A stretch of DNA of 64,000 bases from assembly GCF_036322625.1 (NCBI RefSeq), contig NZ_AP027266.1, forward strand, positions 2,173,001 through 2,237,000, given 5' to 3'. The position numbers were made by a program, and so were the translations under genes. Position 1 is the stretch's first letter. Every line of letters starts with the position of its first letter. Under the pieces are notes generated by a model. The model saw only the letters and a list, made by a program, of their open reading frames with translations, was not told where the DNA came from and did not search any database. The DNA is from Roseicyclus marinus. Its GTDB lineage: Bacteria; Pseudomonadota; Alphaproteobacteria; Rhodobacterales; Rhodobacteraceae. Below are positions 1-64,000 of the stretch, piece by piece.

Positions 1-553
1 GATCGTAGCGGGGGTGTTCGAGCGCCACGAGCGCGGGCGAGGAGGCGATCATCCAGCCGTCGAAGATCGTTGCGCCCGCATCGGTCAGGACCTCGAGATG
101 GGCGAAAGCGTCCGACGAGGGATCCTCGACCGGGTAGCGGCATTCGACGGCCCGGATCGCGAGCCGCCCGAAGATCACGGTTTCGCCCATGGCAAGGTCG
201 ATGTCGGTGGGCCGGCCCAGCACCTTGTCGAGCGCGCGCAGGATCACGCGCGGGGCCTGAGCCGTTTCGGGCTGGAAGACCGAGGTGACGGGCGAGCCGG
301 TTCCGGGAAAGCTGCGCAGCGTCACGTCGGGCTGGCCGTCGGTGATCTGCAGCTGGATTTCGGGACCGGGGGTGACAAGCCCCCCTTCGGCGCCGAGCGA
401 GGGGAGATCGGGATCGATCGGGGTATCGGGGTTCAGGGCGAAACCGTCGAGCGTCGTGCCCCCGCCGAGGCTGTCGAATTGCTGCGCGGGGGTGGCACCC
501 GGCAGGCCCGCCAGAACGAGGGCGCAGACGAGAAAGAGGCCCCCTGCCCTCAT
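1..553 (-). CDS. DUF2155 domain-containing protein (3' end outside window)
   Basis: The frame opens with ATG at 553 and runs off the left edge, so about 184 residues of the N-terminal part are visible. Residues 1-23 form a signal peptide ending at a likely APA-type cleavage site, so the protein is probably periplasmic. A loose Pro/Gly-rich stretch follows. The C-terminal visible half carries the DUF2155 signature: an LDKVLGR segment, a GRLAIRAVEC segment with a conserved Cys, and a DGWMIASSPAL segment ending in EHPRYD. The start codon overlaps the mlaD stop (ATGA), so the two genes are translationally coupled. The biochemical role of DUF2155 is not known; in Rhodobacteraceae it usually sits beside the complex I accessory gene and the accBC/aat region. 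Only the C-terminal end is missing. Confidence 0.85.
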   Translation of the reverse strand, partial: MRAGGLFLVCALVLAGLPGATPAQQFDSLGGGTTLDGFALNPDTPIDPDLPSLGAEGGLVTPGPEIQLQITDGQPDVTLRSFPGTGSPVTSVFQPETAQAPRVILRALDKVLGRPTDIDLAMGETVIFGRLAIRAVECRYPVEDPSSDAFAHLEVLTDAGATIFDGWMIASSPALVALEHPRYD

Positions 554-1008
554 TCCGCGTCGCTGCCCGAGACGAAGCGCATCAGGAGCGTCACGAGGCT
601 GACCGAGCCTTGCGTATCCATGATCTGGTCGCCGGGGCCATAGGTGAAGGGCGAGCCGCCGGGCAGGATCTCGACGAAATTGCCGCCAAGCAGGCCTTCG
701 GAGGAGATGGCGATGGCGCTGTCATCGGGCAATTCGATGTCGTCGCGCAGGGTGAAGGTGGTTTCGGCGCGGAAGGTTTCGGGGTTGAGCGTCATGGCCG
801 TGACCGTGCCCACCTGCACGCCCGCAAGCCGCACATCGGTGCCGACCGCGATCCCGTCGGCAGAGCGGAAGGAAGCGGTGAGCGTGTAGCTGCCGCCCGA
901 GGGGCCCGAACCGGTGCTGCTGGCGGCATAGAAGAAAAAGCCCACGGCGACGGCCATGACGGCGGCGCCCACCAGCACCTCGGTGATCGTATTGTCCTGC
1001 GCGGCCAT
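550..1008 (-). CDS. mlaD: MlaD, MCE-domain lipid-transport substrate-binding protein
   Basis: This 152-residue protein has one N-terminal transmembrane anchor (about residues 13-30) followed by a single MCE domain (about 40-118) with the typical start YTLTASFRSADGIAVGTDVRLAGVQVG. MlaD is the inner-membrane-anchored periplasmic subunit of the MlaFEDB ABC system, which moves phospholipids to keep the outer membrane asymmetric. Length and domain order match the family. The ABC partners mlaE/mlaF are not in the window, so the gene is either an orphan here or works with subunits encoded elsewhere. It is co-transcribed with the downstream DUF2155 gene through an ATGA overlap and follows NDUFA12 on the same strand after about 100 bp. 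Confidence 0.93.
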   Translation of the reverse strand: MAAQDNTITEVLVGAAVMAVAVGFFFYAASSTGSGPSGGSYTLTASFRSADGIAVGTDVRLAGVQVGTVTAMTLNPETFRAETTFTLRDDIELPDDSAIAISSEGLLGGNFVEILPGGSPFTYGPGDQIMDTQGSVSLVTLLMRFVSGSDAE

Positions 1009-1109
1009 CGGTTGCGCCCCCTCGTCAGCCTGCTGTCACCGTTCGCTTATCGCAACTGGGCGCGGGCGATCCAAGGGGTCTTGCACGGCGGAAGGGCACA
1101 AAGCGCCGA

Positions 1110-1487
1110 TCACTCGGGCGTCCAGGCCTCGTAATCGCGGCGTTCGACCGGATCGGCGCGGCGAATCGAACCGGCGGGCAGATGGGCCATGGCGGTGCCG
1201 GTCGGATTGGCGAGATGGGGCTTTTCCCAGGCCTTGTGCGGCAGGGGCTTTTCGCTGGGCGTTTCGGCCCAGGTGTGATGCAGCCAGCCGTGCCAATCGG
1301 GGCTGATGCGGCTTGCCTCGGCCTCGCCGTTGAAGATCACCCAGCGACGTTTGCCGTCGCGGGAGCGGTAGAAGATGTTGCCCTGGTCGTCCTGCCCGAC
1401 CTTGACGCCGTTGCGCGCGGTCCAGAGCTGGGTGCCGACCGTCTGGCCGTTCCACCAGGTCACGAGGCGGTTGAGAAAGCTGAGCAT
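1110..1487 (-). CDS. NADH:ubiquinone oxidoreductase accessory subunit NDUFA12
   Basis: The product is about 125 residues. It begins [21 protein letters not shown] and continues with [11 protein letters not shown] and PDWHGWLHH, which are the hallmarks of the NDUFA12/B17.2 supernumerary subunit of complex I. That subunit is found in mitochondria and in alphaproteobacteria and binds the peripheral arm. I chose ATG at 1487 because family members start directly before the FxxxxTWWNGQT segment; a GTG at 1499 would add four residues. Alphaproteobacterial ancestry of the gene is consistent with the rest of the window. The gene diverges from metY across a long GC-rich intergenic region, and mlaD lies downstream on the same strand. 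Confidence 0.9.
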
Positions 1488-1864
1488 GGGCGGCACCACC
1501 GGGGCATTTGGGTCTGTGAGGGGTCTTCTGCCCCAAGTGGCGCGGGGCGTCCAGTGCCATGGGGTCGCGCTTCGGGGGCTTGGGCCCCCTCATTGCGGCG
1601 GGGACGGGCGGCGGGGCCTGTCTGCCCCTCGTTCCGGTGGAATGGGTCAAGACGGTGGGGGCTGTCTGCCCCCCACGCCCCCCGAGGATATTTTCGAAAC
1701 GAAGAAGGCGGAAACGCGGTTCGGTTTCGGGACCGGGGCTGGAACATATGTGGTGGGGAGCCAGGATTGGGCGGACGGGCGGCCTTTCCTTGTGCGGGGC
1801 GATTGAAGGCGGGGCCTCGTTTGCCTAAAGCTGCGCGAGATGCGGAATTTCGGGGGAGAGAGAG
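1488..1864. other. Gene-free divergent region between NDUFA12 and metY with GC-rich hairpins
   Basis: I see no convincing gene in these 377 bases. Two strong GC hairpins are present: GGGGGC/GCCCCC at 1574-1579 with 1584-1589, and again at 1657-1662 with 1668-1673. The second is followed by a cccccgaggatatttt-type segment and an A/G-rich run (about 1679-1710). That resembles an intergenic element I recall as common in Rhodobacteraceae genomes. The 3' end carries the metY ribosome binding site (GGGGGAGAG, 1852-1860). Promoters for both divergent genes should lie here, but I cannot place them. Confidence 0.5.
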
Positions 1865-3157
1865 ATGTCCGACGCACCATCCTACGGTTTCGACACGTTG
1901 CAGATCCACGCAGGCGCGCGGCCCGACCCGGCGACGGGCGCGCGGCAGACGCCGATCTACCAGACCACGGCCTATGTGTTCCGCGATGCCGAACATGCCG
2001 CGGCACTCTTCAACCTTCAGGAAGTGGGCTACATCTATTCGCGGCTCACCAACCCCACCGTCGCCGTGTTGCAGGAGCGGATCGCGACGCTGGAAGGGGG
2101 CGTGGGCGCTGTCTGCTGTTCCTCGGGCCATGCGGCGCAGATCATGGCGCTGTTCCCGCTGATGGCGCCGGGGCGCAACATCGTCGCCTCGACCAGGCTT
2201 TACGGCGGCACGGTCACGCAGTTCAGCCAGACCATCAAGCGCTTTGGCTGGTCGGCGAAATTCGTCGATTTCGATGATCTGGACGCCGTGAAGGCCGCCA
2301 TCGACGAGGATACGCGCGCCGTGTTCTGCGAGGCGATCGCCAATCCGGGCGGCTATATCACCGATCTGCGCGCCATCGCGGATGTGGCGGATGCGGCGGG
2401 CCTGCCGCTGATCGTCGACAATACCTCGGCCACGCCCTACCTGTGCCGCCCCATCGAGCATGGCGCGACGCTGGTCGTGCATTCGACGACCAAGTACCTG
2501 ACCGGCAACGGGACGGTGACGGGCGGGGCCATCGTCGATTCGGGGAAATTCGATTGGTCGGCGAGCGACAAGTTCCCGTCCCTTTCGGCGCCCGAGCCTG
2601 CCTATCACGGGTTGAAGTTCCACGAGACCTTCGGGCCCTTGGCCTTCACTTTTCACGGGATCGCCATCGGGCTGCGTGATCTGGGCATGACGATGAACCC
2701 GCAGGCCGCCCATTACACGCTGATGGGGATCGAGACGCTGTCCTTGCGGATGCAGCGCCATGTGGAGAATGCGGTGACGGTGGCCAAATGGCTGGAGGCC
2801 GATCCGCGGGTCGATTTCGTGACCTATGCCGGGCTGCCATCCTCGCCCTATTTCGAGCGGGCCAAGAGTGTTTGCCCCAAGGGCGCAGGGGCCTTGTTCA
2901 CCTTTGGGCTGAAGGGCGGATACGAGGCTTGTGTGAAGCTGGTCGATTCGCTGCAGATCTTCAGCCATGTGGCGAACCTGGGCGATACCCGCAGCCTGAT
3001 CATCCATTCGGCCTCGACCACGCATCGCCAGCTGACGCCCGAGCAGCAGGTGGCGGCGGGGGCGGCACCCAACGTGGTGCGGCTGTCCATCGGGATCGAG
3101 GATCCGGCCGATCTGATCGCGGATCTGGACCAGGCGCTGGCCAAGGCCACGGCCTGA
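1865..3157 (+). CDS. metY: O-acetylhomoserine aminocarboxypropyltransferase (sulfhydrylase)
   Basis: This 430-residue protein belongs to the Cys/Met-metabolism PLP enzymes. The PLP-binding lysine is K210 in VVHSTTKYLTGNGT; the phosphate-binding region is CSSGHAAQ near residue 86 and the substrate-site region is YIYSRLTNPT near 57-66. The length of about 430, rather than about 390, and the long segment around residues 230-260 point to the O-acetylhomoserine sulfhydrylase branch, not cystathionine synthase or lyase. It would make homocysteine from O-acetylhomoserine and sulfide in methionine synthesis. The start is ATG at 1865 behind a strong GGGGGAGAG ribosome site. It appears monocistronic: a rho-independent terminator follows directly. 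metZ or metC-type enzymes are less likely alternatives. Confidence 0.93.
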   Translation: MSDAPSYGFDTLQIHAGARPDPATGARQTPIYQTTAYVFRDAEHAAALFNLQEVGYIYSRLTNPTVAVLQERIATLEGGVGAVCCSSGHAAQIMALFPLMAPGRNIVASTRLYGGTVTQFSQTIKRFGWSAKFVDFDDLDAVKAAIDEDTRAVFCEAIANPGGYITDLRAIADVADAAGLPLIVDNTSATPYLCRPIEHGATLVVHSTTKYLTGNGTVTGGAIVDSGKFDWSASDKFPSLSAPEPAYHGLKFHETFGPLAFTFHGIAIGLRDLGMTMNPQAAHYTLMGIETLSLRMQRHVENAVTVAKWLEADPRVDFVTYAGLPSSPYFERAKSVCPKGAGALFTFGLKGGYEACVKLVDSLQIFSHVANLGDTRSLIIHSASTTHRQLTPEQQVAAGAAPNVVRLSIGIEDPADLIADLDQALAKATA

Positions 3158-3168
3158 ACGAAGCCTTG

Positions 3169-3197
3169 GGGGTGCGCATGCTGCGCGCCCCTTTTTT
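3169..3197 (+). terminator. Rho-independent terminator of metY
   Basis: A stem GGGGTGCGC (3169-3177) pairs with GCGCGCCCC (3183-3191), including one G-U pair, over a five-base loop. Six T residues follow at 3192-3197. It lies 12 bases after the metY stop codon. Confidence 0.85.
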
Positions 3198-3346
3198 CCG
3201 GCGGCGTTTGGACATAGACTGTTTTCCGCCGATACCGGACGCGTCTTGCGGGCAAGTGTTTTCCCCGCGCGTCTTGTCATGTAGACCGGCGTGACGAAGG
3301 GGTGCGGCACCAGGCACGCCCCGATGGCTAGGACCCGAGGTCGGAT

Positions 3347-6300
3347 GTGACAGTCGAATTCGCGCTTTTCCTGTCTCCGGAGGGCATCGCGCTGGCCCAT
3401 CGCCAGCAGGGCGGCCATTGGGCGCTCGTGGCGGAGGCCAGGCCCGAGGGCGATGATCTGGGCCCGGCCATGGCCGCGTTGCGCAGCGCCGCAGAGTTGC
3501 GGGGCGGGAGCGATGCGCAGGTCCTGCTTGTGCTGCCCGATGACCAGATCCTTTATACTTCCTTCATGGCACCGGCGCATGACGCCGATCTTGTGGCCCT
3601 GCGGATCACCGAGGGGCTGGACGGTCTGACACCCTATGCGGTCGAGGACCTGGTGCATGATTGGTGCGCGGTCGAAGAGGACCGGGTGAAGGTCGCCGTG
3701 GTGGCACGCGAAACGCTGGACGAGGCGCGCGCATTTGCGCTGTCGCACGGGTTCACGAGCGCGGGCTTTGCCGCGATGCCGCCGGCCGAGCGGTTCCCGA
3801 CCATGCCGGTCTTTGGCGACAGTGCCGAGGCGCTGGGGCTGGACCGGGGCGGCATGGCGTTCGGGTCGGATGATTGGACGCCGCCCGAGCCTGTGGCAGA
3901 GCCGGAAGCGGCACCGGAAGAGGAGCCGGAAGCGGATGGTGCGACCGGATCGACTGGTGACGGTGAGACCGACGCAGCTGCAGCGGATCGGAGCGATGCA
4001 AAGGTCGTGAGCGCCGAGGGGGCGGGGCCGCAAGAGGCGGCGCCGTCGTCGGAGGACGAAGCGTCCGAGAGCGTCGAGAGCGCCGGGGATGCGGCGGCGG
4101 CGGAACCGGCGGGCGGCGCGGATGAGGCGCAACCGGAGGCACAAACCGGGGCGTTGACCAAGCCGTCGGAGCCGCAAGCCGCTGAAGCTGTGGCTGCGGA
4201 GCCGGAGGTTGAGCCGGAAGTTGCGCCGGAAGCGGAGCCGGAAGTGGCGGCGAAACCCCGCGACGGGGCAAGCGGGGCGGATGCTGCGGGTGATGAGCCG
4301 GAAGCGGAAGTGGATCAGCAGGCCGACATGGCCGCGCCGATCACGCCCGAGGTGAAAGACGATCTGTTGGACGGGGACGAGGACGTGTCCCGCGCGAAGG
4401 CGGCGGAGGCGGCGGATCAGGCGGAGCCGAACCCGATCCTCGATCCGACGCTGGAGCGGCCTGTGCTGCCGATCGCGGCCGAGCCGGAATTGCCCCTGTC
4501 GGGGTCGGCTGCAGCGCCCCTGGCGGATGCATCGGCGGATGAGGCCGAGGCGGAGACCCCGACCGATCCGGTCAAGCCTGCGCGCGGCAAGGGCGCGTCC
4601 CGGTCGCAGCCGCGCCTGAATGCGGAACGGCCCGAGGGGGCGCAAGCCCGCCCCACGGGGGCGCGTCGGCTGTCGATCCCGCCCGAGGCGGGCGCCCTCA
4701 CCGATCCGGAGGCGGAGATCGCGCCCCGGACGGAGGAAGGCACGCAGACCGAGGCGGAGGCGGCGGGCGGCCCGATGCCGGCCTTTTCCGCCCGCCGGGG
4801 CAAGGTGGCCAAGCCGGGGAATGGCGCGGGCGAGACCCTGTCGTCGCGGCCCTCGCGGCTGGGCTTCGGTGCGGCCGGTCCCACGCCGACCCCGCCGGTG
4901 CTGCATCCCGATGCGACGGTGGGACCTGCAACACCCGGCCCGGTGCGCCCCGGCCACAGGCTGGCCGCGCAACTGGCCCGCGTGCGCGATGCCAGCAAGC
5001 TGGCCATGCCGCTGTCGGGGCGTGAACGTGGCGAGAGTGACCCGCGCGCAACGCCCAAGGTGGAGGCCCTCGCTCCGGAGGCGGGGGAGACCCATGTCGC
5101 GGGAGAGGCGCGCGTTGCTGCGCCTGCGCCTGCGCCTGTGTCGAAGGGTGCGGCACTTGCCGCGCGCGGCCTGAAGCTGGGCCTGCCCCGTCGTCGCGCC
5201 GAGCGTGAGGAGACGGAGACGACACCGCCCGGACAGGTCGATGGCGGCGCGGCCTTTGCCAGCGGGCTTTTGGCGCGCAAACCCGTGGAGAGCGCGGGCC
5301 CGTCCTTCAGGACCGGGCTGATCCTGACGCTCGTGTTGCTGGTCCTGCTGGCGCTGATCGCGATCTGGTCGGCCTTGTTCCTGCCCGACAGCCCCATAGC
5401 GCGGCTGCTGGGTGGCGGGGATCGCGACACGGTCGCCGTGGAGGAGGCTCTGCCGCCGCCGCCGCTTGCCGTCACGGCGCCCCCTGCGATGGGCGCGCTC
5501 GATACGGGAGGCGCGGCGGAAGAACCTGTGGCGGCCGCAGAATCCGTCCCCGAGGCCGAGGTGCCGGTCAGCGTCGCGGAACCTGTGGCTGCAGAAGATG
5601 TGGCGGCCCTGTCGGACGAACCGGATGTGGCGCCCGAGGCCGAAGCGGTGGCCCCGGTCGCGGCCCTGCCCGATATCGACGCCGATCTGGACCTGCCGCC
5701 GCTGCCGCCCCTGCCCGAGGATCTGCTGCCCACGCTGGAGGAGACCGAGCGCATCTATGCCGAGGACGGGATCTGGCCCAGAACGCCGGACCGCCCGACG
5801 CTGGCGGCCCTCAGCACGTCGAACGAGATCTATCTCGCCTCCATCGACCCCGAGGTGCCGGTGACCGATGCCATCGCGCTGGCCGATCCGGTGCTCGACC
5901 CGACCGAGGTGCTGCGACGGGTGCCGCCACCGCCCCCCTTTGGCGTCACGCCCGACCGTGATGCAAGGGGACTTGTCACCCCCACGCCCGAGGGCGTTCT
6001 GACCCCCGAGGGGGCTTTTGTCATTTCGGGCCGCCCCGCGGTCGACGCGATCCCGCGCCCGCGCGAGGTGGTGACGGATACCGCCCCTGCCCTGCCCCAG
6101 ATCGATGTGGATGACGCGATCTTGCGCACCGTGCAGCCGACGCCGCGTCCGCTGGACCTGGAGGAGACGCGCGAACGGCAGGTGCTGGGCGGGTTCTCGG
6201 CCAGCGAACTGGCCGCGCTGCGCCCGGAGGGACGCCCGGTGTCGGCGCAGGAAAGCGCGGCGCAAGCCTCGCTCTTTCCGCGCGAGGTGGAGGCCGCCGT

Positions 6301-6715
6301 GACGGAAGCCGTGGCCGCCGCGATCGAGGGCACGGAGCTTGCGGTTGCAAGCTCGCGCCCGCCGCGGCTGCGCCCCGAGAATATCGCGGCGCTGGTCGCG
6401 GCCGCCGAGGAGAGCGTGCAAAGCGCCCCGGCCGTCCCGCAAGAGGCCATCGCGCGCGCGCCCGCCATCCCGTCGAATGCCGATGTCACCCGCGCCGCGA
6501 CCGAGCGCAACGCGATCCGGCTGCGCGACATCAACCTGATCGGTGTGACAGGCACCCCCAACGACCGCCGCGCGCTGGTGCGCCTGCCGTCGGGTCGGTT
6601 CGTGCGGGTGGCGGTGGGCGACCGGCTGGATGGCGGCCGGGTGGCGGCGATCGGCGAGAATTCCCTGCAATATGTCCTCAACGGGCGGAACGTGACGCTG
6701 GAAATCCCCGGTTAG
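3347..6715 (+). CDS. Large bitopic protein with GspL/PilM-like N-terminus and PilP/GspC-like C-terminus
   Basis: This 1122-residue protein starts at GTG 3347. Residues 1-150 form a compact domain (EFALFLSPEGIALAHR, LLVLPDDQILY, LTPYAVEDLVHDW) that resembles the first actin-like subdomain of GspL/PilM assembly proteins. Residues about 180-640 are an extremely acidic, Ala/Pro/Glu-rich, probably disordered linker. A single transmembrane helix follows at about 657-681 (LILTLVLLVLLALIAIW), then a second Pro/Ala/Glu-rich linker outside the membrane. The last 75 residues (IRLRDINLIGVTG to LNGRNVTLEIPG) look like the PilP/GspC HR beta domain. Part order suggests it joins a cytoplasmic platform to a periplasmic or secretin-contacting domain. 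No other pilus or type II secretion gene is nearby. The low-complexity linker makes such proteins prone to being named IF-2 or histone-like, which I think is wrong. The function is unknown. Confidence 0.75.
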   Translation: MTVEFALFLSPEGIALAHRQQGGHWALVAEARPEGDDLGPAMAALRSAAELRGGSDAQVLLVLPDDQILYTSFMAPAHDADLVALRITEGLDGLTPYAVEDLVHDWCAVEEDRVKVAVVARETLDEARAFALSHGFTSAGFAAMPPAERFPTMPVFGDSAEALGLDRGGMAFGSDDWTPPEPVAEPEAAPEEEPEADGATGSTGDGETDAAAADRSDAKVVSAEGAGPQEAAPSSEDEASESVESAGDAAAAEPAGGADEAQPEAQTGALTKPSEPQAAEAVAAEPEVEPEVAPEAEPEVAAKPRDGASGADAAGDEPEAEVDQQADMAAPITPEVKDDLLDGDEDVSRAKAAEAADQAEPNPILDPTLERPVLPIAAEPELPLSGSAAAPLADASADEAEAETPTDPVKPARGKGASRSQPRLNAERPEGAQARPTGARRLSIPPEAGALTDPEAEIAPRTEEGTQTEAEAAGGPMPAFSARRGKVAKPGNGAGETLSSRPSRLGFGAAGPTPTPPVLHPDATVGPATPGPVRPGHRLAAQLARVRDASKLAMPLSGRERGESDPRATPKVEALAPEAGETHVAGEARVAAPAPAPVSKGAALAARGLKLGLPRRRAEREETETTPPGQVDGGAAFASGLLARKPVESAGPSFRTGLILTLVLLVLLALIAIWSALFLPDSPIARLLGGGDRDTVAVEEALPPPPLAVTAPPAMGALDTGGAAEEPVAAAESVPEAEVPVSVAEPVAAEDVAALSDEPDVAPEAEAVAPVAALPDIDADLDLPPLPPLPEDLLPTLEETERIYAEDGIWPRTPDRPTLAALSTSNEIYLASIDPEVPVTDAIALADPVLDPTEVLRRVPPPPPFGVTPDRDARGLVTPTPEGVLTPEGAFVISGRPAVDAIPRPREVVTDTAPALPQIDVDDAILRTVQPTPRPLDLEETRERQVLGGFSASELAALRPEGRPVSAQESAAQASLFPREVEAAVTEAVAAAIEGTELAVASSRPPRLRPENIAALVAAAEESVQSAPAVPQEAIARAPAIPSNADVTRAATERNAIRLRDINLIGVTGTPNDRRALVRLPSGRFVRVAVGDRLDGGRVAAIGENSLQYVLNGRNVTLEIPG

Positions 6716-6748
6716 GGGGTGGGGTTGGTGCGCCGTGACAGGCGCGCC

Positions 6749-8155
6749 CTACAGAAGGACCAGGACCGCGAGGCCGAGGAAGGCGAAAAAGCCCACCACA
6801 TCGGTGACCGTGGTCACGAAAGCCCCCGAGGCGAGCGCGGGGTCGATGTTGAGCCGGTCGAGCGCCACGGGGATCAGGATCCCCGCCAGACCCGCGACCA
6901 GCAGGTTGATGATCATGGCGGCCGCGATCACCGCGCCAAGCATCGGGTTACCGAACCAGAACAGCCCGATCACCCCCATCACCACGGCGAAAACCGCCCC
7001 GTTGATCAGCCCAACAGCACCCTCCCGCAACACGACCCGCACGAGGTTCGACCGCGTCAGGTCGCGCGTCGCGATGGCGCGCACCGCGACCGTAAGCGAT
7101 TGCGTGCCCGCATTGCCCCCCATCGAGGCGACGATGGGCATCAGCACCGCCAGCGCCACGATCTGGGCGATGGCCGCCTCGAATTGCGAAATGACCAGCG
7201 AGGCGAGGATCGCCGTGATCAGGTTCACGAAGAGCCAGGGAAAGCGCTGTTTCGTGGTTTCGATCACGCGGTCCGACAGGCTCGATTCCTCGCCCACGCC
7301 AGCGAGTTTCAGAAGATCCTCCTCGGCGGCTTCATCGAGCACGATCATCGCGTCGTCGATGGTGATGACCCCCACAAGCCGCCCGTCCTCGTCCACCACG
7401 GGGGCGGAAATCAGGTGGTACTGGTTGAAGGCATAGGCCACGTCATCCTCGTGCTGGGTCGCGGGGATGGTGCGGAAACTGTCCTCGACGATCTCGCGCA
7501 ATTCCGTCTTGCGCGCGGAGGACAGGAGCCGTCCCAGCGTGACATAGCCCGTGGGTTTCATCCGCGGATCGGTCAGGATCACGTGGTAGAATTGTTCGGG
7601 CAGGTCGCGCTTGTGGGCGCGCAAATGGTCGATCATCTCGCCCACGGTCCAATGCTCGGGGGCATGGACCACCTCGCGCTGCATCAGGCGGCCGGCGGTT
7701 TCCTCGGGATAGGCCAGCGCGCGTTCGACAGCGACCCGGTCGGCGGGTTCGAGCGCGTCGAGGATCTGCTCGATCTGCTCGTCCTCGAGATCCTCGACAA
7801 GGTCGACCACATCGTCCGAATCAAGTTCGCGGACGGCATCGGCCAGAACCTGTTCGGGCAGAAGGGCGATGACCTCTTCGCGCAGACCCCAGTCGAGCTC
7901 GGACAGAACCTCGCCGTCGATGCCCTTGGACCAAAGCCCGAGCCAGGCCGCGCGTTCGCCGTCGGAGACCTGTTCCAGAAGGTCGGCGATATCGGCGGCA
8001 TGGAGCGGTTCCATCAGCGCGTCGATGGCCGCGACATCGCCTGCGGCCACAAGCGCCTTCAGCTCACCGCGCAGGCCTTCGTCCAGCGCATAGGCATCGC
8101 GGCCCTCGTCCACCTCCCGCTCGCGCAGGATCGTGTCGTCATCCTGGTCCGCCAT
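6749..8155 (-). CDS. mgtE: MgtE-family magnesium transporter
   Basis: This 468-residue protein has the full MgtE layout: an N-terminal helical superhelix domain (about residues 30-150, ADIADLLEQVSD and similar repeats), paired CBS domains (about 150-280, GYVTLGRLLSS and LVGVITIDDAMIV), a plug helix, and about five membrane helices from residue 300 on (LMPIVASMGGNAGTQSLTV is the pore signature). It is a Mg2+ channel gated by cytosolic Mg2+ through the N and CBS domains. The start is ATG at 8155 (MADQDDDTI); an open frame continues about 220 codons further upstream, but those codons are antisense to guaD. It converges with the large bitopic gene and diverges from guaD. Confidence 0.95.
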   Translation of the reverse strand: MADQDDDTILREREVDEGRDAYALDEGLRGELKALVAAGDVAAIDALMEPLHAADIADLLEQVSDGERAAWLGLWSKGIDGEVLSELDWGLREEVIALLPEQVLADAVRELDSDDVVDLVEDLEDEQIEQILDALEPADRVAVERALAYPEETAGRLMQREVVHAPEHWTVGEMIDHLRAHKRDLPEQFYHVILTDPRMKPTGYVTLGRLLSSARKTELREIVEDSFRTIPATQHEDDVAYAFNQYHLISAPVVDEDGRLVGVITIDDAMIVLDEAAEEDLLKLAGVGEESSLSDRVIETTKQRFPWLFVNLITAILASLVISQFEAAIAQIVALAVLMPIVASMGGNAGTQSLTVAVRAIATRDLTRSNLVRVVLREGAVGLINGAVFAVVMGVIGLFWFGNPMLGAVIAAAMIINLLVAGLAGILIPVALDRLNIDPALASGAFVTTVTDVVGFFAFLGLAVLVLL

Positions 8156-8263
8156 GCCTGCCCCCAATCCGCTCGTGCCGCACCGTCGGTTTGCCCCTAA
8201 CATAGGACGCGGGGGGCGGCTATCACCGGGGTAGAGGATATCGACAGGAAAGAGGCGCGCGCG

Positions 8264-9559
8264 ATGACCGACAGGCTGATCCTGGGGCAGATCCTGGCCT
8301 TTTCGGGCGATCCCTTTGTCGAAGGGGTCGGTGCCGCGCGCCATGAGCGGCGCGGTGGCCTGCTTGTCCGGGAGGGAAAGATCGCGGCCATGGGCGATGG
8401 CGCGGCGCTCAGGGCGCAATACCCGCAGGCAGAGGTCACCGACCATGGCGCGGATCTGATCCTGCCCGGGTTCGTCGATGCCCATGCCCATTATCCCCAG
8501 ACCGCGATCATCGCGAGCTGGGGCAAGCGGCTGATCGACTGGCTGAACAGCTACACCTTTCCCGAGGAGGCGCGGTTTGCCGATCCGGCCTATGCGGCGG
8601 AGGTGGCGGGCCGATACCTGGACCTGATCCTTGCCCATGGCACGACCACGGTCGCGAGCTACGGCACGATCCATCCCGAAAGCGTCGCGGCCTTTTTCGC
8701 GGCGGCCCAGGCGCGGGGGATGCGGGCGCTGGCGGGCAAGACCTGCATGGACCGCGACACGGCCCCCGCCTATCTGCGCGACACGGCGCAATCGGCCCAT
8801 GACGATACCGCCGCCCTGATCGCGCGCTGGCACGGGGTGGACCGGCTGTCCTGTATCATCACGCCGCGCTTTTCACCCACGTCGACGCAAGCACAGCTGG
8901 AGGCGCTGGGGGCGCTATGGGCGGCCAATCCCGATTGCCTGATGCAGACGCATCTGAGCGAACAGACCGACGAGATCGCCTGGGTGAAATCGCTCTACCC
9001 GCAGGCGCGCGATTACCTGGACACCTACGAGGCGCATGGGCTTTTGGGGCCCAATGGGCTTTATGGCCATGCGATCCACCTGGAGCCGCGCGAGATCGAC
9101 CGGCTGGCCGAGGTGGGGGCCGCGGTGGTGCATTGCCCGACCTCCAACACCTTCATCGGATCGGGGCTGTTCGACATGGGGCTGCGGGCGCGGATGCGGG
9201 TGGGGCTGGCCACGGATACGGGCGGCGGATCGTCCTTTTCCATGCTGCGCACGATGGCAGCCGCCTATGAGATCGCGCAATTGCGCGGGCAGGCGCTGCA
9301 CCCGTCCGAATTGATATGGCTGGCGACCGGCGGCTCGGCGGAGGCTTTGCGGCTGGGCGAGCAGATCGGAAGGCTGGCCGTGGGGCACGAGGCGGATCTG
9401 GTGGTGCTCGACCTGGCCTCTACCCCCGCCATCGCGCAGGCGGCGGCGCGGGCCGAGGATATCTGGCAGGCGGTCTTTCCCACGATCATGATGGGCGATG
9501 ACCGCGCCATCCGTCAGACCTATGTCGCAGGCACCCCGGCCCTGCCCCGCGCGGGTTGA
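8264..9559 (+). CDS. guaD: Guanine deaminase
   Basis: This 431-residue amidohydrolase would convert guanine to xanthine plus ammonia in purine salvage. Metal-binding motifs are visible: the HxH pair H74/H76 in LPGFVDAHAHYPQ (the YPQ tail is typical of guanine deaminase), a His in MQTHLSEQ, a His in GHAIHL, and an Asp in ATDTGGGSSFSML. Length matches bacterial GuaD (about 430-440). ATG 8264 is preceded by a purine-rich AGAGG/GGAAAGAGG region. No other purine catabolic gene is adjacent. It ends 83 bp before the convergent glmM stop. Confidence 0.93.
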   Translation: MTDRLILGQILAFSGDPFVEGVGAARHERRGGLLVREGKIAAMGDGAALRAQYPQAEVTDHGADLILPGFVDAHAHYPQTAIIASWGKRLIDWLNSYTFPEEARFADPAYAAEVAGRYLDLILAHGTTTVASYGTIHPESVAAFFAAAQARGMRALAGKTCMDRDTAPAYLRDTAQSAHDDTAALIARWHGVDRLSCIITPRFSPTSTQAQLEALGALWAANPDCLMQTHLSEQTDEIAWVKSLYPQARDYLDTYEAHGLLGPNGLYGHAIHLEPREIDRLAEVGAAVVHCPTSNTFIGSGLFDMGLRARMRVGLATDTGGGSSFSMLRTMAAAYEIAQLRGQALHPSELIWLATGGSAEALRLGEQIGRLAVGHEADLVVLDLASTPAIAQAAARAEDIWQAVFPTIMMGDDRAIRQTYVAGTPALPRAG

Positions 9560-9606
9560 CCAAAGGTAAACGGATTCAGATTTTCATTTTAAATCAGGAT
9601 CTTGGA

Positions 9607-9630
9607 CCCTTGTGCAAGCTTACACAAGGG
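9607..9630. terminator. Bidirectional hairpin between convergent guaD and glmM
   Basis: CCCTTGTG (9607-9614) pairs perfectly with CACAAGGG (9623-9630); the loop itself contains AAGCTT. The surrounding 9560-9600 is markedly AT-rich compared with the window, with T-runs before the stem (useful for minus-strand transcripts). It fits a shared terminator for two convergent genes. Confidence 0.65.
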
Positions 9631-9642
9631 CCTGGCACCGGC

Positions 9643-10986
9643 TCAGCAGGCCGCCTCGACCGCGCCGACGATCTCTTCGACGACGGCGACCATCAGCGCC
9701 TCGTCCTCGGCCTCGGCCATGACGCGGATGAGCGGCTCGGTCCCGGATTTGCGGATCAGGAGCCGCCCCTGCCCGTTCAGCCTGGCCTCGCCCGCCGCGA
9801 TGGCGGCCTGCACGGCGGGGGCCTCGAGCGGGGCCTGACCGGCGGCGAAGCGCACGTTGCGCAAGAGCTGCGGCACGGTTTCGAAGCTGCGCGAGAGTGC
9901 GCTGGCGGGCTGGCCCGTGCGCACCATCTCGGCCAGGAACTGGAGGCCCGCGATCAGCCCGTCGCCCGTGGTCGCGTAATCGGTCATCACGATATGGCCC
10001 GATTGCTCGCCGCCAAGGTTCAGCCCATGGGTGCGCATCGCCTCGACCACGTAGCGGTCGCCCACGGGGGTGCGGTGCAGCCGCACGCCGCGCGCATCGA
10101 GGAAGCGTTCGAGGCCAAGGTTCGACATGACGGTGGCGGCCAGGGTCTGGCCCTTGAGCCGCCCCTCTGCCGCCCAGCGCTGCGCGAAAAGCGCCATGAT
10201 CTGGTCGCCATCGGCCACGGCCCCGGTTTCATCGAGCAAGATCACCCGGTCGGCATCGCCATCGAGACAGATGCCCACATCGGCCCCCGTCTCGCGGATC
10301 TTGGCCGCCGCCGCCTCGGGGGCGGTCGAGCCCACGCCTGCGTTGATGTTGCGCCCGTCGGGGGTGACGCCGATGGCGATGACCTCGGCCCCCAATTCCC
10401 ACAACACCTCGGGGGCGGCGCGATAGGCCGCGCCATTGGCGCAATCGATCACGACCTTGAGCCCGTCGAGCGTGAGGCCCTGCGGAAAGGTCCCCTTGAC
10501 CCGTTCGACATAGCGGAAGCGGCCATCGTCGATCCGCTTGGCGCGGCCGATGTTCTGGGCCTGGGCGGGCTGGATTTCGGCGGCGACCAGCGCCTCGATC
10601 TCGAGCTCGGCCTCGTCCGAGAGCTTGAAACCGTCGGGGCCGAAGAACTTGATCCCGTTATCCTCGGCCGGGTTGTGGCTGGCCGAGATCATCACGCCCA
10701 CATCGGCGCGCATCGAGGGCGTCAGGAGCCCCACCGCGGGCGTGGGCACGGGGCCGAGCAAAAGCACGTTCATGCCCGTGGAGGTAAAGCCCGCCGTGAG
10801 CGCGTTTTCCAGCATGTAGCCCGAGAGCCGGGTATCCTTGCCGATCACCACGCGATGGGCGCGGCTGCCGTCGCGGCGGAAATAGCGGCCCGCCGCCGCG
10901 CCGAGGCGCAGCGCCATCTCGGCGGTCATCGGATAGGAATTGGCGCGCCCCCGGACGCCGTCTGTGCCGAACAGCTTGCGTGTCAT
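9643..10986 (-). CDS. glmM: Phosphoglucosamine mutase
   Basis: This 447-residue protein converts glucosamine-6-phosphate to glucosamine-1-phosphate for UDP-GlcNAc, peptidoglycan and LPS synthesis. The N-terminus [13 protein letters not shown] is diagnostic. The phosphorylated catalytic serine is S103 in [16 protein letters not shown], the Mg2+ loop is LDGDADR near residue 240, the sugar-binding loop is GGEQSGH, and the phosphate-binding loop is [11 protein letters not shown] near the C-terminus. The start is ATG 10986; frame extension upstream would run into folP. It follows folP on the same strand after 22 bp, the usual folP-glmM arrangement, so the two are co-transcribed. Confidence 0.97.
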
Positions 10987-11008
10987 TTCTGCCCTCGTCC
11001 TCGTTTGT

Positions 11009-12034
11009 TCACGGCCCGGTCGGGGCCGTCGCGGCCAGCGCCTGCCAGAGCGCCAGTGCCTGCCGGTGGTGTCCCATATCATGAACGCGCAGCATCTGCA
11101 TGCCCTGCGCAACACCCCACAGGCCGATTGCCGCCGATCCGGGCGCGCGGGCGGCGGCCACGGGTTCGCCCGCGATCGTGCCGATCAGGCCCTTGCGCGA
11201 CACGCCCAGGAGCACGCCGCAACCCAGCCCGTGAAAGAGGCTGAGGCGGCGCAGGAGGGCGAGGTTCTGGTCCAGCGTCTTGCCGAAACCGATGCCGGGA
11301 TCGACCATGATGCGGTCGCGCGCCACGCCCGCCGCCTCGGCGCGGGCGACGCAATCGGCCAGCGCGTCATAGACATCGAGAAGCACGTCGCCATAGGCCT
11401 CCGCCGCCAGTCCCTGCATGGTTTCGGGCGTGCCGATGGAATGCATCACGATGAGTGCTGCCCCCGTTTCCGCCGCGACGCGGGCAAGATCGGGATCGTG
11501 GCGCAGGCCCGAGACATCGTTGAGGATGCTGGCCCCGGCCGCGATCCCTGCCCGCGCCACGGCGGATTTGCGGGTATCGAGGCTGAGGGGGGCGGTGATG
11601 CCCTGACCTGCAAGGGCCGCGATGACGGGTTCGACGCGGGCGATTTCCTCGGGCACCGGGGTTTCGGGCGCGCCGGGGCGGGTGGATTCGCCGCCGATGT
11701 CGATCAGGTCGGCCCCTTCTGCCAGCATCGCCTGCGCACCGGCCAGCGCATCGGCGGTCGCGGCATGCCGGCCCCCGTCCGAGAAACTGTCGGGCGTGAC
11801 GTTGAGAATGCCCATCAGGCGCGGTCGGTCGAGGGTCAGACCGGCAATGGGCGCGCGGGGGGCGGTGAAGGGGGCCAGCGCCTCGGGCGCGATCTGGCTG
11901 GCGGGGACGATGCGCGGGGGCGCGTGTCGCGACAGGATCTCGACATGGGTGAAGCGCACCCAGCCGCCGGCAAGGACAAGGCTGCCGGGGGCAACGGCGG
12001 GATCGGTCAGGGGAATGGGGCGCAGGTAATCCAT
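11009..12034 (-). CDS. folP: Dihydropteroate synthase
   Basis: This 341-residue enzyme joins p-aminobenzoate to hydroxymethyl-dihydropterin pyrophosphate in folate synthesis. The TIM-barrel signature begins near residue 74 with [16 protein letters not shown]. It continues with a [11 protein letters not shown] loop, [32 protein letters not shown] and [10 protein letters not shown]. About 70 residues precede the barrel ([25 protein letters not shown]), longer than E. coli FolP but usual in Rhodobacterales. ATG 12034 is the first sensible start. It is coupled to glmM downstream; a G-rich tandem repeat lies about 85-170 bp upstream in the gap before the diverging GNAT gene. Confidence 0.96.
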
Positions 12035-12117
12035 GCCGCGCGCCTAGCGGGCGGAGCGCGGGGTGACAAGAGGGGCGGCTGGGGCTGTCCCGTGGATCGG
12101 GGCGAATTCTGCGCTGG

Positions 12118-12204
12118 CCTGCGCGGGGCGGGATTTGCGCAAGCCTGCGCGGGGGGGATTTGCGCAAGCCTGCGCGGGGGGATTTGCGCAAGCCTGCGCG
12201 GGGG
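12118..12204. repeat. G-rich 24-26 bp tandem repeat upstream of folP and the GNAT gene
   Basis: Three full copies and one partial copy of the unit CCTGCGC + G-tract + ATTTGCGCAAG lie head to tail: 12118-12143 (26 bp, GGGGCGGG tract), 12144-12168 (25 bp, seven G), 12169-12192 (24 bp, six G), then CCTGCGC plus five G at 12193-12204. Each junction GCGCAAGCCTGCGC is nearly self-complementary, so it can form a small hairpin between G-tracts. The array sits in the divergent folP/GNAT intergenic region. Confidence 0.85.
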
Positions 12205-12239
12205 CGCGAATCTTGACGCAACGTCACTTTCCCCCTCAG

Positions 12240-12743
12240 ATGGCGGCCATGACCACGACCCCGCTTTTCAGATCGGCCCGGCTTACGGGACATGCGCCCG
12301 ACAGGCGGGCAGCACCGCTTTATGCGGACTTGTTCGGTGCGGCGCGCGGCAGCGACCGGTTGGCCGCGGACCTGCTCGACTGGTCGCGCCACGGGGTTGC
12401 GCCCTGGACCCTGTTTCATGCCGGACGCGCTGTGGGCGTTGCGGGGTTCCGCATCGGCTTTGGCGGGGAGGGGCTGGAATTGTCGTTCCATTTCCTGCCC
12501 GATGTCGCGGGCCAGGGGCTGGCCAGCGAATTCGTTCAGGCCGCGCTGGATCACGCGATCACGACATTTCGCGAGGAACATTTCCACGCCGAGGTCGCGC
12601 CGGACAATGCGATCTCGATCCGGGTTCTGGAAAAGGCGGGCTTTCGGCCAGAGCCCGACGGGGCAGACCCGGTCAGGATGCGGCTGGTGATCCGTCGACC
12701 GGATCGGGCGGGGGCGCCAACGCGTCCCGCCTTGTCAGCCTGA
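12240..12743 (+). CDS. GNAT-family N-acetyltransferase
   Basis: This protein of about 167 residues shows the GNAT fold order. A variable N-terminal part (about 1-70) is followed by the acetyl-CoA strand and loop VAGFRIGFGGEGLELSFHFLPDVAGQGLASEFVQAAL; QGLASE is the Q/R-x-x-G-x-G/A-like pyrophosphate loop. Then comes FHAEVAPDNAISIRVLEKAGFRPE, which is motif B with the typical N-x-x-S-x-x-x-x-E-K-x-G-F. It is related to ribosomal-protein/RimJ-type acetyltransferases; the substrate is not predictable. Two in-frame ATGs (12240, 12249) are possible and neither has a clear ribosome site. The last 71 bases overlap the 3' end of folB on the other strand. Confidence 0.82.
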   Translation: MAAMTTTPLFRSARLTGHAPDRRAAPLYADLFGAARGSDRLAADLLDWSRHGVAPWTLFHAGRAVGVAGFRIGFGGEGLELSFHFLPDVAGQGLASEFVQAALDHAITTFREEHFHAEVAPDNAISIRVLEKAGFRPEPDGADPVRMRLVIRRPDRAGAPTRPALSA

Positions 12744-13635
12744 GCCCCGGGGGGGCGACGATATCGGCGGGCGCGCCGAAGGCCAGCACCTCGACCGCGA
12801 CGAAAGCCTGCGCAAGCCAAAGCGCCAGCGCGAAAGGATCACGCACAAAGGCCCCCGGCCCGTCATGGGCATCAAGCACCAGTTTCGACGGGGCCCAGAC
12901 GCTGATCTGCCCATGCCGCATGGCCCAATCAAGCTCGGTCCGGCTGTCCACCACAACGCAGCGGGGATCACGCGCGGCCAGAACCCAGGCCGATTGCTCG
13001 ATGGCCAGCAGGTCGATGCGCCGTTGCGGCATGGCGTGGGCGGCCTGCGGCGCAGGCAGATCGGGGCGACCGACACAGAGGATGATGGGCGCGCCGCCCT
13101 CCTCCAGACGGTCGAGAAACCGGGGCAGATCGGGGCGGGCGATGGCCTCGGACGAGAGGTAGACGACGCGGGGATGGGGCGCATCATCGGGCAAAAGGCG
13201 CAGGCGGCCCCGCATGGGCGGCGCGTTGCGCAGGATTTCGACGCCCAGCACATAAGGGCCACGGTCAAGCTTGCCGATCCGCACGAAACAGCGCGCGGCC
13301 AGCGGATGGGCAAGGATGCGGTCCGCGATGCGCGCGGCGAGCGTTTCGAGCAGATTGACGCGTTCGGCGGCCAGCGCCGCGTCGATGGCTTCGACGATCG
13401 TGTCGTAGCTGAGGATGCGGTCGACATCGTCGACGGCCTGTTCGGCGCGGGTTTCGACCTCGACCACCACGTCGAATTGCACGGTCTGGGTGATGCCGCG
13501 TTCGGCCTGAAAGGCACCGATCTCGACCTCGCGGCGGTGGTCGGTCATGGAGATACGGTCGCGCGGCGGATCACCGGCGAGGGCCTTGGCCCGTTCGGAG
13601 GGATGGCGGAAGGCCTGTGCGATCTCGTCGGTCAT
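12673..13635 (-). CDS. folB: Dihydroneopterin aldolase with long C-terminal extension
   Basis: This 320-residue protein has a folB core at about residues 28-150 (REVEIGAFQAERGITQTVQFDVVVEVET, DTIVEAI, LLETLAARIADRIL, FVRIGKLDRGP). That core makes 6-hydroxymethyl-dihydropterin and glycolaldehyde in folate synthesis. Ordinary FolB is about 120 residues; here some 170 residues follow (VVYLSSEAIARPDLPRFLDRL, PIILCVGRPDLP and onward) that I do not recognise. Long FolB proteins with such a tail are usual in this family of bacteria. The start is ATG 13635 (MTDEIAQAF); an in-frame upstream start at 13650 is less likely. It ends inside the convergent GNAT gene (71-bp tail overlap) and lies close to folP, matching a folate role. 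Confidence 0.87.
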   Translation of the reverse strand: MTDEIAQAFRHPSERAKALAGDPPRDRISMTDHRREVEIGAFQAERGITQTVQFDVVVEVETRAEQAVDDVDRILSYDTIVEAIDAALAAERVNLLETLAARIADRILAHPLAARCFVRIGKLDRGPYVLGVEILRNAPPMRGRLRLLPDDAPHPRVVYLSSEAIARPDLPRFLDRLEEGGAPIILCVGRPDLPAPQAAHAMPQRRIDLLAIEQSAWVLAARDPRCVVVDSRTELDWAMRHGQISVWAPSKLVLDAHDGPGAFVRDPFALALWLAQAFVAVEVLAFGAPADIVAPPGLRLTRRDALAPPPDPVDGSPAAS

Positions 13636-13707
13636 GGCCCCGCCTAGCATGGGGCATGCGCTTGCGCCAAGACCGGGGGCGGCGGATCAGGGGCGATCCG
13701 CGACGCC

Positions 13708-14409
13708 TCAGTATTGCTGGCGGTAGAAGATGTGGGTGCCGTAGCGGGCCGTGCGCGGATAGACACGCGCCCAGCGCGGGCTGACGTAATCGGCGTGGTA
13801 ATGGGTGGCCCCCGCCGTCAGGTCGCGCGGCGCACCGTCCAGCATGATACGCGCGATATTGCCCGCGCGGTTCCACGCCCGGCGGTCGGTCACGATCTCG
13901 GGGATACCGTCGCAGGTATAGGTGAACTGGCAGGCATAGCGCCGCCCGGTGCCCTGGTTGACGACACCGCAGACGCTGTCGGGATAATTGCGGCTATCGA
14001 CGCGGTTCAGGATCACCTCGGCCACGGCATATTGGCCTTCGACGCTTTCGCCGCGCGCTTCGAAATAGATCGCTTCGGTCATGCAGCGCCATTGCGCATT
14101 GCCCCGCGGGCGGGGCATGGAATCAAGGCGGCTGGCCGACATCACGCGCCGGTCGCGGCCTGTGGCCCCACCGGTGAAGGGCGCACCGATCTGGCGCACG
14201 CGGTCGCCCGACAGGCCCGAGAGCGAGGCCGTTTCGATGCCCATGAGCGCGCCGAGGCGGCTGCCGATATCGGTTTCGACGCCGACGTCGGGCAGAATTT
14301 CCACAGCGATGCCGGGGGTCGAGGTGCTGGCGGTCACATCCGCACGCGCGCCCGCCCCAAAAACGAGCATCGCCGCGCAAAGCGCCACGCCAATCCGTGT
14401 TTTTCCCAT
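13708..14409 (-). CDS. Secreted cell-wall hydrolase, SleB/Hydrolase_2 family
   Basis: This 233-residue protein has a signal peptide (residues 1-23, cleaved near ARA-DV), a linker of about 80 residues, and a SleB-like domain at about 108-233. The motif [26 protein letters not shown] carries the catalytic glutamate (E112 or E117 region). C142/C158-type cysteines ([16 protein letters not shown]) and the C-terminal GATHYH are also family features. SleB enzymes are lytic transglycosylases that open peptidoglycan; in Gram-negative bacteria they act in the periplasm in wall turnover. It is on the same strand as folB but separated from both neighbours, so it is probably a single-gene unit. Confidence 0.92.
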
Positions 14410-14578
14410 CTCGTCATCCTTTCCGGGGTCTTACGCCCCGTGCCGACCTGCTCGAGCCTTGGTCGCGAATCGGGTTTTACCCCCAGATGACGGAAGGGCA
14501 AAATCGGCACCGGGTCTTGCGCCCGGGCCGGGGATGGGGACTAGAAATTGATGTATCGCCAGATCTTCGGACTGGTTC

Positions 14579-17122
14579 TTAAACCGATACCTTAGGATCG
14601 ACGGGCAAGTTCTTGTCCTGAATGGACAACTGCGCCGCTGCCAATTTGGCCACCGGAACCCGGAACGGCGAGCAGGAGACGTAATCGAACCCTGCCTTAC
14701 GGCTGAAGGCGATGGCCGAGGGCTGGCCCGCATGTTCGCCGCAGATCGAGATGATCAGGTCCGGGCGCGCGCGCCTGCCCCGATCCGCGCCAAGATGCAT
14801 CAATTCGCCCACCCCGTCGACATCAAGCTGGGTAAAGGGGTCTTCGGGAAAGACACCCTGTTGCACATAAGCCGACATGAACCGCCCCGCATCGTCGCGC
14901 GACAGGCCATAGGTCATCTGGGTCAGGTCGTTGGTGCCGAAGGACAGGAAGGCGGAATGTTCCGCGATCTCGCCCGCCCTGAGGGCCGCGCGCGGCGTTT
15001 CGACCATGACGCCGAGGCGATAGGTGAAATCCTGCCCGGTCTTGGACCGGACCTCGGCGGCGATGGCATCGACGCGTCCCTTGACCAGTTCCACCTCGCG
15101 CCGGGCCGAGACGAGCGGGATCATGATCTCGGGCACGACAGGCGCGCCCTTGCGCGAGGCCTTGATCGTCGCCTCGAAAATGGCGCGCGCTTGCATTTCG
15201 TAAATCTCGGGCACGGTCACGCCCAGTCTTACACCCCGCATGCCCAGCATCGGGTTGAATTCCTGCAAGCTCTCGATCCGGGACTGGACGCGGGACACGG
15301 GCAGGTCCAGCGCTTCGGCCAGCGCGCGGATGCCGTCGCGGTCGCCGGGCAGGAATTCGTGCAGCGGCGGGTCGAACAGGCGGATCGTGACCGGCTGGCC
15401 CTGCATCATCTGGAACAATTCGATGAAATCGGCGCGCTGCATGGGCAACAGCCGGTCGAGTGCCGCCGCCCGGTCGGAGGGGTTCTCGGCAAAGATCATC
15501 TCGCGCATCACGGTCAGGCGGGCGGGATCGAAGAACATGTGTTCGGTCCGGCAGAGCCCGATCCCGTCGACGCCGAACCGCTGCGCCATGGCCGCATCTT
15601 CGGGCGTGTCGGCATTGGCGCGGATGCCGATGTCGCGGGCGGCATCGGCCCAATCCATCAGCGTGGCAAAGGCCCCGCCGAGTGCGGGTTCGACCATCTC
15701 CGCCGCCCCGGCCAGCACATCGCCGGTGGAGCCGTCCACGGTGATCACGTCGCCTTCGTGGAAGATCTTGCGGCCCGGCACGGTCAGCGTCTTCTTGCGG
15801 CTGTCGAGCATCAGGCGCGTGGCCCCGGTGACGCAAGGCAGGCCAAGGCCGCGCGCGATCACGGCGGCGTGGCTGGTCATGCCGCCCCGTTCGGTCAGAA
15901 CGGCCTGGGCCGCATGCATGCCCCGGATATCCTCGGGCGAGGTTTCGCGGCGCACAAGGATACAGGGCTCGCCCTGTGCGGCCATGGCCTGGGCCGCGCT
16001 GGCGGAAAAGACGATCTTGCCGGTCGCGGCCCCGGGCGAGGCGGCGATGCCACGGGTCAGCACGTCGCGCGCGGCGATGGGGCTGACCTGGCGGTGGAGG
16101 AGCTGGTTGAGCGTGAAGGGCGGGATGCGCAACAGCGCCTCGTCCGTCGTGATGATCCCGTCTTCGGCCAGGGCCACGGCGACCGCGACCTCGGCCCGGC
16201 CCGAGCGGGGGCATCTCACGGCGTCGAGGATCGAGAGATGGCCGTTCATCAGCGTGAATTCGATCTGCATTTCCTCGCGCAGGCGTTGGCGCATCAGCGC
16301 GCCTGCGGATTTCAGCGCCGCCACCTGTTCGGGGGCCACATCCTCGAGCGATTTGCCGCGTTTGTCCGAGACGATGAATTGCGCGTCGGTTTCGGACAGG
16401 GCGGCGCGGCCCTGGGCCTGCGGCAGCCAGCGGCCCGTCACCTGCGCCTCCCCGGTTTCGGGAGAGGCGAATTGCACCACGCCCGATCCCGACAGCCCCT
16501 GCCCGATGCCAAGCGCCATTTCCTGCACCACAAGGCCAAGACCGGCATCCGCCGGCGCGCCCTGTGCCTGTCGGAGCAGGCGGGCGGTTGTCCCCTCCCA
16601 CGCCCGGGCCATGGATTTCAGAACCTCGGCCAGTTGCTCGCAGGGGTCCTGGGGAAAGGGTTCGTCCATCTCGGCCTCGAAGGCGGATTTGGCGAGGCGG
16701 GGGGTGATCGGCCCTTCGAAAGGATCGGCATCAAGGCGCAGCACATCGACCGCATAGGCGCGGATGAAGCTGACATAGAGCGCATCGGCCGCCGATTGAC
16801 CGTGGGTCGCGGCCAGTTCCGTGGCCTTTTCGTCGTTCATCCCGATGTTCAGGATCGTCCCCGGCCCGCCCCAATCGGGCATCTGCGAGGAGGAGCGCAC
16901 GGACAAAAGCGCGCCCTGGCCAAAGACATCCAGAAGCGCGCGGATATCGGGCATCCGCCCGCCCGCGATGGCGCGCACCGTCTCGAAGCGCAGTGCTACG
17001 GTTTTCGGCACGGGCAGGTCGAGCCGCACCAGCCGTTGCAGGCATTTCGCGCGGTTGCCATGGGTCGAGGTGCGGACCTCGGCCGTGGGGGTGATCTCGG
17101 TGAAATCGGGCGTGCTCAGCAT
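14579..17122 (-). CDS. ppdK: Pyruvate, phosphate dikinase-like PEP-utilising enzyme
   Basis: This 847-residue protein keeps the PPDK domain order. The C-terminal two-thirds are well conserved. The phosphohistidine motif is LTERGGMTSHAAVIARGLGLPCVTGA, and the PEP/pyruvate barrel has GIGLCRTEHMFF, GTNDLTQMTYGLSRDD and a catalytic Cys in ISICGEH, ending YVSCSPFRVPVAKLAAAQ. The N-terminal nucleotide-binding part is shortened and divergent: the usual GGKGANLAEM and ASMPGMMDT segments read HGNRAKCLQR and QMPDWGGPGT, and the Q-T-R segment reads ILDAVRC. Canonical PPDK interconverts pyruvate/ATP/Pi and PEP/AMP/PPi; whether this copy still uses ATP is unclear. The start is ATG 17122 (MLSTPDF). It follows glyS by about 100 bp, as is usual in Rhodobacteraceae. 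Confidence 0.85.
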   Translation of the reverse strand: MLSTPDFTEITPTAEVRTSTHGNRAKCLQRLVRLDLPVPKTVALRFETVRAIAGGRMPDIRALLDVFGQGALLSVRSSSQMPDWGGPGTILNIGMNDEKATELAATHGQSAADALYVSFIRAYAVDVLRLDADPFEGPITPRLAKSAFEAEMDEPFPQDPCEQLAEVLKSMARAWEGTTARLLRQAQGAPADAGLGLVVQEMALGIGQGLSGSGVVQFASPETGEAQVTGRWLPQAQGRAALSETDAQFIVSDKRGKSLEDVAPEQVAALKSAGALMRQRLREEMQIEFTLMNGHLSILDAVRCPRSGRAEVAVAVALAEDGIITTDEALLRIPPFTLNQLLHRQVSPIAARDVLTRGIAASPGAATGKIVFSASAAQAMAAQGEPCILVRRETSPEDIRGMHAAQAVLTERGGMTSHAAVIARGLGLPCVTGATRLMLDSRKKTLTVPGRKIFHEGDVITVDGSTGDVLAGAAEMVEPALGGAFATLMDWADAARDIGIRANADTPEDAAMAQRFGVDGIGLCRTEHMFFDPARLTVMREMIFAENPSDRAAALDRLLPMQRADFIELFQMMQGQPVTIRLFDPPLHEFLPGDRDGIRALAEALDLPVSRVQSRIESLQEFNPMLGMRGVRLGVTVPEIYEMQARAIFEATIKASRKGAPVVPEIMIPLVSARREVELVKGRVDAIAAEVRSKTGQDFTYRLGVMVETPRAALRAGEIAEHSAFLSFGTNDLTQMTYGLSRDDAGRFMSAYVQQGVFPEDPFTQLDVDGVGELMHLGADRGRRARPDLIISICGEHAGQPSAIAFSRKAGFDYVSCSPFRVPVAKLAAAQLSIQDKNLPVDPKVSV

Positions 17123-17221
17123 CTGGGACCTTTGTGCATCCGCAGCAATAGATACAACCCAAGGGCGAAGTGTCCAGAGAAACGGCACGTCGCCCCGCTA
17201 TCTGCCCGATTTTGCGGCGTT

Positions 17222-19435
17222 TCAGCCCTCCAGCCGGGACAGATCGGCCACCGCGCCGCAGGTTTCCACGATCCGGTAGAGCAGGTTCAGGCGGTTGCGC
17301 CGCACGACCTGGTTGTCGGAATTGACCTGAACGGCGGTGAAAAACGCGTCGATAGGGGCGCGCAAGGACGCCATATGGGTCATGGCAGCGGCGAAATCCT
17401 CGGCCTCGAGCGCGGGTTTGATCGCGGCCTGTGCCGTGGCCAATGCCTCGAAGAGCGCGCGTTCCTCGTCCGTTTCGGCGAATTTCGGATCGGCCCCGTA
17501 GCGGTATTCGACGCCGTCCTTTTCCTCGGCCTGGGTCAGGATATTGGCCGCGCGGCGGTAGCCCTGGACAAGGTTTTCGCCATCGGGCGTGGCGAGGAAG
17601 GCGGCAAGCGCGCGGGCGCGGGCGACGACGAGGAAAAGGTCGTCGGCGGGCGGTTTGGCCAGCGCCGCGTCGATGATGTCATGGCGGATGCCCTCGTCGC
17701 GGAGATGGACCTTGAGGCGGTCGTGGAAGAAGGCGATGAGGTCATCCGACTTATTCATTGTCTCGCTAAAGTAGTGCCCCAGGGATTCCTTAAATTTCTC
17801 AAGATTCTCTGATTTATATGCTTCGAGGAGATTTTCCGCACGCTGATCACGAAGCGACTCGAGAGCTTCCATTTCTCGCCCGAGTGGCTGCCCGGCGTTA
17901 ATGGCAATTCTGCGGATGATCGGATTGCCAAAGCGCCCTTTTAGGTCGATCCGAACCCCATTCTCCAGCACCATCCGCACGACACCCAGCGCCGCCCGGC
18001 GAAGAGCATAGGGGTCCTTCGACCCCGTGGGCTTCTCGTCAATCGCCCAGAAGCCCGTCAGCGTGTCGATCTTGTCGGCCAGCGCCACGGCGAGAGACAC
18101 GGGGGCTGTCGGCACCTCATCCCCCTGCCCCATCGGTTTCCAATGGTCGCGGGCCGCATCGGCAACTTCCGCCGCGCGTCCGGCGGCGAGCGCATAGTAG
18201 CGGCCCATCACGCCCTGCAATTCGGGGAATTCCCCCACCATTTCCGAGCGCAGATCGGCCTTGGCGATCCGGGCGGCTTCCTCCGCCTGATCCGCATCCG
18301 CGCCAACGAGGGGCGCGATCTCGCGCGCCAAGGCGGCGATGCGGTCGATCCGCGCGGCCTGCGAGCCGAGTTTCGCGTGGAAGGTGACCGATGCCAGCCC
18401 GTCAAGCCACTCGCCCATCCCCGCCTTGGCCACCCGCAGATCGTTTTCCCAGAAAAACGCCGCATCCGACAGCCGGGCCGAGAGAACCTTTTGATTGCCC
18501 GCAAGGATCGTCGCGCCCTGATCGGCGGTTTCGCGGTTGGCGACCGTGATGAAGCTCTCGATCCGGCCCGTTTTCGGATTGCGGACGGAAAAGAATTTCT
18601 GGTGCTCGCGCATGGAGGTTTGCAGCACCTCGGGCGGCAGGTCGAGGAAGCGATCCTCGATCTGTCCCATCAGCACCACGGGCCATTCGACCAGCCCCGC
18701 CACCTCGGCCAGGAGCCCTGCATCGGGCACCAGTTCGAGCCCCGCGGAAAAGGCCATCTGTTCGGCCTCGTGCAGGATATGGGCGGCACGGTCGGCAGAG
18801 GACAGGATCACATGGGCGCGTTTGAGCTTGGCCTCGTAATCGGCAAATCCCGTGACGGTGAAGCGGCCGGGTGCCATGAAGCGATGCCCCTCGGTCGTGT
18901 TGCCGGCGGTGATGCCGTCGACCTCGAACGGCACGATCTCGGACCCGGTTTCAGAGGACAAGATGCACAGGATCGATTGCAGCGGCCGCACCCAGCGCAA
19001 GGAGCCCGCGCCCCAGCGCATGGATTTGGGCCATGGGAAATCGCGGATCACGCGGGTCACCACCTCGGCGATGATCTCGGGCGCGGCGCGGCCCGGTTTC
19101 TCGATCACGGCGACATAGACCTCACCCTTTTTCTCGGACCGGGTCTGCAGCTGGTCGCGGGTCAGGCCCGCACCGCGCAGGAATCCCTCGATCGCCTGTT
19201 CGGGCGCATCGGTGCGGGGGCCGCGCCGTTCCTCGCGCGTGGTGGGGCTGTGGGCGGTCAGACCCTCGATGGTCAGCGTCAGGCGGCGCGGCGTGACGAA
19301 AGCCCCGGCACCGGCATAGGTCAGCCCGGCCTCGACCAGACCGTCTGTCACGAGCCGCTTGAGGTCATCGGCGGCACGGGCCTGCATGCGGGCGGGGATT
19401 TCCTCGGAGAAGAGTTCGAGGAGAAGATCGGGCAT
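17222..19435 (-). CDS. glyS: Glycyl-tRNA synthetase beta subunit with AT-rich insertion
   Basis: This 737-residue protein begins MPDLLLELFSEEIPARMQARA, the diagnostic start of the GlyRS beta chain. It pairs with GlyQ to charge tRNA-Gly in the alpha2beta2 enzyme. ATG 19435 is 5 bp from the upstream fkbM stop. Conserved segments include GPRTDAPEQAIEGFLRGAG, MRWGAGSLRWVRPL, SMREHQKFF, DKIDTLTGFWAI and KDPYALRRAALG. Between about residues 492 and 563 (17745-17960) the DNA becomes strikingly AT-rich (38% G+C in 17761-17820) and encodes a hydrophilic, Lys/Glu-rich segment (ENLLEAYKSENLEKFKES and neighbours). Most shorter homologs would run straight into the FFHDRLKVHLRDEGIRHDII helix there. The reading frame is intact, so the insertion is probably tolerated on the surface. 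Confidence 0.94.
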   Translation of the reverse strand: MPDLLLELFSEEIPARMQARAADDLKRLVTDGLVEAGLTYAGAGAFVTPRRLTLTIEGLTAHSPTTREERRGPRTDAPEQAIEGFLRGAGLTRDQLQTRSEKKGEVYVAVIEKPGRAAPEIIAEVVTRVIRDFPWPKSMRWGAGSLRWVRPLQSILCILSSETGSEIVPFEVDGITAGNTTEGHRFMAPGRFTVTGFADYEAKLKRAHVILSSADRAAHILHEAEQMAFSAGLELVPDAGLLAEVAGLVEWPVVLMGQIEDRFLDLPPEVLQTSMREHQKFFSVRNPKTGRIESFITVANRETADQGATILAGNQKVLSARLSDAAFFWENDLRVAKAGMGEWLDGLASVTFHAKLGSQAARIDRIAALAREIAPLVGADADQAEEAARIAKADLRSEMVGEFPELQGVMGRYYALAAGRAAEVADAARDHWKPMGQGDEVPTAPVSLAVALADKIDTLTGFWAIDEKPTGSKDPYALRRAALGVVRMVLENGVRIDLKGRFGNPIIRRIAINAGQPLGREMEALESLRDQRAENLLEAYKSENLEKFKESLGHYFSETMNKSDDLIAFFHDRLKVHLRDEGIRHDIIDAALAKPPADDLFLVVARARALAAFLATPDGENLVQGYRRAANILTQAEEKDGVEYRYGADPKFAETDEERALFEALATAQAAIKPALEAEDFAAAMTHMASLRAPIDAFFTAVQVNSDNQVVRRNRLNLLYRIVETCGAVADLSRLEG

Positions 19436-19439
19436 GGTC

Positions 19440-20132
19440 TCAGATCCAGTCGAGGTTGACGCGGGTGACAGGGTATTCTGCGGCGATGGTTTCGCGCAGG
19501 GCGGCAAAGCGGGGGCGCAGGTCGCGGAATTTCATCTCGTGGGTTTCGGCCACGGTGAGGCCGACCAGATCGAACAGCCGATGGGCCTGCATATGTTCCA
19601 GAAGCTCAAGCTCCGCCCCCTCGATATCCATCTTGAGAAAGGCGATGCGGCCCGATTTGGCGGCCAGATCGCGGATCATGTCGGGCAGTGCGATCATGGC
19701 GACCTCGATGGTGGCATCTTTCGCCTCGTCGATGTTGCGCCCGCCCGGGATGACGGTCGATTTCACCGAACCGCCCATCGGGTTGTCGTCGAAATTGGCG
19801 GCGCGCATCAGGCGGACATTGCCCGAGGTCACGCCCACGGCGACATTGTGGAGCGTCACATTGGGCCTGTCCCCGACGCGGGCGGACAATTGCGCAAAGG
19901 CGAAAGGGTCGGGCTCGAAGGCATGAACGGTGGCCCCCGTCTCGGCCAAGGGACCGGTGACCGCCCCCACATTCGCGCCGCAATCAAGGACCACGTCGCC
20001 GGGTCGCAGCATCGACAGGATGCCCTGCAACAGGCCACGGGCGAATTGCGCGCGCTCGTTGCGCTGCGCGCGGCGCTTGAGCTTGTCATGGGCGGCTTTC
20101 AGCGCCTCGAACTCGGCCTGCAGCTCTGCCAT
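19440..20132 (-). CDS. FkbM-family methyltransferase
   Basis: This 230-residue protein opens with a charged helical segment (residues 1-35, possible coiled coil). It continues with the class I SAM-binding core: VVLDCGANVGAVTG (motif I, about 47-60), VHAFEPDPFAFAQL (acidic loop binding the ribose), VTLHNVAVG, and [17 protein letters not shown]. The last of these is the FkbM-specific KMDIEGAE segment. FkbM enzymes O-methylate sugars or small hydroxylated molecules; the substrate here is unknown. It sits 3 bp after the DUF6446 gene and 4 bp before glyS, inside the glycyl-tRNA synthetase operon. A paralog lies two genes upstream. Confidence 0.9.
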   Translation of the reverse strand: MAELQAEFEALKAAHDKLKRRAQRNERAQFARGLLQGILSMLRPGDVVLDCGANVGAVTGPLAETGATVHAFEPDPFAFAQLSARVGDRPNVTLHNVAVGVTSGNVRLMRAANFDDNPMGGSVKSTVIPGGRNIDEAKDATIEVAMIALPDMIRDLAAKSGRIAFLKMDIEGAELELLEHMQAHRLFDLVGLTVAETHEMKFRDLRPRFAALRETIAAEYPVTRVNLDWI

Positions 20133-20135
20133 GCC

Positions 20136-20600
20136 CTAGCCCTCCAACCGGCCGTTCCACTGGTGCCAGACATAGGCGCGGCCATCGGGAAAGACGGCGA
20201 TGACGCGGTCGGCACCGGGGCGCACCTCGGTCTGGGCAAGAACGGCCTGCGCCGCACCGCTGGCGAGCGCGTCCCCGATGGCGGCGGCATCGAAACAGCC
20301 GAACCAATCGGGCGCGATGAGCGGCACGGCCTCGGCCACGGGCGGAGCCGCTGCCACGAGACGCGCCGCCGTTTCGGGGTCAAGCGTCAGGCAGGCGCGG
20401 AACCGCAGCGGCGAGGTGTCGGCGTCGATCGCCTCTGCCGTCAGGGGGCGCAGGGTTTCCAAGGTGCCGTCGGCAAAGGTCACCTCCAGCGTCTGGAGCC
20501 TGACGGGCTCGTAATAGGCGCGCGTCTGGAAATACCATTGCACCGCCCCGAAGATGGCGGTGATGCCCAGAATGGCGATGCCGATGATCTTGCCGTTCAT
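20136..20600 (-). CDS. DUF6446 family protein
   Basis: This 154-residue protein has one N-terminal membrane helix (about residues 5-22, IIGIAILGITAIFGAVQWYF), so it is anchored in the inner membrane. The rest forms a soluble domain with RACLTLDPE, APDWFGCFDAAAIGDAL and RVIAVFPDGRAYVWHQWN. The two cysteines (FRACLT, WFGCFD) could form a disulfide. I recognise it as the small protein normally encoded between glyQ and glyS in Rhodobacterales (DUF6446). Its function is unknown; constant linkage suggests it was captured in the operon rather than being part of the synthetase. It is separated from both fkbM neighbours by only 3-4 bp. Confidence 0.85.
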   Translation of the reverse strand: MNGKIIGIAILGITAIFGAVQWYFQTRAYYEPVRLQTLEVTFADGTLETLRPLTAEAIDADTSPLRFRACLTLDPETAARLVAAAPPVAEAVPLIAPDWFGCFDAAAIGDALASGAAQAVLAQTEVRPGADRVIAVFPDGRAYVWHQWNGRLEG

Positions 20601-20604
20601 CGTC

Positions 20605-21336
20605 TCATCCCCAGTTCAGGTTCACGTAGCCCGGCGCGTCCGTCCGGGCCCAAAGGGTCAGCGCGCGCACATCGGCATAGGTGGCGGGGTCGAGCCGTTC
20701 ATGGGTTTCGACGAAAACCGCCAGCCCATCATGGAAACACCCCGCCGCGCGCATCGCTGCCAGAACGGCCAGTTCCGCCCCTTCGATATCCATCTTGATC
20801 AGTCGGGGCGGCTTGGTCAGGCCGGCAAGGATCGCGCGAATGTCGCGGGTTTCGACCTCGTGGGCGATATGGCCCGCGACGGCATAGCGGCCATGGGCGA
20901 TGCTGGCAGCCTTGGACGCGCTGCGCGGCCTTTCGGCAAAGGAGGCGGGCAGGATCAGGGTGGTGGTTCCGTCACGATCGCTGACGGCGGCCTGATGCAG
21001 ATGGACATTCGCCTGCCCGGCAAAACGCTCGGCCAGAAGGGCAAAGGTCGCGGGCTCGGGTTCGAAGGCATGAACCTCTGCCCCGGTCGCGGCGAGCTTG
21101 GCCGTCATGTCACCGACATTGGCCCCGAGATCGAGCGCGATGTCGCCCGGCCCGAGTGCCGCCGCAAGCGCATCGAACCTTTCTTCGGCCCGCGCCATCA
21201 GGCGGCGCTTGAGCTTGCGAAAGCAGATCGCACCAAGCGCCATGGGCAGATCGCTGCCAGCCGCAAACAGCCCCTCCACCGGCCCGATCGGCCAGAGGTC
21301 GTGTCGCGCGAAATGGGCCAGCGGCGCGGTCGTCAT
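20605..21336 (-). CDS. FkbM-family methyltransferase (second copy in the gly operon)
   Basis: This 243-residue protein has the same domain order as the copy at 19440: a basic helical lead-in ([16 protein letters not shown]), [17 protein letters not shown] (motif I), [35 protein letters not shown], and [17 protein letters not shown]. Its ATG (21336) overlaps the glyQ stop by ATGA, so it is translationally coupled. The two FkbM proteins end alike (VTRVNLDWI and GYVNLNWG), which supports an old duplication around the DUF6446 gene. The start is taken at MTTAPLAHF because anything upstream lies in glyQ. The methylation substrate is unknown. Confidence 0.9.
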
Positions 21337-22271
21337 GCCTGCGCGGCCTCTTCCGGCACCCAGCCGCCTGCGCGGGTCTGGACGAAGGCATCGGCGCAGA
21401 GCTTGGCCAGCGTGCGGACGCGGCCGATATAGGCCTGCCGTTCGGTGACCGAGATGACCCCGCGTGCATCGAGCAGGTTGAAGAGATGGCTGGCCTTGAT
21501 GCACTGGTCATAGGCCGGATGGACCATGATGATGCGCTTGCCGGTCTTGGGATCCTCCGCCCCCGCATCGAGCAGGCGGCGGCACTCGGCCTCGGCATCC
21601 TCGAAATGGCGCAGCAGGTTCTCGGTGCTGGCGGCATCGAAATTGTGGCGGGAATATTCCTCTTCGGTCTGGCGGAAGATGTCGCCGTATTTCAGCGGGA
21701 TGGGAGCGGCGGGGTCGTTGAAGGGCATGTCCATCACGTGATCGATGCCCAGCACATACATGGCAAGCCGTTCCAACCCGTAGGTCAATTCGCCCGAAAC
21801 CGGGTGGCAGTCATGGCCGCCCACCTGCTGGAAATAGGTGAATTGCGACACTTCCATGCCGTCGCACCAGACTTCCCAGCCCAGACCCCATGCGCCCAAG
21901 GTCGGGCTTTCCCAATCATCCTCGACAAAGCGGATGTCATGGAGCGCCATGTCGATCCCGATGGCCTGAAGCGAGCCGAGATACAGCTCCTGCAGGTTCG
22001 GGGGCGAGGGTTTGATGATGACCTGGTACTGGTAGTAATGCTGCAGCCGGTTGGGGTTTTCCCCGTAGCGCCCGTCGGTCGGGCGGCGCGAGGGTTGGAC
22101 ATAGGCCGCAGCCCAGGCCTGCGTGCCCAGGGATCGCAGCGTGGTCGCGGGGTGAAAGGTGCCTGCCCCCACTTCCATGTCATAGGGTTGCAGGATCGCG
22201 CAGCCCTTTGCGGCCCAATAGGCCTGCAGGCGCAGGATGATGTCCTGGAAACTCCGGGGGGTGTCTGACAT
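21333..22271 (-). CDS. glyQ: Glycyl-tRNA synthetase alpha subunit
   Basis: This 312-residue protein begins [44 protein letters not shown] and has [45 protein letters not shown] and [11 protein letters not shown]. These are the class II active-site segments of the GlyRS alpha chain that bind glycine, ATP and the tRNA end. Length and start match the family. It is the first gene of a minus-strand operon glyQ-fkbM-DUF6446-fkbM-glyS, with ppdK about 100 bp further. The promoter must lie in the 226-bp gap to the divergent gene at 22498. Confidence 0.97.
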
Positions 22272-22497
22272 GGGCGGCACCGGTCTTTCTGGGCGTTGTT
22301 GCGCTGGGGATTGCGGCCTGAGGCCGGGTCTCTCTAGTGTCACAGGTCGTGACGGTCAACGCGCAGCCTGCACCGGGCGACTTGCAGTCGAGGGTTTTTA
22401 TGGTGCATTCCGACATGGCTTTGATAACTTTCGACGCGGCGGTATCTGCGCCATGGGCGCTGTCGGGCAAACGATTGACGCAGGGAATTTGAGCAAG

Positions 22498-24303
22498 ATG
22501 CAACTGAACGGAATTCGTCGACTTCTGGCGCTGATGTTGGCCGCGACCCTTTTCGCGGCCCTGTTGGCCCCGCAGGCGGCGCGCGCCCAGCAAGGCGTCT
22601 TCATCCAGATCGAAAGCCACGCGGCCCTGACCGAGGCCGAGGCCCGCGCGCGCGCCTATGCCCAGCAGGTGCCAAACGTGAATGCCTTCAGGGCCACCAC
22701 CGGGCTTTATGCCGTGGCGCTTGGCCCCTACACGCCGCAGGATGCGGAGGCCCTGTTGCGCCAGCTTCTGGCGCAAGGGGCGGTGCCGCGCGACAGTTTC
22801 GTCGTGACCGGCCAACCCTATGTCACGCAGGTCTATCCCGTGGGCGTCGATGCCTTGGCCACCGGGCCGGGGGCCGCGCCGCAGACAGGCGCCAGCGCGC
22901 CGAGCATCGAACAGAGCGTTCTTCCGGCCACAGGCGCCACGGATGCCACGATAGCCCCGCCCGTCATCCCGGAACCCGAGGAGACGCTGCAACAAGCCCG
23001 CCAGAGCGAGGCGCAGCTTGACCGCGCGGGCCGCGACGCGTTGCAGATCGCACTGCAATGGTTCGGCTTTTACAATTCCACCATCGACGGGGCCTTTGGT
23101 CCCGGCACCCGCAACGCGATGTCGAACTGGCAGAGCGCGCGCGGCTTCGAGCCGACGGGCGTCCTGACGACGCGTCAACGCGCGCAGCTGCTCGACGAAT
23201 ATGGCAGCGAGCTTGCCGCGCTGGGGATGGAACCCGTGCGCGACGACCGGGCCGGCATCCAGATCGACCTGCCGCTCGCGATGGTGCGGTTCCAGGATTA
23301 CAATTTCCCCTTCGCCCGCTTTGCGCCCGTGGACGACAGCGGCGTTCAGGTCCTGTTGATAAGCCAGCCGGGCGACCGCAGCACGCTGTTTGGTCTTTAC
23401 GAGATCATGCAGACGCTCGAGATCGTGCCGCTCGAGGGGGAACGCCAGCGCCAGGGCGACCGCTTCCTGCTGACCGGGCAATCCGACACGTTGCGCAGCC
23501 ATACCGAGGCACGGCTCACGGGTGGCGCGGTCAAGGGGTTCACGCTGGTCTGGCCGCCCGAACGCGATGCCGAAATCGCCCGCGTCCTGCCGATGATGCA
23601 GCAAAGCTTCACCGCGCTGGACGGCGTGCTCGATCCCGGCGCGATCCCCGAGGGGCAGGAAGCCGATATCGACACCGTATCGGGGCTGGAGGTGCGCAGG
23701 CCCATTCGCGTGCGCTCGGGCTTTTACGTGGATGCGCAGGGCAGCGTCCTGACCACGACCGATGCCATCCCCGCGCAATGCACGCAGGTTCTGATCGATG
23801 ACGCCTACGAGGCCGACATCGTCTATCGCGACGATGCGCTTGGGCTGGCCGTGCTGCGGCCGCGTCAGCGCCTTGCCCCCATCGCCTTTGCCGAGATCGC
23901 CGCAGCACCGGGACGGCCGCGCGACGAGGTGGCGGCTGCGGGCTTCCCCTTTGACGGGGCGCTGGGAACGGCGTCGATGGTGTTCGGCACGCTCGCCGAT
24001 CTTCAGGGGATCGCGGGGGAAACGACGATCCAGCGGCTTGCGCTCGACACCTCGGACAGCGAGGCGGGCGGGCCTGTCTTCGACCAGACCGGATCGGTCT
24101 TGGGGATGGTTCTTCCGGGGCTCGACGGGGCACGCGCCCTGCCCGCGGAGGTGACGCTTGCCCTGCGCGCGGACCAGTTGACGGATGTCTTTGCCGCCGC
24201 CGGTCTCCGGCCCACCTTGTCGAGCCGCACCACTGCGATGGGGCGCGAGCGGCTGGCGCGGCTGGGCGCGGACATGACGGTGACGGTCACCTGCTGGAAC
24301 TGA
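22498..24303 (+). CDS. Secreted SPOR/peptidoglycan-binding protein with degenerate trypsin-like domain
   Basis: This 601-residue protein has a signal peptide (residues 1-33, ending AARAQQG). A SPOR-like segment follows (about 35-120, VFIQIESHAALTEAEARARA, TGLYAVALGPY). Next is a peptidoglycan-binding_1 domain (about 175-240, LQIALQWFGFYNSTIDGAFGPGTRNAMSNWQ), a middle region, and a C-terminal chymotrypsin-like fold (about 400-580, GFYVDAQGSVLTTTDAI to EAGGPVFDQTGSVLGMVLPG). The catalytic set looks broken: the usual TxxH position reads TTTDA, and the usual GNSGGP nucleophile reads SEAGGP, with Ala in place of Ser; only the DDALGLAVL aspartate remains. I infer a non-proteolytic wall-binding protein. 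ATG 22498 directly precedes the signal sequence. It diverges from glyQ. Confidence 0.82.
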   Translation: MQLNGIRRLLALMLAATLFAALLAPQAARAQQGVFIQIESHAALTEAEARARAYAQQVPNVNAFRATTGLYAVALGPYTPQDAEALLRQLLAQGAVPRDSFVVTGQPYVTQVYPVGVDALATGPGAAPQTGASAPSIEQSVLPATGATDATIAPPVIPEPEETLQQARQSEAQLDRAGRDALQIALQWFGFYNSTIDGAFGPGTRNAMSNWQSARGFEPTGVLTTRQRAQLLDEYGSELAALGMEPVRDDRAGIQIDLPLAMVRFQDYNFPFARFAPVDDSGVQVLLISQPGDRSTLFGLYEIMQTLEIVPLEGERQRQGDRFLLTGQSDTLRSHTEARLTGGAVKGFTLVWPPERDAEIARVLPMMQQSFTALDGVLDPGAIPEGQEADIDTVSGLEVRRPIRVRSGFYVDAQGSVLTTTDAIPAQCTQVLIDDAYEADIVYRDDALGLAVLRPRQRLAPIAFAEIAAAPGRPRDEVAAAGFPFDGALGTASMVFGTLADLQGIAGETTIQRLALDTSDSEAGGPVFDQTGSVLGMVLPGLDGARALPAEVTLALRADQLTDVFAAAGLRPTLSSRTTAMGRERLARLGADMTVTVTCWN

Positions 24304-24353
24304 GGCCTGCTGACGCGGGCACGGATAGCACCGCGCCGCCAGGCTCAGAGATC

Positions 24354-24390
24354 GGCCAGCCCCGGGGTTTGGCACATGACGGGGCTGGCC
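24354..24390. terminator. Hairpin terminator between convergent genes (first of two)
   Basis: GGCCAGCCCCG (24354-24364) pairs perfectly with CGGGGCTGGCC (24380-24390) over a 15-base loop. It lies between the convergent peptidoglycan-binding protein and fasciclin genes, so it could serve both strands. No long T-run follows. Confidence 0.55.
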
Positions 24391-24394
24391 TGAC

Positions 24395-24421
24395 GCCACG
24401 GGCCGGGGCGCGACCCGTGGC
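24395..24421. terminator. Hairpin terminator between convergent genes (second of two)
   Basis: GCCACGGG (24395-24402) pairs perfectly with CCCGTGGC (24414-24421). It follows the first hairpin by only four bases and ends 11 bases before the fasciclin stop codon. Confidence 0.5.
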
Positions 24422-24432
24422 GATGGGTGAGC

Positions 24433-24987
24433 TCAGTTCGCGTCGGGCAAAAGCACCGTGTCGATCACGTGGATCACGCCGTTGGATTGATCCACATCGG
24501 CCTGCGTGACCGTGGCCATCCGGCCCTGTTCGTCCTCGATCATCACACGGCCATTGACCATGCGCGCGGTAAAGGTGCAGCCGCCCACGGTTTCGATCGG
24601 ATGGGCACCGCCCGATGCGCGGATCATGCCGACGATATCGGTCGAAAATGCCTCGGCCCCCACGACATGGCAGGTCAGGATCTCGACCAGCCGGTCGCGG
24701 TTGCGCGGCTCGAGAAGCGCTGCGACCTGATCCTGCGGCAGGGCGGCAAAGGCATCGTTGACCGGCGCAAAGACGGTGAAGGGCCCCGCGCTTTGCAGCG
24801 TCTCGACAAGTCCCGCGGCCTGAACGGCGGCGACAAGCGTGGTGTGATCTGCCGAATTCACGGCGTTTTCGACGATGTTGCGCTCGGGGAACATCGGGGC
24901 GCCCCCGACCATGGGCACGGTCTGGGCAAAGGCCGCGCCTGCGATCAACGTGGCGGTCAGGGTGGCTGCAAGTGTCGTCTTGGTCAT
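24433..24987 (-). CDS. Secreted fasciclin-domain protein
   Basis: This 184-residue protein has a signal peptide (residues 1-22, ending AFA-QT) and one fasciclin (FAS1) domain at about 38-184. Conserved segments are NIVENAVNSADHTTLVAAVQAAGL, GPFTVFAPVNDAFAALP, LVEILTCHVVG and SNGVIHVIDTVLLP. FAS1 proteins are surface or periplasmic adhesion-type domains. Start ATG 24987 is preceded by GGAGAGACGAC. It is the last gene of a minus-strand set after an ECF sigma factor and its anti-sigma factor, which strongly suggests it is in their regulon. The same trio is known from mycobacterial SigK/RskA with the fasciclin proteins MPT70/MPT83. Confidence 0.93.
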   Translation of the reverse strand: MTKTTLAATLTATLIAGAAFAQTVPMVGGAPMFPERNIVENAVNSADHTTLVAAVQAAGLVETLQSAGPFTVFAPVNDAFAALPQDQVAALLEPRNRDRLVEILTCHVVGAEAFSTDIVGMIRASGGAHPIETVGGCTFTARMVNGRVMIEDEQGRMATVTQADVDQSNGVIHVIDTVLLPDAN

Positions 24988-25120
24988 GTCGTCTCTCCAT
25001 CTGTTGGTCGTCGGCCACCGCCCGGGATCGGGGGTGGCGATGACCAAACCACGAAGAGAAGCGGCAATGGGTTTCAGACGGATCGAACCTTGGGCGTTCA
25101 CGCTTGCGTGACCCGGTGCC

Positions 25121-25873
25121 TCAGAGCGCAACCAGCCGCCCCAGCGCAAGGATCGCGCCCGTGGGTTGCCCCGTCGGCGATCCGCCGGGGGGCTCGTCCG
25201 AGATGGCAAGCGCCGCGCCTGCTCCGAACAGCCCCGAAACCTCGGGCGGGGGCATCAGCGTGGTCAGCGGCGCCTCGCCCAGAAGGCCAAGGGAAATCGG
25301 CGGCGTGGCCTCGTCCAGCACCAGCCAGACCTCTTGCGCGCGGTCTTGGGTCGGGCCGCCCGCGACGCGGAGCAATTGCAGCGCGCCATTCGGCTCTCGC
25401 GTCACGGCCAGCCCCAGACCCGATCCGTCCAGCGGCAGGATATGCGTCATCAGGATCGTGCCGGGCGGGATGCCCGCTGCCTCCTCCGCGCCCGCGTCGG
25501 TTGGCGGCGTATCGGGTCGCTCGATCACGGGCAGGACGGCAAATCCCACGGCCACGGCGGCGATTGCACCGCTCAGGGCACTCACCCCGCGCCAGAAGGC
25601 CACCCGGTCCCACAGGGGCACAGGGGCGTTTGCGGGCAAAATCCGGGCCATCACGGCCGCTTCCAGCCCCGGCGGCGGGGCCACGGGCGCGACCTCTGCC
25701 TCGGCCATGGTGGCGAAATGCGCCTGCCAAGCCGCGACCGCGCGGGCAAGCGCCGGATCGCGCGCGAGACGCGCCTCGAAGGCCGCGCGCTCGGCCCCGT
25801 CGAGCAGCCCAAGCGCGTATTCCGCGGCAAGGGCCTCGTCCTCGGGCATCTGGTCTTCGGGCCGCCCGGTCAT
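25121..25873 (-). CDS. RskA-like anti-sigma factor
   Basis: This 250-residue protein has an N-terminal cytoplasmic sigma-binding part (about 1-95, EYALGLLDGAERAAFEARLARDPALARAVAAW, the anti-sigma-K N-terminal pattern). One membrane helix lies at about 100-122 (SGAIAAVAVGFAVLPVI). A periplasmic RskA-type domain follows (about 140-250, ILPLDGSGLGLAVTREPNGALQLL, QEVWLVLDEATPPISLGLL). No zinc-binding HxxxCxxC motif is present, so it belongs to the RskA class rather than ZAS. Its ATG (25873) overlaps the sigma-factor stop (ATGA), so sigma and anti-sigma are made together. It would hold the sigma factor at the membrane until regulated proteolysis releases it. Confidence 0.9.
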   Translation of the reverse strand: MTGRPEDQMPEDEALAAEYALGLLDGAERAAFEARLARDPALARAVAAWQAHFATMAEAEVAPVAPPPGLEAAVMARILPANAPVPLWDRVAFWRGVSALSGAIAAVAVGFAVLPVIERPDTPPTDAGAEEAAGIPPGTILMTHILPLDGSGLGLAVTREPNGALQLLRVAGGPTQDRAQEVWLVLDEATPPISLGLLGEAPLTTLMPPPEVSGLFGAGAALAISDEPPGGSPTGQPTGAILALGRLVAL

Positions 25874-26412
25874 CGCGACAGGCACTCCTTCAGGCTCAAG
25901 AGGCTGCGGCGCAGCCATGTCTTCATCGTGTTGAGCGGCACACCGTGCAGCTCGGCCAGATCCTTGTAGGACTGGCCTTCGAGATAGGCACCCCGGACCG
26001 CATCGGCGCGGTCGGCGGGCAATTCGTCAAGACAGGCCGCGATCCGGCGCGCCTCGCCCGCCGCGATGGCGCTTTGCTCGGGCGTGGGGCCGGGCGCGGC
26101 CATGGGGGCCACGGCGTCCAGATCGGCGGTCGGCGGACCCTCTGCGCGCAGCCGGTCGATGGCATGGTTGCGCGCCACGGTGATCAGCCAGGTCATCGGG
26201 CTGTGGCCGGTCACCCGGTAGCGGTCGGCGCGGTTCCAGATCTTGACATATACCTCCTGCAACGCCTCTTCGGCCTTGGCCCGGTCCACCAAGACACGCA
26301 GGCAGATGCCAAAGAGTTTCGCGGATGTGGCGCGATAGAGCTCGGAAAAGGCCGCCGTGTCGCGCAAGGAGATACGGGCCAGAAGCGTTTCGAGATGATC
26401 GCGGTCAGACAT
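25870..26412 (-). CDS. ECF-type RNA polymerase sigma factor (SigK-like)
   Basis: This 180-residue protein has region 2 at about 20-85 ([38 protein letters not shown], then [15 protein letters not shown], the -10 recognition helix) and region 4 at about 118-175 ([44 protein letters not shown]). There is no region 1 or 3, as in ECF factors. Start ATG 26412 ([14 protein letters not shown]). It heads an operon with an RskA-like anti-sigma factor and a fasciclin protein and diverges from cobS. ECF factors usually drive their own operon, so autoregulation is likely; I could not identify the promoter motif with confidence. Confidence 0.92.
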
Positions 26413-26560
26413 GGCCGCAGGCTGCGCATTCCATGGCTCGGTGATAGCGTGTGCCCCCCAAGCTTGGCCAGCCCGGTTTTTGCCCCTTCCCCTTGCGGCC
26501 CCCGGCGATATGTTGCATCCCCGAGACAACGCCCACATCCCAGCAAATCCCGAGGACTTC

Positions 26561-27547
26561 ATGGCAGACGGCAGCTTGAGCATGGACGCGAAACCGACCG
26601 AGGAAATCTCGGTCCGCGAGGTGTTCGGCATCGACACCGACATGAAGGTCAAGGGCTTTGCCGACCGCACCGACCGCGTGCCGGAGCTCGACAGCACCTA
26701 CAAGTTCGATCCCGACACCACGATGGCGATCCTTGCAGGCTTTGGCTACAACCGCCGCGTCATGATCCAGGGCTATCACGGGACCGGCAAGTCGACCCAT
26801 ATCGAACAGGTCGCGGCCCGCCTGAACTGGCCCGCCGTGCGCGTGAACCTCGACAGCCACATCAGCCGGATCGACCTGATCGGCAAGGATGCGATCAAGC
26901 TGCGCGACGGCAAGCAGGTCACCGAATTCCACGAAGGCATCCTGCCCTGGGCGCTGCGCAACCCCGTCGCCATCGTCTTCGACGAATACGACGCGGGCCG
27001 CGCCGACGTGATGTTCGTGATCCAGCGGGTTCTGGAACATGATGGCAAGCTGACGCTTCTCGACCAGAACGAGATCATCACGCCGCACAAGTATTTCCGT
27101 TTGTTTGCAACGGCCAACACCGTGGGCCTTGGCGATACGACGGGCCTTTACCACGGGGTGCAGCAGATCAACCAGGCGCAGATGGACCGTTGGTCGCTGG
27201 TGGCCACGCTGAACTACCTGCGCCATGATGCCGAGGCCGCGATCGTTCTGGCCAAGAACCCGCATTACAACACGGAAAAAGGGCGCAAGACCGTGGGCCA
27301 GATGGTGACGGTCGCCGATCTGACGCGCACGGCCTTCATGAATGGCGAGCTGTCGACCGTCATGTCGCCGCGCACGGTCATCACCTGGGCGCAGAATGCC
27401 GAGATCTTCCGGGATGTGGGCTATGCGTTCCGGCTGTCCTTCCTCAACAAATGCGACGAGCTGGAGCGGCAGACGGTGGCCGAATTCTACCAGCGCTGCT
27501 TTGACGAGGAATTGCCGGAAAGTGCCGCGAGCATGAGCCTCGGCTGA
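26561..27547 (+). CDS. cobS: Cobaltochelatase AAA+ subunit CobS
   Basis: This 328-residue protein belongs to the aerobic cobalamin pathway. CobN, CobS and CobT together insert Co2+ into hydrogenobyrinic acid a,c-diamide, with CobS as the ATP-driven motor. Walker A is GYHGTGKST (residues 71-79), Walker B is [10 protein letters not shown] (about 137-146), and sensor 1 is LFATANTVG. The N-terminus [27 protein letters not shown] is typical of CobS. ATG 26561 follows a CGAGGA ribosome site. Its partner CobT lies 27.5 kb away on the same strand, which is unusually far for this pair. Two hairpins follow the gene. Confidence 0.97.
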
Positions 27548-27554
27548 CGGGGGT

Positions 27555-27601
27555 GGCACGGGACAAACCGTGCCCAAACCGTTAACCAAAGGTTAATTTT
27601 T
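27555..27601 (+). terminator. Double hairpin terminator after cobS
   Basis: GGCACGG (27555-27561) pairs with CCGTGCC (27568-27574). A second stem TTAACC (27582-27587) pairs with GGTTAA (27591-27596) and is followed by five T (27597-27601). The second is a typical AT-rich rho-independent end. Confidence 0.65.
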
Positions 27602-27639
27602 CGCTCGACAGGTTAAGACTTCGTGCCCATGTAGCGGGC

Positions 27640-28086
27640 ATGAAAAGGATTTTTTCACCTATCGTCCTGCTGGTGCTGATCCTCGGGTTCGGCGGGCTGT
27701 CGCTGCCAATGTCCCCGGCCATGGCGAGCAGCGATACGCCCCCATGCGTCGTCGTCCGGGTGGTCGATGGCGACACCGTCGATCTGGACTGCCTGGGCGA
27801 AGGACGCTTCCGCGCGCGGCTGACGGGCTATGACACGCCCGAGACCCACAACCCCCGCTGTGCGGCGGAGGCAGTCCATGGGCAGGCGGCGACGCGGCGG
27901 CTGAGGGCGCTGGTCGCGGATGCGCGCGCGCTCGAGGCGCGGCTGGGCCGGTGGGACCGCTACGAGCGGCGTCTGGTGCAGCTGTCGGTCGATGGGCGCG
28001 ACGTGGGCCAGCGGCTGATCGCGGAGGGGCTGGCGCTGCCTTATGACGGCGGGCGCAGGCCCGATTGGTGCGCGCACCTGCGCTGA
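27640..28086 (+). CDS. Secreted thermonuclease-like (SNase fold) protein
   Basis: This 148-residue protein has a signal peptide (residues 1-29, ending AMA-SS) and a staphylococcal nuclease-like OB fold at about 35-140. Motifs are VVVRVVDGDTVDLDCLGEGRFRARLTGYDTPET (metal-binding Asp/Thr strand and the R-L-x-G-Y-D-x-P-E loop) and RLVQLSVDGRDVGQRLIAEGLALPYDGG. Canonical SNase needs an Arg-Glu-Arg set; RFRARL and the GRWDRYERRLVQL segment could supply the arginines, but the glutamate is not obvious, so nuclease activity is not certain. It lies alone between cobS and the PLP dehydratase on the same strand. Confidence 0.87.
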   Translation: MKRIFSPIVLLVLILGFGGLSLPMSPAMASSDTPPCVVVRVVDGDTVDLDCLGEGRFRARLTGYDTPETHNPRCAAEAVHGQAATRRLRALVADARALEARLGRWDRYERRLVQLSVDGRDVGQRLIAEGLALPYDGGRRPDWCAHLR

Positions 28087-28162
28087 AGCGGCTGTTCGGT
28101 CTGCGCGCCCGTGATGAGGCGCGGTTGACCGCGACCGGGGCTCGGTCCATCGTCGCGCCATC

Positions 28163-29101
28163 ATGACATATCCCACGCCAGACGACATCACAGCCGCCGC
28201 CGCCCGGATCGCGGGCCGCGTGCGCCAGACGCCCATCCTGACGGTGGAGGGGGCAGCGCTTGGCCTGCCCTGCCCCGTCACGCTGAAACTGGAACAGACG
28301 CAGGTCACCGGATCCTTCAAGGTGCGGGGCGCGTTCAACACGATGCTGGCCGCCGATGTGCCCGCGGCGGGCGTGGTCGCGGCCTCGGGCGGGAACCATG
28401 GCGCGGCGGTCGCCTATGCGGCGACGGAATTGGGGCACCGATCCCTGATCTTTGTCCCGAAAGCCATCGCCAAGGAGGAAAAGCTGCGCCGGATGCGGAT
28501 GTTCGGGGGCGAGGTCATCCTGACCGAGGGCGCGGTCGCCGATTGCATGGCCGCCTATGCCGCCCATGCGGAGACCACGGGGGCGCTGTCGGTCCATCCC
28601 TATGACACATTTCCGACGCTGGCGGGCCAGGGCACCATCGCGCGCGAGATCGAGGCGCAGATGGGCGGGATCGACACGATCCTGGTCGCAACCGGCGGGG
28701 GCGGATTGATCGGCGGCGTGGCCGCATGGATGCGCGACCGGGTCAAGGTCGTGTCGGTCGAAACCCATGACACCAACACGCTCGAACGCTCGCTGCGCGA
28801 GGGACCCGAGTTCAGCGCGAGCCCATCGGGCATTGCGGCCAGTTCGCTGGGTGGGCCACGGCTGGGCGTGATGTCCTACGCGGTGATCCGCGATTTCGTC
28901 GACCAGGCGGTCCTGGTGGAGGATGCCGCCGTTTTCGACGCCGCCCGCCGCCTGTGGGAGGGCACGCGCCTGATCGGAGAGCCGGGCGCGGCCGTGGCGC
29001 TGGCGGCGCTCACCTCGGGCGCTTACGTGCCGGAGCGGGGGGAACGGGTCTGCGTGGTGCTTTGCGGCGGGAATGCGGAGCCGGATTGGTTTGGGGGGTG
29101 A
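28163..29101 (+). CDS. PLP-dependent serine/threonine dehydratase-like enzyme
   Basis: This 312-residue protein of the tryptophan-synthase-beta fold has the PLP lysine K53 in QVTGSFKVRGAFN, the substrate loop ASGGNHGAAVAYA near residue 75, and the PLP-phosphate loop LVATGGGGLIGGVA near 175. It lacks the C-terminal ACT-like regulatory domain of biosynthetic IlvA, so it is a catabolic-type threonine/serine dehydratase, or possibly a serine racemase or hydroxy-amino-acid lyase. ATG 28163 begins MTYPTPDDITAA. A degraded copy of about 44 bases from its 3' end recurs about 320 bases downstream (29334-29377). Confidence 0.88.
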   Translation: MTYPTPDDITAAAARIAGRVRQTPILTVEGAALGLPCPVTLKLEQTQVTGSFKVRGAFNTMLAADVPAAGVVAASGGNHGAAVAYAATELGHRSLIFVPKAIAKEEKLRRMRMFGGEVILTEGAVADCMAAYAAHAETTGALSVHPYDTFPTLAGQGTIAREIEAQMGGIDTILVATGGGGLIGGVAAWMRDRVKVVSVETHDTNTLERSLREGPEFSASPSGIAASSLGGPRLGVMSYAVIRDFVDQAVLVEDAAVFDAARRLWEGTRLIGEPGAAVALAALTSGAYVPERGERVCVVLCGGNAEPDWFGG

Positions 29102-29451
29102 GGGCGAAGAGCTGCAAGCGACAGGGAGCAGCACGCCCCCCAACGCGGCGACCTCCGCTCGGGACGGCTGCGCCGAAACGCCGGGGCATGACTCCCCCCA
29201 GCATCAAGGCTGATGCGCGGAGGCGGGCTTGGGTATCGCTGCGATCATGTATTGGCGGTGCACGACCCGACCGGGAAAGCGGCGGGGCAGATCGGCCTGT
29301 GCGGGGTGCATCGCGGGCGCGCCCTACATGATGACCTCGGGCGCTGACGTGCCGGAGCCGGGGAGAGCGGGTCTGCGGGGGGCATGCGCCCCGGGCATTT
29401 GGCGGGGGTGCGGGCGGTCCGGTTATTGCGGGCGGCAGGAACCGCCCCTGT
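29102..29451. other. Gene-free region with a partial copy of the upstream dehydratase 3' end
   Basis: These 350 bases hold no credible gene. Bases 29334-29377 (acctcgggcgct, acgtgccggagc, gggtctgcg) repeat 29012-29054 near the end of the dehydratase gene with a few substitutions and a small indel. The rest is GC-rich without clear structure. It separates two converging transcription units and marks the left border of the catabolic block. Confidence 0.55.
29334..29377 (+). repeat. Imperfect direct repeat of dehydratase 3' coding sequence
   Basis: The segment matches 29012-29054 at most positions; the copied part corresponds to the codons for TSGAYVPERGERVC. It is not in an open, plausible gene here, so I read it as a remnant of a tandem duplication. 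Confidence 0.6.
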
Positions 29452-30270
29452 TCAGGTGGAGGGGCCGGCCTTTTCGAGGAATGCCTCGACCGCGTCGCGG
29501 TGGCCCTTGGTCGTGTAGCAGATCGCCTGCGCCTGGCGGCCCAGGGCAAACACTTCTTCGTCCGAGCTTTCGAAGCTCTTGTCGAGGATCGCCTTGGTCA
29601 GGGCCACGGCGGCGGGTGTGCCTTGGGTGAGGTCGGCCGCCCATGCGACGCAAGCGGGCAGAAGCGCATCGGGAGCCACGACCCGGTCGACAAGACCGAT
29701 CGCCAGCGCCTCGTCGGTTTCGACGACGCGGCCCGTCAGGATCAATTCCTTGGCCCGTGACAGCCCGACGCGACGGGGCAGGAAATACATGCCGCCCCCA
29801 TCCGAGACGAGGCCGCGCTTGAGAAAGCTCATCGACATCTTGGCGCCCTGGGAGGCCACGATGAAATCGCAGGCCATCGCCATGTCGAGACCCAGACCGA
29901 AGGCCGCCCCGTTGAGCGCCGCGATCACCGGCTTGCTGCATCCATGGATGACGGAGATGCCGCGATGGGTCTGTTTCTGGCGGGTCCAGCCGTTGAAGGC
30001 CACTTCGTCCTGTGGGGCATCGAGGCGGGCGCGCATGCCGCCGATATCGCCGCCGGAACAAAATCCCTTGCCCGATCCGGTGAGGATCACGGCGCGGACA
30101 TCGGCTGTCCGATCGGCCCAGTCGAAGGCGGCGATCAATTCCTGCCGCATCTGGTCGTTGATCGCGTTGCGCACTTCGGGCCGGTTCAGCCTGATGATCG
30201 CGGCACTCCCCCGCATTTCGATCTCGACATGGGCGAAGGACGGGGTGCCATGGGGTGTCTGGTCGGTCAT
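29452..30270 (-). CDS. Enoyl-CoA hydratase/isomerase family protein
   Basis: This 272-residue crotonase-fold protein carries the oxyanion-hole segments GSGKGFCSGGDIGGM (about 64-78) and KPVIAALNGAAFGLGLDMAMACDFIVAS (about 112-140), and the third conserved block FLKRGLVSDGGGMYFLPRRVG. The second catalytic acidic position (usually E in PEV/PE.GL) reads GLVSDGG, so Asp may act there. Crotonase members hydrate, isomerise or hydrolyse acyl-CoA thioesters; the exact reaction is uncertain. It is the third gene of a minus-strand set SDR-MmgE/PrpD-ECH (27-bp gap) probably controlled by the neighbouring LysR regulator. Confidence 0.88.
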   Translation of the reverse strand: MTDQTPHGTPSFAHVEIEMRGSAAIIRLNRPEVRNAINDQMRQELIAAFDWADRTADVRAVILTGSGKGFCSGGDIGGMRARLDAPQDEVAFNGWTRQKQTHRGISVIHGCSKPVIAALNGAAFGLGLDMAMACDFIVASQGAKMSMSFLKRGLVSDGGGMYFLPRRVGLSRAKELILTGRVVETDEALAIGLVDRVVAPDALLPACVAWAADLTQGTPAAVALTKAILDKSFESSDEEVFALGRQAQAICYTTKGHRDAVEAFLEKAGPST

Positions 30271-30297
30271 CGTGTCTTGATCCTGTGTTGATGCATC

Positions 30298-31665
30298 TCA
30301 GGCCGTGGCCGGGCGGCGTCCGGTCAGCGGCACGGCCCCCGGCAGATCGCCCGAGGACATGACAGTATCCTTGAGACGGCGGGCATCATCCGCCGCCAGC
30401 ACGCCCAGGGCCAATTCATCGTATTTCGCGAAAAGCTCCGCATCGCTCAGCGGATCGTCGGGGTCGCCCTTGCGGGTCGGTTGGAAATGATCGAGCACCG
30501 TCCCGTCGGTCAGCGTCACCTGCAGCCGCGCCTGACGCCGCCCGGGATAGGCGGCGGCAATGGCGGGATCTTCGGTCACGCGCACGCGCGGCATGAAGGC
30601 GCGCAGATCGGCGCGCGCCAGAGCCTCGGGGGCGAAAGCCGCCAACCGCACACCGCCCATGTGGAGAAGCGCCGCCGTGCAATATTGCACGCTGAAGCGG
30701 GCGTCGCGTGCGCTGTTGACCTCCATCCGGTCGCAGATCGACTTGGTCGGGCCATAGCCCGCCACCTCGACCTGCGCGACATCCTCGGGGGCGAAGTCGA
30801 CCTGCGCCTGCAGCGCACGCAACCCGTCGAGGGTGGGAAAGATATGCCCGCAGCAGCCATGGTTCTTGTAGGTCATGCGCGAGATCGGGGTCCAGTCGCC
30901 CAGTCCCGCCAAGGCCCTGTTCCAATCGCCGGTGCCGTCGCTGGTGGCCGCCGCATAACCGTGCGGGGCATGCAGGCTGTCGGGCGAGCCGGTTATGCCC
31001 GCCGCTGCCGCAAGTCCCGCCAGCACGCCCGCCTCTGCCGCATGACCGCAATGCAGCGGCTTGGTCAGGCCCTGGCCCTGGAGGTTTTCCTGATGCCCGC
31101 CCGCAAAGCTCGAAGCGATGGCGATGGCATGTCCGATGCCTGTCGCGTCGCAGCCCTTGAGCATCGCGGTCGAGACCGCCGCCCCCATCGTGCCCACCGT
31201 GGCCGTGATGTGCCAGTCGCGGTAATGGCTGGGCTGCAAGGCCATGGCGATCCGGCAGCCGACCTCGTAGCCGCCGATGACGGCGCGGTGGAATGCGTCG
31301 GCATCGACGCCTTCGGCCTGGGCCACGGCCAGCGCCGCCGAGATCGTCGGGCTGCCCGCGTGGTAGCCGCCGTCGCGGTAGATGTCGTCGAACTCGACCG
31401 TGTGGCTGGCCGTGCCGTTGATCAGCGCAGCAAAGCGCGCCGATCCGGTCGGGCCGCCGGTATAGGCGACGGCGGATCCCGACCCACGGTCGGCGGCCAG
31501 GGCATGGGCGAGGGTCACGGCGGGCCCCTCGATACAGCCCGGCAGCATGGAGGCGAACCAGTCGAGCACCGCGCGGCGCGTGTCGTGGCGCAGCGCGGGC
31601 GCGATGTCGCGGTGGCGCCATGCCTCTGCCGCCTGCGCCAGGAGGATCAGGGGGTTGCCGTCCAT
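30298..31665 (-). CDS. MmgE/PrpD family protein
   Basis: This 455-residue protein matches the MmgE/PrpD fold. It has an all-helical N-terminal domain with LDWFASMLPGCIEGPAV and FAALINGTASHTVEFDDIY, then HPGSPTI-like YHAGSPTISAALAVAQAEG, and VIGGYEVGCRIAMAL. The C-terminal lid follows from about residue 270 (KNHGCCGHIFPTLDGL). The family includes 2-methylcitrate dehydratase, cis-aconitate decarboxylase and uncharacterised lyases, all acting on small polycarboxylates. Substrate specificity cannot be assigned. It begins 4 bp after the SDR stop codon, so the two are co-transcribed. Polycarboxylate chemistry would fit the tricarboxylate transporter encoded nearby. Confidence 0.9.
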   Translation of the reverse strand: MDGNPLILLAQAAEAWRHRDIAPALRHDTRRAVLDWFASMLPGCIEGPAVTLAHALAADRGSGSAVAYTGGPTGSARFAALINGTASHTVEFDDIYRDGGYHAGSPTISAALAVAQAEGVDADAFHRAVIGGYEVGCRIAMALQPSHYRDWHITATVGTMGAAVSTAMLKGCDATGIGHAIAIASSFAGGHQENLQGQGLTKPLHCGHAAEAGVLAGLAAAAGITGSPDSLHAPHGYAAATSDGTGDWNRALAGLGDWTPISRMTYKNHGCCGHIFPTLDGLRALQAQVDFAPEDVAQVEVAGYGPTKSICDRMEVNSARDARFSVQYCTAALLHMGGVRLAAFAPEALARADLRAFMPRVRVTEDPAIAAAYPGRRQARLQVTLTDGTVLDHFQPTRKGDPDDPLSDAELFAKYDELALGVLAADDARRLKDTVMSSGDLPGAVPLTGRRPATA

Positions 31666-31669
31666 GCCC

Positions 31670-32458
31670 CTAGCCCCGCTTCAGCACGAGGCCGCCATCG
31701 ACGGGCAAGAGCACGCCGGTGACATACCTGGCCTCGTCCGAGGCGAGGAAGACGGCCGCATTGGCCACATCCCAGGCCTCGCCCATGAAGCCCATGGGCA
31801 CCAGCGCGTCGCGTTCTGCGCGGATCTCGTCCCGGGAGCGCCCCTGTTCCTGCGCGCGCCGTTCGATCGCCATCGGCGTGTCGATCAACCCCGGCAGGAT
31901 CGCATTGGCCCGGATGCCGAAGCGCGCATTCTCGCCCGCGACATGCTGGGTGAAGGTATTCACCGCGCCTTTGGACGTCTTGTAGGTCACGGTCGGGCGC
32001 AAGGACAGCGACGCGGTGGAGGAGATGTTGATGATCGACCCCGCGCGGCGGGCGCGCATCGACGGCAGCGCCGCCTTGACCAGCATGAACATGCTCTTGA
32101 GGTTGAGCGTCATGATCCGGTCCCAGACATCGGCATCGAGATCGGGGGTGGCGCGGTCGCCCTTGGAAAGGCCCACGTTGTTGTGCAGCACATCGATCCG
32201 CCCGAAGCGGTCCAGTGTCTGCGCGATGACCGCCTGACAGGCGGTCTCGTCCGTCACGTCGGCCTGAACCACCAGCGCATCGCCACCGATCAGGGCGCGC
32301 GTATCCTCGGCCCAGTCGCGATTGATGTCGACCAGAACGCAGGTCGCGCCTTCCTCGGCAAAGCGGATCGCGGTCGCGCGTCCATTGCCGGGTGTGGCGC
32401 CCGGTTGCTGCCCCGCGCCCGTCACGATGGCGATCTTGCCCTTGAGGCGCTCGGCCAT
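31670..32458 (-). CDS. SDR-family oxidoreductase (extended glycine loop)
   Basis: This 262-residue NAD(P)-dependent short-chain dehydrogenase has the cofactor loop IVTGAGQQPGATPGNGRAT, longer than the normal TGxxxGIG. It also has the Asp in VLVDINRD (suggesting NAD over NADP), the NNVG motif, and the catalytic Ser/Tyr/Lys in NISSTASLSLRPTVTYKTSKGA. VTGVLLPVDGG is the usual C-terminal SDR motif. The start is ATG 32458 (MAERLKGKIAIVTG). It is first in an operon with MmgE/PrpD and enoyl-CoA hydratase. The SDR at 48763 shares the unusual glycine loop and is the closest relative in the window. Confidence 0.9.
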   Translation of the reverse strand: MAERLKGKIAIVTGAGQQPGATPGNGRATAIRFAEEGATCVLVDINRDWAEDTRALIGGDALVVQADVTDETACQAVIAQTLDRFGRIDVLHNNVGLSKGDRATPDLDADVWDRIMTLNLKSMFMLVKAALPSMRARRAGSIINISSTASLSLRPTVTYKTSKGAVNTFTQHVAGENARFGIRANAILPGLIDTPMAIERRAQEQGRSRDEIRAERDALVPMGFMGEAWDVANAAVFLASDEARYVTGVLLPVDGGLVLKRG

Positions 32459-32514
32459 GCCCTGCCCTTCCCTAACCAATCTGAGGTCAGTTTATCAGGG
32501 GCAAACGCCCCTTA

Positions 32515-32530
32515 GACCTGAGCTTAGGTC
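32515..32530. promoter_or_regulatory. Candidate LysR operator upstream of the SDR operon
   Basis: GACCTGAGCTTAGGTC is palindromic at 14 of 16 positions. It runs on into AGGTCAGGCT (32526-32535), a ten-base word that recurs at 33539-33548 in front of lysR. A related CTGAGGTCAG lies at 32481-32490. The palindrome is centred about 65 bp upstream of the SDR start. Binding by the adjacent LysR protein is an inference. Confidence 0.5.
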
Positions 32531-32561
32531 AGGCTCGGCAAAGCGCCGGTCTGATCCGGCC

Positions 32562-33491
32562 TCAGGTCTTGTCGGCACTGCCCGAGCGGAAGAATTCGCG
32601 CGGCTGGCCCACCTGGTCGAGAAGCCAGTCGATGAAGCGCTTGGTCTTGACCCCGACCGAGACGGTCGTGGGCCAGATCACGTAGAACCCCGCCCCGGTC
32701 GGCAGACGCATGTCGAGCGGACGCACCAATTTGCCCTCCGCGATCACATCGTCGAGCAGACCCAACTGACCGATGGCCAGCCCAAAGCCCTGCTGTGCGG
32801 CCGAATAGGTCAGGAGCGATGTCTCGAAATCCGTGCCCCGGTTCGTATCGAGGTCAAGGCCCACGTCGCGCGCCCAGTATTCCCAAGCCCGGCGGCGGTA
32901 ATGCGAATGCAAGAGATCGCCCCGCACGACATCGGCCGGCTGTGACAGGCCCCCGATGGACATCAGGTAGTCGCGGCTGCAGACCACGTCGACTTCCTCG
33001 TCCCAGAGCTTGCGGCTGCGCGCGTCGCGCCAATCATCGCGCCCCAGTTGCAAGGCCACATCCAGATGGGTGCCGCGAAAATCGAGCGGTTCCACACGGG
33101 TGTCGAAGCGCACGCGGATATCGGGATGCTTGCGGGTGAAATCCATCAGCTTGGGCATCAGCCAGTAATGCGCGACCGTGGGGTGGATGCGCAGGTTCAC
33201 CGTTCCCTCGGTTTCGTGGCTGATCATGCGTTCGGTCGCCCGTTCGAGATCATCGAAGAGACCCGATATTTCCTGACCGAAGGCGCGGCCCACATCCGTC
33301 AGCTTGGCCGACCGCACACCGCGTTCGAAGAGGCTTACGTCCAGAAAATCCTCGAGGATCGCGATCTGCCTGCTGATCGCGACCTGGCTGACGCCCAGTT
33401 CGCGGGCCGCCGCGGTGAAGGTCTTGTGGCGCGAGGCGACGGCAAAGGACCGCAGCGGGTTGAGCGGCAGGTTGATGCGGCGGCGTTGCAT
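32562..33491 (-). CDS. LysR-family transcriptional regulator (GcvA-like)
   Basis: This 309-residue protein has an N-terminal winged HTH at about 10-65 (NPLRSFAVASRHKTFTAAARELGVSQVAISRQIAILEDFLDVSLFER) and a periplasmic-binding-like effector domain from about 90 to 300. The wording of the HTH (LNPLRSFAVASRHKTFTAAA) places it near the GcvA/AmpR-like group. It is transcribed toward the SDR-MmgE-ECH set and divergently from the AbrB transporter, so it probably controls one or both and itself. Repeated AGGTCAGGCT words flank it. The inducer would be a carboxylate or CoA pathway intermediate, by inference only. Confidence 0.92.
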   Translation of the reverse strand: MQRRRINLPLNPLRSFAVASRHKTFTAAARELGVSQVAISRQIAILEDFLDVSLFERGVRSAKLTDVGRAFGQEISGLFDDLERATERMISHETEGTVNLRIHPTVAHYWLMPKLMDFTRKHPDIRVRFDTRVEPLDFRGTHLDVALQLGRDDWRDARSRKLWDEEVDVVCSRDYLMSIGGLSQPADVVRGDLLHSHYRRRAWEYWARDVGLDLDTNRGTDFETSLLTYSAAQQGFGLAIGQLGLLDDVIAEGKLVRPLDMRLPTGAGFYVIWPTTVSVGVKTKRFIDWLLDQVGQPREFFRSGSADKT

Positions 33492-33538
33492 GATCTGAGG
33501 TTATCCTTCCGCAATTTCTTGGCGGTCATCTTAAGTTC

Positions 33539-33548
33539 AGGTCAGGCT
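33539..33548. promoter_or_regulatory. AGGTCAGGCT motif in the lysR/abrB divergent promoter region
   Basis: This ten-base word matches 32526-32535 exactly. It lies 48 bp upstream of lysR and 58 bp upstream of the AbrB-type gene, with TTAAGTTC before it. A second related half-site (TCTGAGGTTA) lies at 33494-33503. It is a candidate autoregulatory LysR site. Confidence 0.45.
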
Positions 33549-33606
33549 AGACTTCGCGCCGGATCAGCGTCAAGCCAACCCTGCGTCGACGCGAGCGAGA
33601 CTTGGA

Positions 33607-34722
33607 ATGACGGATGGCATGCAAAGGGCGCGGGCGGACGCGCCTGCACCGCGGGGCGGGCGGTCGGTGCCGGGCCTTTTGGCCCTGCTGACGCTATCGG
33701 CGCTGGCCGGGTGGCTTTTCGACCGGCTTGGCGCGCCCTTGCCGTGGATGATCGGGCCGCTGATCGTGACGGCCATCGTCTTCATGACGCTCGCCCCCGC
33801 CATCACGGTCCCGGCCACGATCCGGCCCGGGGCGCAGATCGTGGTGGCGACACAGGTGGGCCTGGCCTTTTCGCCCGATGCGTTCCAGATGCTGGCCGAG
33901 CTGGCCCCGGTGATGGTCGGCATGGCGCTGACGACCGGCGTCTGCGTCGTGATCGTGTCCTATGCCCTGATGCGCCTGACCGGCCAGAAGTTTTCGCAAG
34001 CTTTCCTGTCCACGGTCCCGACAAGCCCGGTCGAAGCCGCCAACATGGCACAGGACGCGGGCATGCCGGTGACGCCGGTGATCTTGTCGCAAACCCTGCG
34101 GCTGGCGCTTGTGGTGATCACGGTGCCCTTTGCGCTTTATGCCGTCGAGGGCTGGCCCGCGGGCCAGCGCCCGGTCATCACGCTTGCGGCACCGGACCCT
34201 TTGGGCATGGCGCTGTTGGTCCTGATGGGGGTGGTGGGCGCCTGGGGGTTCAAGCGGCTGCGGATCGCCAATCCCAATTTCCTGGGGCCTTTGGCCGTCG
34301 CGGCAGGCATCGCGGCCACCGGTCACGCGCCCGCGCCCTTTCCGCCGCTGGTGCTTGCGCTGGCGCAGGTGGTGCTGGGCACATGGCTTGGCGCGACCTT
34401 CCGGCGCGATTTCCTGACCACGGCCCTGGCGCAGACGGTGACAAGCCTTGCCTCGTCGCTGGTGCTCTTGGCGCTGTGTTCGGCCTGTGCGGTGGGGATC
34501 GCCGCGCTCGCGGGCGTCAACTGGCAGGTGCTGGTTCTGGGCGCGGCCCCCGGCGGTGTCGTGGAAATGGCGCTGACCGCGAAATTTCTCGCGCAGAATG
34601 TCGTGCTGATCACGACGTTCCATCTGGTGCGGATCTTCATCTTCATCCCCAACATTCCGTGGATCGTCCGGATGATCCTGCGTTGGGAAAACCGTCGAAA
34701 CGACAGGGAGAAACCGACATGA
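33607..34722 (+). CDS. AbrB-family (COG3180) membrane protein
   Basis: This 371-residue protein has about ten hydrophobic helices with two sequence-related halves. Family signatures are LFDRLGAPLPWMIGPLIV (about 40-57) and, in the second half, ALTAKFLAQNVVLITTFHLVRIF (about 320-342). Members are labelled ammonia monooxygenase or AbrB regulator in databases; both labels are misleading, because they are integral membrane proteins, probably transporters. It is divergent from lysR and overlaps the downstream D-2-hydroxyacid dehydrogenase by ATGA, so the pair is probably a transport and oxidation unit for a 2-hydroxy acid. The first Met at 33607 is used. Confidence 0.87.
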   Translation: MTDGMQRARADAPAPRGGRSVPGLLALLTLSALAGWLFDRLGAPLPWMIGPLIVTAIVFMTLAPAITVPATIRPGAQIVVATQVGLAFSPDAFQMLAELAPVMVGMALTTGVCVVIVSYALMRLTGQKFSQAFLSTVPTSPVEAANMAQDAGMPVTPVILSQTLRLALVVITVPFALYAVEGWPAGQRPVITLAAPDPLGMALLVLMGVVGAWGFKRLRIANPNFLGPLAVAAGIAATGHAPAPFPPLVLALAQVVLGTWLGATFRRDFLTTALAQTVTSLASSLVLLALCSACAVGIAALAGVNWQVLVLGAAPGGVVEMALTAKFLAQNVVLITTFHLVRIFIFIPNIPWIVRMILRWENRRNDREKPT

Positions 34723-35714
34723 CCCCCCATCGCCCCCTACCCGTCGGGCGCAAGGCCCGCATCGCCGTGCTGGACGATTACATGGGGGTCGCCCATCGGC
34801 TGGCCGATTGGGACCGTCTTGCCGATCGGGCCGAGGTGACATTTCTGACCAAGGCCATCGCCCCCGAGGCGCTGGTGGCCACCTTGGCCCCCTATGATGC
34901 GATCTGCCTGCTGCGCGAGCGCACCGACTTTCCCGGCGACGTGCTGCGCGCGCTGCCGAACCTCAAGGCGATCGCGGCGACCGGTCGGCAGAACCGCACG
35001 CTCGACAGCGCGACCGCCGCCGAACTGGGCATCCCGGTGATGACGACGGATGGCAGCGGCAATGGCGTCTATGCCACGGTGGAACTGGCCTGGGGTCTGA
35101 TCCTGGGCCTTGCACGCCATATCCCCGAGGAATCGGCGGCGATGCGCGCGGGCGGCTGGCAGACGCGGCTCGGCCATGCACTTTATGGCCGGACACTGGG
35201 TCTGGTCGGCCTGGGCAAGCTTGGCTCGCGGATGGCGATGGTTGCGCGCGCCTTCGGGATGGAAGTCATCGCCTGGAGCCCGAACCTGACGCCCGAGCGC
35301 GCCGAGGCCGGTGGCGCGACCCATGCCGACAAGGCGACGCTGTTCGCAACGGCCGACATCGTGTCGCTTCACCTGGTGCTGGGGCCAAGCACGCGCGGCA
35401 TCGTGGGGGCCGCCGATATCGCGCGGATGCAACCCCACGCCCTGCTGATCAACACGGCGCGCGGACCGCTGGTGGACGAGGCCGCGCTGCGCCAAGCCTT
35501 GCAGGACGGGCGGATCGCGGGGGCGGGCATCGATGTCTATGACCGCGAACCCCTGCCTTCGGACGCGCCGATCCGGACCACGCCCCGCACATTGTTGACC
35601 CCGCACCTTGGCTATGCGGTGCAGGAAACATTCGAAAGCTTCTACCGGCAGACGGTCGAAAACCTTGACGGTTGGCTGGACGGAGCGCCGCGCCGGCTGC
35701 TGTCCACGACGTGA
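34719..35714 (+). CDS. D-2-hydroxyacid dehydrogenase family protein
   Basis: This 331-residue enzyme has the split catalytic domain and central Rossmann fold of the D-2-hydroxyacid dehydrogenases. NAD-binding is GLVGLGKLGSRMA (about 164-176). The catalytic Arg is in the RQNRTL/NTARGPLVDEAAL region, the Glu in VYDREPLP, and the His in LLTPHLGY. It would interconvert a D-2-hydroxy acid and a 2-oxo acid with NAD(H); the substrate is unknown. Start ATG 34719 overlaps the AbrB stop codon. An open frame continues far upstream, but those codons lie inside lysR and abrB. A terminator-like hairpin follows immediately. Confidence 0.92.
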   Translation: MTPHRPLPVGRKARIAVLDDYMGVAHRLADWDRLADRAEVTFLTKAIAPEALVATLAPYDAICLLRERTDFPGDVLRALPNLKAIAATGRQNRTLDSATAAELGIPVMTTDGSGNGVYATVELAWGLILGLARHIPEESAAMRAGGWQTRLGHALYGRTLGLVGLGKLGSRMAMVARAFGMEVIAWSPNLTPERAEAGGATHADKATLFATADIVSLHLVLGPSTRGIVGAADIARMQPHALLINTARGPLVDEAALRQALQDGRIAGAGIDVYDREPLPSDAPIRTTPRTLLTPHLGYAVQETFESFYRQTVENLDGWLDGAPRRLLSTT

Positions 35715-35745
35715 AAGGGCCGGCCCCCGCAAGGACCGGCCCCTT
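35715..35745. terminator. Bidirectional hairpin between the dehydrogenase and tctC
   Basis: AAGGGCCGG (35715-35723) pairs with CCGGCCCCTT (35736-35745) with one bulged base. It lies between two convergent genes; the AAG/CTT ends give short A/T flanks on both strands. Confidence 0.65.
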
Positions 35746-35766
35746 CCTCGTCTTTCCGGCTGGGGG

Positions 35767-36720
35767 TTACTGGCCGATGCCGCGCGCCTCGGCCAGATCG
35801 GCCCAGATCTGCAGGTCGCGCAGGTAGACCTCGCGGAATTCGGTCGGCGACAAGTCACCGGCCAGCGCGTAATTGTCCGTCAGGAGCGCCTGCATCGAGT
35901 CCGTCGCCATGGCGGTGGCGAAATCGGCGTTGATGCGGTCGGCCAGCGCGGGATCCATGCCGCCGGGGCCAAAGAGCGCGACCCAGCCTTGCAGTTCCAC
36001 ACCCTCGATCCCGGCTTCGCCGCTCGACTGGATGTCGGGCAGCAGCGAGAAGCGTTCGGGCGCGAGGACCGCCAGGGCCTTGACGCGGCCGTCGTTCACA
36101 TAGGGCATGACGCTGGCCGTGGTCGAAATGTAGGTGTCGCTGTGGCCGCCCATCATGTTGGTCTGCGCCTCGCCGCCGCCGGAGAAATGGATCACCTCGG
36201 CGGGCAGATCGGCGGCCTGGATCAGCAATTCGGACATGAAGTGGCTGGAGCTGCCGGGACCGGCGGTGCCAAGGAACATCGGGCGTTCCTGCGCCTCGGC
36301 CAGAAAGCCGGTCAGGTCATTGGACTGCACATTGGCCCCGCCGACCAGGACATAGGGGCTGGTGATCAGGAGCGAGATGGGGGTCACATCCTCGATCGGG
36401 TCGTATTGCAGTTCGGCCTGGATGGCGGGGGCGGTCGTGATCGCGGCGGTGTTGATCAGCAGCGTATGGCCATCGGGTTCGGCCTGCGTCATCGCCGTGG
36501 TGCCGATCATGGAACCCGCACCGGAGCGGTTTTCCACCACCACGGGCTGGCCCCAGATCTGTTCCAGCTCGATGGCGATGGACCGCGCGGTCAGGTCGGT
36601 GGACCCGCCGGTGCCATAGGGCACGATGATCGTGACAGGTCCGGTCGGGAACGTGTCTTGCGCGAACGCCGCGGTCGTCGTCAAAAGCGCGCCGAGCGCT
36701 GCGGCTGCCAGGGTCTTCAT
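35767..36720 (-). CDS. tctC: Tripartite tricarboxylate transporter substrate-binding protein (TctC/Bug)
   Basis: This 317-residue periplasmic protein has a signal peptide (residues 1-20, ending AFA-QD) and the Bug fold. Typical strings are VTIIVPYGTGGSTDLTAR (about 29-46), VVVENRSGAGSMIG, LLINTAAITTAP, FLGTAGPGSSSHFMSELL (ligand loop) and ALAVLAPERFSLLPDI. Bug proteins bind carboxylates or other small acids and deliver them to TctAB. The ribosome site GGAGGAGG lies just before ATG 36720. It is the last gene of tctB-tctA-tctC. The ligand is not predictable. Confidence 0.94.
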   Translation of the reverse strand: MKTLAAAALGALLTTTAAFAQDTFPTGPVTIIVPYGTGGSTDLTARSIAIELEQIWGQPVVVENRSGAGSMIGTTAMTQAEPDGHTLLINTAAITTAPAIQAELQYDPIEDVTPISLLITSPYVLVGGANVQSNDLTGFLAEAQERPMFLGTAGPGSSSHFMSELLIQAADLPAEVIHFSGGGEAQTNMMGGHSDTYISTTASVMPYVNDGRVKALAVLAPERFSLLPDIQSSGEAGIEGVELQGWVALFGPGGMDPALADRINADFATAMATDSMQALLTDNYALAGDLSPTEFREVYLRDLQIWADLAEARGIGQ

Positions 36721-36792
36721 GGGGTGGTCTCCTCCTCCGGTTGAACTTTCACGCGTCTGCGTGTCGAGACGGTTCAGGGGTCCGCGCCCTCC

Positions 36793-38325
36793 TCAGCGCT
36801 TGCCCCCGACCGATGTGTGAGCCGCTGCGGCCAGACGGCGGCGGTGGCGCTGCACCGCCCCAAAAACCGTCCAGACCAACATCAACGCGGCCAATGCCAG
36901 CACAGTGCCCGCCATCGGGCGTTCAAGGATCGCGGTGAAATCGCCGCGCGCCAGCACCATCGCGCGGCGGAACTGGATCTCGAGCAGGGGGCCGAGCACG
37001 AACCCCAGCAGCAAGGGGGCCGCAGGCAGGCTGGCCAGCCGCATGGCATAGCCCAGCACCCCAAAGCCCAACACCATCAGCACGTCTGCGGGATTGGTGC
37101 GCACGCTGTAGGCCCCGATGCAGATGAACACGAGAATGGCGGGATAGAGATAGTGATAGGGCACCAGCAACAACCGCACCCAAAGACCGATCAGCGGCAG
37201 GTTCAGCACCAAAAGGAGCAGGTTGCCGATCCAGAAGCTCATGATGAGCCCCCAGAACAGCGCGGGTTGCTGCACGATCAGCGTCGGCCCCGGCTGGATG
37301 CCGTGAACCATCAGCGCGCCCAGCATCAGCGCCATGGTGGCGCTGCCCGGAATGCCCAGCGTCAGGGTCGGGATAAAGGCTGTCTGATCGGCGGAATTGT
37401 TGGCCGTCTCGGGCGCGACGATGCCTTCGATAGCCCCTGTGCCGAAGCGTTCGGGGGTCTTGGACACGCGCTTTTCGACGGCATAGGCCATGAAGGCCGC
37501 GATCGAGGGTCCGGTGCCCGGCAGCGCGCCGAAGAAGGCCCCGATGGAGGATCCGCGCAGGCCCGGCATCCAGGACCGGCGCCAGTCGTCGCGGGTGGGC
37601 ATCATGTTCTTCCACTTGGCGCTCGACTTGTCGATCTTGTCGCTGCGCGCGGCACCGACCGAGGACAGGATCTCGCCGATGCCGAACAGGCCCATGGCCA
37701 TTGCGCTGATGCCGAAACCGTCCAGAAGGCTCATGGAGCCGAAGGTGAAGCGCGCCGCCCCGCTCTGGCTGTCGGTGCCCACGGTCGCGATCAGCATGCC
37801 GAGGATCACCATGGCCAAGCCCTTGGCGGGCGAGGCATTGGCGATGGTCGAGGCCGCCACAAGACCAAGCACCATCAGCGCGAAATATTCCGCCGGGCCG
37901 AAGGTCAGCGCGTAATCGGCGATGATGGGGGAAAACAGGCTCAGGATGATGATGCCGATGGACCCGCCCGCGAAGGACGCGATGGTGGTCATGAACAGCG
38001 CAACCCCCGCCCGCCCCTGCTGGGCCATCGGATAGCCGTCGAGGCAGGTCACCGCCGAGGAGGTCGCCCCGGGGATGTTGAGCAGGATCGATGCGGTCGA
38101 CCCGCCATAGGTCGTTCCGTAATAGATGCCCGCCAGCATGATGAGCGCTGCGGTGGGATCGAGGTAGAAGGTGATGGGAAACAGCATCGAGATCGCGGCC
38201 AGCGGACCGACGCCGGGGATCACGCCCACGAACGTGCCGAGAAACACGCCCAGGAAACAGAACAGCAGGTTGGTCGGCGAGAGCGCCGTTTCCAGGCCGA
38301 GGGCGAAATTCGCGAGCAGTTCCAT
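36793..38325 (-). CDS. tctA: Tripartite tricarboxylate transporter large permease TctA
   Basis: This 510-residue permease has about 12 membrane helices in the TctA arrangement. It begins MELLANFALGLETALSPTNLLFCFLGVFLGTFVGVIPGVGPLAAISMLFP and contains the repeated GALPGTGPSIAAFMAYAVEKR block. Both G-x-x-P-G-x-G-P loops are expected in the substrate path. It works with TctB and the periplasmic binder TctC and is driven by an ion gradient. Start ATG 38325 overlaps the tctB stop by one base, so the pair is coupled. A 72-bp gap separates it from tctC. Confidence 0.95.
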   Translation of the reverse strand: MELLANFALGLETALSPTNLLFCFLGVFLGTFVGVIPGVGPLAAISMLFPITFYLDPTAALIMLAGIYYGTTYGGSTASILLNIPGATSSAVTCLDGYPMAQQGRAGVALFMTTIASFAGGSIGIIILSLFSPIIADYALTFGPAEYFALMVLGLVAASTIANASPAKGLAMVILGMLIATVGTDSQSGAARFTFGSMSLLDGFGISAMAMGLFGIGEILSSVGAARSDKIDKSSAKWKNMMPTRDDWRRSWMPGLRGSSIGAFFGALPGTGPSIAAFMAYAVEKRVSKTPERFGTGAIEGIVAPETANNSADQTAFIPTLTLGIPGSATMALMLGALMVHGIQPGPTLIVQQPALFWGLIMSFWIGNLLLLVLNLPLIGLWVRLLLVPYHYLYPAILVFICIGAYSVRTNPADVLMVLGFGVLGYAMRLASLPAAPLLLGFVLGPLLEIQFRRAMVLARGDFTAILERPMAGTVLALAALMLVWTVFGAVQRHRRRLAAAAHTSVGGKR

Positions 38326-38816
38326 CAGAACGGCCAGTCGAAAGCCGGCATGCTCAACCGCAGACCCGCGATGAAGACACCCCAGGTGAGCGCCGCCATG
38401 GCAGCCCCCAGAAGGAGCGCGCGGCTGGCCGAGAGCTTGACCTCTGCAAGGGTGGCGATGACCGTCGTGACCATGACCGCAGGCACCAGCCCGAAGGGCT
38501 CGATCATCAGCGCAAAGGCCAGAACGGCCGCCGACAGGAACACCATCGGCCGCAGGCGCAGATTGGCGGCCTCGCCCCGCTGACCCCACGCAGGCAGGGC
38601 AATAGCAAGGCCGAAGGCCGCGAGGATCACGCCAAGCGACACGGGCATCATGCCCGGTCCCATTCTTGACACCGTTCCCAGCGCATAATGCGACAGCGCA
38701 TAGAGCGCCGCCCCGGTCCCGGCGAGGATCAGAAACAGGCCTGCAAAGATGTCACGGTAATTGCGATCCAGCACCGCCGTACTCCCCTCCGGCAGGGGCA
38801 AGGCCCCGTTGATCAT
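38325..38816 (-). CDS. tctB: Tripartite tricarboxylate transporter small subunit TctB
   Basis: This 163-residue protein has four hydrophobic helices of the TctB pattern: DIFAGLFLILAGTGAALYALSHYALGTVSRMGPGMMPVSLGVILAAFGLAIALP, then VFLSAAVLAFALMIEPFGLVPAVMVTTVIATLA and LLLGAAMAALTWGVFI. It is the first gene of the tct operon and overlaps tctA by one base. ATG 38816 is used; a GTG 45 bases later (VLDRNYRD) would give a shorter N-terminus closer to many homologs. Confidence 0.9.
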   Translation of the reverse strand: MINGALPLPEGSTAVLDRNYRDIFAGLFLILAGTGAALYALSHYALGTVSRMGPGMMPVSLGVILAAFGLAIALPAWGQRGEAANLRLRPMVFLSAAVLAFALMIEPFGLVPAVMVTTVIATLAEVKLSASRALLLGAAMAALTWGVFIAGLRLSMPAFDWPF

Positions 38817-38940
38817 GACCTTCGAGCCATCCCGCCCCGCGCACAACATGCGAAATAGCGGGCGAGCATAACAAACGGTAAGGCTCAAGCCACGGGGAGC
38901 ATGGCTTGCCTGCCGCGCCGTCGCGCGCAACAAGACGGGC

Positions 38941-39354
38941 ATGGAACAGGATCTGATCGCCGCGGGATGGACGCTCGACCCCGATGACGGGTTCGTCGGG
39001 CATGTGGGGGGGCTTTGGCGGCGCGAAGTCGGCGCGGATACGCAGGTCGCCTTCATCGCGCGCCCCTTCCATGCGAACCGCAACGGGGTGGTGCATGGGG
39101 GCATGTTGATGACCTTCATCGACCGCGCCATGGGCCAGAGGGCCCGCAAGGTCACGGGTGCGGTGCGTGGCGCGACGGTCAGCCTCACGCACCAGTTCCT
39201 TGCCCCTGTCCGCATCGGCGATCTGGTCGTGATGACGCCGGAGGTGGTTCGCCAGACATCGAAAATGGTGTTCCTGACCGGCACGGCCCATGTCGGCGAG
39301 GAACCCGTGGTGCAGGCGCAGGGCGTCTGGCGCGTGACCTTCAGCGTCCCGTGA
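38941..39354 (+). CDS. PaaI-type hotdog thioesterase
   Basis: This 137-residue protein has the hotdog fold signatures GVVHGGMLMTFIDRAMGQRA (about 50-69; HGG is the family mark and the Asp in FIDRA the usual acid) and VSLTHQFLAPVRIGD. It would hydrolyse an acyl-CoA thioester, probably clearing CoA esters in the catabolic block. ATG 38941 lies 124 bp from the divergent tctB start. It converges with the ADP-forming ligase gene at 39361, leaving only six bases between stop codons. Confidence 0.88.
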   Translation: MEQDLIAAGWTLDPDDGFVGHVGGLWRREVGADTQVAFIARPFHANRNGVVHGGMLMTFIDRAMGQRARKVTGAVRGATVSLTHQFLAPVRIGDLVVMTPEVVRQTSKMVFLTGTAHVGEEPVVQAQGVWRVTFSVP

Positions 39355-39360
39355 ACGCGG

Positions 39361-41436
39361 TCATTCGCGCAAGACGACCAAGCCATCCGCCGCCGCGACG
39401 CCCCGCCCCTCGGGGAGGACGAAAAGCGGGTTGATCTCGGCCTCTTCCAGCTTGTGACCCAGGGCAACGCCCATGCGGGCCAAGGCCTCGATCGCGCCGA
39501 CAAGCGCGGCCACGTCATGGGCAGGCGCACCGCGCCAGCCCGCAAGGCGCTGCGCGATGCGCAGGTCCGCCACCATCCCGGCGGCCTCGCCCTCGGCAAG
39601 GGGCAGGAGCCGGATCGTGCTGTCGCCCCAGAGCTCTGCCTCCACCCCGCCTGCGCCCAGCAAGATCAGCGGCCCGAGCTGCGGATCGCGGCGCAGGCCA
39701 AGGATCATCTCGACCCCGCCGGTGACCATCGCCTGCACGAGATATCCCTCGGGCCGGGGCAAGCCCTGTGCCGCCAGCCCCCGCGCCATGTCGTCGAGCG
39801 CCGCGCCGATGGTTTCGGCGCTCAGGCCGATCCGCACGCCGCCCACGTCGGATTTGTGCAAGATCCTGCGCGACACCAGCTTCAGAACCACCGGCCCGCC
39901 CAGATCGCGCGCAACCTCTTGGGCCTCGGTCGCGGTCTGCACCATCCGGCCTTGGGCACTGGTCAGGCCAAAGGCGTCAAAGAGCGCGCGCGCCTCGACC
40001 TCCGTCAGGGTGCCGCCCGGAAGATTGTCGGGACAGGTGGCCACGGGCTGCAGCGCTGGCCCCGGCGCCGGCGGCGGCAGCGCCGCGCTGAGGACCGTGG
40101 CACAGGTTTCGGGCGCGGCAAAGGCCGGCACGCCTTCGCGGTTCAAGAGGTCGACGATATGGGGGGCATGCGGGCTGACATAGGCGATCAGGGGCTTTTG
40201 GCTTGCCGCGGCCCCTGCCCGGATCGCGCCCACCGCCACGTCGGGGCGCGCAAGCGCCGACGATCCGACAACGACCACCACCCCGTCGATCCCCGGCGCA
40301 TCCAGAAGCGCCTGTGTCGCCGCGGTCATGATGGCGGGTTCCACCCCTGCAAGCGTCAGATCGACCGGGTTGCCGGTCATCGGGGCGTCATGGCCCAGAA
40401 GCCCCGCCAATGTGTCGGCCGTGGCGGCATCGAGGTCCGGCACCTCCAGCCCGAGCATCCCGCAATTGTCGGCGACAAGGCTGCCGGCCCCGCCGGTCGA
40501 GGTCAGGATGGCGATGCGCCCGCCCGCCAGCCGCCGTCCGCTGGCCAGCATCGCGGGCAGGTCCAGCAGGTCGGAAAAGCTCTGGGCACGGATCGCCCCC
40601 ACCTGCCGGAAGAGCGCATCATAGACCCGGTCTTCGCCCGCCATGGCCCCGGTGTGCGACACGGCCGCGCGCGCGCCCGCACCGGACCGCCCGACCTTGT
40701 AGACCACCAATGGCTTGCCCGCATCCCGCGCAGCCAGCGCCGCGGCGCGGAAGCGGTCGACGGACCGTATGCCTTCGACATAGGCGGCGATGACCTTCGT
40801 GCCGGGATCGGCGGCATAGGCCGCGATCAGATCGGCGATATCGAGATCGGCCTCGTTCCCGGTCGAGGCGAGGCGGCGGAACCCGATCCCGCGCGCAGCA
40901 CCCCGCGACAGGAGCGCACCCAGAATGCCGCCGCTCTGGGAGGCGACGGAGATGCCCCCCACGGGGATGTCGCGCAATTCAAGGGCGCCGCTGGCCGACA
41001 GCACGATACCGCGCGACAGGTCCATCGCCCCGATCGTATTGGGCCCAAGGAGCCGCATGTTCCCCGCAGCCTTTCGAAGCGCATCCTGCCGGGCCTTGCC
41101 CTCCGCGCCGGTTTCGCCATAGCCGCTGGCCAGAACGATGGCGAGCTTGCAGCCCCGCGCCGCCAGATCGCGGACCGCAGCCTCGGCGCGTTCGACCCCC
41201 AGAAGCACGATGGCCACATCGGGCGCGCCGGGCAGGTCGGCGACAGAGGCGTAGCACGGCAGGCCGTCGATCTCGGCCACGCGCGGATTGACGGGCCAGA
41301 TGCCGCCCGAAAACCCGTGCTTGTGCAGGTAGGCGACGGGACGCCCGCCGGTTTTCGCGGGATCGGCGGAGGCCCCCACGATGGCGACGCTTTCGGGCGC
41401 CCAAAGGGCTGTCAGCGCCTCTTGCAGACCGGTCAT
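39361..41436 (-). CDS. ADP-forming acyl-CoA synthetase, fused alpha-beta (copy 1)
   Basis: This 691-residue protein has the fused layout. It begins with a CoA-binding domain (about 10-135, SVAIVGASADPAKTGGRPVAYL), followed by a succinyl-CoA-ligase-like domain with phosphohistidine motif VSHTGAMAGEDRVYDALFRQ (about 255-275) and a second ligase-like domain (about 290-450). An ATP-grasp_5 domain makes up the C-terminus (about 470-690, VVLKLVSRRILHKSDVGGVRIGL, EAEINPLFVLPEG). It makes acyl-CoA from acid, CoA and ATP, giving ADP and Pi. It is the last gene of thiolase-ACAD-ACS-HCDH-ACS and overlaps the previous stop by ATGA. A paralog of the same design lies two genes upstream. Confidence 0.9.
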   Translation of the reverse strand: MTGLQEALTALWAPESVAIVGASADPAKTGGRPVAYLHKHGFSGGIWPVNPRVAEIDGLPCYASVADLPGAPDVAIVLLGVERAEAAVRDLAARGCKLAIVLASGYGETGAEGKARQDALRKAAGNMRLLGPNTIGAMDLSRGIVLSASGALELRDIPVGGISVASQSGGILGALLSRGAARGIGFRRLASTGNEADLDIADLIAAYAADPGTKVIAAYVEGIRSVDRFRAAALAARDAGKPLVVYKVGRSGAGARAAVSHTGAMAGEDRVYDALFRQVGAIRAQSFSDLLDLPAMLASGRRLAGGRIAILTSTGGAGSLVADNCGMLGLEVPDLDAATADTLAGLLGHDAPMTGNPVDLTLAGVEPAIMTAATQALLDAPGIDGVVVVVGSSALARPDVAVGAIRAGAAASQKPLIAYVSPHAPHIVDLLNREGVPAFAAPETCATVLSAALPPPAPGPALQPVATCPDNLPGGTLTEVEARALFDAFGLTSAQGRMVQTATEAQEVARDLGGPVVLKLVSRRILHKSDVGGVRIGLSAETIGAALDDMARGLAAQGLPRPEGYLVQAMVTGGVEMILGLRRDPQLGPLILLGAGGVEAELWGDSTIRLLPLAEGEAAGMVADLRIAQRLAGWRGAPAHDVAALVGAIEALARMGVALGHKLEEAEINPLFVLPEGRGVAAADGLVVLRE

Positions 41437-43478
41437 CGCGTCACTCTCCCGTTTGTGCGTAAGTGTCCAAGGTCGCCCTTGCGCCGTCCCGGCCCTGCCA
41501 TGGCGGCGAAATCGGCGCAGGCTTGCGCCAGTGCCGGCCCATCTTGCTCAAGGGCCCAATGCACCGGCCCCCCGCGCCAGCGCGGGAAGCCGTAGCCGTT
41601 CACCAATGCCACGTCGATATCGCCGGGGCAGAGCGCGATCCCGTCCGCCACGACCAGCGCCGCCTCGTTCACGATGGCCGCCATGGCGCGCAGCACGATG
41701 TCTTGGGGCAGAAGCGCCTGGCGCGTGATGGTCTTGGCGTCGGAGGCTGCGAGGATCAGCGTCTCGACCTGCGGATCGGGGAGCGGGTTGCCGCCCTCGT
41801 AACGGTAAAAGCCCGCACCGGTTTTGCGGCCGAACCGTCCCGCCTCGCAGAGCTGGTCGGGGATCGTGACATAGCGGTCGCGCGGGTCGCGCGTGGCGGC
41901 CTGCGCGCGGCGCATGTTCCAGGCGATATCGAGACCCGAAAGATCCGCGACCTTGAAGGGCCCCATCGCAAAGCCGAAATCCTCCAGCGCGGCATCGACC
42001 TCATGGGGCAGCGCGCCATCCTCCAGCATGAATTCGCACGCCGACCTGTAGGCCGCGTAGATCCGGTTGCCGATGAAACCGAACCCGTTGCCCGCCTCGA
42101 CCGGTTGCTTGCCCAGCAGTTTCGCGACCGCGAAACCGGTGGCCATCGCCGCATCGCTGCTTGCCGTCGCGCGCACGATCTCCAAGAGCTTCATCACATG
42201 TGCCGGGCTGAAGAAATGCAGGCCGATGACGCGCTCGGGGTGGCTGATGGCCTGCGCCATGGCATCGATGTCCAGATAGGAGGTGTTGGTCGCCAGAACC
42301 GCGTCACGCCGCAACACGGTGTCGAGCCGCGAGAACAGCGCCTGTTTGACACCTGCATCCTCGAAAACCGCCTCGATCACCAGATCGCAAGGCGAAAGGG
42401 CCGCCAGATCGGTTCCCGCCTGCAGCCGCGCGCGGGCTTTGGCGGCGGTCTCAACGGTCAGCTTTCCACGCCGGACCGCGCCGGCCAGCGCCTCGTCGAT
42501 CCGCGCGATGCCCCGGTCGAGCGCCGCCGCGTCGGCATCGACCAGACAGACGGGCCGCCCGGACAGCAAGATCGCCGTGGCGATGCCCGCGCCCATCGTG
42601 CCGCTGCCGATCACGCCCAGCCGGTCGATGGGCAGGGGTTTCGCGCGCCGGTCGGGGTTGCCGCGCGCGGCCTCGCGTTCGGCAAAGAAGATATGGCGCA
42701 ACGCGCGCGCCTCGGGTGCCGTGCGCAGGTGTTGAAAGGTCGCGCGTTCGGCTGCCAGCCCATCCGCCACGGGCCCATTGCCCGCGGCGCGAACATGGGC
42801 GATGGCCGCCAGCACATGGGGTCGCGCGCGGTGGGATGCCTTTGCCACGGCCTCCTCGAGGCCTTCTGTCTCGGGGACGGGACGGTCGATGACCCGCCGC
42901 TTCTCGCCCGCAAGGCTCAGGGCCAGGGCCACAGCCTCGGCCCGGAGATCGCCGGTCGCAAGCGCGTCGATCATGCCCAGCGCCAGGGCAGGCTCGGCCG
43001 GAACGCGCACTGCCCCGGCGATCAGGCGGATCGCCTCGGGCCGACCCACGAGCCGCGGCAGTTTCTGCGTGCCGCCCGCGCCCGGAATGATGCCCAAGGC
43101 GGTCTCGGGCAGGCCTATGACGGTCCCTTGCGCCGCGACGCGCGCGTCACAGCCCAGCGCCAGCTCATAGCCGCCGCCCAAGGCCGCGCCGTGCAGCGCC
43201 GCGACAAAGGGCTTGGTGGCCCCTTCGATGGCCGCGATCACCTGCGGCATCTGCGGCGGATCAAGCGGAAGGTCGAATTCGCGCAGGTCCGAGCCCGAAA
43301 TGAAGCTGCGCCCGGCCCCGATCAGCACCGCACCGGTACATGTCTCGTCCGCCTCGACCGTCGCGATCGCCGAAAGCAGGCCCTTGCGCACGGCATGAGA
43401 GCCCGCGTTGACGGGCGGGTTGTCGATGACCAGCACGGCGATCGGGCCGTCCCTTTCCAGATGCACGGAACCTGCCAT
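41433..43478 (-). CDS. Fused enoyl-CoA hydratase/3-hydroxyacyl-CoA dehydrogenase
   Basis: This 681-residue protein has an N-terminal crotonase domain (about 1-190; ISGSDLREFD and ALHGAALGGGYELALGCDARVAA; E in GLPETALGIIPGAGGTQKLPR). A 3-hydroxyacyl-CoA dehydrogenase NAD domain follows (about 290-470; LGVIGSGTMGAGIATAILL, DLVIEAVFED, NTSYLDI, GLHFFSPAHVMKLLEIV). The last part is two HCDH C-terminal repeats. It catalyses the second and third steps of beta-oxidation, like FadJ/FadB. ATG 43478 shares a base with the preceding ligase stop (TGATG); a GTG one codon earlier is less likely. The first-domain glutamates look intact. Confidence 0.93.
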   Translation of the reverse strand: MAGSVHLERDGPIAVLVIDNPPVNAGSHAVRKGLLSAIATVEADETCTGAVLIGAGRSFISGSDLREFDLPLDPPQMPQVIAAIEGATKPFVAALHGAALGGGYELALGCDARVAAQGTVIGLPETALGIIPGAGGTQKLPRLVGRPEAIRLIAGAVRVPAEPALALGMIDALATGDLRAEAVALALSLAGEKRRVIDRPVPETEGLEEAVAKASHRARPHVLAAIAHVRAAGNGPVADGLAAERATFQHLRTAPEARALRHIFFAEREAARGNPDRRAKPLPIDRLGVIGSGTMGAGIATAILLSGRPVCLVDADAAALDRGIARIDEALAGAVRRGKLTVETAAKARARLQAGTDLAALSPCDLVIEAVFEDAGVKQALFSRLDTVLRRDAVLATNTSYLDIDAMAQAISHPERVIGLHFFSPAHVMKLLEIVRATASSDAAMATGFAVAKLLGKQPVEAGNGFGFIGNRIYAAYRSACEFMLEDGALPHEVDAALEDFGFAMGPFKVADLSGLDIAWNMRRAQAATRDPRDRYVTIPDQLCEAGRFGRKTGAGFYRYEGGNPLPDPQVETLILAASDAKTITRQALLPQDIVLRAMAAIVNEAALVVADGIALCPGDIDVALVNGYGFPRWRGGPVHWALEQDGPALAQACADFAAMAGPGRRKGDLGHLRTNGRVTR

Positions 43479-45541
43479 CACGACCTCATCCGAACCAAGG
43501 CATCCACCGCCACCACGCCCTGCCCTTGTGGCAGAACGATCAGGGGATTGATCTCGGCCTCGACGATATCGGGCGATGCGGCAAGCCGCGAAAGCGTCAC
43601 GATCGCCTCCGCGAGCGCGGCAAGATCGCCGGGCGCGCGCCCCCTCGCCCCGGCCAGTATCCGGGCGTAGCGCAGGTCCGCGATCATCTCCTGCGCGGTG
43701 TCCAGATCGACCGGGGCCATCCGCACCACGCTGTCGCGGGTGATCTCGGCAAAGATGCCGCCCGCGGCCAGCATGACGACCGGGCCCATCTGCGGGTCGC
43801 GGCGCAGGCCCACCAGAACCTCGCCCACGCCTGCGCGCATGCGCTGCACGAGCACGCGCGTGACGGCATGCCCCGGCATCGCGCGGGCGACATCGGCGCG
43901 GATGGACGCGATGGCCGACGCCAGGTCTTCCGGCGTCTTCAGACCCACATGCACGCCGCCGACATCGCTTTTGTGCGGGATCGCCGCATCGAGAACCTTG
44001 GCCACGACCGGAAAGGGGAACGGCAAGTCACCGGGCGGCATCGCGGCATCGAGCGCCACCCAATCCGCCACGGGAACGCCCTGCAGGCGGCGATAGGCCT
44101 CGGCCTCGTCCAGCAGTCGTTCTGCGCCGTGGGTTGGCATGGGTGCAGGGGGCGGCAGGTTGGGATGGCGGCGCGCAAGGGCGGCGGCGACCGCATCGGC
44201 GCAGGTCTCGGGATCCTCGAAAACGGGCACACCCGCTCCGGCCAGTCGTTGCGCGGCACCGGGCGCGTCGGGCACGAGGAACACACCGAAGGGATGGCCC
44301 GGTGTCCCGATCAGATCCAGCGCAGGCTGGACCGCCAGATCGGGATTGAACCGGGCCGACGACCCCACGCAGACCTGAACGTAATCGTATTCGGGCGCGC
44401 TGCGGAACACGTCCATCGCGGCGCGCATCACCTGGTAATTCGTGCCTGCCAGCGTCAGATCGAGGATGCGACCGGGCTCCATCTCGATCCCTGCCTCCTG
44501 CAGGCGTGCGCGGGTCGTCTCGGTCGGAGCCACGATATCGAGGCCGCGTGCCGCCATCTGGTCGACCGCCATGGCCGCCCCGCCGCCGGTCGTGGTGATG
44601 ACACCGACACGCCCCCGGCGCAGGGCCGTGGCAGGGGGCACGCGCGACAGAAGCGGCGCGACCTCGAGCAGGGTCTCGAAGCCTTCGACCCGCGCGATGC
44701 CGCAGGCCGCGAGAAAGGCATCGGCCACCGCATCTTCGCCCGCAAGCGCGCCGGTGTGGGATTGCGCCAGTTCGGCGGCGGCCTCGGACCGGCCCAGCTT
44801 GAAGGCAGCCACGGGTTTGCCGTGACGCGCAGCTTCCTCGGCGAAGGCGCGCAACCGATCCGCATGGCCCATATGCTCAAGGAACAGGAGAAAACCGGTG
44901 ACGGCAGGATCGTGCAGACCCGCCATGCAGACATCCCCGATCGACAGGTCCAGTTCACCGCCCACCGAGACAAGGCTGGCAAAGCCCAACCCCTTGCGCT
45001 TGCCCCGCGACATCAGCGCGCCGATCAGGCTGCCGCTGTGGGAGGCGACGAACAGCCCCCCCTTGGGCGGTTCGGGTTCGGCAAAGGCCGCATTCGCGGT
45101 CAGCGCCATGCCGTGGTGCAGGTTCGCCAAGCCGATGGAGGATGGTCCCAGAACCCGGATCCGCCCGCGCGCCACCAGCGCCCGCAGCCGCCCGGTATTG
45201 GCGGCCCCGGCGGCACCGGCTTCGGCAAAGCCCGTGGCAAGGAGCGTGGCGACGCGAATGCCCATCGCCTCGCACTGCTCCAACGCGTCAAGTGCGGCAT
45301 CGGCACCGGTCAGGACGAAGGCGTGATCGGGCACCTCGGGCAGGTCGGACAGATGCCGAAACGCAGGCATGCCCTGCACCGTATCGCGGTTGGGATTGAC
45401 GGGATGGATGCGCCCGGCAAACCCCGCCGCCTTGAGAAAGCGCAAGGGTCGCCCCGAGGTCTTGGCGGGATCGTCCGACACCCCCACCAGGGCCACGCTT
45501 CGAGGGCGCAGCAGCGCATCGTGCCAGCCTGTATCCGCCAT
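43478..45541 (-). CDS. ADP-forming acyl-CoA synthetase, fused alpha-beta (copy 2)
   Basis: This 687-residue protein has the same domain order as the copy at 39361. It has a CoA-binding N-terminus (SVALVGVSDDPAKTSGRPLRFL), the phosphohistidine segment AQSHTGALAGEDAVADAFLAACG, and a C-terminal ATP-grasp (VVAKVLDAAIPHKSDVGGVHVGL, EAEINPLIVLPQGQG). The two copies are clearly paralogous but well diverged, so they probably activate different acids or form a heteromer. ATG 45541 overlaps the acyl-CoA dehydrogenase stop (TGATG). Some proteins of this family act as protein acyltransferases when a GNAT domain is fused; none is fused here. Confidence 0.9.
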   Translation of the reverse strand: MADTGWHDALLRPRSVALVGVSDDPAKTSGRPLRFLKAAGFAGRIHPVNPNRDTVQGMPAFRHLSDLPEVPDHAFVLTGADAALDALEQCEAMGIRVATLLATGFAEAGAAGAANTGRLRALVARGRIRVLGPSSIGLANLHHGMALTANAAFAEPEPPKGGLFVASHSGSLIGALMSRGKRKGLGFASLVSVGGELDLSIGDVCMAGLHDPAVTGFLLFLEHMGHADRLRAFAEEAARHGKPVAAFKLGRSEAAAELAQSHTGALAGEDAVADAFLAACGIARVEGFETLLEVAPLLSRVPPATALRRGRVGVITTTGGGAAMAVDQMAARGLDIVAPTETTRARLQEAGIEMEPGRILDLTLAGTNYQVMRAAMDVFRSAPEYDYVQVCVGSSARFNPDLAVQPALDLIGTPGHPFGVFLVPDAPGAAQRLAGAGVPVFEDPETCADAVAAALARRHPNLPPPAPMPTHGAERLLDEAEAYRRLQGVPVADWVALDAAMPPGDLPFPFPVVAKVLDAAIPHKSDVGGVHVGLKTPEDLASAIASIRADVARAMPGHAVTRVLVQRMRAGVGEVLVGLRRDPQMGPVVMLAAGGIFAEITRDSVVRMAPVDLDTAQEMIADLRYARILAGARGRAPGDLAALAEAIVTLSRLAASPDIVEAEINPLIVLPQGQGVVAVDALVRMRS

Positions 45542-46692
45542 CACGACGCCCTTTGGTCGAAGCGGCGCTCGAACACATGTTCCGCGATACGGTTTTTCAG
45601 CATTTCCAGCGACCCGCCTGCGATCTGCCAGCCACGCGTGCGCTTGACGCAATATTCCACGAGACTTTCGGTGGAATAGCCGTAGGCACCCATGGCCTGC
45701 ATGGCGGCATTGGCCACCTCGAAACCGGCCTCGTTGCAGGCGAGCTTTGCCACCGCCGTGTCGAAGGCGGACGGCAGGCCGTTGACATCGCCGTCGCGCG
45801 CGGCGCGATAGAGCAACAGCTGCGCCGCCTCGAGCTTCACGATCATCTCGGCGAAGCTCCACTGCAGGCCCTGAAACTCGCACAGGGGGCGGCCGAACTG
45901 GCTGCGCTCGGTGACGTGGCGGCGCGCCACCTCGTAGGCGTGCCGCCCCAAGGCCAGCGCGCGCGAGGCGTTGCCGATGCGCTCGACATTGAAGCCCGCG
46001 ATCTGTTTCTTGAACCCGCCCGGACCAAGCAGCAGGTTTTCGGCCGGGATCCGGCATTCCTCGAAATAGAGCGGGCACCATTCCTCCCCGCTCATGAAGG
46101 GGGCGGGCTGGCCGATGGTGAAGCCCGGCGTCCCGCGTTCGACGAGAACCGAGCCGATGCCGCCCGTCCCCGGCCCGAAGCGGACATAGATCAGGAACAG
46201 GTCGGCATGCGGGCTGTGGGTGGAAAACACCTTGGACCCGTTCAGGATGTAGCCATCGCCATCGGGCCGCGCAGTTGTCTTGAGCTCGGTCACGGCCGAT
46301 CCCGCATCGGGTTCGCTCATGCCCAGCGAGATCAGCTTGCGCCCGGCCAGCAGATCGGGAAACCAGCGCTCCTTTTGGGCAGGCGTGGCGAATTCCGCAA
46401 AGGTGCGGATCGGCCCGAAATTGCCCGCCTGCGCCACATCGGCGCTTTTGGGGCAGACCATCGCCAGTTCCTGGATCGTGATGACCGCATCCATCAACGT
46501 GCCGCCGATGCCGCCATCGGCCTCGGGGATGGTGATGCCCAGCATGCCCATCTCGGCCAATTTGCCGGCCACATCCCAGGGATAGGCGCTGGAATGGGCG
46601 CGGCCCAAGGCGCCGGCGGCCAGTTCACCCTCGGCGAAGCGGCGCACGGCATGCGCAAGCTCGACCTCGTCCTGGGTCAGTGCGGATGTCAC
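45541..46692 (-). CDS. Acyl-CoA dehydrogenase
   Basis: This 383-residue flavoenzyme has the three-domain ACAD fold: a helical N-terminus (DEVELAHAVRRFAEGEL), a beta domain with LISLGMSEPDAGSAVTELKTTA and GYILNGSKVFSTHSPHADLFLIYVR, and a C-terminal bundle (RSQFGRPLCEFQGLQWSFAEM, QAMGAYGYSTESLVEYCVKRTRGWQIAGGSLEMLKNRIAEHVF). It performs the first oxidation of an acyl-CoA, passing electrons to ETF. I place the start at GTG 46692 because an AGGAAGGAG ribosome site sits seven bases upstream; an in-frame ATG at 46731 lacks one. It leads the overlapping ACAD-ACS-HCDH-ACS set. Confidence 0.92.
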   Translation of the reverse strand: MTSALTQDEVELAHAVRRFAEGELAAGALGRAHSSAYPWDVAGKLAEMGMLGITIPEADGGIGGTLMDAVITIQELAMVCPKSADVAQAGNFGPIRTFAEFATPAQKERWFPDLLAGRKLISLGMSEPDAGSAVTELKTTARPDGDGYILNGSKVFSTHSPHADLFLIYVRFGPGTGGIGSVLVERGTPGFTIGQPAPFMSGEEWCPLYFEECRIPAENLLLGPGGFKKQIAGFNVERIGNASRALALGRHAYEVARRHVTERSQFGRPLCEFQGLQWSFAEMIVKLEAAQLLLYRAARDGDVNGLPSAFDTAVAKLACNEAGFEVANAAMQAMGAYGYSTESLVEYCVKRTRGWQIAGGSLEMLKNRIAEHVFERRFDQRAS

Positions 46693-46756
46693 GTCGGGGC
46701 TCCTTCCTCTGGCGGCAGACAGGTCTTGCACCGCCGATGATCGCGTTATCGAGCCA

Positions 46757-46809
46757 GATCACCGGTAAAGAAAAGTGACCGATTGTGGTGATCGGATAAC
46801 CTCTGGTTA
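46757..46809. promoter_or_regulatory. Candidate operator upstream of the acyl-CoA dehydrogenase operon
   Basis: GATCACC (46757-46763) is inverted as GGTGATC (46787-46793), followed by a second small inverted repeat TAACC (46797-46801)/GGTTA (46805-46809). Both lie in the 131-bp gap between the thiolase stop and the acyl-CoA dehydrogenase start, 65-120 bp upstream of GTG 46692. A regulator is not identified. Confidence 0.4.
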
Positions 46810-46823
46810 GGCAAATTGGCGAC

Positions 46824-48026
46824 TCACACCCGCTCGATGGCCAGGGCGATGCCTTGGCCTACGCCCACGCACATGGTCGACAGCGCACGCTTGCCGCCGG
46901 TCAGCGCGAGTTCAAGCGCCGCCGTTCCCACGATCCGCGCGCCAGACATGCCAAGCGGGTGACCAAGCGCGATGGCGCCGCCGTTGGGGTTCACGCGCGG
47001 ATCATCGTCCGCAATGCCCAGCGCGCGCAACGTGGCCAGCCCCTGGCTTGCGAAGGCCTCGTTCAGCTCGATCACGTCGAAATCGGTCTGTGAAAGTCCA
47101 AGCCGCGCCATCAGCTTTCGCGATGCGGGCACAGGCCCGATGCCCATGACCCGGGGCGCGACACCCGCCGTCGCCCCCCCGAGGATGCGCGCGACGGGTG
47201 TCAGGCCATGTCTGTGCGCCGCCGCCTCGGACGCGATGACAAGCGCTGCCGCCCCGTCGTTGACGCCCGAAGCATTGCCCGCCGTCACCGACCCGCCCGG
47301 CCGGAACGGGGTGGGCAGCTTGGCCAGCATCTGGGGTGTTGTATCGGGTCTTGGATGTTCATCCGCATCCACGACAAGGGGATCACCCTTGCGACGGGGG
47401 ATCGTCACCGGCGTGATCTCTTGCGCCAGCCTGCCGGCCGCGATGGCTGCCCCTGCCTTGATCTGCGACCCAAGTGCAAAGGCATCCTGATCGGCACGGG
47501 AAATCCCGTGATCCTCGGCCACGTTTTCCGCCGTCTCCGGCATGCTGTCGACGCCGTATTGCGCCCGCATCACGGGGTTCACGAACCGCCAGCCGATCGT
47601 CGTATCCTCGATCACGGGGGCGCGGGCAAAGGCGCTTTCCGACTTGGGCATGACGAAGGGCGCACGCGACATGCTTTCCACGCCACCCGCAAGGATCAGA
47701 TCCGCCTCGCCTGCCGCGATGGCGCGCGCTGCCGTCATCACCGCATCCATCCCCGAACCGCACAGCCGGTTGATCGTGGTCCCCGGCACGGTATCGGGCA
47801 GACCGGCCAGAAGCGCCGACATCCGCGCAACGTTGCGGTTGTCCTCGCCCGCCTGGTTGGCGCAGCCGAACACGACCTCGTCGAGCGCCGCCCAATCAAG
47901 ATCATGCCGCGCCATCAGCGCCCGGATCGGCACCGCCCCCAGATCATCGGCACGGACCGAGGCCAAGGCCCCCCCATAGCGCCCGATCGGAGTGCGGATA
48001 TAGGCACAGATAAAGGCATCAGGCAT
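46824..48026 (-). CDS. Acetyl-CoA acetyltransferase / 3-oxoacyl-CoA thiolase
   Basis: This 400-residue thiolase has the acyl-enzyme cysteine C89 in TTINRLCGSGMDAVMTAA, the His in NPNGGAIALGHPLGMSGARI, and the second Cys in STMCVGVGQGIAL. FICAYIRTPIGRYGGALASVRADDL at the start and the length resemble the PcaF/PaaJ (3-oxoadipyl-CoA thiolase) group, though general degradative thiolases cannot be excluded. It cleaves the beta-ketoacyl-CoA made by the downstream hydratase/dehydrogenase. It is on the same strand as the acyl-CoA dehydrogenase set, 131 bp upstream, and diverges from the carboxymuconolactone decarboxylase-type gene. Confidence 0.92.
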   Translation of the reverse strand: MPDAFICAYIRTPIGRYGGALASVRADDLGAVPIRALMARHDLDWAALDEVVFGCANQAGEDNRNVARMSALLAGLPDTVPGTTINRLCGSGMDAVMTAARAIAAGEADLILAGGVESMSRAPFVMPKSESAFARAPVIEDTTIGWRFVNPVMRAQYGVDSMPETAENVAEDHGISRADQDAFALGSQIKAGAAIAAGRLAQEITPVTIPRRKGDPLVVDADEHPRPDTTPQMLAKLPTPFRPGGSVTAGNASGVNDGAAALVIASEAAAHRHGLTPVARILGGATAGVAPRVMGIGPVPASRKLMARLGLSQTDFDVIELNEAFASQGLATLRALGIADDDPRVNPNGGAIALGHPLGMSGARIVGTAALELALTGGKRALSTMCVGVGQGIALAIERV

Positions 48027-48175
48027 GGGTCACAGGCTCCGCGTGGTTTGGGCAAGTCTAGCCTCGGACCGACGCGCTACAACGGACCTCGGTTTCGCGC
48101 AGCCCGACGATTGGTCAGGTTCCCCTTGTGCGCGCGCAGCGCCATAACCCGTCCAGACAAGCCAAAGCCCGAAGG

Positions 48176-48751
48176 ATGGACCCCCCAGTGACCCGCGACA
48201 CGATCCAGCGCCTCGAGGCACCCGATCCGGCAAGCTACAGCCCCCGCCAACGCGAGATCCACGATGCCATCGCATCAGGGCCGCGCGGCAATGTGCGCGG
48301 TCCCCTTGCCATATGGCTGCACCGGCCCGAACTGGCCGCCCGCGCGCAGGAACTGGGACGCTACTGCCGCTATGACAGCTCCTTGCCGCCGCGATTGAGC
48401 GAACTGGCGATCCTGACCATGGCGCGCCATTGGAGCGCCGAATACGAATGGGCGGCCCACAAGCCTGAGGCCCTGAAGGCAGGCCTGTCCCCCGAGGTGG
48501 TCGAGGCGATCCGCACCCATGCCCTTCCCCCCTATGCCGACGAGGCCGAACGCATCGTCCATGCGGTGGCGCGCTCGGTTCTGGAAACACGGCAGGTCCC
48601 GGATGCGCTCTATGCCGAAGCGGTCGCGGTTCTGGGTCAGGGACAGGTCGTCGATCTGGTGGGGGTGCTGGGCTATTATTCGCTCATCTCCATCACCCTG
48701 AACGTCTTTCGCGTGCCCCCGCCCGAGGGCCACGCCCCGGAACTGGGCTGA
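48176..48751 (+). CDS. Carboxymuconolactone decarboxylase-family protein
   Basis: This protein of about 191 residues has an all-helical CMD/AhpD-like domain. LPPRLSELAILTMARHWSAEYEWAAHKPEALKAGLSPEVVEAIR contains the conserved E and H of the family, but no CxxC pair of AhpD. Members include 4-carboxymuconolactone decarboxylase and many unassigned proteins in aromatic and acid degradation operons. ATG 48176 overlaps its own AAGGA ribosome site, so GTG 48188 (VTRDTIQRL), 11 bases behind AAGGA, may be the real start. It is followed after 11 bp by an SDR gene, so they are co-transcribed. Confidence 0.85.
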   Translation: MDPPVTRDTIQRLEAPDPASYSPRQREIHDAIASGPRGNVRGPLAIWLHRPELAARAQELGRYCRYDSSLPPRLSELAILTMARHWSAEYEWAAHKPEALKAGLSPEVVEAIRTHALPPYADEAERIVHAVARSVLETRQVPDALYAEAVAVLGQGQVVDLVGVLGYYSLISITLNVFRVPPPEGHAPELG

Positions 48752-48762
48752 AGGAGGACAGC

Positions 48763-49563
48763 ATGGCGGGACGGCTCGAGGGAAAGATCGCCATCGTCAC
48801 CGGCGCGGGATGCGTCGGTCCCGGCTGGGGCAACGGGCGGGCCACCTGCGTCCGCTTCGCCGAAGAAGGCGCGCGGATCTTTGCCATCGACCGCGAGGCG
48901 GCTCCCATGGCCGAAACCATCGACCGTGTCCGCGCGGTCGGCGGCGAGATCGAGACGCATCTGTGCGACGTGACGGACCGCGCGGCGGTCGAGGGGATGG
49001 TCGCGGCCTGCCTTGCCCGCCATGGGCGCATCGACATCCTGGTCAACAATGTCGGGGGATCGGCCCGCGGCGGCCCGGTCGAGATGGACGAGGCCACATG
49101 GCACCGCCAGATCGACGTCAACCTGACCTCGGTCTACCTGACCTGCCGGAGCGTGTTGCCGCATATGGCGGCGCAGGGCGCGGGCGCCATCGTCAACCTT
49201 GCCTCTGCCTCTGGCATCCGCTGGACCGGCGCCGCCCAAAGCGCCTATGCGGCGGCCAAGGCGGGCGTAATCCAGTTCAGCCGCGTGGTCGCGGTGGAAT
49301 ATGCGGCACGCGGTATCCGGGTGAACACGGTGGTGCCGGGCCAGTTGCACACGCCCATGGTCGAGACCCGGCTGGCGGGCCAACGCATGGGCGGCGATGT
49401 CGAGGCCTTGCTCGCGTCGAGGGTGCGGCGCATCCCGATGGGATGGATGGGCGACGGGCGCGATACCGCCAATGCGGCGCTGTTTCTCGCCTCCGAAGAG
49501 GCCCGATTCATCACGGGAACGGAACTGGTGGTTGATGGGGGGATGAGCCTTCGTTGCGATTGA
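48763..49563 (+). CDS. SDR-family oxidoreductase (second copy with extended glycine loop)
   Basis: This 266-residue short-chain dehydrogenase has IVTGAGCVGPGWGNGRAT, an acidic residue after the second strand (FAIDREA), NNVGGSARGG, and the catalytic S/Y/K in LASASGIRWTGAAQSAYAAAKAG. The C-terminal motif is ITGTELVVDGGM. An AAGGAGG ribosome site precedes ATG 48763. The glycine-loop insertion and overall wording match the SDR at 31670, so both belong to one subfamily. It is downstream of the CMD-type gene in a two-gene unit. Confidence 0.9.
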   Translation: MAGRLEGKIAIVTGAGCVGPGWGNGRATCVRFAEEGARIFAIDREAAPMAETIDRVRAVGGEIETHLCDVTDRAAVEGMVAACLARHGRIDILVNNVGGSARGGPVEMDEATWHRQIDVNLTSVYLTCRSVLPHMAAQGAGAIVNLASASGIRWTGAAQSAYAAAKAGVIQFSRVVAVEYAARGIRVNTVVPGQLHTPMVETRLAGQRMGGDVEALLASRVRRIPMGWMGDGRDTANAALFLASEEARFITGTELVVDGGMSLRCD

Positions 49564-49591
49564 CGCGGCAAGACGCGAAGGCTCCCTTGGT

Positions 49592-49609
49592 CCTCCCGGC
49601 ACGAGGAGG
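49592..49609. terminator. Weak hairpin after the CMD-SDR unit
   Basis: CCTCC (49592-49596) pairs with GGAGG (49605-49609) about 30 bp after the SDR stop. No T-run follows. The remaining gene-free stretch to 49823 shows nothing else. Confidence 0.35.
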
Positions 49610-49823
49610 GCCCGCCCGATACCGTTCGTGGCAGCGGCCCGTCGATCCGGCCATCCCTGTGGCGGGGCCATCAATGCCCGCGCAATAGAAGCTCACGATA
49701 CCGACCGTGCAATTGGCGAGGGTCCGAGCGCGGCCGCGCGCGACGCAGGAACCATGCCGGACCTTGGGGTCGTGATGCGTGGGTCAGGTGCAGCAGCGAC
49801 ACCTTGAAAAACCCAAGGCCTGG

Positions 49824-50339
49824 TCAGGGCAGGTTTGGTTCGAATGTCGCCCCGACATCGAGAAATTCATCCATGAAGACGCTCATCAACTCGGTCCGGG
49901 ACGAGACGCCGGTCTTGCGGAAAATGTTGGTGGTCTGCGCCTTGACCGTCCCCTCGGCGGTCGAGCGGGCCTTGGCGATGTCGGCGATGCTCAGACCCTT
50001 GAGCATGTACATCACGATGTCGCTTTCGGCGGGGCTGAGGTTCCATTCCTGGAACTTGCCGCGCACGAAAGTGTCCATTTCGCCCCGCAGGAACAGGAGC
50101 GACCGGGATTGCCGATCATTGTGTTCGCGCAGGCTTTTCATTTCCCGCAAGAGAATGCGGATCGCGAACATCAGGGCAGCGGCCGAGAGGATCTCGAACA
50201 GGAGATGGATCAGTTCCAGCAGGTCGGGCGCGTTGTTGGCGACAAGGCGTTCGTAGATGTCGCTTGCCACGTCGAAGAGAAAGAAGGCGACACCACCGAC
50301 GAGGAAAAGAGTGACATATTTCAGGGTTTTGGGTTGCAT
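49824..50339 (-). CDS. Membrane-anchored LuxR-type HTH regulator
   Basis: This 171-residue protein has two N-terminal membrane helices (about 8-25 and 42-63). A short charged helical linker follows (about 64-95, REMKSLREHNDRQSRSL). The C-terminus is a LuxR/GerE HTH (about 103-160, WNLSPAESDIVMYMLKGLSIADIAKARSTAEGTVKAQTTNIFRKTGVSSRTELMS). There is no ligand-binding or receiver domain, so any sensing must be by the membrane part. Start ATG 50339 (MQPKTLKYV). It is on the same strand as, and downstream of, the hemolysin-family/AMP-ligase/SDR/oxygenase operon and DUF2147. A hairpin lies between, so it may have its own promoter. Its target genes are unknown. Confidence 0.85.
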   Translation of the reverse strand: MQPKTLKYVTLFLVGGVAFFLFDVASDIYERLVANNAPDLLELIHLLFEILSAAALMFAIRILLREMKSLREHNDRQSRSLLFLRGEMDTFVRGKFQEWNLSPAESDIVMYMLKGLSIADIAKARSTAEGTVKAQTTNIFRKTGVSSRTELMSVFMDEFLDVGATFEPNLP

Positions 50340-50456
50340 TGTCCGTCTTGGTTGCGCGCGGCCTTTGGGCGCCGCGTCGTCGCGCTCGTGCCGCCCGTTT
50401 GCTGCGGCATGCCTGTCTTGGTCAAGCTTTGCGTCATCCACGCCCACAAGACAAGC

Positions 50457-50488
50457 CTGACGGGCCGCTCCATAGGATGGCCCGTCAG
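50457..50488. terminator. Hairpin between DUF2147 and the HTH regulator genes
   Basis: CTGACGGGCC (50457-50466) pairs perfectly with GGCCCGTCAG (50479-50488) over a 12-base loop. It lies 44 bp after the DUF2147 stop on the minus strand and is a likely end for the upstream operon. Confidence 0.65.
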
Positions 50489-50531
50489 CAAGATGCGCCC
50501 GCCGGGCGGCGCCATCAGGATGGAATTCGGA

Positions 50532-50927
50532 TCACTGGACCCGTGTCCAGTTGCCCCCGTTACGACAGATGATGCCGCCCAGAACGCAGCCGTTGACCTC
50601 GATGGCGTCGCCCGAAAGCTCGAGGCGTGACATGTATTCCTTGTCGCGGTCAGGGGCGTAGATGCGGCCCTCGTATTCGCCTGCAGCCTCTTGCGCGAGG
50701 TTCCAGACGATCAACCGGCCGATAGTGTCGGGCTGGATGGCCTCGCCCGAGGCATTCTCGGCACGCTCAAGGGTGCCGCAAAAGGTGGCCCCGCAGGGCT
50801 CGACGCGGATGTAGCCGATATCGCCGTGATCGTCAGGCGCGGTGCGCCACAGCCCTTCGATCGGGTCGGCCAAGGCGGGGCCGACCGAGAGAACCGTGAG
50901 GAAGATGGCGGTCCAGATGCGTGTCAT
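50532..50927 (-). CDS. Secreted DUF2147 protein
   Basis: This 131-residue protein has a signal peptide (residues 1-21, ending ALA-DP) and a DUF2147 beta-barrel-like domain: IEGLWRTAPDDHGDIGYIRVEPCGATFCGTLERA, GRIYAPDRDKEYMSRLELSGDAIEVNGCVLGGIICRNGGNWTRV. Four cysteines (PCGATFCG and GCVLGGIIC) could form two disulfides, which fits the periplasm. The function of DUF2147 is unknown; its shape suggests a small-ligand or lipid-binding barrel. Start ATG 50927. It is 47 bp after the oxygenase gene on the same strand, so it is probably in that operon and may bind or export the product. Confidence 0.87.
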   Translation of the reverse strand: MTRIWTAIFLTVLSVGPALADPIEGLWRTAPDDHGDIGYIRVEPCGATFCGTLERAENASGEAIQPDTIGRLIVWNLAQEAAGEYEGRIYAPDRDKEYMSRLELSGDAIEVNGCVLGGIICRNGGNWTRVQ

Positions 50928-50974
50928 GTTGGGTTTCTCCGAAATTTGTCCAAGGGATGCGGGGGCAAGGGCGA

Positions 50975-51835
50975 TCACAGGTTGCCCATGCCGATGAAGA
51001 GTTGGCGGTTGGTGTCGACGATGGCACGACGGCCGTGCATCACGCGGGTGTTGTCGAGCACGGCAATGTCGCCATCCTGCCAGTTGATCTCATGCGTGAA
51101 GGTTTCGGCCAGTTCGCGCAGGGTCTCGACCTCGTCCGGGCCGACCTCGTCGCTGCCGTCCAGCCGGTACCGGGGCGGGGCGTAATTGTGCGACGGTCCC
51201 AGAACCGCATTGGCAAATCCCAAGCCCCCCGACAGCGCCGATGCGCGGACCGGCGACACCGTAAGCCGATAATTGATGCCGCCATCCTCGAGCAGGTCGA
51301 AATCCTGATTGGGGATCGCGGCCCGGAATTCCTCGACATGGCGGGGGGTGACTTCCTCGGGGCGGGAGATCGCGGGATGTTCGTTGGCGAGGTATCTTTT
51401 CCACAAGGCTTCGGGGAGATGGCGTTCGACGGTCATCGGGCGGCACCAACGCTCTTTCTGGCTGTCGTCCATCGCCTCGTAGACGGCCCGACCGTCACAA
51501 ACGGTCGTCTGCGAGCCTTCGAAGGCGGCGACGGGGCTGAAAAAGGCCACGATATCGGGGCAGACCGGCGTGTTGCCGTTTTCGATATGCAGACCGATGG
51601 GCCCGGTGCCGGCATCGACCTTCTGGGTGTTTGCATCGCCATATTCACGGGCGGGGTCGAAGGTGATCTTGCGGCAAAGCGCCTTGGTGAGGTCGCTGAA
51701 GCTGGCGATGTCGGTCTCGAAGCCGCGCAGGAGCGTCCAGCCGTCGCGTTCCAGATCGCCGCGCACGCGGTCCAGAACCGTCGCATCGCAGGGCGATTGC
51801 ATCCCGTGATCGGGGCGGATGATGTTGTAGGTCAT
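50975..51835 (-). CDS. TauD/TfdA-type Fe(II)/2-oxoglutarate oxygenase
   Basis: This 286-residue oxygenase has the facial triad H83-x-E85 (PIGLHIENGN) and distal H267 (DNTRVMHGRR), with a probable 2-oxoglutarate-binding Arg at 277 (DTNRQLFIG). The family usually has HxD; a glutamate here is a known variant. Such enzymes hydroxylate, desaturate or cleave C-H bonds using O2 and 2-oxoglutarate. Its position two bases after the SDR stop in an operon with an AMP-ligase and a hemolysin-family protein suggests it tailors an acyl or amino product. The substrate is unknown. Confidence 0.88.
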   Translation of the reverse strand: MTYNIIRPDHGMQSPCDATVLDRVRGDLERDGWTLLRGFETDIASFSDLTKALCRKITFDPAREYGDANTQKVDAGTGPIGLHIENGNTPVCPDIVAFFSPVAAFEGSQTTVCDGRAVYEAMDDSQKERWCRPMTVERHLPEALWKRYLANEHPAISRPEEVTPRHVEEFRAAIPNQDFDLLEDGGINYRLTVSPVRASALSGGLGFANAVLGPSHNYAPPRYRLDGSDEVGPDEVETLRELAETFTHEINWQDGDIAVLDNTRVMHGRRAIVDTNRQLFIGMGNL

Positions 51836-51837
51836 GG

Positions 51838-52641
51838 TCAGATCTCTTTGTGCTCATTGAATGACGTGAGCGCGAATTGCGCTCGGGATGTGTGCGCCTT
51901 CTTGATCAGGGCGCTGTCGATCAGGGCCGGCCAGAGCGATTGGATCGTGGCGAAGACGCGCTCGCCAAAGCCGGGATAGACGGTGTTTCGGCCTTTCAGC
52001 ACGCCGTCCCAGGCGCGCTGCGCGACCTGTTCTGGGGGGTCGAGCTTCATGCCGAAAGGTTCGACCAGATGGGCGAACCGGGCCTGCGCCGGTGTGCGGG
52101 TCGCGCGCGGCGCGACATAGGTGACGGAAATGCCGAATTCCGCCAATTCGCGCCGCAGCGCATCCGACAGGCCCCGCATCGCGAATTTCGTGGCCGAATA
52201 GGCCGCAAAGAACGGGAAGGCGATCATCCCGAACATCGACCCGATATTGACGATGCGCCCCTGTGCCTGGGCCAGTGCGGGCACAAGATCGCGCGTCAAT
52301 TGCACCGCCGCCGTCAGATTGGTGGCGATCATCTGCGTCAGGTCATCGTCGGTCATGTCGGTCAAACGCCCGACACGCAGGGTGCCTGCATTGTTCACGA
52401 GAATGTCGAGCCGGGCGCCGACCGCCTCGACGACGCGCGCACGCCCCTCGGGGGTGGTGATATCGGCGCTGACAAGGCGAGCGGGGGCCTGGGCCAACAG
52501 CGCCGCGGTTTCTTCGAGCTGTTCGGCCCGGCGACCCACGAGAACCAGCTCGTATCCCGAACGGGCCGCGGCGATGGCAAGCGCGCGGCCGATGCCGGAG
52601 CCCGCTCCGGTGATCAGCGCGACAGGGGGGTGTCCGGTCAT
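51838..52641 (-). CDS. Short-chain dehydrogenase in the hemolysin-family operon
   Basis: This 267-residue classical SDR has the cofactor motif ALITGAGSGIGRALAIAAA, VGRRAEQLEE (Arg after strand 2, suggesting NADP), LVNNAGTLRVG, and the catalytic S/Y/K in NIGSMFGMIAFPFFAAYSATKFAMRGLSDALR. The C-terminal part contains WPALIDSALIKKAHT. This style (long C-terminus with basic tail) is seen in lipid-processing SDRs. Its ATG overlaps the AMP-ligase stop (ATGA). It would reduce a carbonyl on the ligase/acyltransferase product, by inference. Confidence 0.9.
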   Translation of the reverse strand: MTGHPPVALITGAGSGIGRALAIAAARSGYELVLVGRRAEQLEETAALLAQAPARLVSADITTPEGRARVVEAVGARLDILVNNAGTLRVGRLTDMTDDDLTQMIATNLTAAVQLTRDLVPALAQAQGRIVNIGSMFGMIAFPFFAAYSATKFAMRGLSDALRRELAEFGISVTYVAPRATRTPAQARFAHLVEPFGMKLDPPEQVAQRAWDGVLKGRNTVYPGFGERVFATIQSLWPALIDSALIKKAHTSRAQFALTSFNEHKEI

Positions 52642-54068
52642 GCGGTCAATTCCTCGAATTCATAGGTCAGGCGGATGGAGGGGTGACTTGCGGCCAAGGC
52701 CCCGAGGCGGCTTCGATCCATGCCGCCGCCCGGCTTGAGCAGGCCCGGAAGCGAGGCGGGCACGAAGATCACGCGCGCGGGTCTGGCATAGGGCGGCAAG
52801 CCGCGCAGAAGCTCGGCCACATGTTGCGGTGTCACGGGGGCGGCAACGAGCGCGATGATCTCGAGCCGCCCATCCTGGGCAAGACGGACGCCCGCTGCGG
52901 GAATGCGGATATCGGCGGCGACCTGCGCTTCGACCCATTCGGGATTGATGTTGCGCCCCTCGGGCGTGACGATCAGCCAATCCTTGCGGCCCTCGACGAT
53001 CAGGACCCCGTATTCGAACCGGCCCAGGTCGCCCGTGCGCCATTCCCCCTCGACGGCAGGCTGGCCAAGATAGCCCTCCATCACCGTCGGCCCGGAGACG
53101 ACGATTTCGCCATCGTCGATGCGAACCTTGATTCCGTCCAGAACGCGCCCGACGCTGCCGGGGCGGTTCGCGCCGGGCCGGTTGAGCGCCACGACGGAGG
53201 AACATTCCGAAAGGCCATAGCCCTCATGGACCGGCATGCCATGTGCCAAGGCGGCATCGAGCAATGCTGGGGCCGTCGCGGCACCGCCCACGGCCACGAA
53301 CCGCAGGCTGTCGGGGGCGCGTTCACCCGCCATCGCGAGCCCGCCAAGAAGCCGCGACAGCAAGGCGGGCACAAGGATCGTTGTCGTCGGTTGCGCCTCG
53401 GCCAGCGTCCGGACAAGTGGTTCCACTGCCCCCCCGAACAGGGCGCTCAGAGCCTCGGGGCAATAGCGGACCTGTGCGCCCGCAAGAAGCGGCAGGTACA
53501 GCCCCGCGATCTGTTCGAGAAGCTGCGCCATCGGCAAAAGCGACAGGTGAATATCCGAAGGCACGGGCAGGATCGCGCGTTCCAGCCCGGCAATCGCAGC
53601 TTCCATCTGGCGCGCGCCGATCACGACCCCTTTGGGGCGTCCCGACGACCCCGAGGTAAAGATGATGCGTTTGGCCGATCCAGTGGGCGCGGGCAGATCG
53701 ACGGCAAGATCGCAGGTTTCGGGCGCTGGCAGTGCGATCCTTTGCCCGGGGGTCGCCCATGGCCCGATGACGGCCCTGACCCCGGCTGCGGCGATGATAT
53801 GGACCTTCTGCTCATCGGAAAAGAACGGCGGCAGATGGACCGAAACGCGGCCGGTGTAGGTCAGGGCCAGATCGGCCAGGGCAGCCTCCAACGGATCGGC
53901 CCCCGTGATGCCGACGACAGAAGGCGCGCCAGACAGGGTTTTCGCACTGGCGGCCAGGAAGGCGGCAAGATGGCGATAATCGATGATCCGGTCACCGGAC
54001 CGCAACGCAGGTTTGTCGCCGAGGTCACGGGCATGCGCCCCGATTGCGTGAAACACCCGGGCCGTCAT
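52638..54068 (-). CDS. AMP-dependent ligase of the hemolysin-family operon
   Basis: This 476-residue adenylate-forming enzyme is shorter than typical acyl-CoA ligases (about 500-560). Motifs: the P-loop IFTSGSSGRPKGVVIG (about 136-151), HEGYGLSECSSVVALN, and WRTGDLGRFEYGVLIVEGRKDWLIVTPEGRNINPEWVE (the A7/A8 hinge). The usual C-terminal catalytic lysine (NGKxDR) reads GGGMDR, with the nearest Lys four residues earlier, so adenylation chemistry may be altered. It would activate an acid, probably fatty, as acyl-AMP or acyl-CoA for the GNAT-like hemolysin-family protein encoded just upstream. It overlaps the upstream gene by one base (TGATG). Confidence 0.87.
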   Translation of the reverse strand: MTARVFHAIGAHARDLGDKPALRSGDRIIDYRHLAAFLAASAKTLSGAPSVVGITGADPLEAALADLALTYTGRVSVHLPPFFSDEQKVHIIAAAGVRAVIGPWATPGQRIALPAPETCDLAVDLPAPTGSAKRIIFTSGSSGRPKGVVIGARQMEAAIAGLERAILPVPSDIHLSLLPMAQLLEQIAGLYLPLLAGAQVRYCPEALSALFGGAVEPLVRTLAEAQPTTTILVPALLSRLLGGLAMAGERAPDSLRFVAVGGAATAPALLDAALAHGMPVHEGYGLSECSSVVALNRPGANRPGSVGRVLDGIKVRIDDGEIVVSGPTVMEGYLGQPAVEGEWRTGDLGRFEYGVLIVEGRKDWLIVTPEGRNINPEWVEAQVAADIRIPAAGVRLAQDGRLEIIALVAAPVTPQHVAELLRGLPPYARPARVIFVPASLPGLLKPGGGMDRSRLGALAASHPSIRLTYEFEELTA

Positions 54069-54661
54069 CACGCGATCTCCGCATAATGGGGGGCTGTCGA
54101 TGGCACCTGTGCCGGGTCGCGAAAGGCGCAGACCCAAGGGTCGTGATCGTAGTAATTGCCCCAGGCATCCGCATTCGGCACGCGACCGGCTTCGGCGCGG
54201 GCCAGCATCACCGGCGTGATGCGCGCCCGCAGGATCAGCCGCCGGATTTCGGCCGTCGCCGTGAACAGACCCCAGCCGATCCCGCGCGCCCGCCCCCAGT
54301 CGAAAACCGCGCGCAGGGTCGGATAGGCGGAAAAGGGCGAGATGCAGGCGAGGCTGCCGACTTCGAGCAGGTCTTGGGGCAGCACAGGCTGGGAGGCTTG
54401 CCGGGTCAGGGCATCGCTGACGGTCTCGTCGAGATAATGCTGCGAAAAGAAACCATCGGCATGGCACCTGATCCCCGCCGCGCAGGCGATGCGCCCGTCG
54501 TCGGTCATGGTGATCACAAGACGCGGTGGGCGCTGTGTCACCTCGGCCGCGAACACCGCTTTGTAGGTGGTCGACATATGATCGAGGGCGCGCTCATAGA
54601 GCCGATCCGCCCCCACGCCTGCATCTTCCATGACCAAGGTCTGCAATGTCCGTCTCCGCAT
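54068..54661 (-). CDS. Thermostable-hemolysin family protein (acyltransferase-like)
   Basis: This protein of about 197 residues matches the T_hemolysin family along its length: YERALDHMSTTYKAVFAAEV, DDGRIACAAGIRCHADGFFSQHYLDETVSDAL, LLEVGSLACISPFSAYPTL, GWGLFTATAEIRRLILRARI and WGNYYDHDPWVCAF. The family takes its name from the Vibrio delta-hemolysin, but its fold (as I recall) is of the N-acyltransferase type, related to LuxI-like synthases. There is no signal peptide or membrane helix, so an intracellular enzyme is more likely than a toxin. Start ATG 54661 is my choice among several Mets (54784, 54631); none has a clear ribosome site. First gene of the operon. Confidence 0.8.
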   Translation of the reverse strand: MRRRTLQTLVMEDAGVGADRLYERALDHMSTTYKAVFAAEVTQRPPRLVITMTDDGRIACAAGIRCHADGFFSQHYLDETVSDALTRQASQPVLPQDLLEVGSLACISPFSAYPTLRAVFDWGRARGIGWGLFTATAEIRRLILRARITPVMLARAEAGRVPNADAWGNYYDHDPWVCAFRDPAQVPSTAPHYAEIA

Positions 54662-55065
54662 AACGCAGCGATAAAGGCTGCCGTTGCGGTGAGATCGGCG
54701 GAAATCCCGTGGAATGAAATTGTACCCTGGTCGGACCTCGGGGCTTTGCGGCGTCCTTATGACCAAAGTCATAGAGCCGAACATGCCTCGCTCAGCCGCA
54801 GGTCAACACGCGCGGGGACCCGACCTCGACATGCCGCCTGCAGCGACGATCGCCAGCGTCCCGCCAGACCTGAAAACCGGCGCGTTCCGTGATGGCACAG
54901 CTGGGGCATGGCGGCGCGGGTGTCGCTGGACCGACAGCTTTGTGGCCCCTTTCGGCACCGATCGTCCGCGCGACCGGCCCATATGGCCGCTTGCCCCCTG
55001 CCACCGCTCCCTGCCCCGCGCGACGGCCCTTGCCCTTCCCCCGCCATCGCGCCACATTCCCGGCC
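54662..55065. other. Gene-free divergent region between the hemolysin-family operon and cobT
   Basis: These 404 bases separate the two divergent units. They contain a perfect 6+6 inverted repeat at 54758-54773 but no convincing gene; the short frames here have poor codon use and no homologous look. The cobT-proximal half is C-rich. Promoters for both directions should lie here. Confidence 0.55.
54758..54773. promoter_or_regulatory. Inverted repeat, candidate operator of the hemolysin-family operon
   Basis: TATGAC (54758-54763) and GTCATA (54768-54773) are perfect complements around CAAA. The site is about 100 bp upstream of the first gene (ATG 54661), a usual place for an activator or a distal repressor site. 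The membrane-anchored LuxR-type regulator at 49824 is a possible binder; this is inference. Confidence 0.45.
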
Positions 55066-56940
55066 ATGGCAAAGCACCCTACCGACAACCCGGCAGACCC
55101 GTTCAAGAAAGCGCTCGCGGAGGCGACACGCGTTCTCGCGGATGATCCCGACCTCGCCGTCACCTATTCGGTCGATCCACCCGGCATCTCGGGCGACAAT
55201 GTCCGCCTGCCGCAGGTGAGCCGCCGGATGACCCGGGAAGAGGTGCTGCTGGCGCGCGGCACGGCGGATGCGCTGGCGCTGCGCCACCGTTATCACGATG
55301 CGGGCACAGCGGCGCGCTATGCCCCGCAAGGCGCCATGGCCCGCGACCTGATGGAGGCGATGGAGATCGCGCGCTGCGAGGCGGTGGGCGCGCGCTGGAT
55401 GCCCGGCACTGCGGGCAATATCGACGCCAAGATCGGGCATGAGGCGCGGCGCAAGGGCTATGGCGATATCCGCGACCCGGCCGATGCGCCGCTGGCCACG
55501 GCTGCGGGCTACCTGATCCGGCATCTGGCCACGGGCCGCGCGCTGCCGCCCGAGGCCGCCAACGTGATGGAGCTGTGGCGCGGCTTCATCGAGGAGCGCT
55601 GCGACGGCACGCTCGAGGATCTCGACAAGGTTCTGGGCGACCAGGCGGCATTCGCCCGCTTTGCGCGGCGGATGATCGATGACCTGGGCTATGGCGACCA
55701 GCTGGGCGACGACCCCGACGAGATGGATGACGAGGGCGAGGACGAGGCCTCGGACGAGCAGGATGACCAGCCCGATTCGACCGGGGAGGACGACAGCCAG
55801 GAAGAGGATGCCGAGGCCGATCCCGAGCGCAGCCAGGACCAGCAGCAGGACCAATCCCAGGCCCAGGTCCAGATGGACGACCAGGGCGACATGGACGAGG
55901 CCGAGGAACAGGACCTGCCCGAGGGCGAGGCCCCGCAAGAGCCGCCGCCGGTTCCGCCCCATTCGGATGCGGACCCGACCTACGTGGTCTTTACCACCGC
56001 CCATGACGAGGAGATCGCCGCCGAGGATCTGGCCGAAGCGCAGGAGCTGGAGCGGTTGCGCGCCTATCTCGACCAGCAGCTGGAGCCGCTGAAGGGCGCG
56101 GTGAGCCGTCTGGCCAACAAGCTGCAGCGCCGCTTGCAGGCCCAGCAGAACCGCAGCTGGGAATTCGACCTGGAGGAAGGCACGCTGGATGCCGGGCGGC
56201 TGGCCCGCGTCGTGGCGAACCCGACGACGCCCCTGTCCTTCAAGATCGAGAAGGATACCGAGTTCCGCGACACGGTGGTGACGCTGCTTCTGGACAATTC
56301 GGGTTCGATGCGCGGGCGGCCGATTTCCATCGCGGCGATCTGTGCCGATGTGCTGGCGCGCACTTTGGAGCGCTGCGGGGTCAAGGTCGAGATCCTGGGC
56401 TTCACCACGCGGGCCTGGAAGGGCGGCAAGGCGCGGGAGGAATGGCTGGCCCAGGGCCGCCCGCAGCAGCCCGGGCGGCTGAACGATCTGCGCCACATCG
56501 TCTACAAGAGCGCCGATGCGCCCTGGCGGCGGGTGCGCGACAATCTGGGCCTGATGATGAAAGAAGGGCTTCTCAAGGAAAACATCGACGGCGAGGCGCT
56601 CGAATGGGCGCATCGCCGGATGGCGGGCCGGCCCGAGGCGCGCAAGATCCTGATGGTGATTTCCGACGGCGCGCCGGTGGATGACAGCACCTTGAGCGTG
56701 AACCCGGCCAATTACCTCGAGAAGCATCTGCGCGACGTGATCGCCATGGTGGAAAAGCGGCGCGCGGTGGAATTGCTGGCCATCGGGATCGGTCATGACG
56801 TGACGCGCTATTACCAGCGCGCGGTCACGATCACCGATGCCGAGCAGCTGGCGGGCGCGATCACCGAGCAGCTGGCGAGCCTGTTCGACAGCGACCCGAG
56901 GGCGCGGGCGCGTGTCATGGGCATGAAGCGCGCGGGCTGA
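55066..56940 (+). CDS. cobT: Cobaltochelatase subunit CobT
   Basis: This 624-residue protein is the von Willebrand-type subunit that joins CobS to CobN in cobalt insertion. It has an N-terminal helical part (about 1-200) and a very acidic linker (about 208-300, rich in DDPDE, QDQQQDQ and EAEEQ). The C-terminal vWA domain (about 400-600) carries the MIDAS metal site DNSGSMRG starting at residue 410. Start ATG 55066 ([17 protein letters not shown]) is typical of CobT. Its partner cobS lies 27.5 kb upstream on the same strand, separated by the catabolic block and the hemolysin-family operon. A hairpin terminator follows. Confidence 0.96.
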
Positions 56941-56945
56941 GCGGG

Positions 56946-56966
56946 CGGAAAACGGCGCGTTTTCCG
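56946..56966 (+). terminator. Hairpin terminator after cobT
   Basis: CGGAAAAC (56946-56953) pairs perfectly with GTTTTCCG (56959-56966) over a five-base loop, six bases after the cobT stop. The stem itself contains four T but no longer run follows. Confidence 0.65.
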
Positions 56967-57056
56967 GGGCCCGTGGCGGGTTGGCGGCTTTGGCCCGCGC
57001 GGCGCCCGTGGCACTGTCGGGGCATGCATATTTTTGGAAAGATGAAGGGGAAAGCG

Positions 57057-58865
57057 GTGTTCCAGGATTTCGAGGTCAGGACACGGCCCGGCGACGGGAT
57101 CCCACGTCTGGCGGCGCTCAGGGCCGGGATGGCGGCGGCTGGGCTTGACGGGTTTCTCGTGCCGCGCGCGGACCGGTTCCAGGGGGAATACGTGGCGCCC
57201 TGCGACGACCGGCTGGCCTGGCTGACGGGGTTCACCGGATCGGCGGGCTTTGCCGCCGTGCTGGCGGATCGGGCCAGTGTTTTCGTCGACGGACGCTACC
57301 GGGTGCAGGTGAAGGCGCAGGTGGCCCTGTCGGTCTACACGCCGGTCGATTGGCCGGAGGTGAAGCTTGCCGATTGGCTGCGCGAGAGCCTGCCCGAGGG
57401 CGGGCGCGTGGGGTTTGACCCCTGGCTCCATACGATCGAGGAGGTGGCGGCGCTTCGCAAGGGGTTGCACGGATCGGGGGTGGAGCTGATCGGCACGGGC
57501 AATCTTGTCGATGCGATCTGGACCGACAGGCCCAAACCGCCCGCAGGCGCGATCGAGGTCTTTCCCGACGCGCTGGCGGGACGCAGCGGAGCCGAGAAGC
57601 GCAAGGATTGCGCGGCGGCGCTGGCCAAGGCGGGCCAAGCCGCGGCAGTTCTGACGCTGCCCGACGGGATCAACTGGCTCTTGAACATTCGCGGACGCGA
57701 TATTCCGCGCAACCCTGTGGTTCAGGCCATGGCGATCTTGCATGTCGATGGCGGGGTCGATCTGTTCCTTGCCCCGGGGCGGATGGATGCGGATCTCGCT
57801 GCGCATCTGGGCGCGGAAGTGCGGGTGGCAGCGCCCGAGACGATGGAGACCGCGCTGACAGGTCTGGGCGGGCCGGTGCGGCTTGACCCGGCAAGCGCGC
57901 CACAGGCGCTGGCCGATCTCTTGGCGGCGGCGGGGATTGGCGTGAGCCATGACCGCGACCCGACGATCCTGCCCAAGGCGTGCAAGACCGCTTCCGAGAT
58001 CGCGGCTACGCGCGCGGCCCATCTGCGCGACGGGGCGGCGATGGTGCGGTTCCTCAGCTGGCTCGATGCCGAGGCGCCGAAGGGCGGGCTGACCGAGATC
58101 GACGTGGTGCGGCGGCTAGAAGGGTTCCGGCGCGACACCAACGCGCTGCGCGACATTTCCTTCGACACGATCTGCGGCGCGGGGCCGAACGGGGCGATCG
58201 TGCATTACCGGGTGAGCGAGGAGACGAACCGCCCGGTCCGTCCGGGCGAGGTGCTGCTGGTAGACAGTGGCGGGCAATACGAGGACGGCACGACCGACAT
58301 CACCCGCACCATCGCGGTGGGAGATGTCCCGCAAGAGGCGCGCGAGGCTTTCACCCAGGTGTTGCAGGGCGTGATCGCGATCCACCGGGCGCGTTTTCCC
58401 AAGGGCGTGGCTGGCGCGCATCTGGATGCGCTGGCGCGCGCGCCGCTCTGGGCGGCGGGGCGGGATTTCGATCATGGCACGGGCCATGGCGTGGGGGTCT
58501 ACCTGTCGGTCCATGAAGGGCCACAGCGCATCAGCCGGGTGTCGACCCTGGCGCTGGAACCCGGGATGATCCTGTCGAACGAGCCCGGCTATTACCGCGA
58601 GGGGGCATTCGGGATCCGGATCGAGAACCTGATCGTGGTGACCGAGGCGCCCGCGCTGCCGGGCGGGGATGCGCATCGCGCGCAACTGGGCTTCGAGACG
58701 CTGACCTGGGTGCCGATCGACCGGCGGATGGTGGTGGCCGAGCGGCTGTCGCCGGCCGAGCGCGACTGGCTCGACGCCTATCACGCGGAGGTTCTGGCCC
58801 GGATCGGGCCGCTCGTCGAGGGTGCGGTGCGCGACTGGCTCGAGGCCGCCTGCGCGCCGCTCTGA
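57057..58865 (+). CDS. Aminopeptidase P family (M24B) protein
   Basis: This protein of about 602 residues has two creatinase-N-like domains (about 1-300) and the pita-bread M24 domain (about 305-530). Metal ligands are visible: Asp pair in VDSGGQYEDGTTDITRT, His in DHGTGHGVG, Glu in ILSNEPGYY, and Glu in IRIENL. A short C-terminal domain follows. Such enzymes remove N-terminal residues before proline. I prefer GTG 57057 (VFQDFEV), because relatives begin MFQxF and an AAGGGGAAAG ribosome site lies just upstream; ATG 57042 or 57024 would add five or eleven residues. It is downstream of cobT but after a terminator. Confidence 0.92.
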   Translation: MFQDFEVRTRPGDGIPRLAALRAGMAAAGLDGFLVPRADRFQGEYVAPCDDRLAWLTGFTGSAGFAAVLADRASVFVDGRYRVQVKAQVALSVYTPVDWPEVKLADWLRESLPEGGRVGFDPWLHTIEEVAALRKGLHGSGVELIGTGNLVDAIWTDRPKPPAGAIEVFPDALAGRSGAEKRKDCAAALAKAGQAAAVLTLPDGINWLLNIRGRDIPRNPVVQAMAILHVDGGVDLFLAPGRMDADLAAHLGAEVRVAAPETMETALTGLGGPVRLDPASAPQALADLLAAAGIGVSHDRDPTILPKACKTASEIAATRAAHLRDGAAMVRFLSWLDAEAPKGGLTEIDVVRRLEGFRRDTNALRDISFDTICGAGPNGAIVHYRVSEETNRPVRPGEVLLVDSGGQYEDGTTDITRTIAVGDVPQEAREAFTQVLQGVIAIHRARFPKGVAGAHLDALARAPLWAAGRDFDHGTGHGVGVYLSVHEGPQRISRVSTLALEPGMILSNEPGYYREGAFGIRIENLIVVTEAPALPGGDAHRAQLGFETLTWVPIDRRMVVAERLSPAERDWLDAYHAEVLARIGPLVEGAVRDWLEAACAPL

Positions 58866-58958
58866 CATCAACCTGTCACAGACGCTTGGCAAGCGGGGCC
58901 TTGGCAAGCGGGACACGGCACCCTTAGAAGGGGCGCAAGCAACGAGGAGGGAGCGTGC

Positions 58959-59300
58959 ATGGCCGACCATATCAGGATCCGCAAGGCAACCGGCAAATGG
59001 GTCGTGCGCGCAGGGGGCGCGGTGCTGGGCGAAAGCGACCGGGCGCTGGAGCTGACCGAGGGGGATTATCCGCCGGTGATCTATTTCCCGCGCGAAGACA
59101 TCGGCATGGCGTTTCTGGAAAAGACCACCAGCTCGACGACCTGCCCCTGGAAAGGCGTCGCCAGCTATTTCACCGTGTCGAGCGCGGCAGGCGATATTCC
59201 GGATGCGGCCTGGTCCTATGAGGAGCCGTCGGAGGCCGTGGCCGCGATCAAGGGCCACATCGCCTTTTACACCAACCGCGTGACGGTCGAGCGGCTCTGA
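58959..59300 (+). CDS. DUF427 domain protein
   Basis: This 113-residue protein is one DUF427 beta-rich domain: KWVVRAGGAVLGESDRALELTEGDYPPVIYFPREDIGMAFLEKTTSSTTCPWKGVASYFTV. The TTCPWKG segment is the family signature. Function is unknown; members are small cytosolic proteins, some fused to nucleotidyltransferases. AACGAGGAGGGAG forms a strong ribosome site before ATG 58959. The stop TGA at 59298-59300 abuts the convergent ClC stop, leaving no intergenic base. Confidence 0.92.
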   Translation: MADHIRIRKATGKWVVRAGGAVLGESDRALELTEGDYPPVIYFPREDIGMAFLEKTTSSTTCPWKGVASYFTVSSAAGDIPDAAWSYEEPSEAVAAIKGHIAFYTNRVTVERL

Positions 59301-60989
59301 TCAGCTGTGTTCCTCGGCCGCCGTCGCGGCCAGGGCACGGTTATAGGCCTTGAGCGCATCGACGTGGAACAGCGCGCCCTCGAGCGCGGGCGGGCCATCG
59401 CCGGGGGCAAGCTGGACCACCGGCACGTAGTCGAGGCCCGTACGCTCGAAGATCGGCAGGGCGCGTTCCAGCGTGGCGTTGGTGTCGGTGTAGATGCCCT
59501 GTTCGATCAGCGTGAGAAGCCGGTCCTGCGGGGCGGCATTTTCGTGATCCATGGGGCGCATGACCTTGCCGACGCGGAACATGGCCAGAAGATAGGCCTG
59601 CGGCCCGGCGGCGAGATGGATGTTGCGCCGTTCCAGCTGGGTAAGGAAAAAGGACCGGTCGACCAGCCGCGACGACAGCGCCGTCGAGATCGAGACCGCC
59701 ACCATCACCGCCAGCCCCGTCTGCCAGTCGCCGGTCAATTCGAAGACGATGAGCGTGGTCGAGATCGGCGCGCCGAGAACGGCGGCGGCGACAGCCCCCA
59801 TGCCCGCGAGCGCGTAAAGCGTGCCCTCGCCCGATTGGTCGGGAAAGATCGCGGTGGCCACGATCCCGAAGGCAAGCCCCGTCATCGATCCGATCATCAG
59901 GGAGGGGGAGAAGATACCGCCGCCCATGCGTCCGCCGATGGTGATGGCCGCCGCCGCGACCTTGAGGATGGTGAAGACCACCGCCTCCCACAGGAGCAAT
60001 TCGCCGGTGAGGGCGGCGGAGGTCGTCTCGTAGCCGACCCCGATGATATGGGGGAACCAGATGGCCAACATGCCCAGCAACAGGCCGGCACAAGCCGGGC
60101 GCAACCAGCGCGGCATGCCGGTCGCGCGCTGGATGTGATTGCCCATATCTTCGGCCCAGAAGGTCGCGCGCATGAAGATGACGGCGACAAGCCCGCACAG
60201 GAGGCCGAGGATCAGGAAAGCGGGCAATTCGGTGTAGAATTGCAAGACGCCGTCGCCGCCTAGGCTGTATTCCGTCACCCCCCCGAATTCGAGCCGGTTG
60301 ATCACCGTGCCCGCAGCACTGGCGATGACGATGGGCGCAAAGGCATGGACGGCGAAATGGCGCAACACCACCTCGAGCGCGAAAAGCGCGCCTGCGATGG
60401 GGGCGTTGAAGCTGGCCGAGACGGCGGCGGCGACCGCGCATCCCAAAAGATCGCGGCCGGTGATGCCATCGGCCTTGATCCTGTCGCTGACCCAGCTGGA
60501 GATGACAGCGGCCAGATGCACCACCGGCCCTTCCCGGCCGGAGGAGCCGCCCGAGCCCAGCGTGATGAGCGAGGCGAGCGCGGAGGCAAGGCCCGCGCGG
60601 ATCTCCACCCGCCCGTTGGCGAGCGCCGCACCCTCGATCACATCGGCGACAGAGCGGACCCGGCCATCGGGCGTGAAGAAATGCAGGATCAGACCGACCA
60701 CAAGCCCCCCCACCACGGGGATCAAAAGGATCAATTGCCATGGCAGACCTTCGGCAAAGGAATGCAGAAGCCGCACATCCTCCACCCCGTAGAGCGTTTC
60801 CTGAAGCCAGCTGATGCCCTTGCGGAAGAAAAGCGCCGCGAAACCAGCCGCGATCCCGATCAGAAGCGCGATGACCCAGAACTGGATCTGGGTCGGTCCT
60901 TTCTGGCGCAACACGTGCCAGCCCCGCCACACCGCATCGACGGCTTGCGTTGCCACCTGCCCCGGAATGCCGCGCCCTGACCCTGCCAC
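59301..60989 (-). CDS. ClC-family chloride channel/transporter with CBS domains
   Basis: This protein of about 562 residues has the ClC fold (about 30-440): GSGGSSGREGPVVHLAA (first anion-binding loop plus selectivity filter), NAPIAGALFALEVV, GGRMGGGIFSPSLMIG, and GAPISTTLIVFELTGD. A C-terminal CBS pair follows (about 465-560, FRVGKVMRPMDHENAAPQ). The first filter loop reads GREGP, as in many bacterial ClC proteins; whether it is a Cl-/H+ exchanger or a channel is undetermined. Start GTG 60989 follows an AAGGGAAGGG ribosome site; a GTG at 61067 would add 26 mostly charged residues. It converges with DUF427 with no gap. Confidence 0.93.
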   Translation of the reverse strand: MAGSGRGIPGQVATQAVDAVWRGWHVLRQKGPTQIQFWVIALLIGIAAGFAALFFRKGISWLQETLYGVEDVRLLHSFAEGLPWQLILLIPVVGGLVVGLILHFFTPDGRVRSVADVIEGAALANGRVEIRAGLASALASLITLGSGGSSGREGPVVHLAAVISSWVSDRIKADGITGRDLLGCAVAAAVSASFNAPIAGALFALEVVLRHFAVHAFAPIVIASAAGTVINRLEFGGVTEYSLGGDGVLQFYTELPAFLILGLLCGLVAVIFMRATFWAEDMGNHIQRATGMPRWLRPACAGLLLGMLAIWFPHIIGVGYETTSAALTGELLLWEAVVFTILKVAAAAITIGGRMGGGIFSPSLMIGSMTGLAFGIVATAIFPDQSGEGTLYALAGMGAVAAAVLGAPISTTLIVFELTGDWQTGLAVMVAVSISTALSSRLVDRSFFLTQLERRNIHLAAGPQAYLLAMFRVGKVMRPMDHENAAPQDRLLTLIEQGIYTDTNATLERALPIFERTGLDYVPVVQLAPGDGPPALEGALFHVDALKAYNRALAATAAEEHS

Positions 60990-61133
60990 GCCTGTCCCTT
61001 CCCTTGCGCCCCTGCCCTTTGGCGCAGGACCAGCTTTAGGCGAGTGGTGGCCGCGTGAAAAGACCACCGATGGTCACGATCCGGGGGCCAAGTGTCGGGA
61101 CATGCAGGATTTCGTGAACGCGGGACGTGACGG

Positions 61134-62783
61134 TCAGCCGTCCAGAAGTGCGCGGGCGGCGGCGCGGGCGGCCTCCGTCACCGTATCGCCCGAGAGCATC
61201 CGCGCCACCTCGTCGATCCGGGCGTCCGGGTCGAGGGGGACAACGCGGCTCAGCGTGACCTCGCCTTCGACCTGCTTGGCAACACGCCAGTGATGCGCGC
61301 CAAGGGCTGCCACCTGCGGCGAATGGGTGACGACCAGAACCTGACCACCCGTAGCCAGCGCCTTGAGCCTGCGGCCCACGGCATCGGCGGTGGCCCCGCC
61401 CACGCCCCGGTCGATCTCGTCGAAGATCATGGTCAGACCGCTGTCATCGCCCGTCAGGCAGACCTTGAGCGCCAGAAGGAAGCGGGACAATTCCCCGCCC
61501 GAGGCGATCTTGTTCAAGGGACCGGCGGGCGCGCCCGGATTGGTCGCCACGGTGAAGGTGACAAGATCGATGCCTTCGGGGCCGGGTGCGGCAGGCTCGA
61601 TCAGGGTGGTGAAGACCGCGCGCTCCATCTTGAGGGGGGCCAATTCCTCGGCCATGGCGGCATCGAGGCGGGTGGCGGCCTCGCGGCGCGCGGCCCGCAG
61701 TGTTTCGGCGGCGGTATCGAAGGCGGCCCCTGCCCTGTCGGCTGCGGCCTTCAGCGCCGCGATTTCAGTCGCACCACCATCAAGCTGGGTCAGTCGGGTC
61801 CGAAGCGTATCGGCAAGCCCCGCCAGATCATCTGGCGCGACGGAATGTTTGCGGGCAAGCGCGCGCAGGGCGAAAAGCCGTTCCTCGGTCTCTTCCAGCT
61901 CGGACGGGTTGAAGCTGAGCACCTCGGCGAAGCGTTCGACGCCCGATTGCGCCTCGGTCAGTTCGACGAGCGCGCGGTCGAGCGCGGCAAGCGCCTCGTC
62001 CAGCCCCCCTTCGGCGCGGTCGGCCACACCGTCGAGCCAGCGGCGCGCATCGCCCATCGCGCCCTCTGCCCCCTCGGTCCCAAGGGCCGCCGCGGCACGG
62101 GCGACATCGGCGCGCATGCGTTCGGCGGCCTGCATCAGGCGGCGGCGGGCGTCGAGGGTTTCCTCCTCGCCCGGCTGGGGGTCGAGCTTGTCAAGCTCGG
62201 CCACGGCATGGCGCAGGAAATCCTCTTCCGCGCGCATCGTAGCCAGCCGCGCCTCGGCGGCCTCAAGCGCGGCAAGCGCGCGGCGGCGGTCGGTCCATGC
62301 AGCGCGGGTGGCCGCAACCATGTCACCAAGCGCCCCGAATTGATCCAGAAGCGCCCGGTGCTGGCGCGGATCCAACAGGCCACGGTCATCTTGCTGGCCA
62401 TGCAGTTCGACCAGCGTGTCGGAGAGCGCGCGGAGCAGATCGCCCGAGGCACGGCGATCGTTCACCCATGCCGTCTTGCGCCCCTCGGGCGTGTTCACGC
62501 GGCGCAGGATCAGCGTCTCGTCCGGCTCGAAGCCCGCCTCCTCCAGCAGGGCAAGGGCAGGATGGCCGGGCGCAAGATGGAATTCGGCCACGACCTCGCC
62601 CTGCTCGGCGCCGCTGCGCACCAGATCGGCGCGGCCGCGCCAGCCCAGCACGAAGCCCAGACTGTCGAGAAGGATCGATTTGCCCGCGCCGGTTTCGCCG
62701 GTCAGCACGTTCAGACCCGGCTGAAAGGCAAGCTCCAGCCGGTCGATGATAAGCATGTCGCGGATGTCGAGGTGACGCAGCAT
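61134..62783 (-). CDS. recN: DNA repair protein RecN
   Basis: This 549-residue SMC-like ATPase has Walker A LTGETGAGKSILLDSLGFVLG (residues 28-48), a long central coiled coil (about 160-360), the ABC signature KIASGGELSRFLLALKVCL, and Walker B TMIFDEIDRGVGG. It works in double-strand-break repair. ATG 62783 begins MLRHLDIRDMLIIDRLEL, the family start. It is co-oriented with bamD and lpxC, as usual in Rhodobacteraceae. Confidence 0.97.
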   Translation of the reverse strand: MLRHLDIRDMLIIDRLELAFQPGLNVLTGETGAGKSILLDSLGFVLGWRGRADLVRSGAEQGEVVAEFHLAPGHPALALLEEAGFEPDETLILRRVNTPEGRKTAWVNDRRASGDLLRALSDTLVELHGQQDDRGLLDPRQHRALLDQFGALGDMVAATRAAWTDRRRALAALEAAEARLATMRAEEDFLRHAVAELDKLDPQPGEEETLDARRRLMQAAERMRADVARAAAALGTEGAEGAMGDARRWLDGVADRAEGGLDEALAALDRALVELTEAQSGVERFAEVLSFNPSELEETEERLFALRALARKHSVAPDDLAGLADTLRTRLTQLDGGATEIAALKAAADRAGAAFDTAAETLRAARREAATRLDAAMAEELAPLKMERAVFTTLIEPAAPGPEGIDLVTFTVATNPGAPAGPLNKIASGGELSRFLLALKVCLTGDDSGLTMIFDEIDRGVGGATADAVGRRLKALATGGQVLVVTHSPQVAALGAHHWRVAKQVEGEVTLSRVVPLDPDARIDEVARMLSGDTVTEAARAAARALLDG

Positions 62784-62834
62784 CGTCGCCCGGTTTCCCC
62801 TAGCCCCCGCGCCCCGTCAAGGGCGCGCGCCGCA

Positions 62835-63710
62835 TCACAACCAGGCACCCCGGACGGTTTGCTGCCAGATGTCGCGCAGCCAGCCCTCGCCCTGCGCCTC
62901 GGGCGCAAGGTTCTGACCCGTCAACTGGCGGAACGCATCGTCGTAGAAGGGCGAGGATTGGAAGTTGTAGCCAAGGATCGCCCCGGCTGTCTGCGCCTCG
63001 TCCGTCAGGCCAAGCGCCAGATAGGCTTCGACCAGACGCATCAGCGCCTCGGGCGTGTGGCTGGTCGTCTCGAACTGCTCGACCACGACGCGGAAGCGGT
63101 TGATCGCGGCGGCATGATGGCCCCGGCGCAGGTAATAGCGCCCGATCTCCATCTCCTTGCCGGCAAGATGGTCAAAGGCCACTTCGAAGCGCAGGATCGC
63201 GTCCTGGGTGTATTCGCTGTCGGGATAACGCTCGATCACCTCGCGCAGCGCCTGCAACGCCTGGAAGGTCACGCCCTGATCGCGGCCGACCTCGTCGATC
63301 TGGTCATAATAGCTGAGCGCCAGAAGATATTGTGCATAGGCGGCATCTTCCTCGCCGGGGTAGAAATCGAGGTAGCGCTGCGCCGCGATGCGCGCATTCT
63401 CGTAATCCTCGTCCTCGTGATAGGCGAAGGCGGCCATGATCAGGCCACGGCTTGCCCATTCCGAATAGGGGTGGAGGCGTTCCACCTCGATGAAGAGGGC
63501 GGCGGCGCGATCGGGGCGACCGTTTTCAAGTTCCGCCTCGCCCTGCTGGTAGATCGTGACCGCATCCTGTTCCTCGAGCGGCACGGTCGCGTTGCGGCTG
63601 GCGAACCAACCGCCACCATTGCCGCCACCGCAGGCCGAAAGTGCCATCACCATCACCAGACCGGTGAAAAGGCCCGCTTTGCGGATCATGGCGTTGCCGC
63701 GGCTTTGCAT
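62835..63710 (-). CDS. bamD: Outer membrane assembly lipoprotein BamD
   Basis: This protein of 291 residues (or 284 from ATG 63689) has a lipoprotein signal ending in the lipobox LSAC (Cys about 27), then five TPR-like repeats (AAALFIEVERLHPYSEWASRGLIMAAFAYHEDEDYENARIAAQRYLDFYP and following). BamD is the essential lipoprotein of the BAM complex that inserts beta-barrel proteins. The C-terminal end (LAPEAQGEGWLRDIWQQTVRGAWL) is typical of alphaproteobacteria. It lies 51 bp before recN and downstream of lpxC. Confidence 0.95.
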   Translation of the reverse strand: MQSRGNAMIRKAGLFTGLVMVMALSACGGGNGGGWFASRNATVPLEEQDAVTIYQQGEAELENGRPDRAAALFIEVERLHPYSEWASRGLIMAAFAYHEDEDYENARIAAQRYLDFYPGEEDAAYAQYLLALSYYDQIDEVGRDQGVTFQALQALREVIERYPDSEYTQDAILRFEVAFDHLAGKEMEIGRYYLRRGHHAAAINRFRVVVEQFETTSHTPEALMRLVEAYLALGLTDEAQTAGAILGYNFQSSPFYDDAFRQLTGQNLAPEAQGEGWLRDIWQQTVRGAWL

Positions 63711-63845
63711 GCTCGAAACCCCAAGTTTTCCAGGATCGCCCAGCCGTGGCCGGTCGCTCTGCGACTGGTCCTAGCATATTCTTTCATAGGGCAAAACGCC
63801 TGAAATCCGCTTTTCGCAACCGGGCCACGGGACCCTGTCGGGGGC

Positions 63846-64000
63846 TCAGGCCACATCGGCAAGGTCTGCGACCTTGACGCCCATGCCGGGCAGGCGCGCG
63901 GCTTGTTCGGGGGTGCACTCGACAAAGCGCCAGGCGTCGGGCCGGGCGAAAAGCGCGCGCAAAAGCTGGTTGGTCAACATGTGACCGGCGCGCACCCCGG
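63846..64000 (-). CDS. lpxC: UDP-3-O-acyl-N-acetylglucosamine deacetylase, C-terminal end only
   Basis: Only the last 51 residues are in the window (RAGHMLTNQLLRALFARPDAWRFVECTPEQAARLPG and on to VADLADVA). The GHxLxNxLLRALxAxPxAW wording and the position before bamD and recN match the end of LpxC, which commits UDP-acyl-GlcNAc to lipid A synthesis. The active-site part lies beyond the right edge. Assignment rests on the C-terminal tail and synteny. Confidence 0.82.
   Translation of the reverse strand, partial: GVRAGHMLTNQLLRALFARPDAWRFVECTPEQAARLPGMGVKVADLADVA

Follow-up and report, generated by a model that had tools for sequence, protein, structure and literature searches.

A TauD-containing T_hemolysin operon of Roseicyclus marinus is a minority form of a widespread operon and a candidate biosynthetic module

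The window analysed here is a 64,000-nt stretch of the Roseicyclus marinus genome (assembly GCF_036322625.1, contig NZ_AP027266.1, positions 2,173,001–2,237,000, forward strand). On its minus strand lies an operon that begins with the gene for a 197-aa T_hemolysin protein (54068..54661; PF12261, E = 2.8e-36), followed by those for a 476-aa AMP-forming ligase (52638..54068; PF00501, E = 1.4e-43), a 267-aa short-chain dehydrogenase (SDR; 51838..52641; PF00106, E = 1.5e-48) and a 286-aa TauD-type Fe(II)/2-oxoglutarate oxygenase (50975..51835; PF02668, E = 7.4e-27). The close packing described in an earlier note on this DNA holds: the T_hemolysin and ligase genes overlap by 1 bp, the ligase and SDR genes overlap by 4 bp, and 2 bp separate the SDR and TauD genes. 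Downstream on the same strand are genes for a DUF2147 protein (50532..50927; PF09917, E = 2.8e-14) and, beginning ∼ 190 bp past it, a membrane-anchored GerE-type regulator with two hydrophobic segments (49824..50339; PF00196, E = 6e-9). The operon forms the cobT-side end of a ∼ 26-kb accessory island (29105..55014) that is missing in three congeners, those in which the empty site was compared, out of ten others where cobT was found.

All six genes are present in identical order at a sister locus (L034) in a genome of another genus, the identities from T_hemolysin to the GerE protein, in operon order, being 55, 64, 71, 79, 70 and 73%. Because the L034 copy of the GerE protein aligns from residue 36, the ATG at 50339 is its likelier start in the window, within an open frame that extends from 50447. 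The likelier start of the DUF2147 gene, whose open frame begins at 50978, is at 50927, which gives the protein a signal-like N-terminus.

Upstream of the operon by ∼ 100 bp is the inverted repeat TATGAC-N4-GTCATA (54758..54773) that the earlier note had singled out. The repeat exists and its exact sequence occurs once in the window, but it is unremarkable: perfect 6+6 repeats with 0–12 bp spacers are found in 71% of the 260-bp stretches of the window, and none of seven relatives has the sequence upstream (3 mismatches at best). We therefore dropped it as a functional element.

The distribution of the operon was surveyed at 67 loci that encode T_hemolysin homologues: seven plasmid matches (of 17 records), all seven other matches in Rhodobacteraceae, 13 of the 17 other alphaproteobacterial matches (G541, G427, G309 and G538 were left out) and 40 places picked from a Pseudomonadota list for spread over genera. 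Some of these loci are close kin, so that the counts are not independent, and several (including L044, L048, L087, L117, L119 and L122) are ended by contig limits. An AMP-ligase gene follows the T_hemolysin gene at 63 loci, an iron oxygenase gene adjoins the ligase gene in every one of these, an SDR is encoded at 58 and a tetratricopeptide repeat (TPR) protein at 46; at the remaining four (L003, L005, L117 and L120) T_hemolysin occurs without the operon. The neighbours therefore do not vary freely, and this co-occurrence supports the earlier proposal that the T_hemolysin, ligase, SDR and oxygenase genes serve one pathway. Among the 398 Pseudomonadota genomes drawn, 78 had a T_hemolysin match, 41 of them from a single family. 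A contig scan based on a gammaproteobacterial alignment yielded 475 relatives, the best 80 of which are all from Pseudomonas (two from one strain); 75 of these 80 loci share the order T_hemolysin–ligase–HDO–SDR–TPR–response regulator–histidine kinase, HDO being a haem-oxygenase-like enzyme (PF14518).

Genes outside these enzymes are less constant. The OmpR/HisKA two-component pair is found downstream in only ∼ 20 of the 67 loci, and the window has the DUF2147 and GerE genes instead of an adjacent TPR gene and two-component pair. Since either of these two genes is found at only one of the surveyed loci, L034, they lie outside the conserved core, and the earlier suggestion that the DUF2147 protein and the membrane regulator are parts of the system was not borne out; they are a local feature.

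The second departure of the window from its relatives concerns the iron enzyme. HDO is encoded next to the ligase at 53 loci and TauD at 10, never both at one locus, and together they account for all 63 ligase-containing loci. The window has TauD and no HDO. TauD, which the earlier note lists among the operon's enzymes, is a minority substitute for HDO, and the window operon is a minority form of a widespread operon. Streptomyces and one Pseudomonas-family genome also carry the TauD-type core, each with an amidase gene. The motif of TauD/VioC-type enzymes comprises H-x-D/E...H and an arginine that binds 2-oxoglutarate; H83-x-E85...H267 and R277 are invariant in all 10 aligned proteins (the window and nine loci, with the split L002 copy left out). 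The HDO catalytic residues are likewise kept in 53 of 53 proteins. The HDO of Citrobacter matches PF14518 (E = 3e-27) and the known structure PDB 3dde (E = 1e-11), with a weak match to MboA (9ypi, E = 0.047). HDO and the ligase form one fused protein in 10 of the 53 loci, an arrangement suggesting that the two catalyse consecutive steps.

The window ligase retains the P-loop and the A8 region. The A10 lysine is the catalytic lysine of ANL adenylating enzymes, and in the window ligase its usual position is occupied by Gly449; across 64 ligases this position holds Arg in 45, Lys in seven and other residues in 12. The lack of this lysine in most of the ligases makes ordinary adenylation uncertain, above all in the TauD-type operons. 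In the SDR, N108, S135, Y148 and K152 are invariant, and the catalytic residues are kept in 59 of 59 aligned SDRs, matches weaker than 1e-60 having been left out before counting.

The T_hemolysin protein itself is an unambiguous member of PF12261 (125 bits against a curated cut-off of 27), its sole match at E ≤ 1 in a domain search, and residues Y76, E100, W167, G168, Y170 and P175 are invariant among 47 aligned proteins. The resemblance to LuxI, put forward in the earlier note as a GNAT/LuxI-like fold, is upheld at the level of profile comparison. The T_hemolysin profile matched that of LuxI (Autoind_synth, PF00765) with E = 5e-4, or 3e-5 when gappy columns were removed; none of 60 column shuffles did as well (lowest E = 0.046), and the score of 38.2 compares with 18.7 for the best shuffle. 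The alignment is colinear over ∼ 121 columns and places the invariant Glu100 on a conserved LuxI glutamate. The identity is only ∼ 12%, however, with an hhalign probability of 31 (72 when trimmed), and the Arg30/Trp40/Asp51 signature of LuxI lies outside the aligned region and is unmatched in T_hemolysin. To our knowledge, LuxI loci lack such a set of ligase, oxygenase and SDR. Other profile comparisons gave E = 0.065 for FeeM and 0.44 for Acetyltransf_5. In searches with individual domain models, PF00765 matched one of the 47 relatives (E = 0.27), and the FeeM N-acyl amino acid synthase model PF21926 also matched one (E = 0.15), which was not the window protein. A sequence search of the PDB returned chance matches only (best E = 0.18 for the protein and 1.1 for the profile). 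An hhalign match to the SDR profile, with 99.65% probability over one aligned column, was discarded as an artefact. As previously noted, the window protein has neither a signal peptide nor a membrane helix by KD hydropathy: no 19-residue stretch exceeds 1.6 (maximum KD19 1.12), which leaves no membrane-inserting segment of the kind expected in a secreted membrane-damaging haemolysin. One weak hydrophobic segment (KD19 1.61–1.80) is present in 14 of the 67 homologues, each of which was cut down to the domain plus its margins.

Parts of the operon are already in print from Vibrio cholerae, Serratia, Pseudomonas alcaligenes and Pseudoalteromonas; of the candidate new small-molecule system proposed earlier, the conserved operon stands but is not entirely new. 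In the V. cholerae dth (delta-thermostable haemolysin) region (VCA1102–1111, DthC being VCA1110), a T_hemolysin gene adjoins an AMP-ligase gene, as in the window, where the order T_hemolysin–ligase–SDR–TauD fits a dth-like operon of T_hemolysin, ligase, iron oxygenase and SDR. The published summary of that region lists fatty acid biosynthesis, heme biliverdin and thermostable hemolysin, which makes it probably HDO-type, unlike the window, and the region is described as a haemolysin locus rather than a LuxI-like pathway. The or1352–or1355 genes of Serratia sp. ATCC 39006 are reported as a putative four-gene operon with T_hemolysin, AMP-ligase and TauD, and as being among the ten most changed genes in an rsmA mutant; unlike the window, this operon includes a Bcr/CflA exporter and no SDR, a composition that resembles the TauD type of Streptomyces and the Pseudomonas family (L004, L093) and not that of Rhodobacteraceae. 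A P. alcaligenes cluster, which we equate with the operon by gene order alone as the published table lacks the T_hemolysin gene, is reported to show 38- to 389-fold induction when fungal exudate is supplied (PMC8304167). The published passages on T_hemolysin loci available to us do not contain a LuxI-like pathway reading.

We consider it reasonably probable (roughly 0.6, judging from the sequences) that the operon, rather than being a toxin locus, directs the synthesis of a small molecule that is both acylated and oxidised, with T_hemolysin as a cytoplasmic LuxI-like acyl-group transferase. This candidate transferase would most likely transfer a fatty acyl group onto an amine or an acceptor resembling an amino acid; the AMP-ligase would handle a carboxylic acid, which could be the acyl donor or else the intermediate already acylated. 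The non-haem iron enzyme, HDO in most relatives and TauD here, would oxidise the substrate or product of the ligase; the observed mutual exclusion of the two enzymes is consistent with equivalent reactions. The SDR, whose fold and catalytic residues are observed, may then fix the oxidation state. The product probably exits the cytoplasm, given the exported-looking TPR, DUF6134 or DUF2147 gene usually next to the enzymes (a hydrophobic N-terminus was found in 43 of 48 TPR proteins tested), often with a two-component system or membrane regulator alongside. Strong co-regulation in Serratia and, by the gene-order match, in P. alcaligenes counts for this reading. Against it count the low LuxI identity, the unmatched signature and the missing A10 lysine, as well as the haemolysis reported for V. 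cholerae, the four lone T_hemolysin genes and the limited occurrence of the two-component pair. A surface-active acylated product would explain that haemolysis.

A more speculative version of the biosynthetic reading, to which we give limited credence, is a self-contained chemical signalling system in which the LuxI-like synthase and the tailoring enzymes make an oxidised acyl signal of a class not yet described, sensed by the adjacent histidine kinase and response regulator or by the GerE protein of the window, TauD performing the HDO oxidation by different iron chemistry. A comparably tentative alternative is that the operon alters the cell envelope, in which case a two-component system that senses the envelope would control the making of a membrane lipid or lipid tag, acylated and oxidised, and no molecule would be released. 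The exported-looking proteins would suit such a role, as would the Pseudomonas histidine kinase, which has a small 2CSK_N sensor region and an OmpR-type partner (Response_reg and Trans_reg_C), and the envelope-type genes near one locus, L002 (a lipid-A-disaccharide synthase N-terminal domain, GT39, cytochrome b and PepSY). A V. cholerae vca1110 (DthC) mutant fed a C13 acid is also reported to have made C15 and no C17 (PMC12208996). However, no glycerolipid-type acyltransferase is found among the annotated recurring neighbours (a subset of the recurring frames), and the TauD-type operons of Streptomyces and the Pseudomonas-family genome, with an amidase plus a methyltransferase or aminotransferases, resemble those for a specialised metabolite.

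It is unlikely that the operon is a fatty-acid degradation cluster. We know of no place in beta-oxidation for a LuxI-like protein, and the annotated recurring neighbours include no acyl-CoA dehydrogenase, thiolase or hydratase, although both the ligase and the SDR carry fatty-acid annotations. A beta-oxidation-type cluster does lie next to the operon in the window, but the proteins of that cluster have no homologue within 18 kb around the L034 operon apart from an SDR, for which the match is the operon's own SDR; we have accordingly dropped these neighbours as pathway members. The DNA at 43478–46081, which holds one beta-oxidation-type gene, had no match in the L034 genome, a comparison that would miss diverged copies, and had 30–40-base matches in two congeners only. 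The P. alcaligenes authors favour degradation and report that growth in fungal exudate requires a fadD gene of their cluster (PMC8304167). That T_hemolysin is a true membrane-damaging protein, modified or regulated by its neighbours, is very improbable despite the haemolytic activity of the V. cholerae homologue in lysates and supernatant without a signal peptide (second-hand, in PMC4046660) and the zebrafish toxicity ascribed to a protein of V. alginolyticus (second-hand, in PMC6262041), given the hydropathy of the window protein, its LuxI-like profile and the constant pairing with metabolic enzymes; the V. cholerae paper, by its title, also sees no direct contribution of the protein to virulence.

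Genome papers tally T_hemolysin genes as virulence-associated traits (e.g. PMC5592226). If T_hemolysin is a LuxI-like enzyme of a conserved biosynthetic operon, these labels are misleading and the product of a common pathway is still to be discovered; the reported P. alcaligenes and Serratia expression data indicate conditions under which to search for it. The exchange of HDO for TauD also means that nature supplies two unrelated iron enzymes for comparison on what may be one reaction; on a quick tree of 73 rows it took two changes, of which well-supported branches force only one.

The window carries four minus-strand frames from 54661 to 50975, encoding T_hemolysin (PF12261, 197 aa), an AMP-ligase, an SDR and a TauD-type oxygenase, with overlaps of 1 and 4 bp and a gap of 2 bp between successive frames. 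A DUF2147 frame, whose start overlaps the end of TauD, follows on the same strand, as does a gene ending at 49824 whose GerE-type product contains two hydrophobic segments. All six genes recur in identical order, with 55–79% protein identity, at a sister locus (L034, genome G128) from another genus of the same family, so that their grouping is no accident of the Roseicyclus marinus genome and the coupling proposed in the earlier note stands.

Protein searches detected T_hemolysin in eight of the family's 295 genomes, in 18 of a sample of 385 from the class and in 78 of a sample of 398 from the phylum (own genome included each time; 32 of 213 genera in the phylum, a tally skewed by one family that supplies 41 of the 78 positive genomes), and in none of the 14 control genomes. 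Home-made profiles were used to score 67 neighbourhoods: T_hemolysin is followed by the ligase in 63 of them, an SDR is present in 58 and a TPR protein in 46. The co-occurrence survey called for in the earlier note thus shows neighbours that do not vary freely, with TauD as a minority partner. TauD is found at 10 loci and a haem-oxygenase-like iron enzyme (HDO, PF14518) at 53, including 10 in which it forms a fusion with the ligase; TauD and HDO never occur together. A downstream response regulator or kinase was seen at 20 or 21 of the 67 loci, and some others have a regulator pair upstream, on either strand. Among Pseudomonas loci (the best 80 of 475 relatives), 75 have the complete seven-gene order; of the remaining five, two have the full order plus a duplicate hit, the regulator pair is missing from two and one shows the ligase only. 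The window operon is thus a real TauD variant, and the minority form, of an uncharacterised, widespread and conserved operon.

The other TauD-type loci comprise seven from Rhodobacteraceae, one each on a Paracoccus plasmid (TauD annotated as two frames) and a Streptomyces plasmid, and one in the Pseudomonas-family genome of locus L093, which presumably shares its genus label with P. alcaligenes, since a protein from the identically labelled L084 is 99% identical to a P. alcaligenes protein. The last two loci lack the SDR and share an amidase. On the Streptomyces goshikiensis plasmid (L004:6460-15249) the T_hemolysin-ligase-TauD core lies beside the amidase, a methyltransferase, a large FAD/NAD(P)-binding protein and a lyase annotated pcaB, with gamma-butyrolactone genes close by; the FAD/NAD(P)-binding protein and the lyase are, in our view, reminiscent of the nitrite-forming CreE/CreD pair. 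In a second TauD-type context, L093:9835-16746, the core is followed by two class-III aminotransferases and the amidase. Cytochrome b-type genes adjoin the operon on the Paracoccus plasmid (L002:5076-5871, with PepSY) and a Salinivibrio plasmid (L006:7213-7722), and at an alphaproteobacterial locus (L045:9388-9990) an additional 200-aa frame separates T_hemolysin from the ligase.

The window T_hemolysin, which has cytoplasmic features, matched no Pfam family other than PF12261 at E≤1, and its 47 relatives gave one match to FeeM (0.15) and one to Autoind_synth (0.27). Comparison with a profile of 12 LuxI proteins from related genomes yielded E 5e-4 (3e-5 once gappy columns were removed) in a colinear alignment of ~121 columns that pairs the conserved Glu of LuxI with the invariant Glu100 of T_hemolysin. 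Across 60 column-shuffled LuxI profiles, E never fell to 5e-4 (lowest E 0.046; best score 18.7 versus 38.2 for the true profile; 25 aligned across ≤10 columns), and the reversed profile aligned in one column. FeeM-type (0.065) and Acetyltransf_5 (0.44) profiles were weaker, as were the remaining operon families (0.16 or worse) except SDR, whose match, a single aligned column, is an artefact. By profile, then, T_hemolysin is LuxI-like, as the earlier note had proposed, and is probably misnamed; at most, it would work as a LuxI-type transferase. The Arg/Trp/Asp signature of LuxI falls beyond the aligned columns, so present evidence does not make T_hemolysin an AHL synthase. Outside the window, the Roseicyclus marinus genome has a further, weakly matching LuxI-family gene (L219; PF00765, E 2.5e-11), and ordinary acyl-homoserine-lactone signalling may therefore coexist with the operon.

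The residues that we take to be catalytic are kept in HDO (E80, H83, E137, H168, D172 and H175 in 53/53, L007 numbering), TauD (H83, E85, H267 and R277 in 10/10 aligned) and SDR (N108, S135, Y148 and K152 in 59/59 aligned). The ligase retains the P-loop and A8 region; its A10 lysine position holds Arg in 45, Lys in seven and other residues in 12 of 64 sequences, and among 11 TauD types Thr in five and Gly (the window protein included), Arg and Leu in two each. The ligase would either adenylate without the A10 lysine or perform only part of the usual reaction, and this is the main loose end. T_hemolysin would transfer an acyl group to an amine, the iron enzyme would oxidise an intermediate handled by the ligase, the SDR would reduce or oxidise, and the product is predicted to be extracytoplasmic. 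A putative surface-active product may have been the source of haemolysis in older work.

Related loci appear in several papers. The V. cholerae ligase DthC (VCA1110) belongs to the dth region, adjoining delta-thermostable haemolysin, and a dthC transposon mutant fed a C13 acid made C15 and not C17 (PMC12208996). VCA1102-1111, listed as fatty acid biosynthesis, heme biliverdin and thermostable hemolysin, is present in V. cholerae and missing from V. paracholerae (PMC8357300). Serratia 39006 or1352-5 (TauD, ligase, T_hemolysin and Bcr/CflA) rank in the top ten genes by extent of change in an rsmA mutant, T_hemolysin changing 184-fold (PMC4046660). In P. alcaligenes AVO110, RS08440-RS08460 (ligase, iron-containing redox enzyme, SDR, TPR and response regulator), which we matched to the operon by gene order, T_hemolysin being absent from the expression table, rose 389-, 373-, 318-, 107- and 38-fold, respectively, in Rosellinia exudate and were classed by the authors as beta-oxidation (PMC8304167). 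The literature searched, with subscription papers mostly beyond reach, yielded no description of this operon as a LuxI-like biosynthetic one.

Only one of the 13 genomes of the genus carries the operon. Comparison with three congeners shows that, in each, the DNA to the left of 29.1 kb reaches cobT (55.0 kb in the window) within 0.7–1.2 kb, so that 29105-55014, from the conserved left flank to cobT, is an accessory island of ~26 kb absent from them; the window has no tRNA genes. Apart from the operon, the island consists of a CoA-linked catabolic cluster (LysR regulator, TctC-type receptor, acyl-CoA dehydrogenase, thiolase, MmgE/PrpD, enoyl-CoA hydratases, 3-hydroxyacyl-CoA dehydrogenase and ATP-grasp CoA ligase). 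Of 12 island and cobT proteins sought in 18 kb around the L034 operon, the only one found was an SDR, which matches that operon's own SDR; the operon thus occurs without the catabolic cluster.
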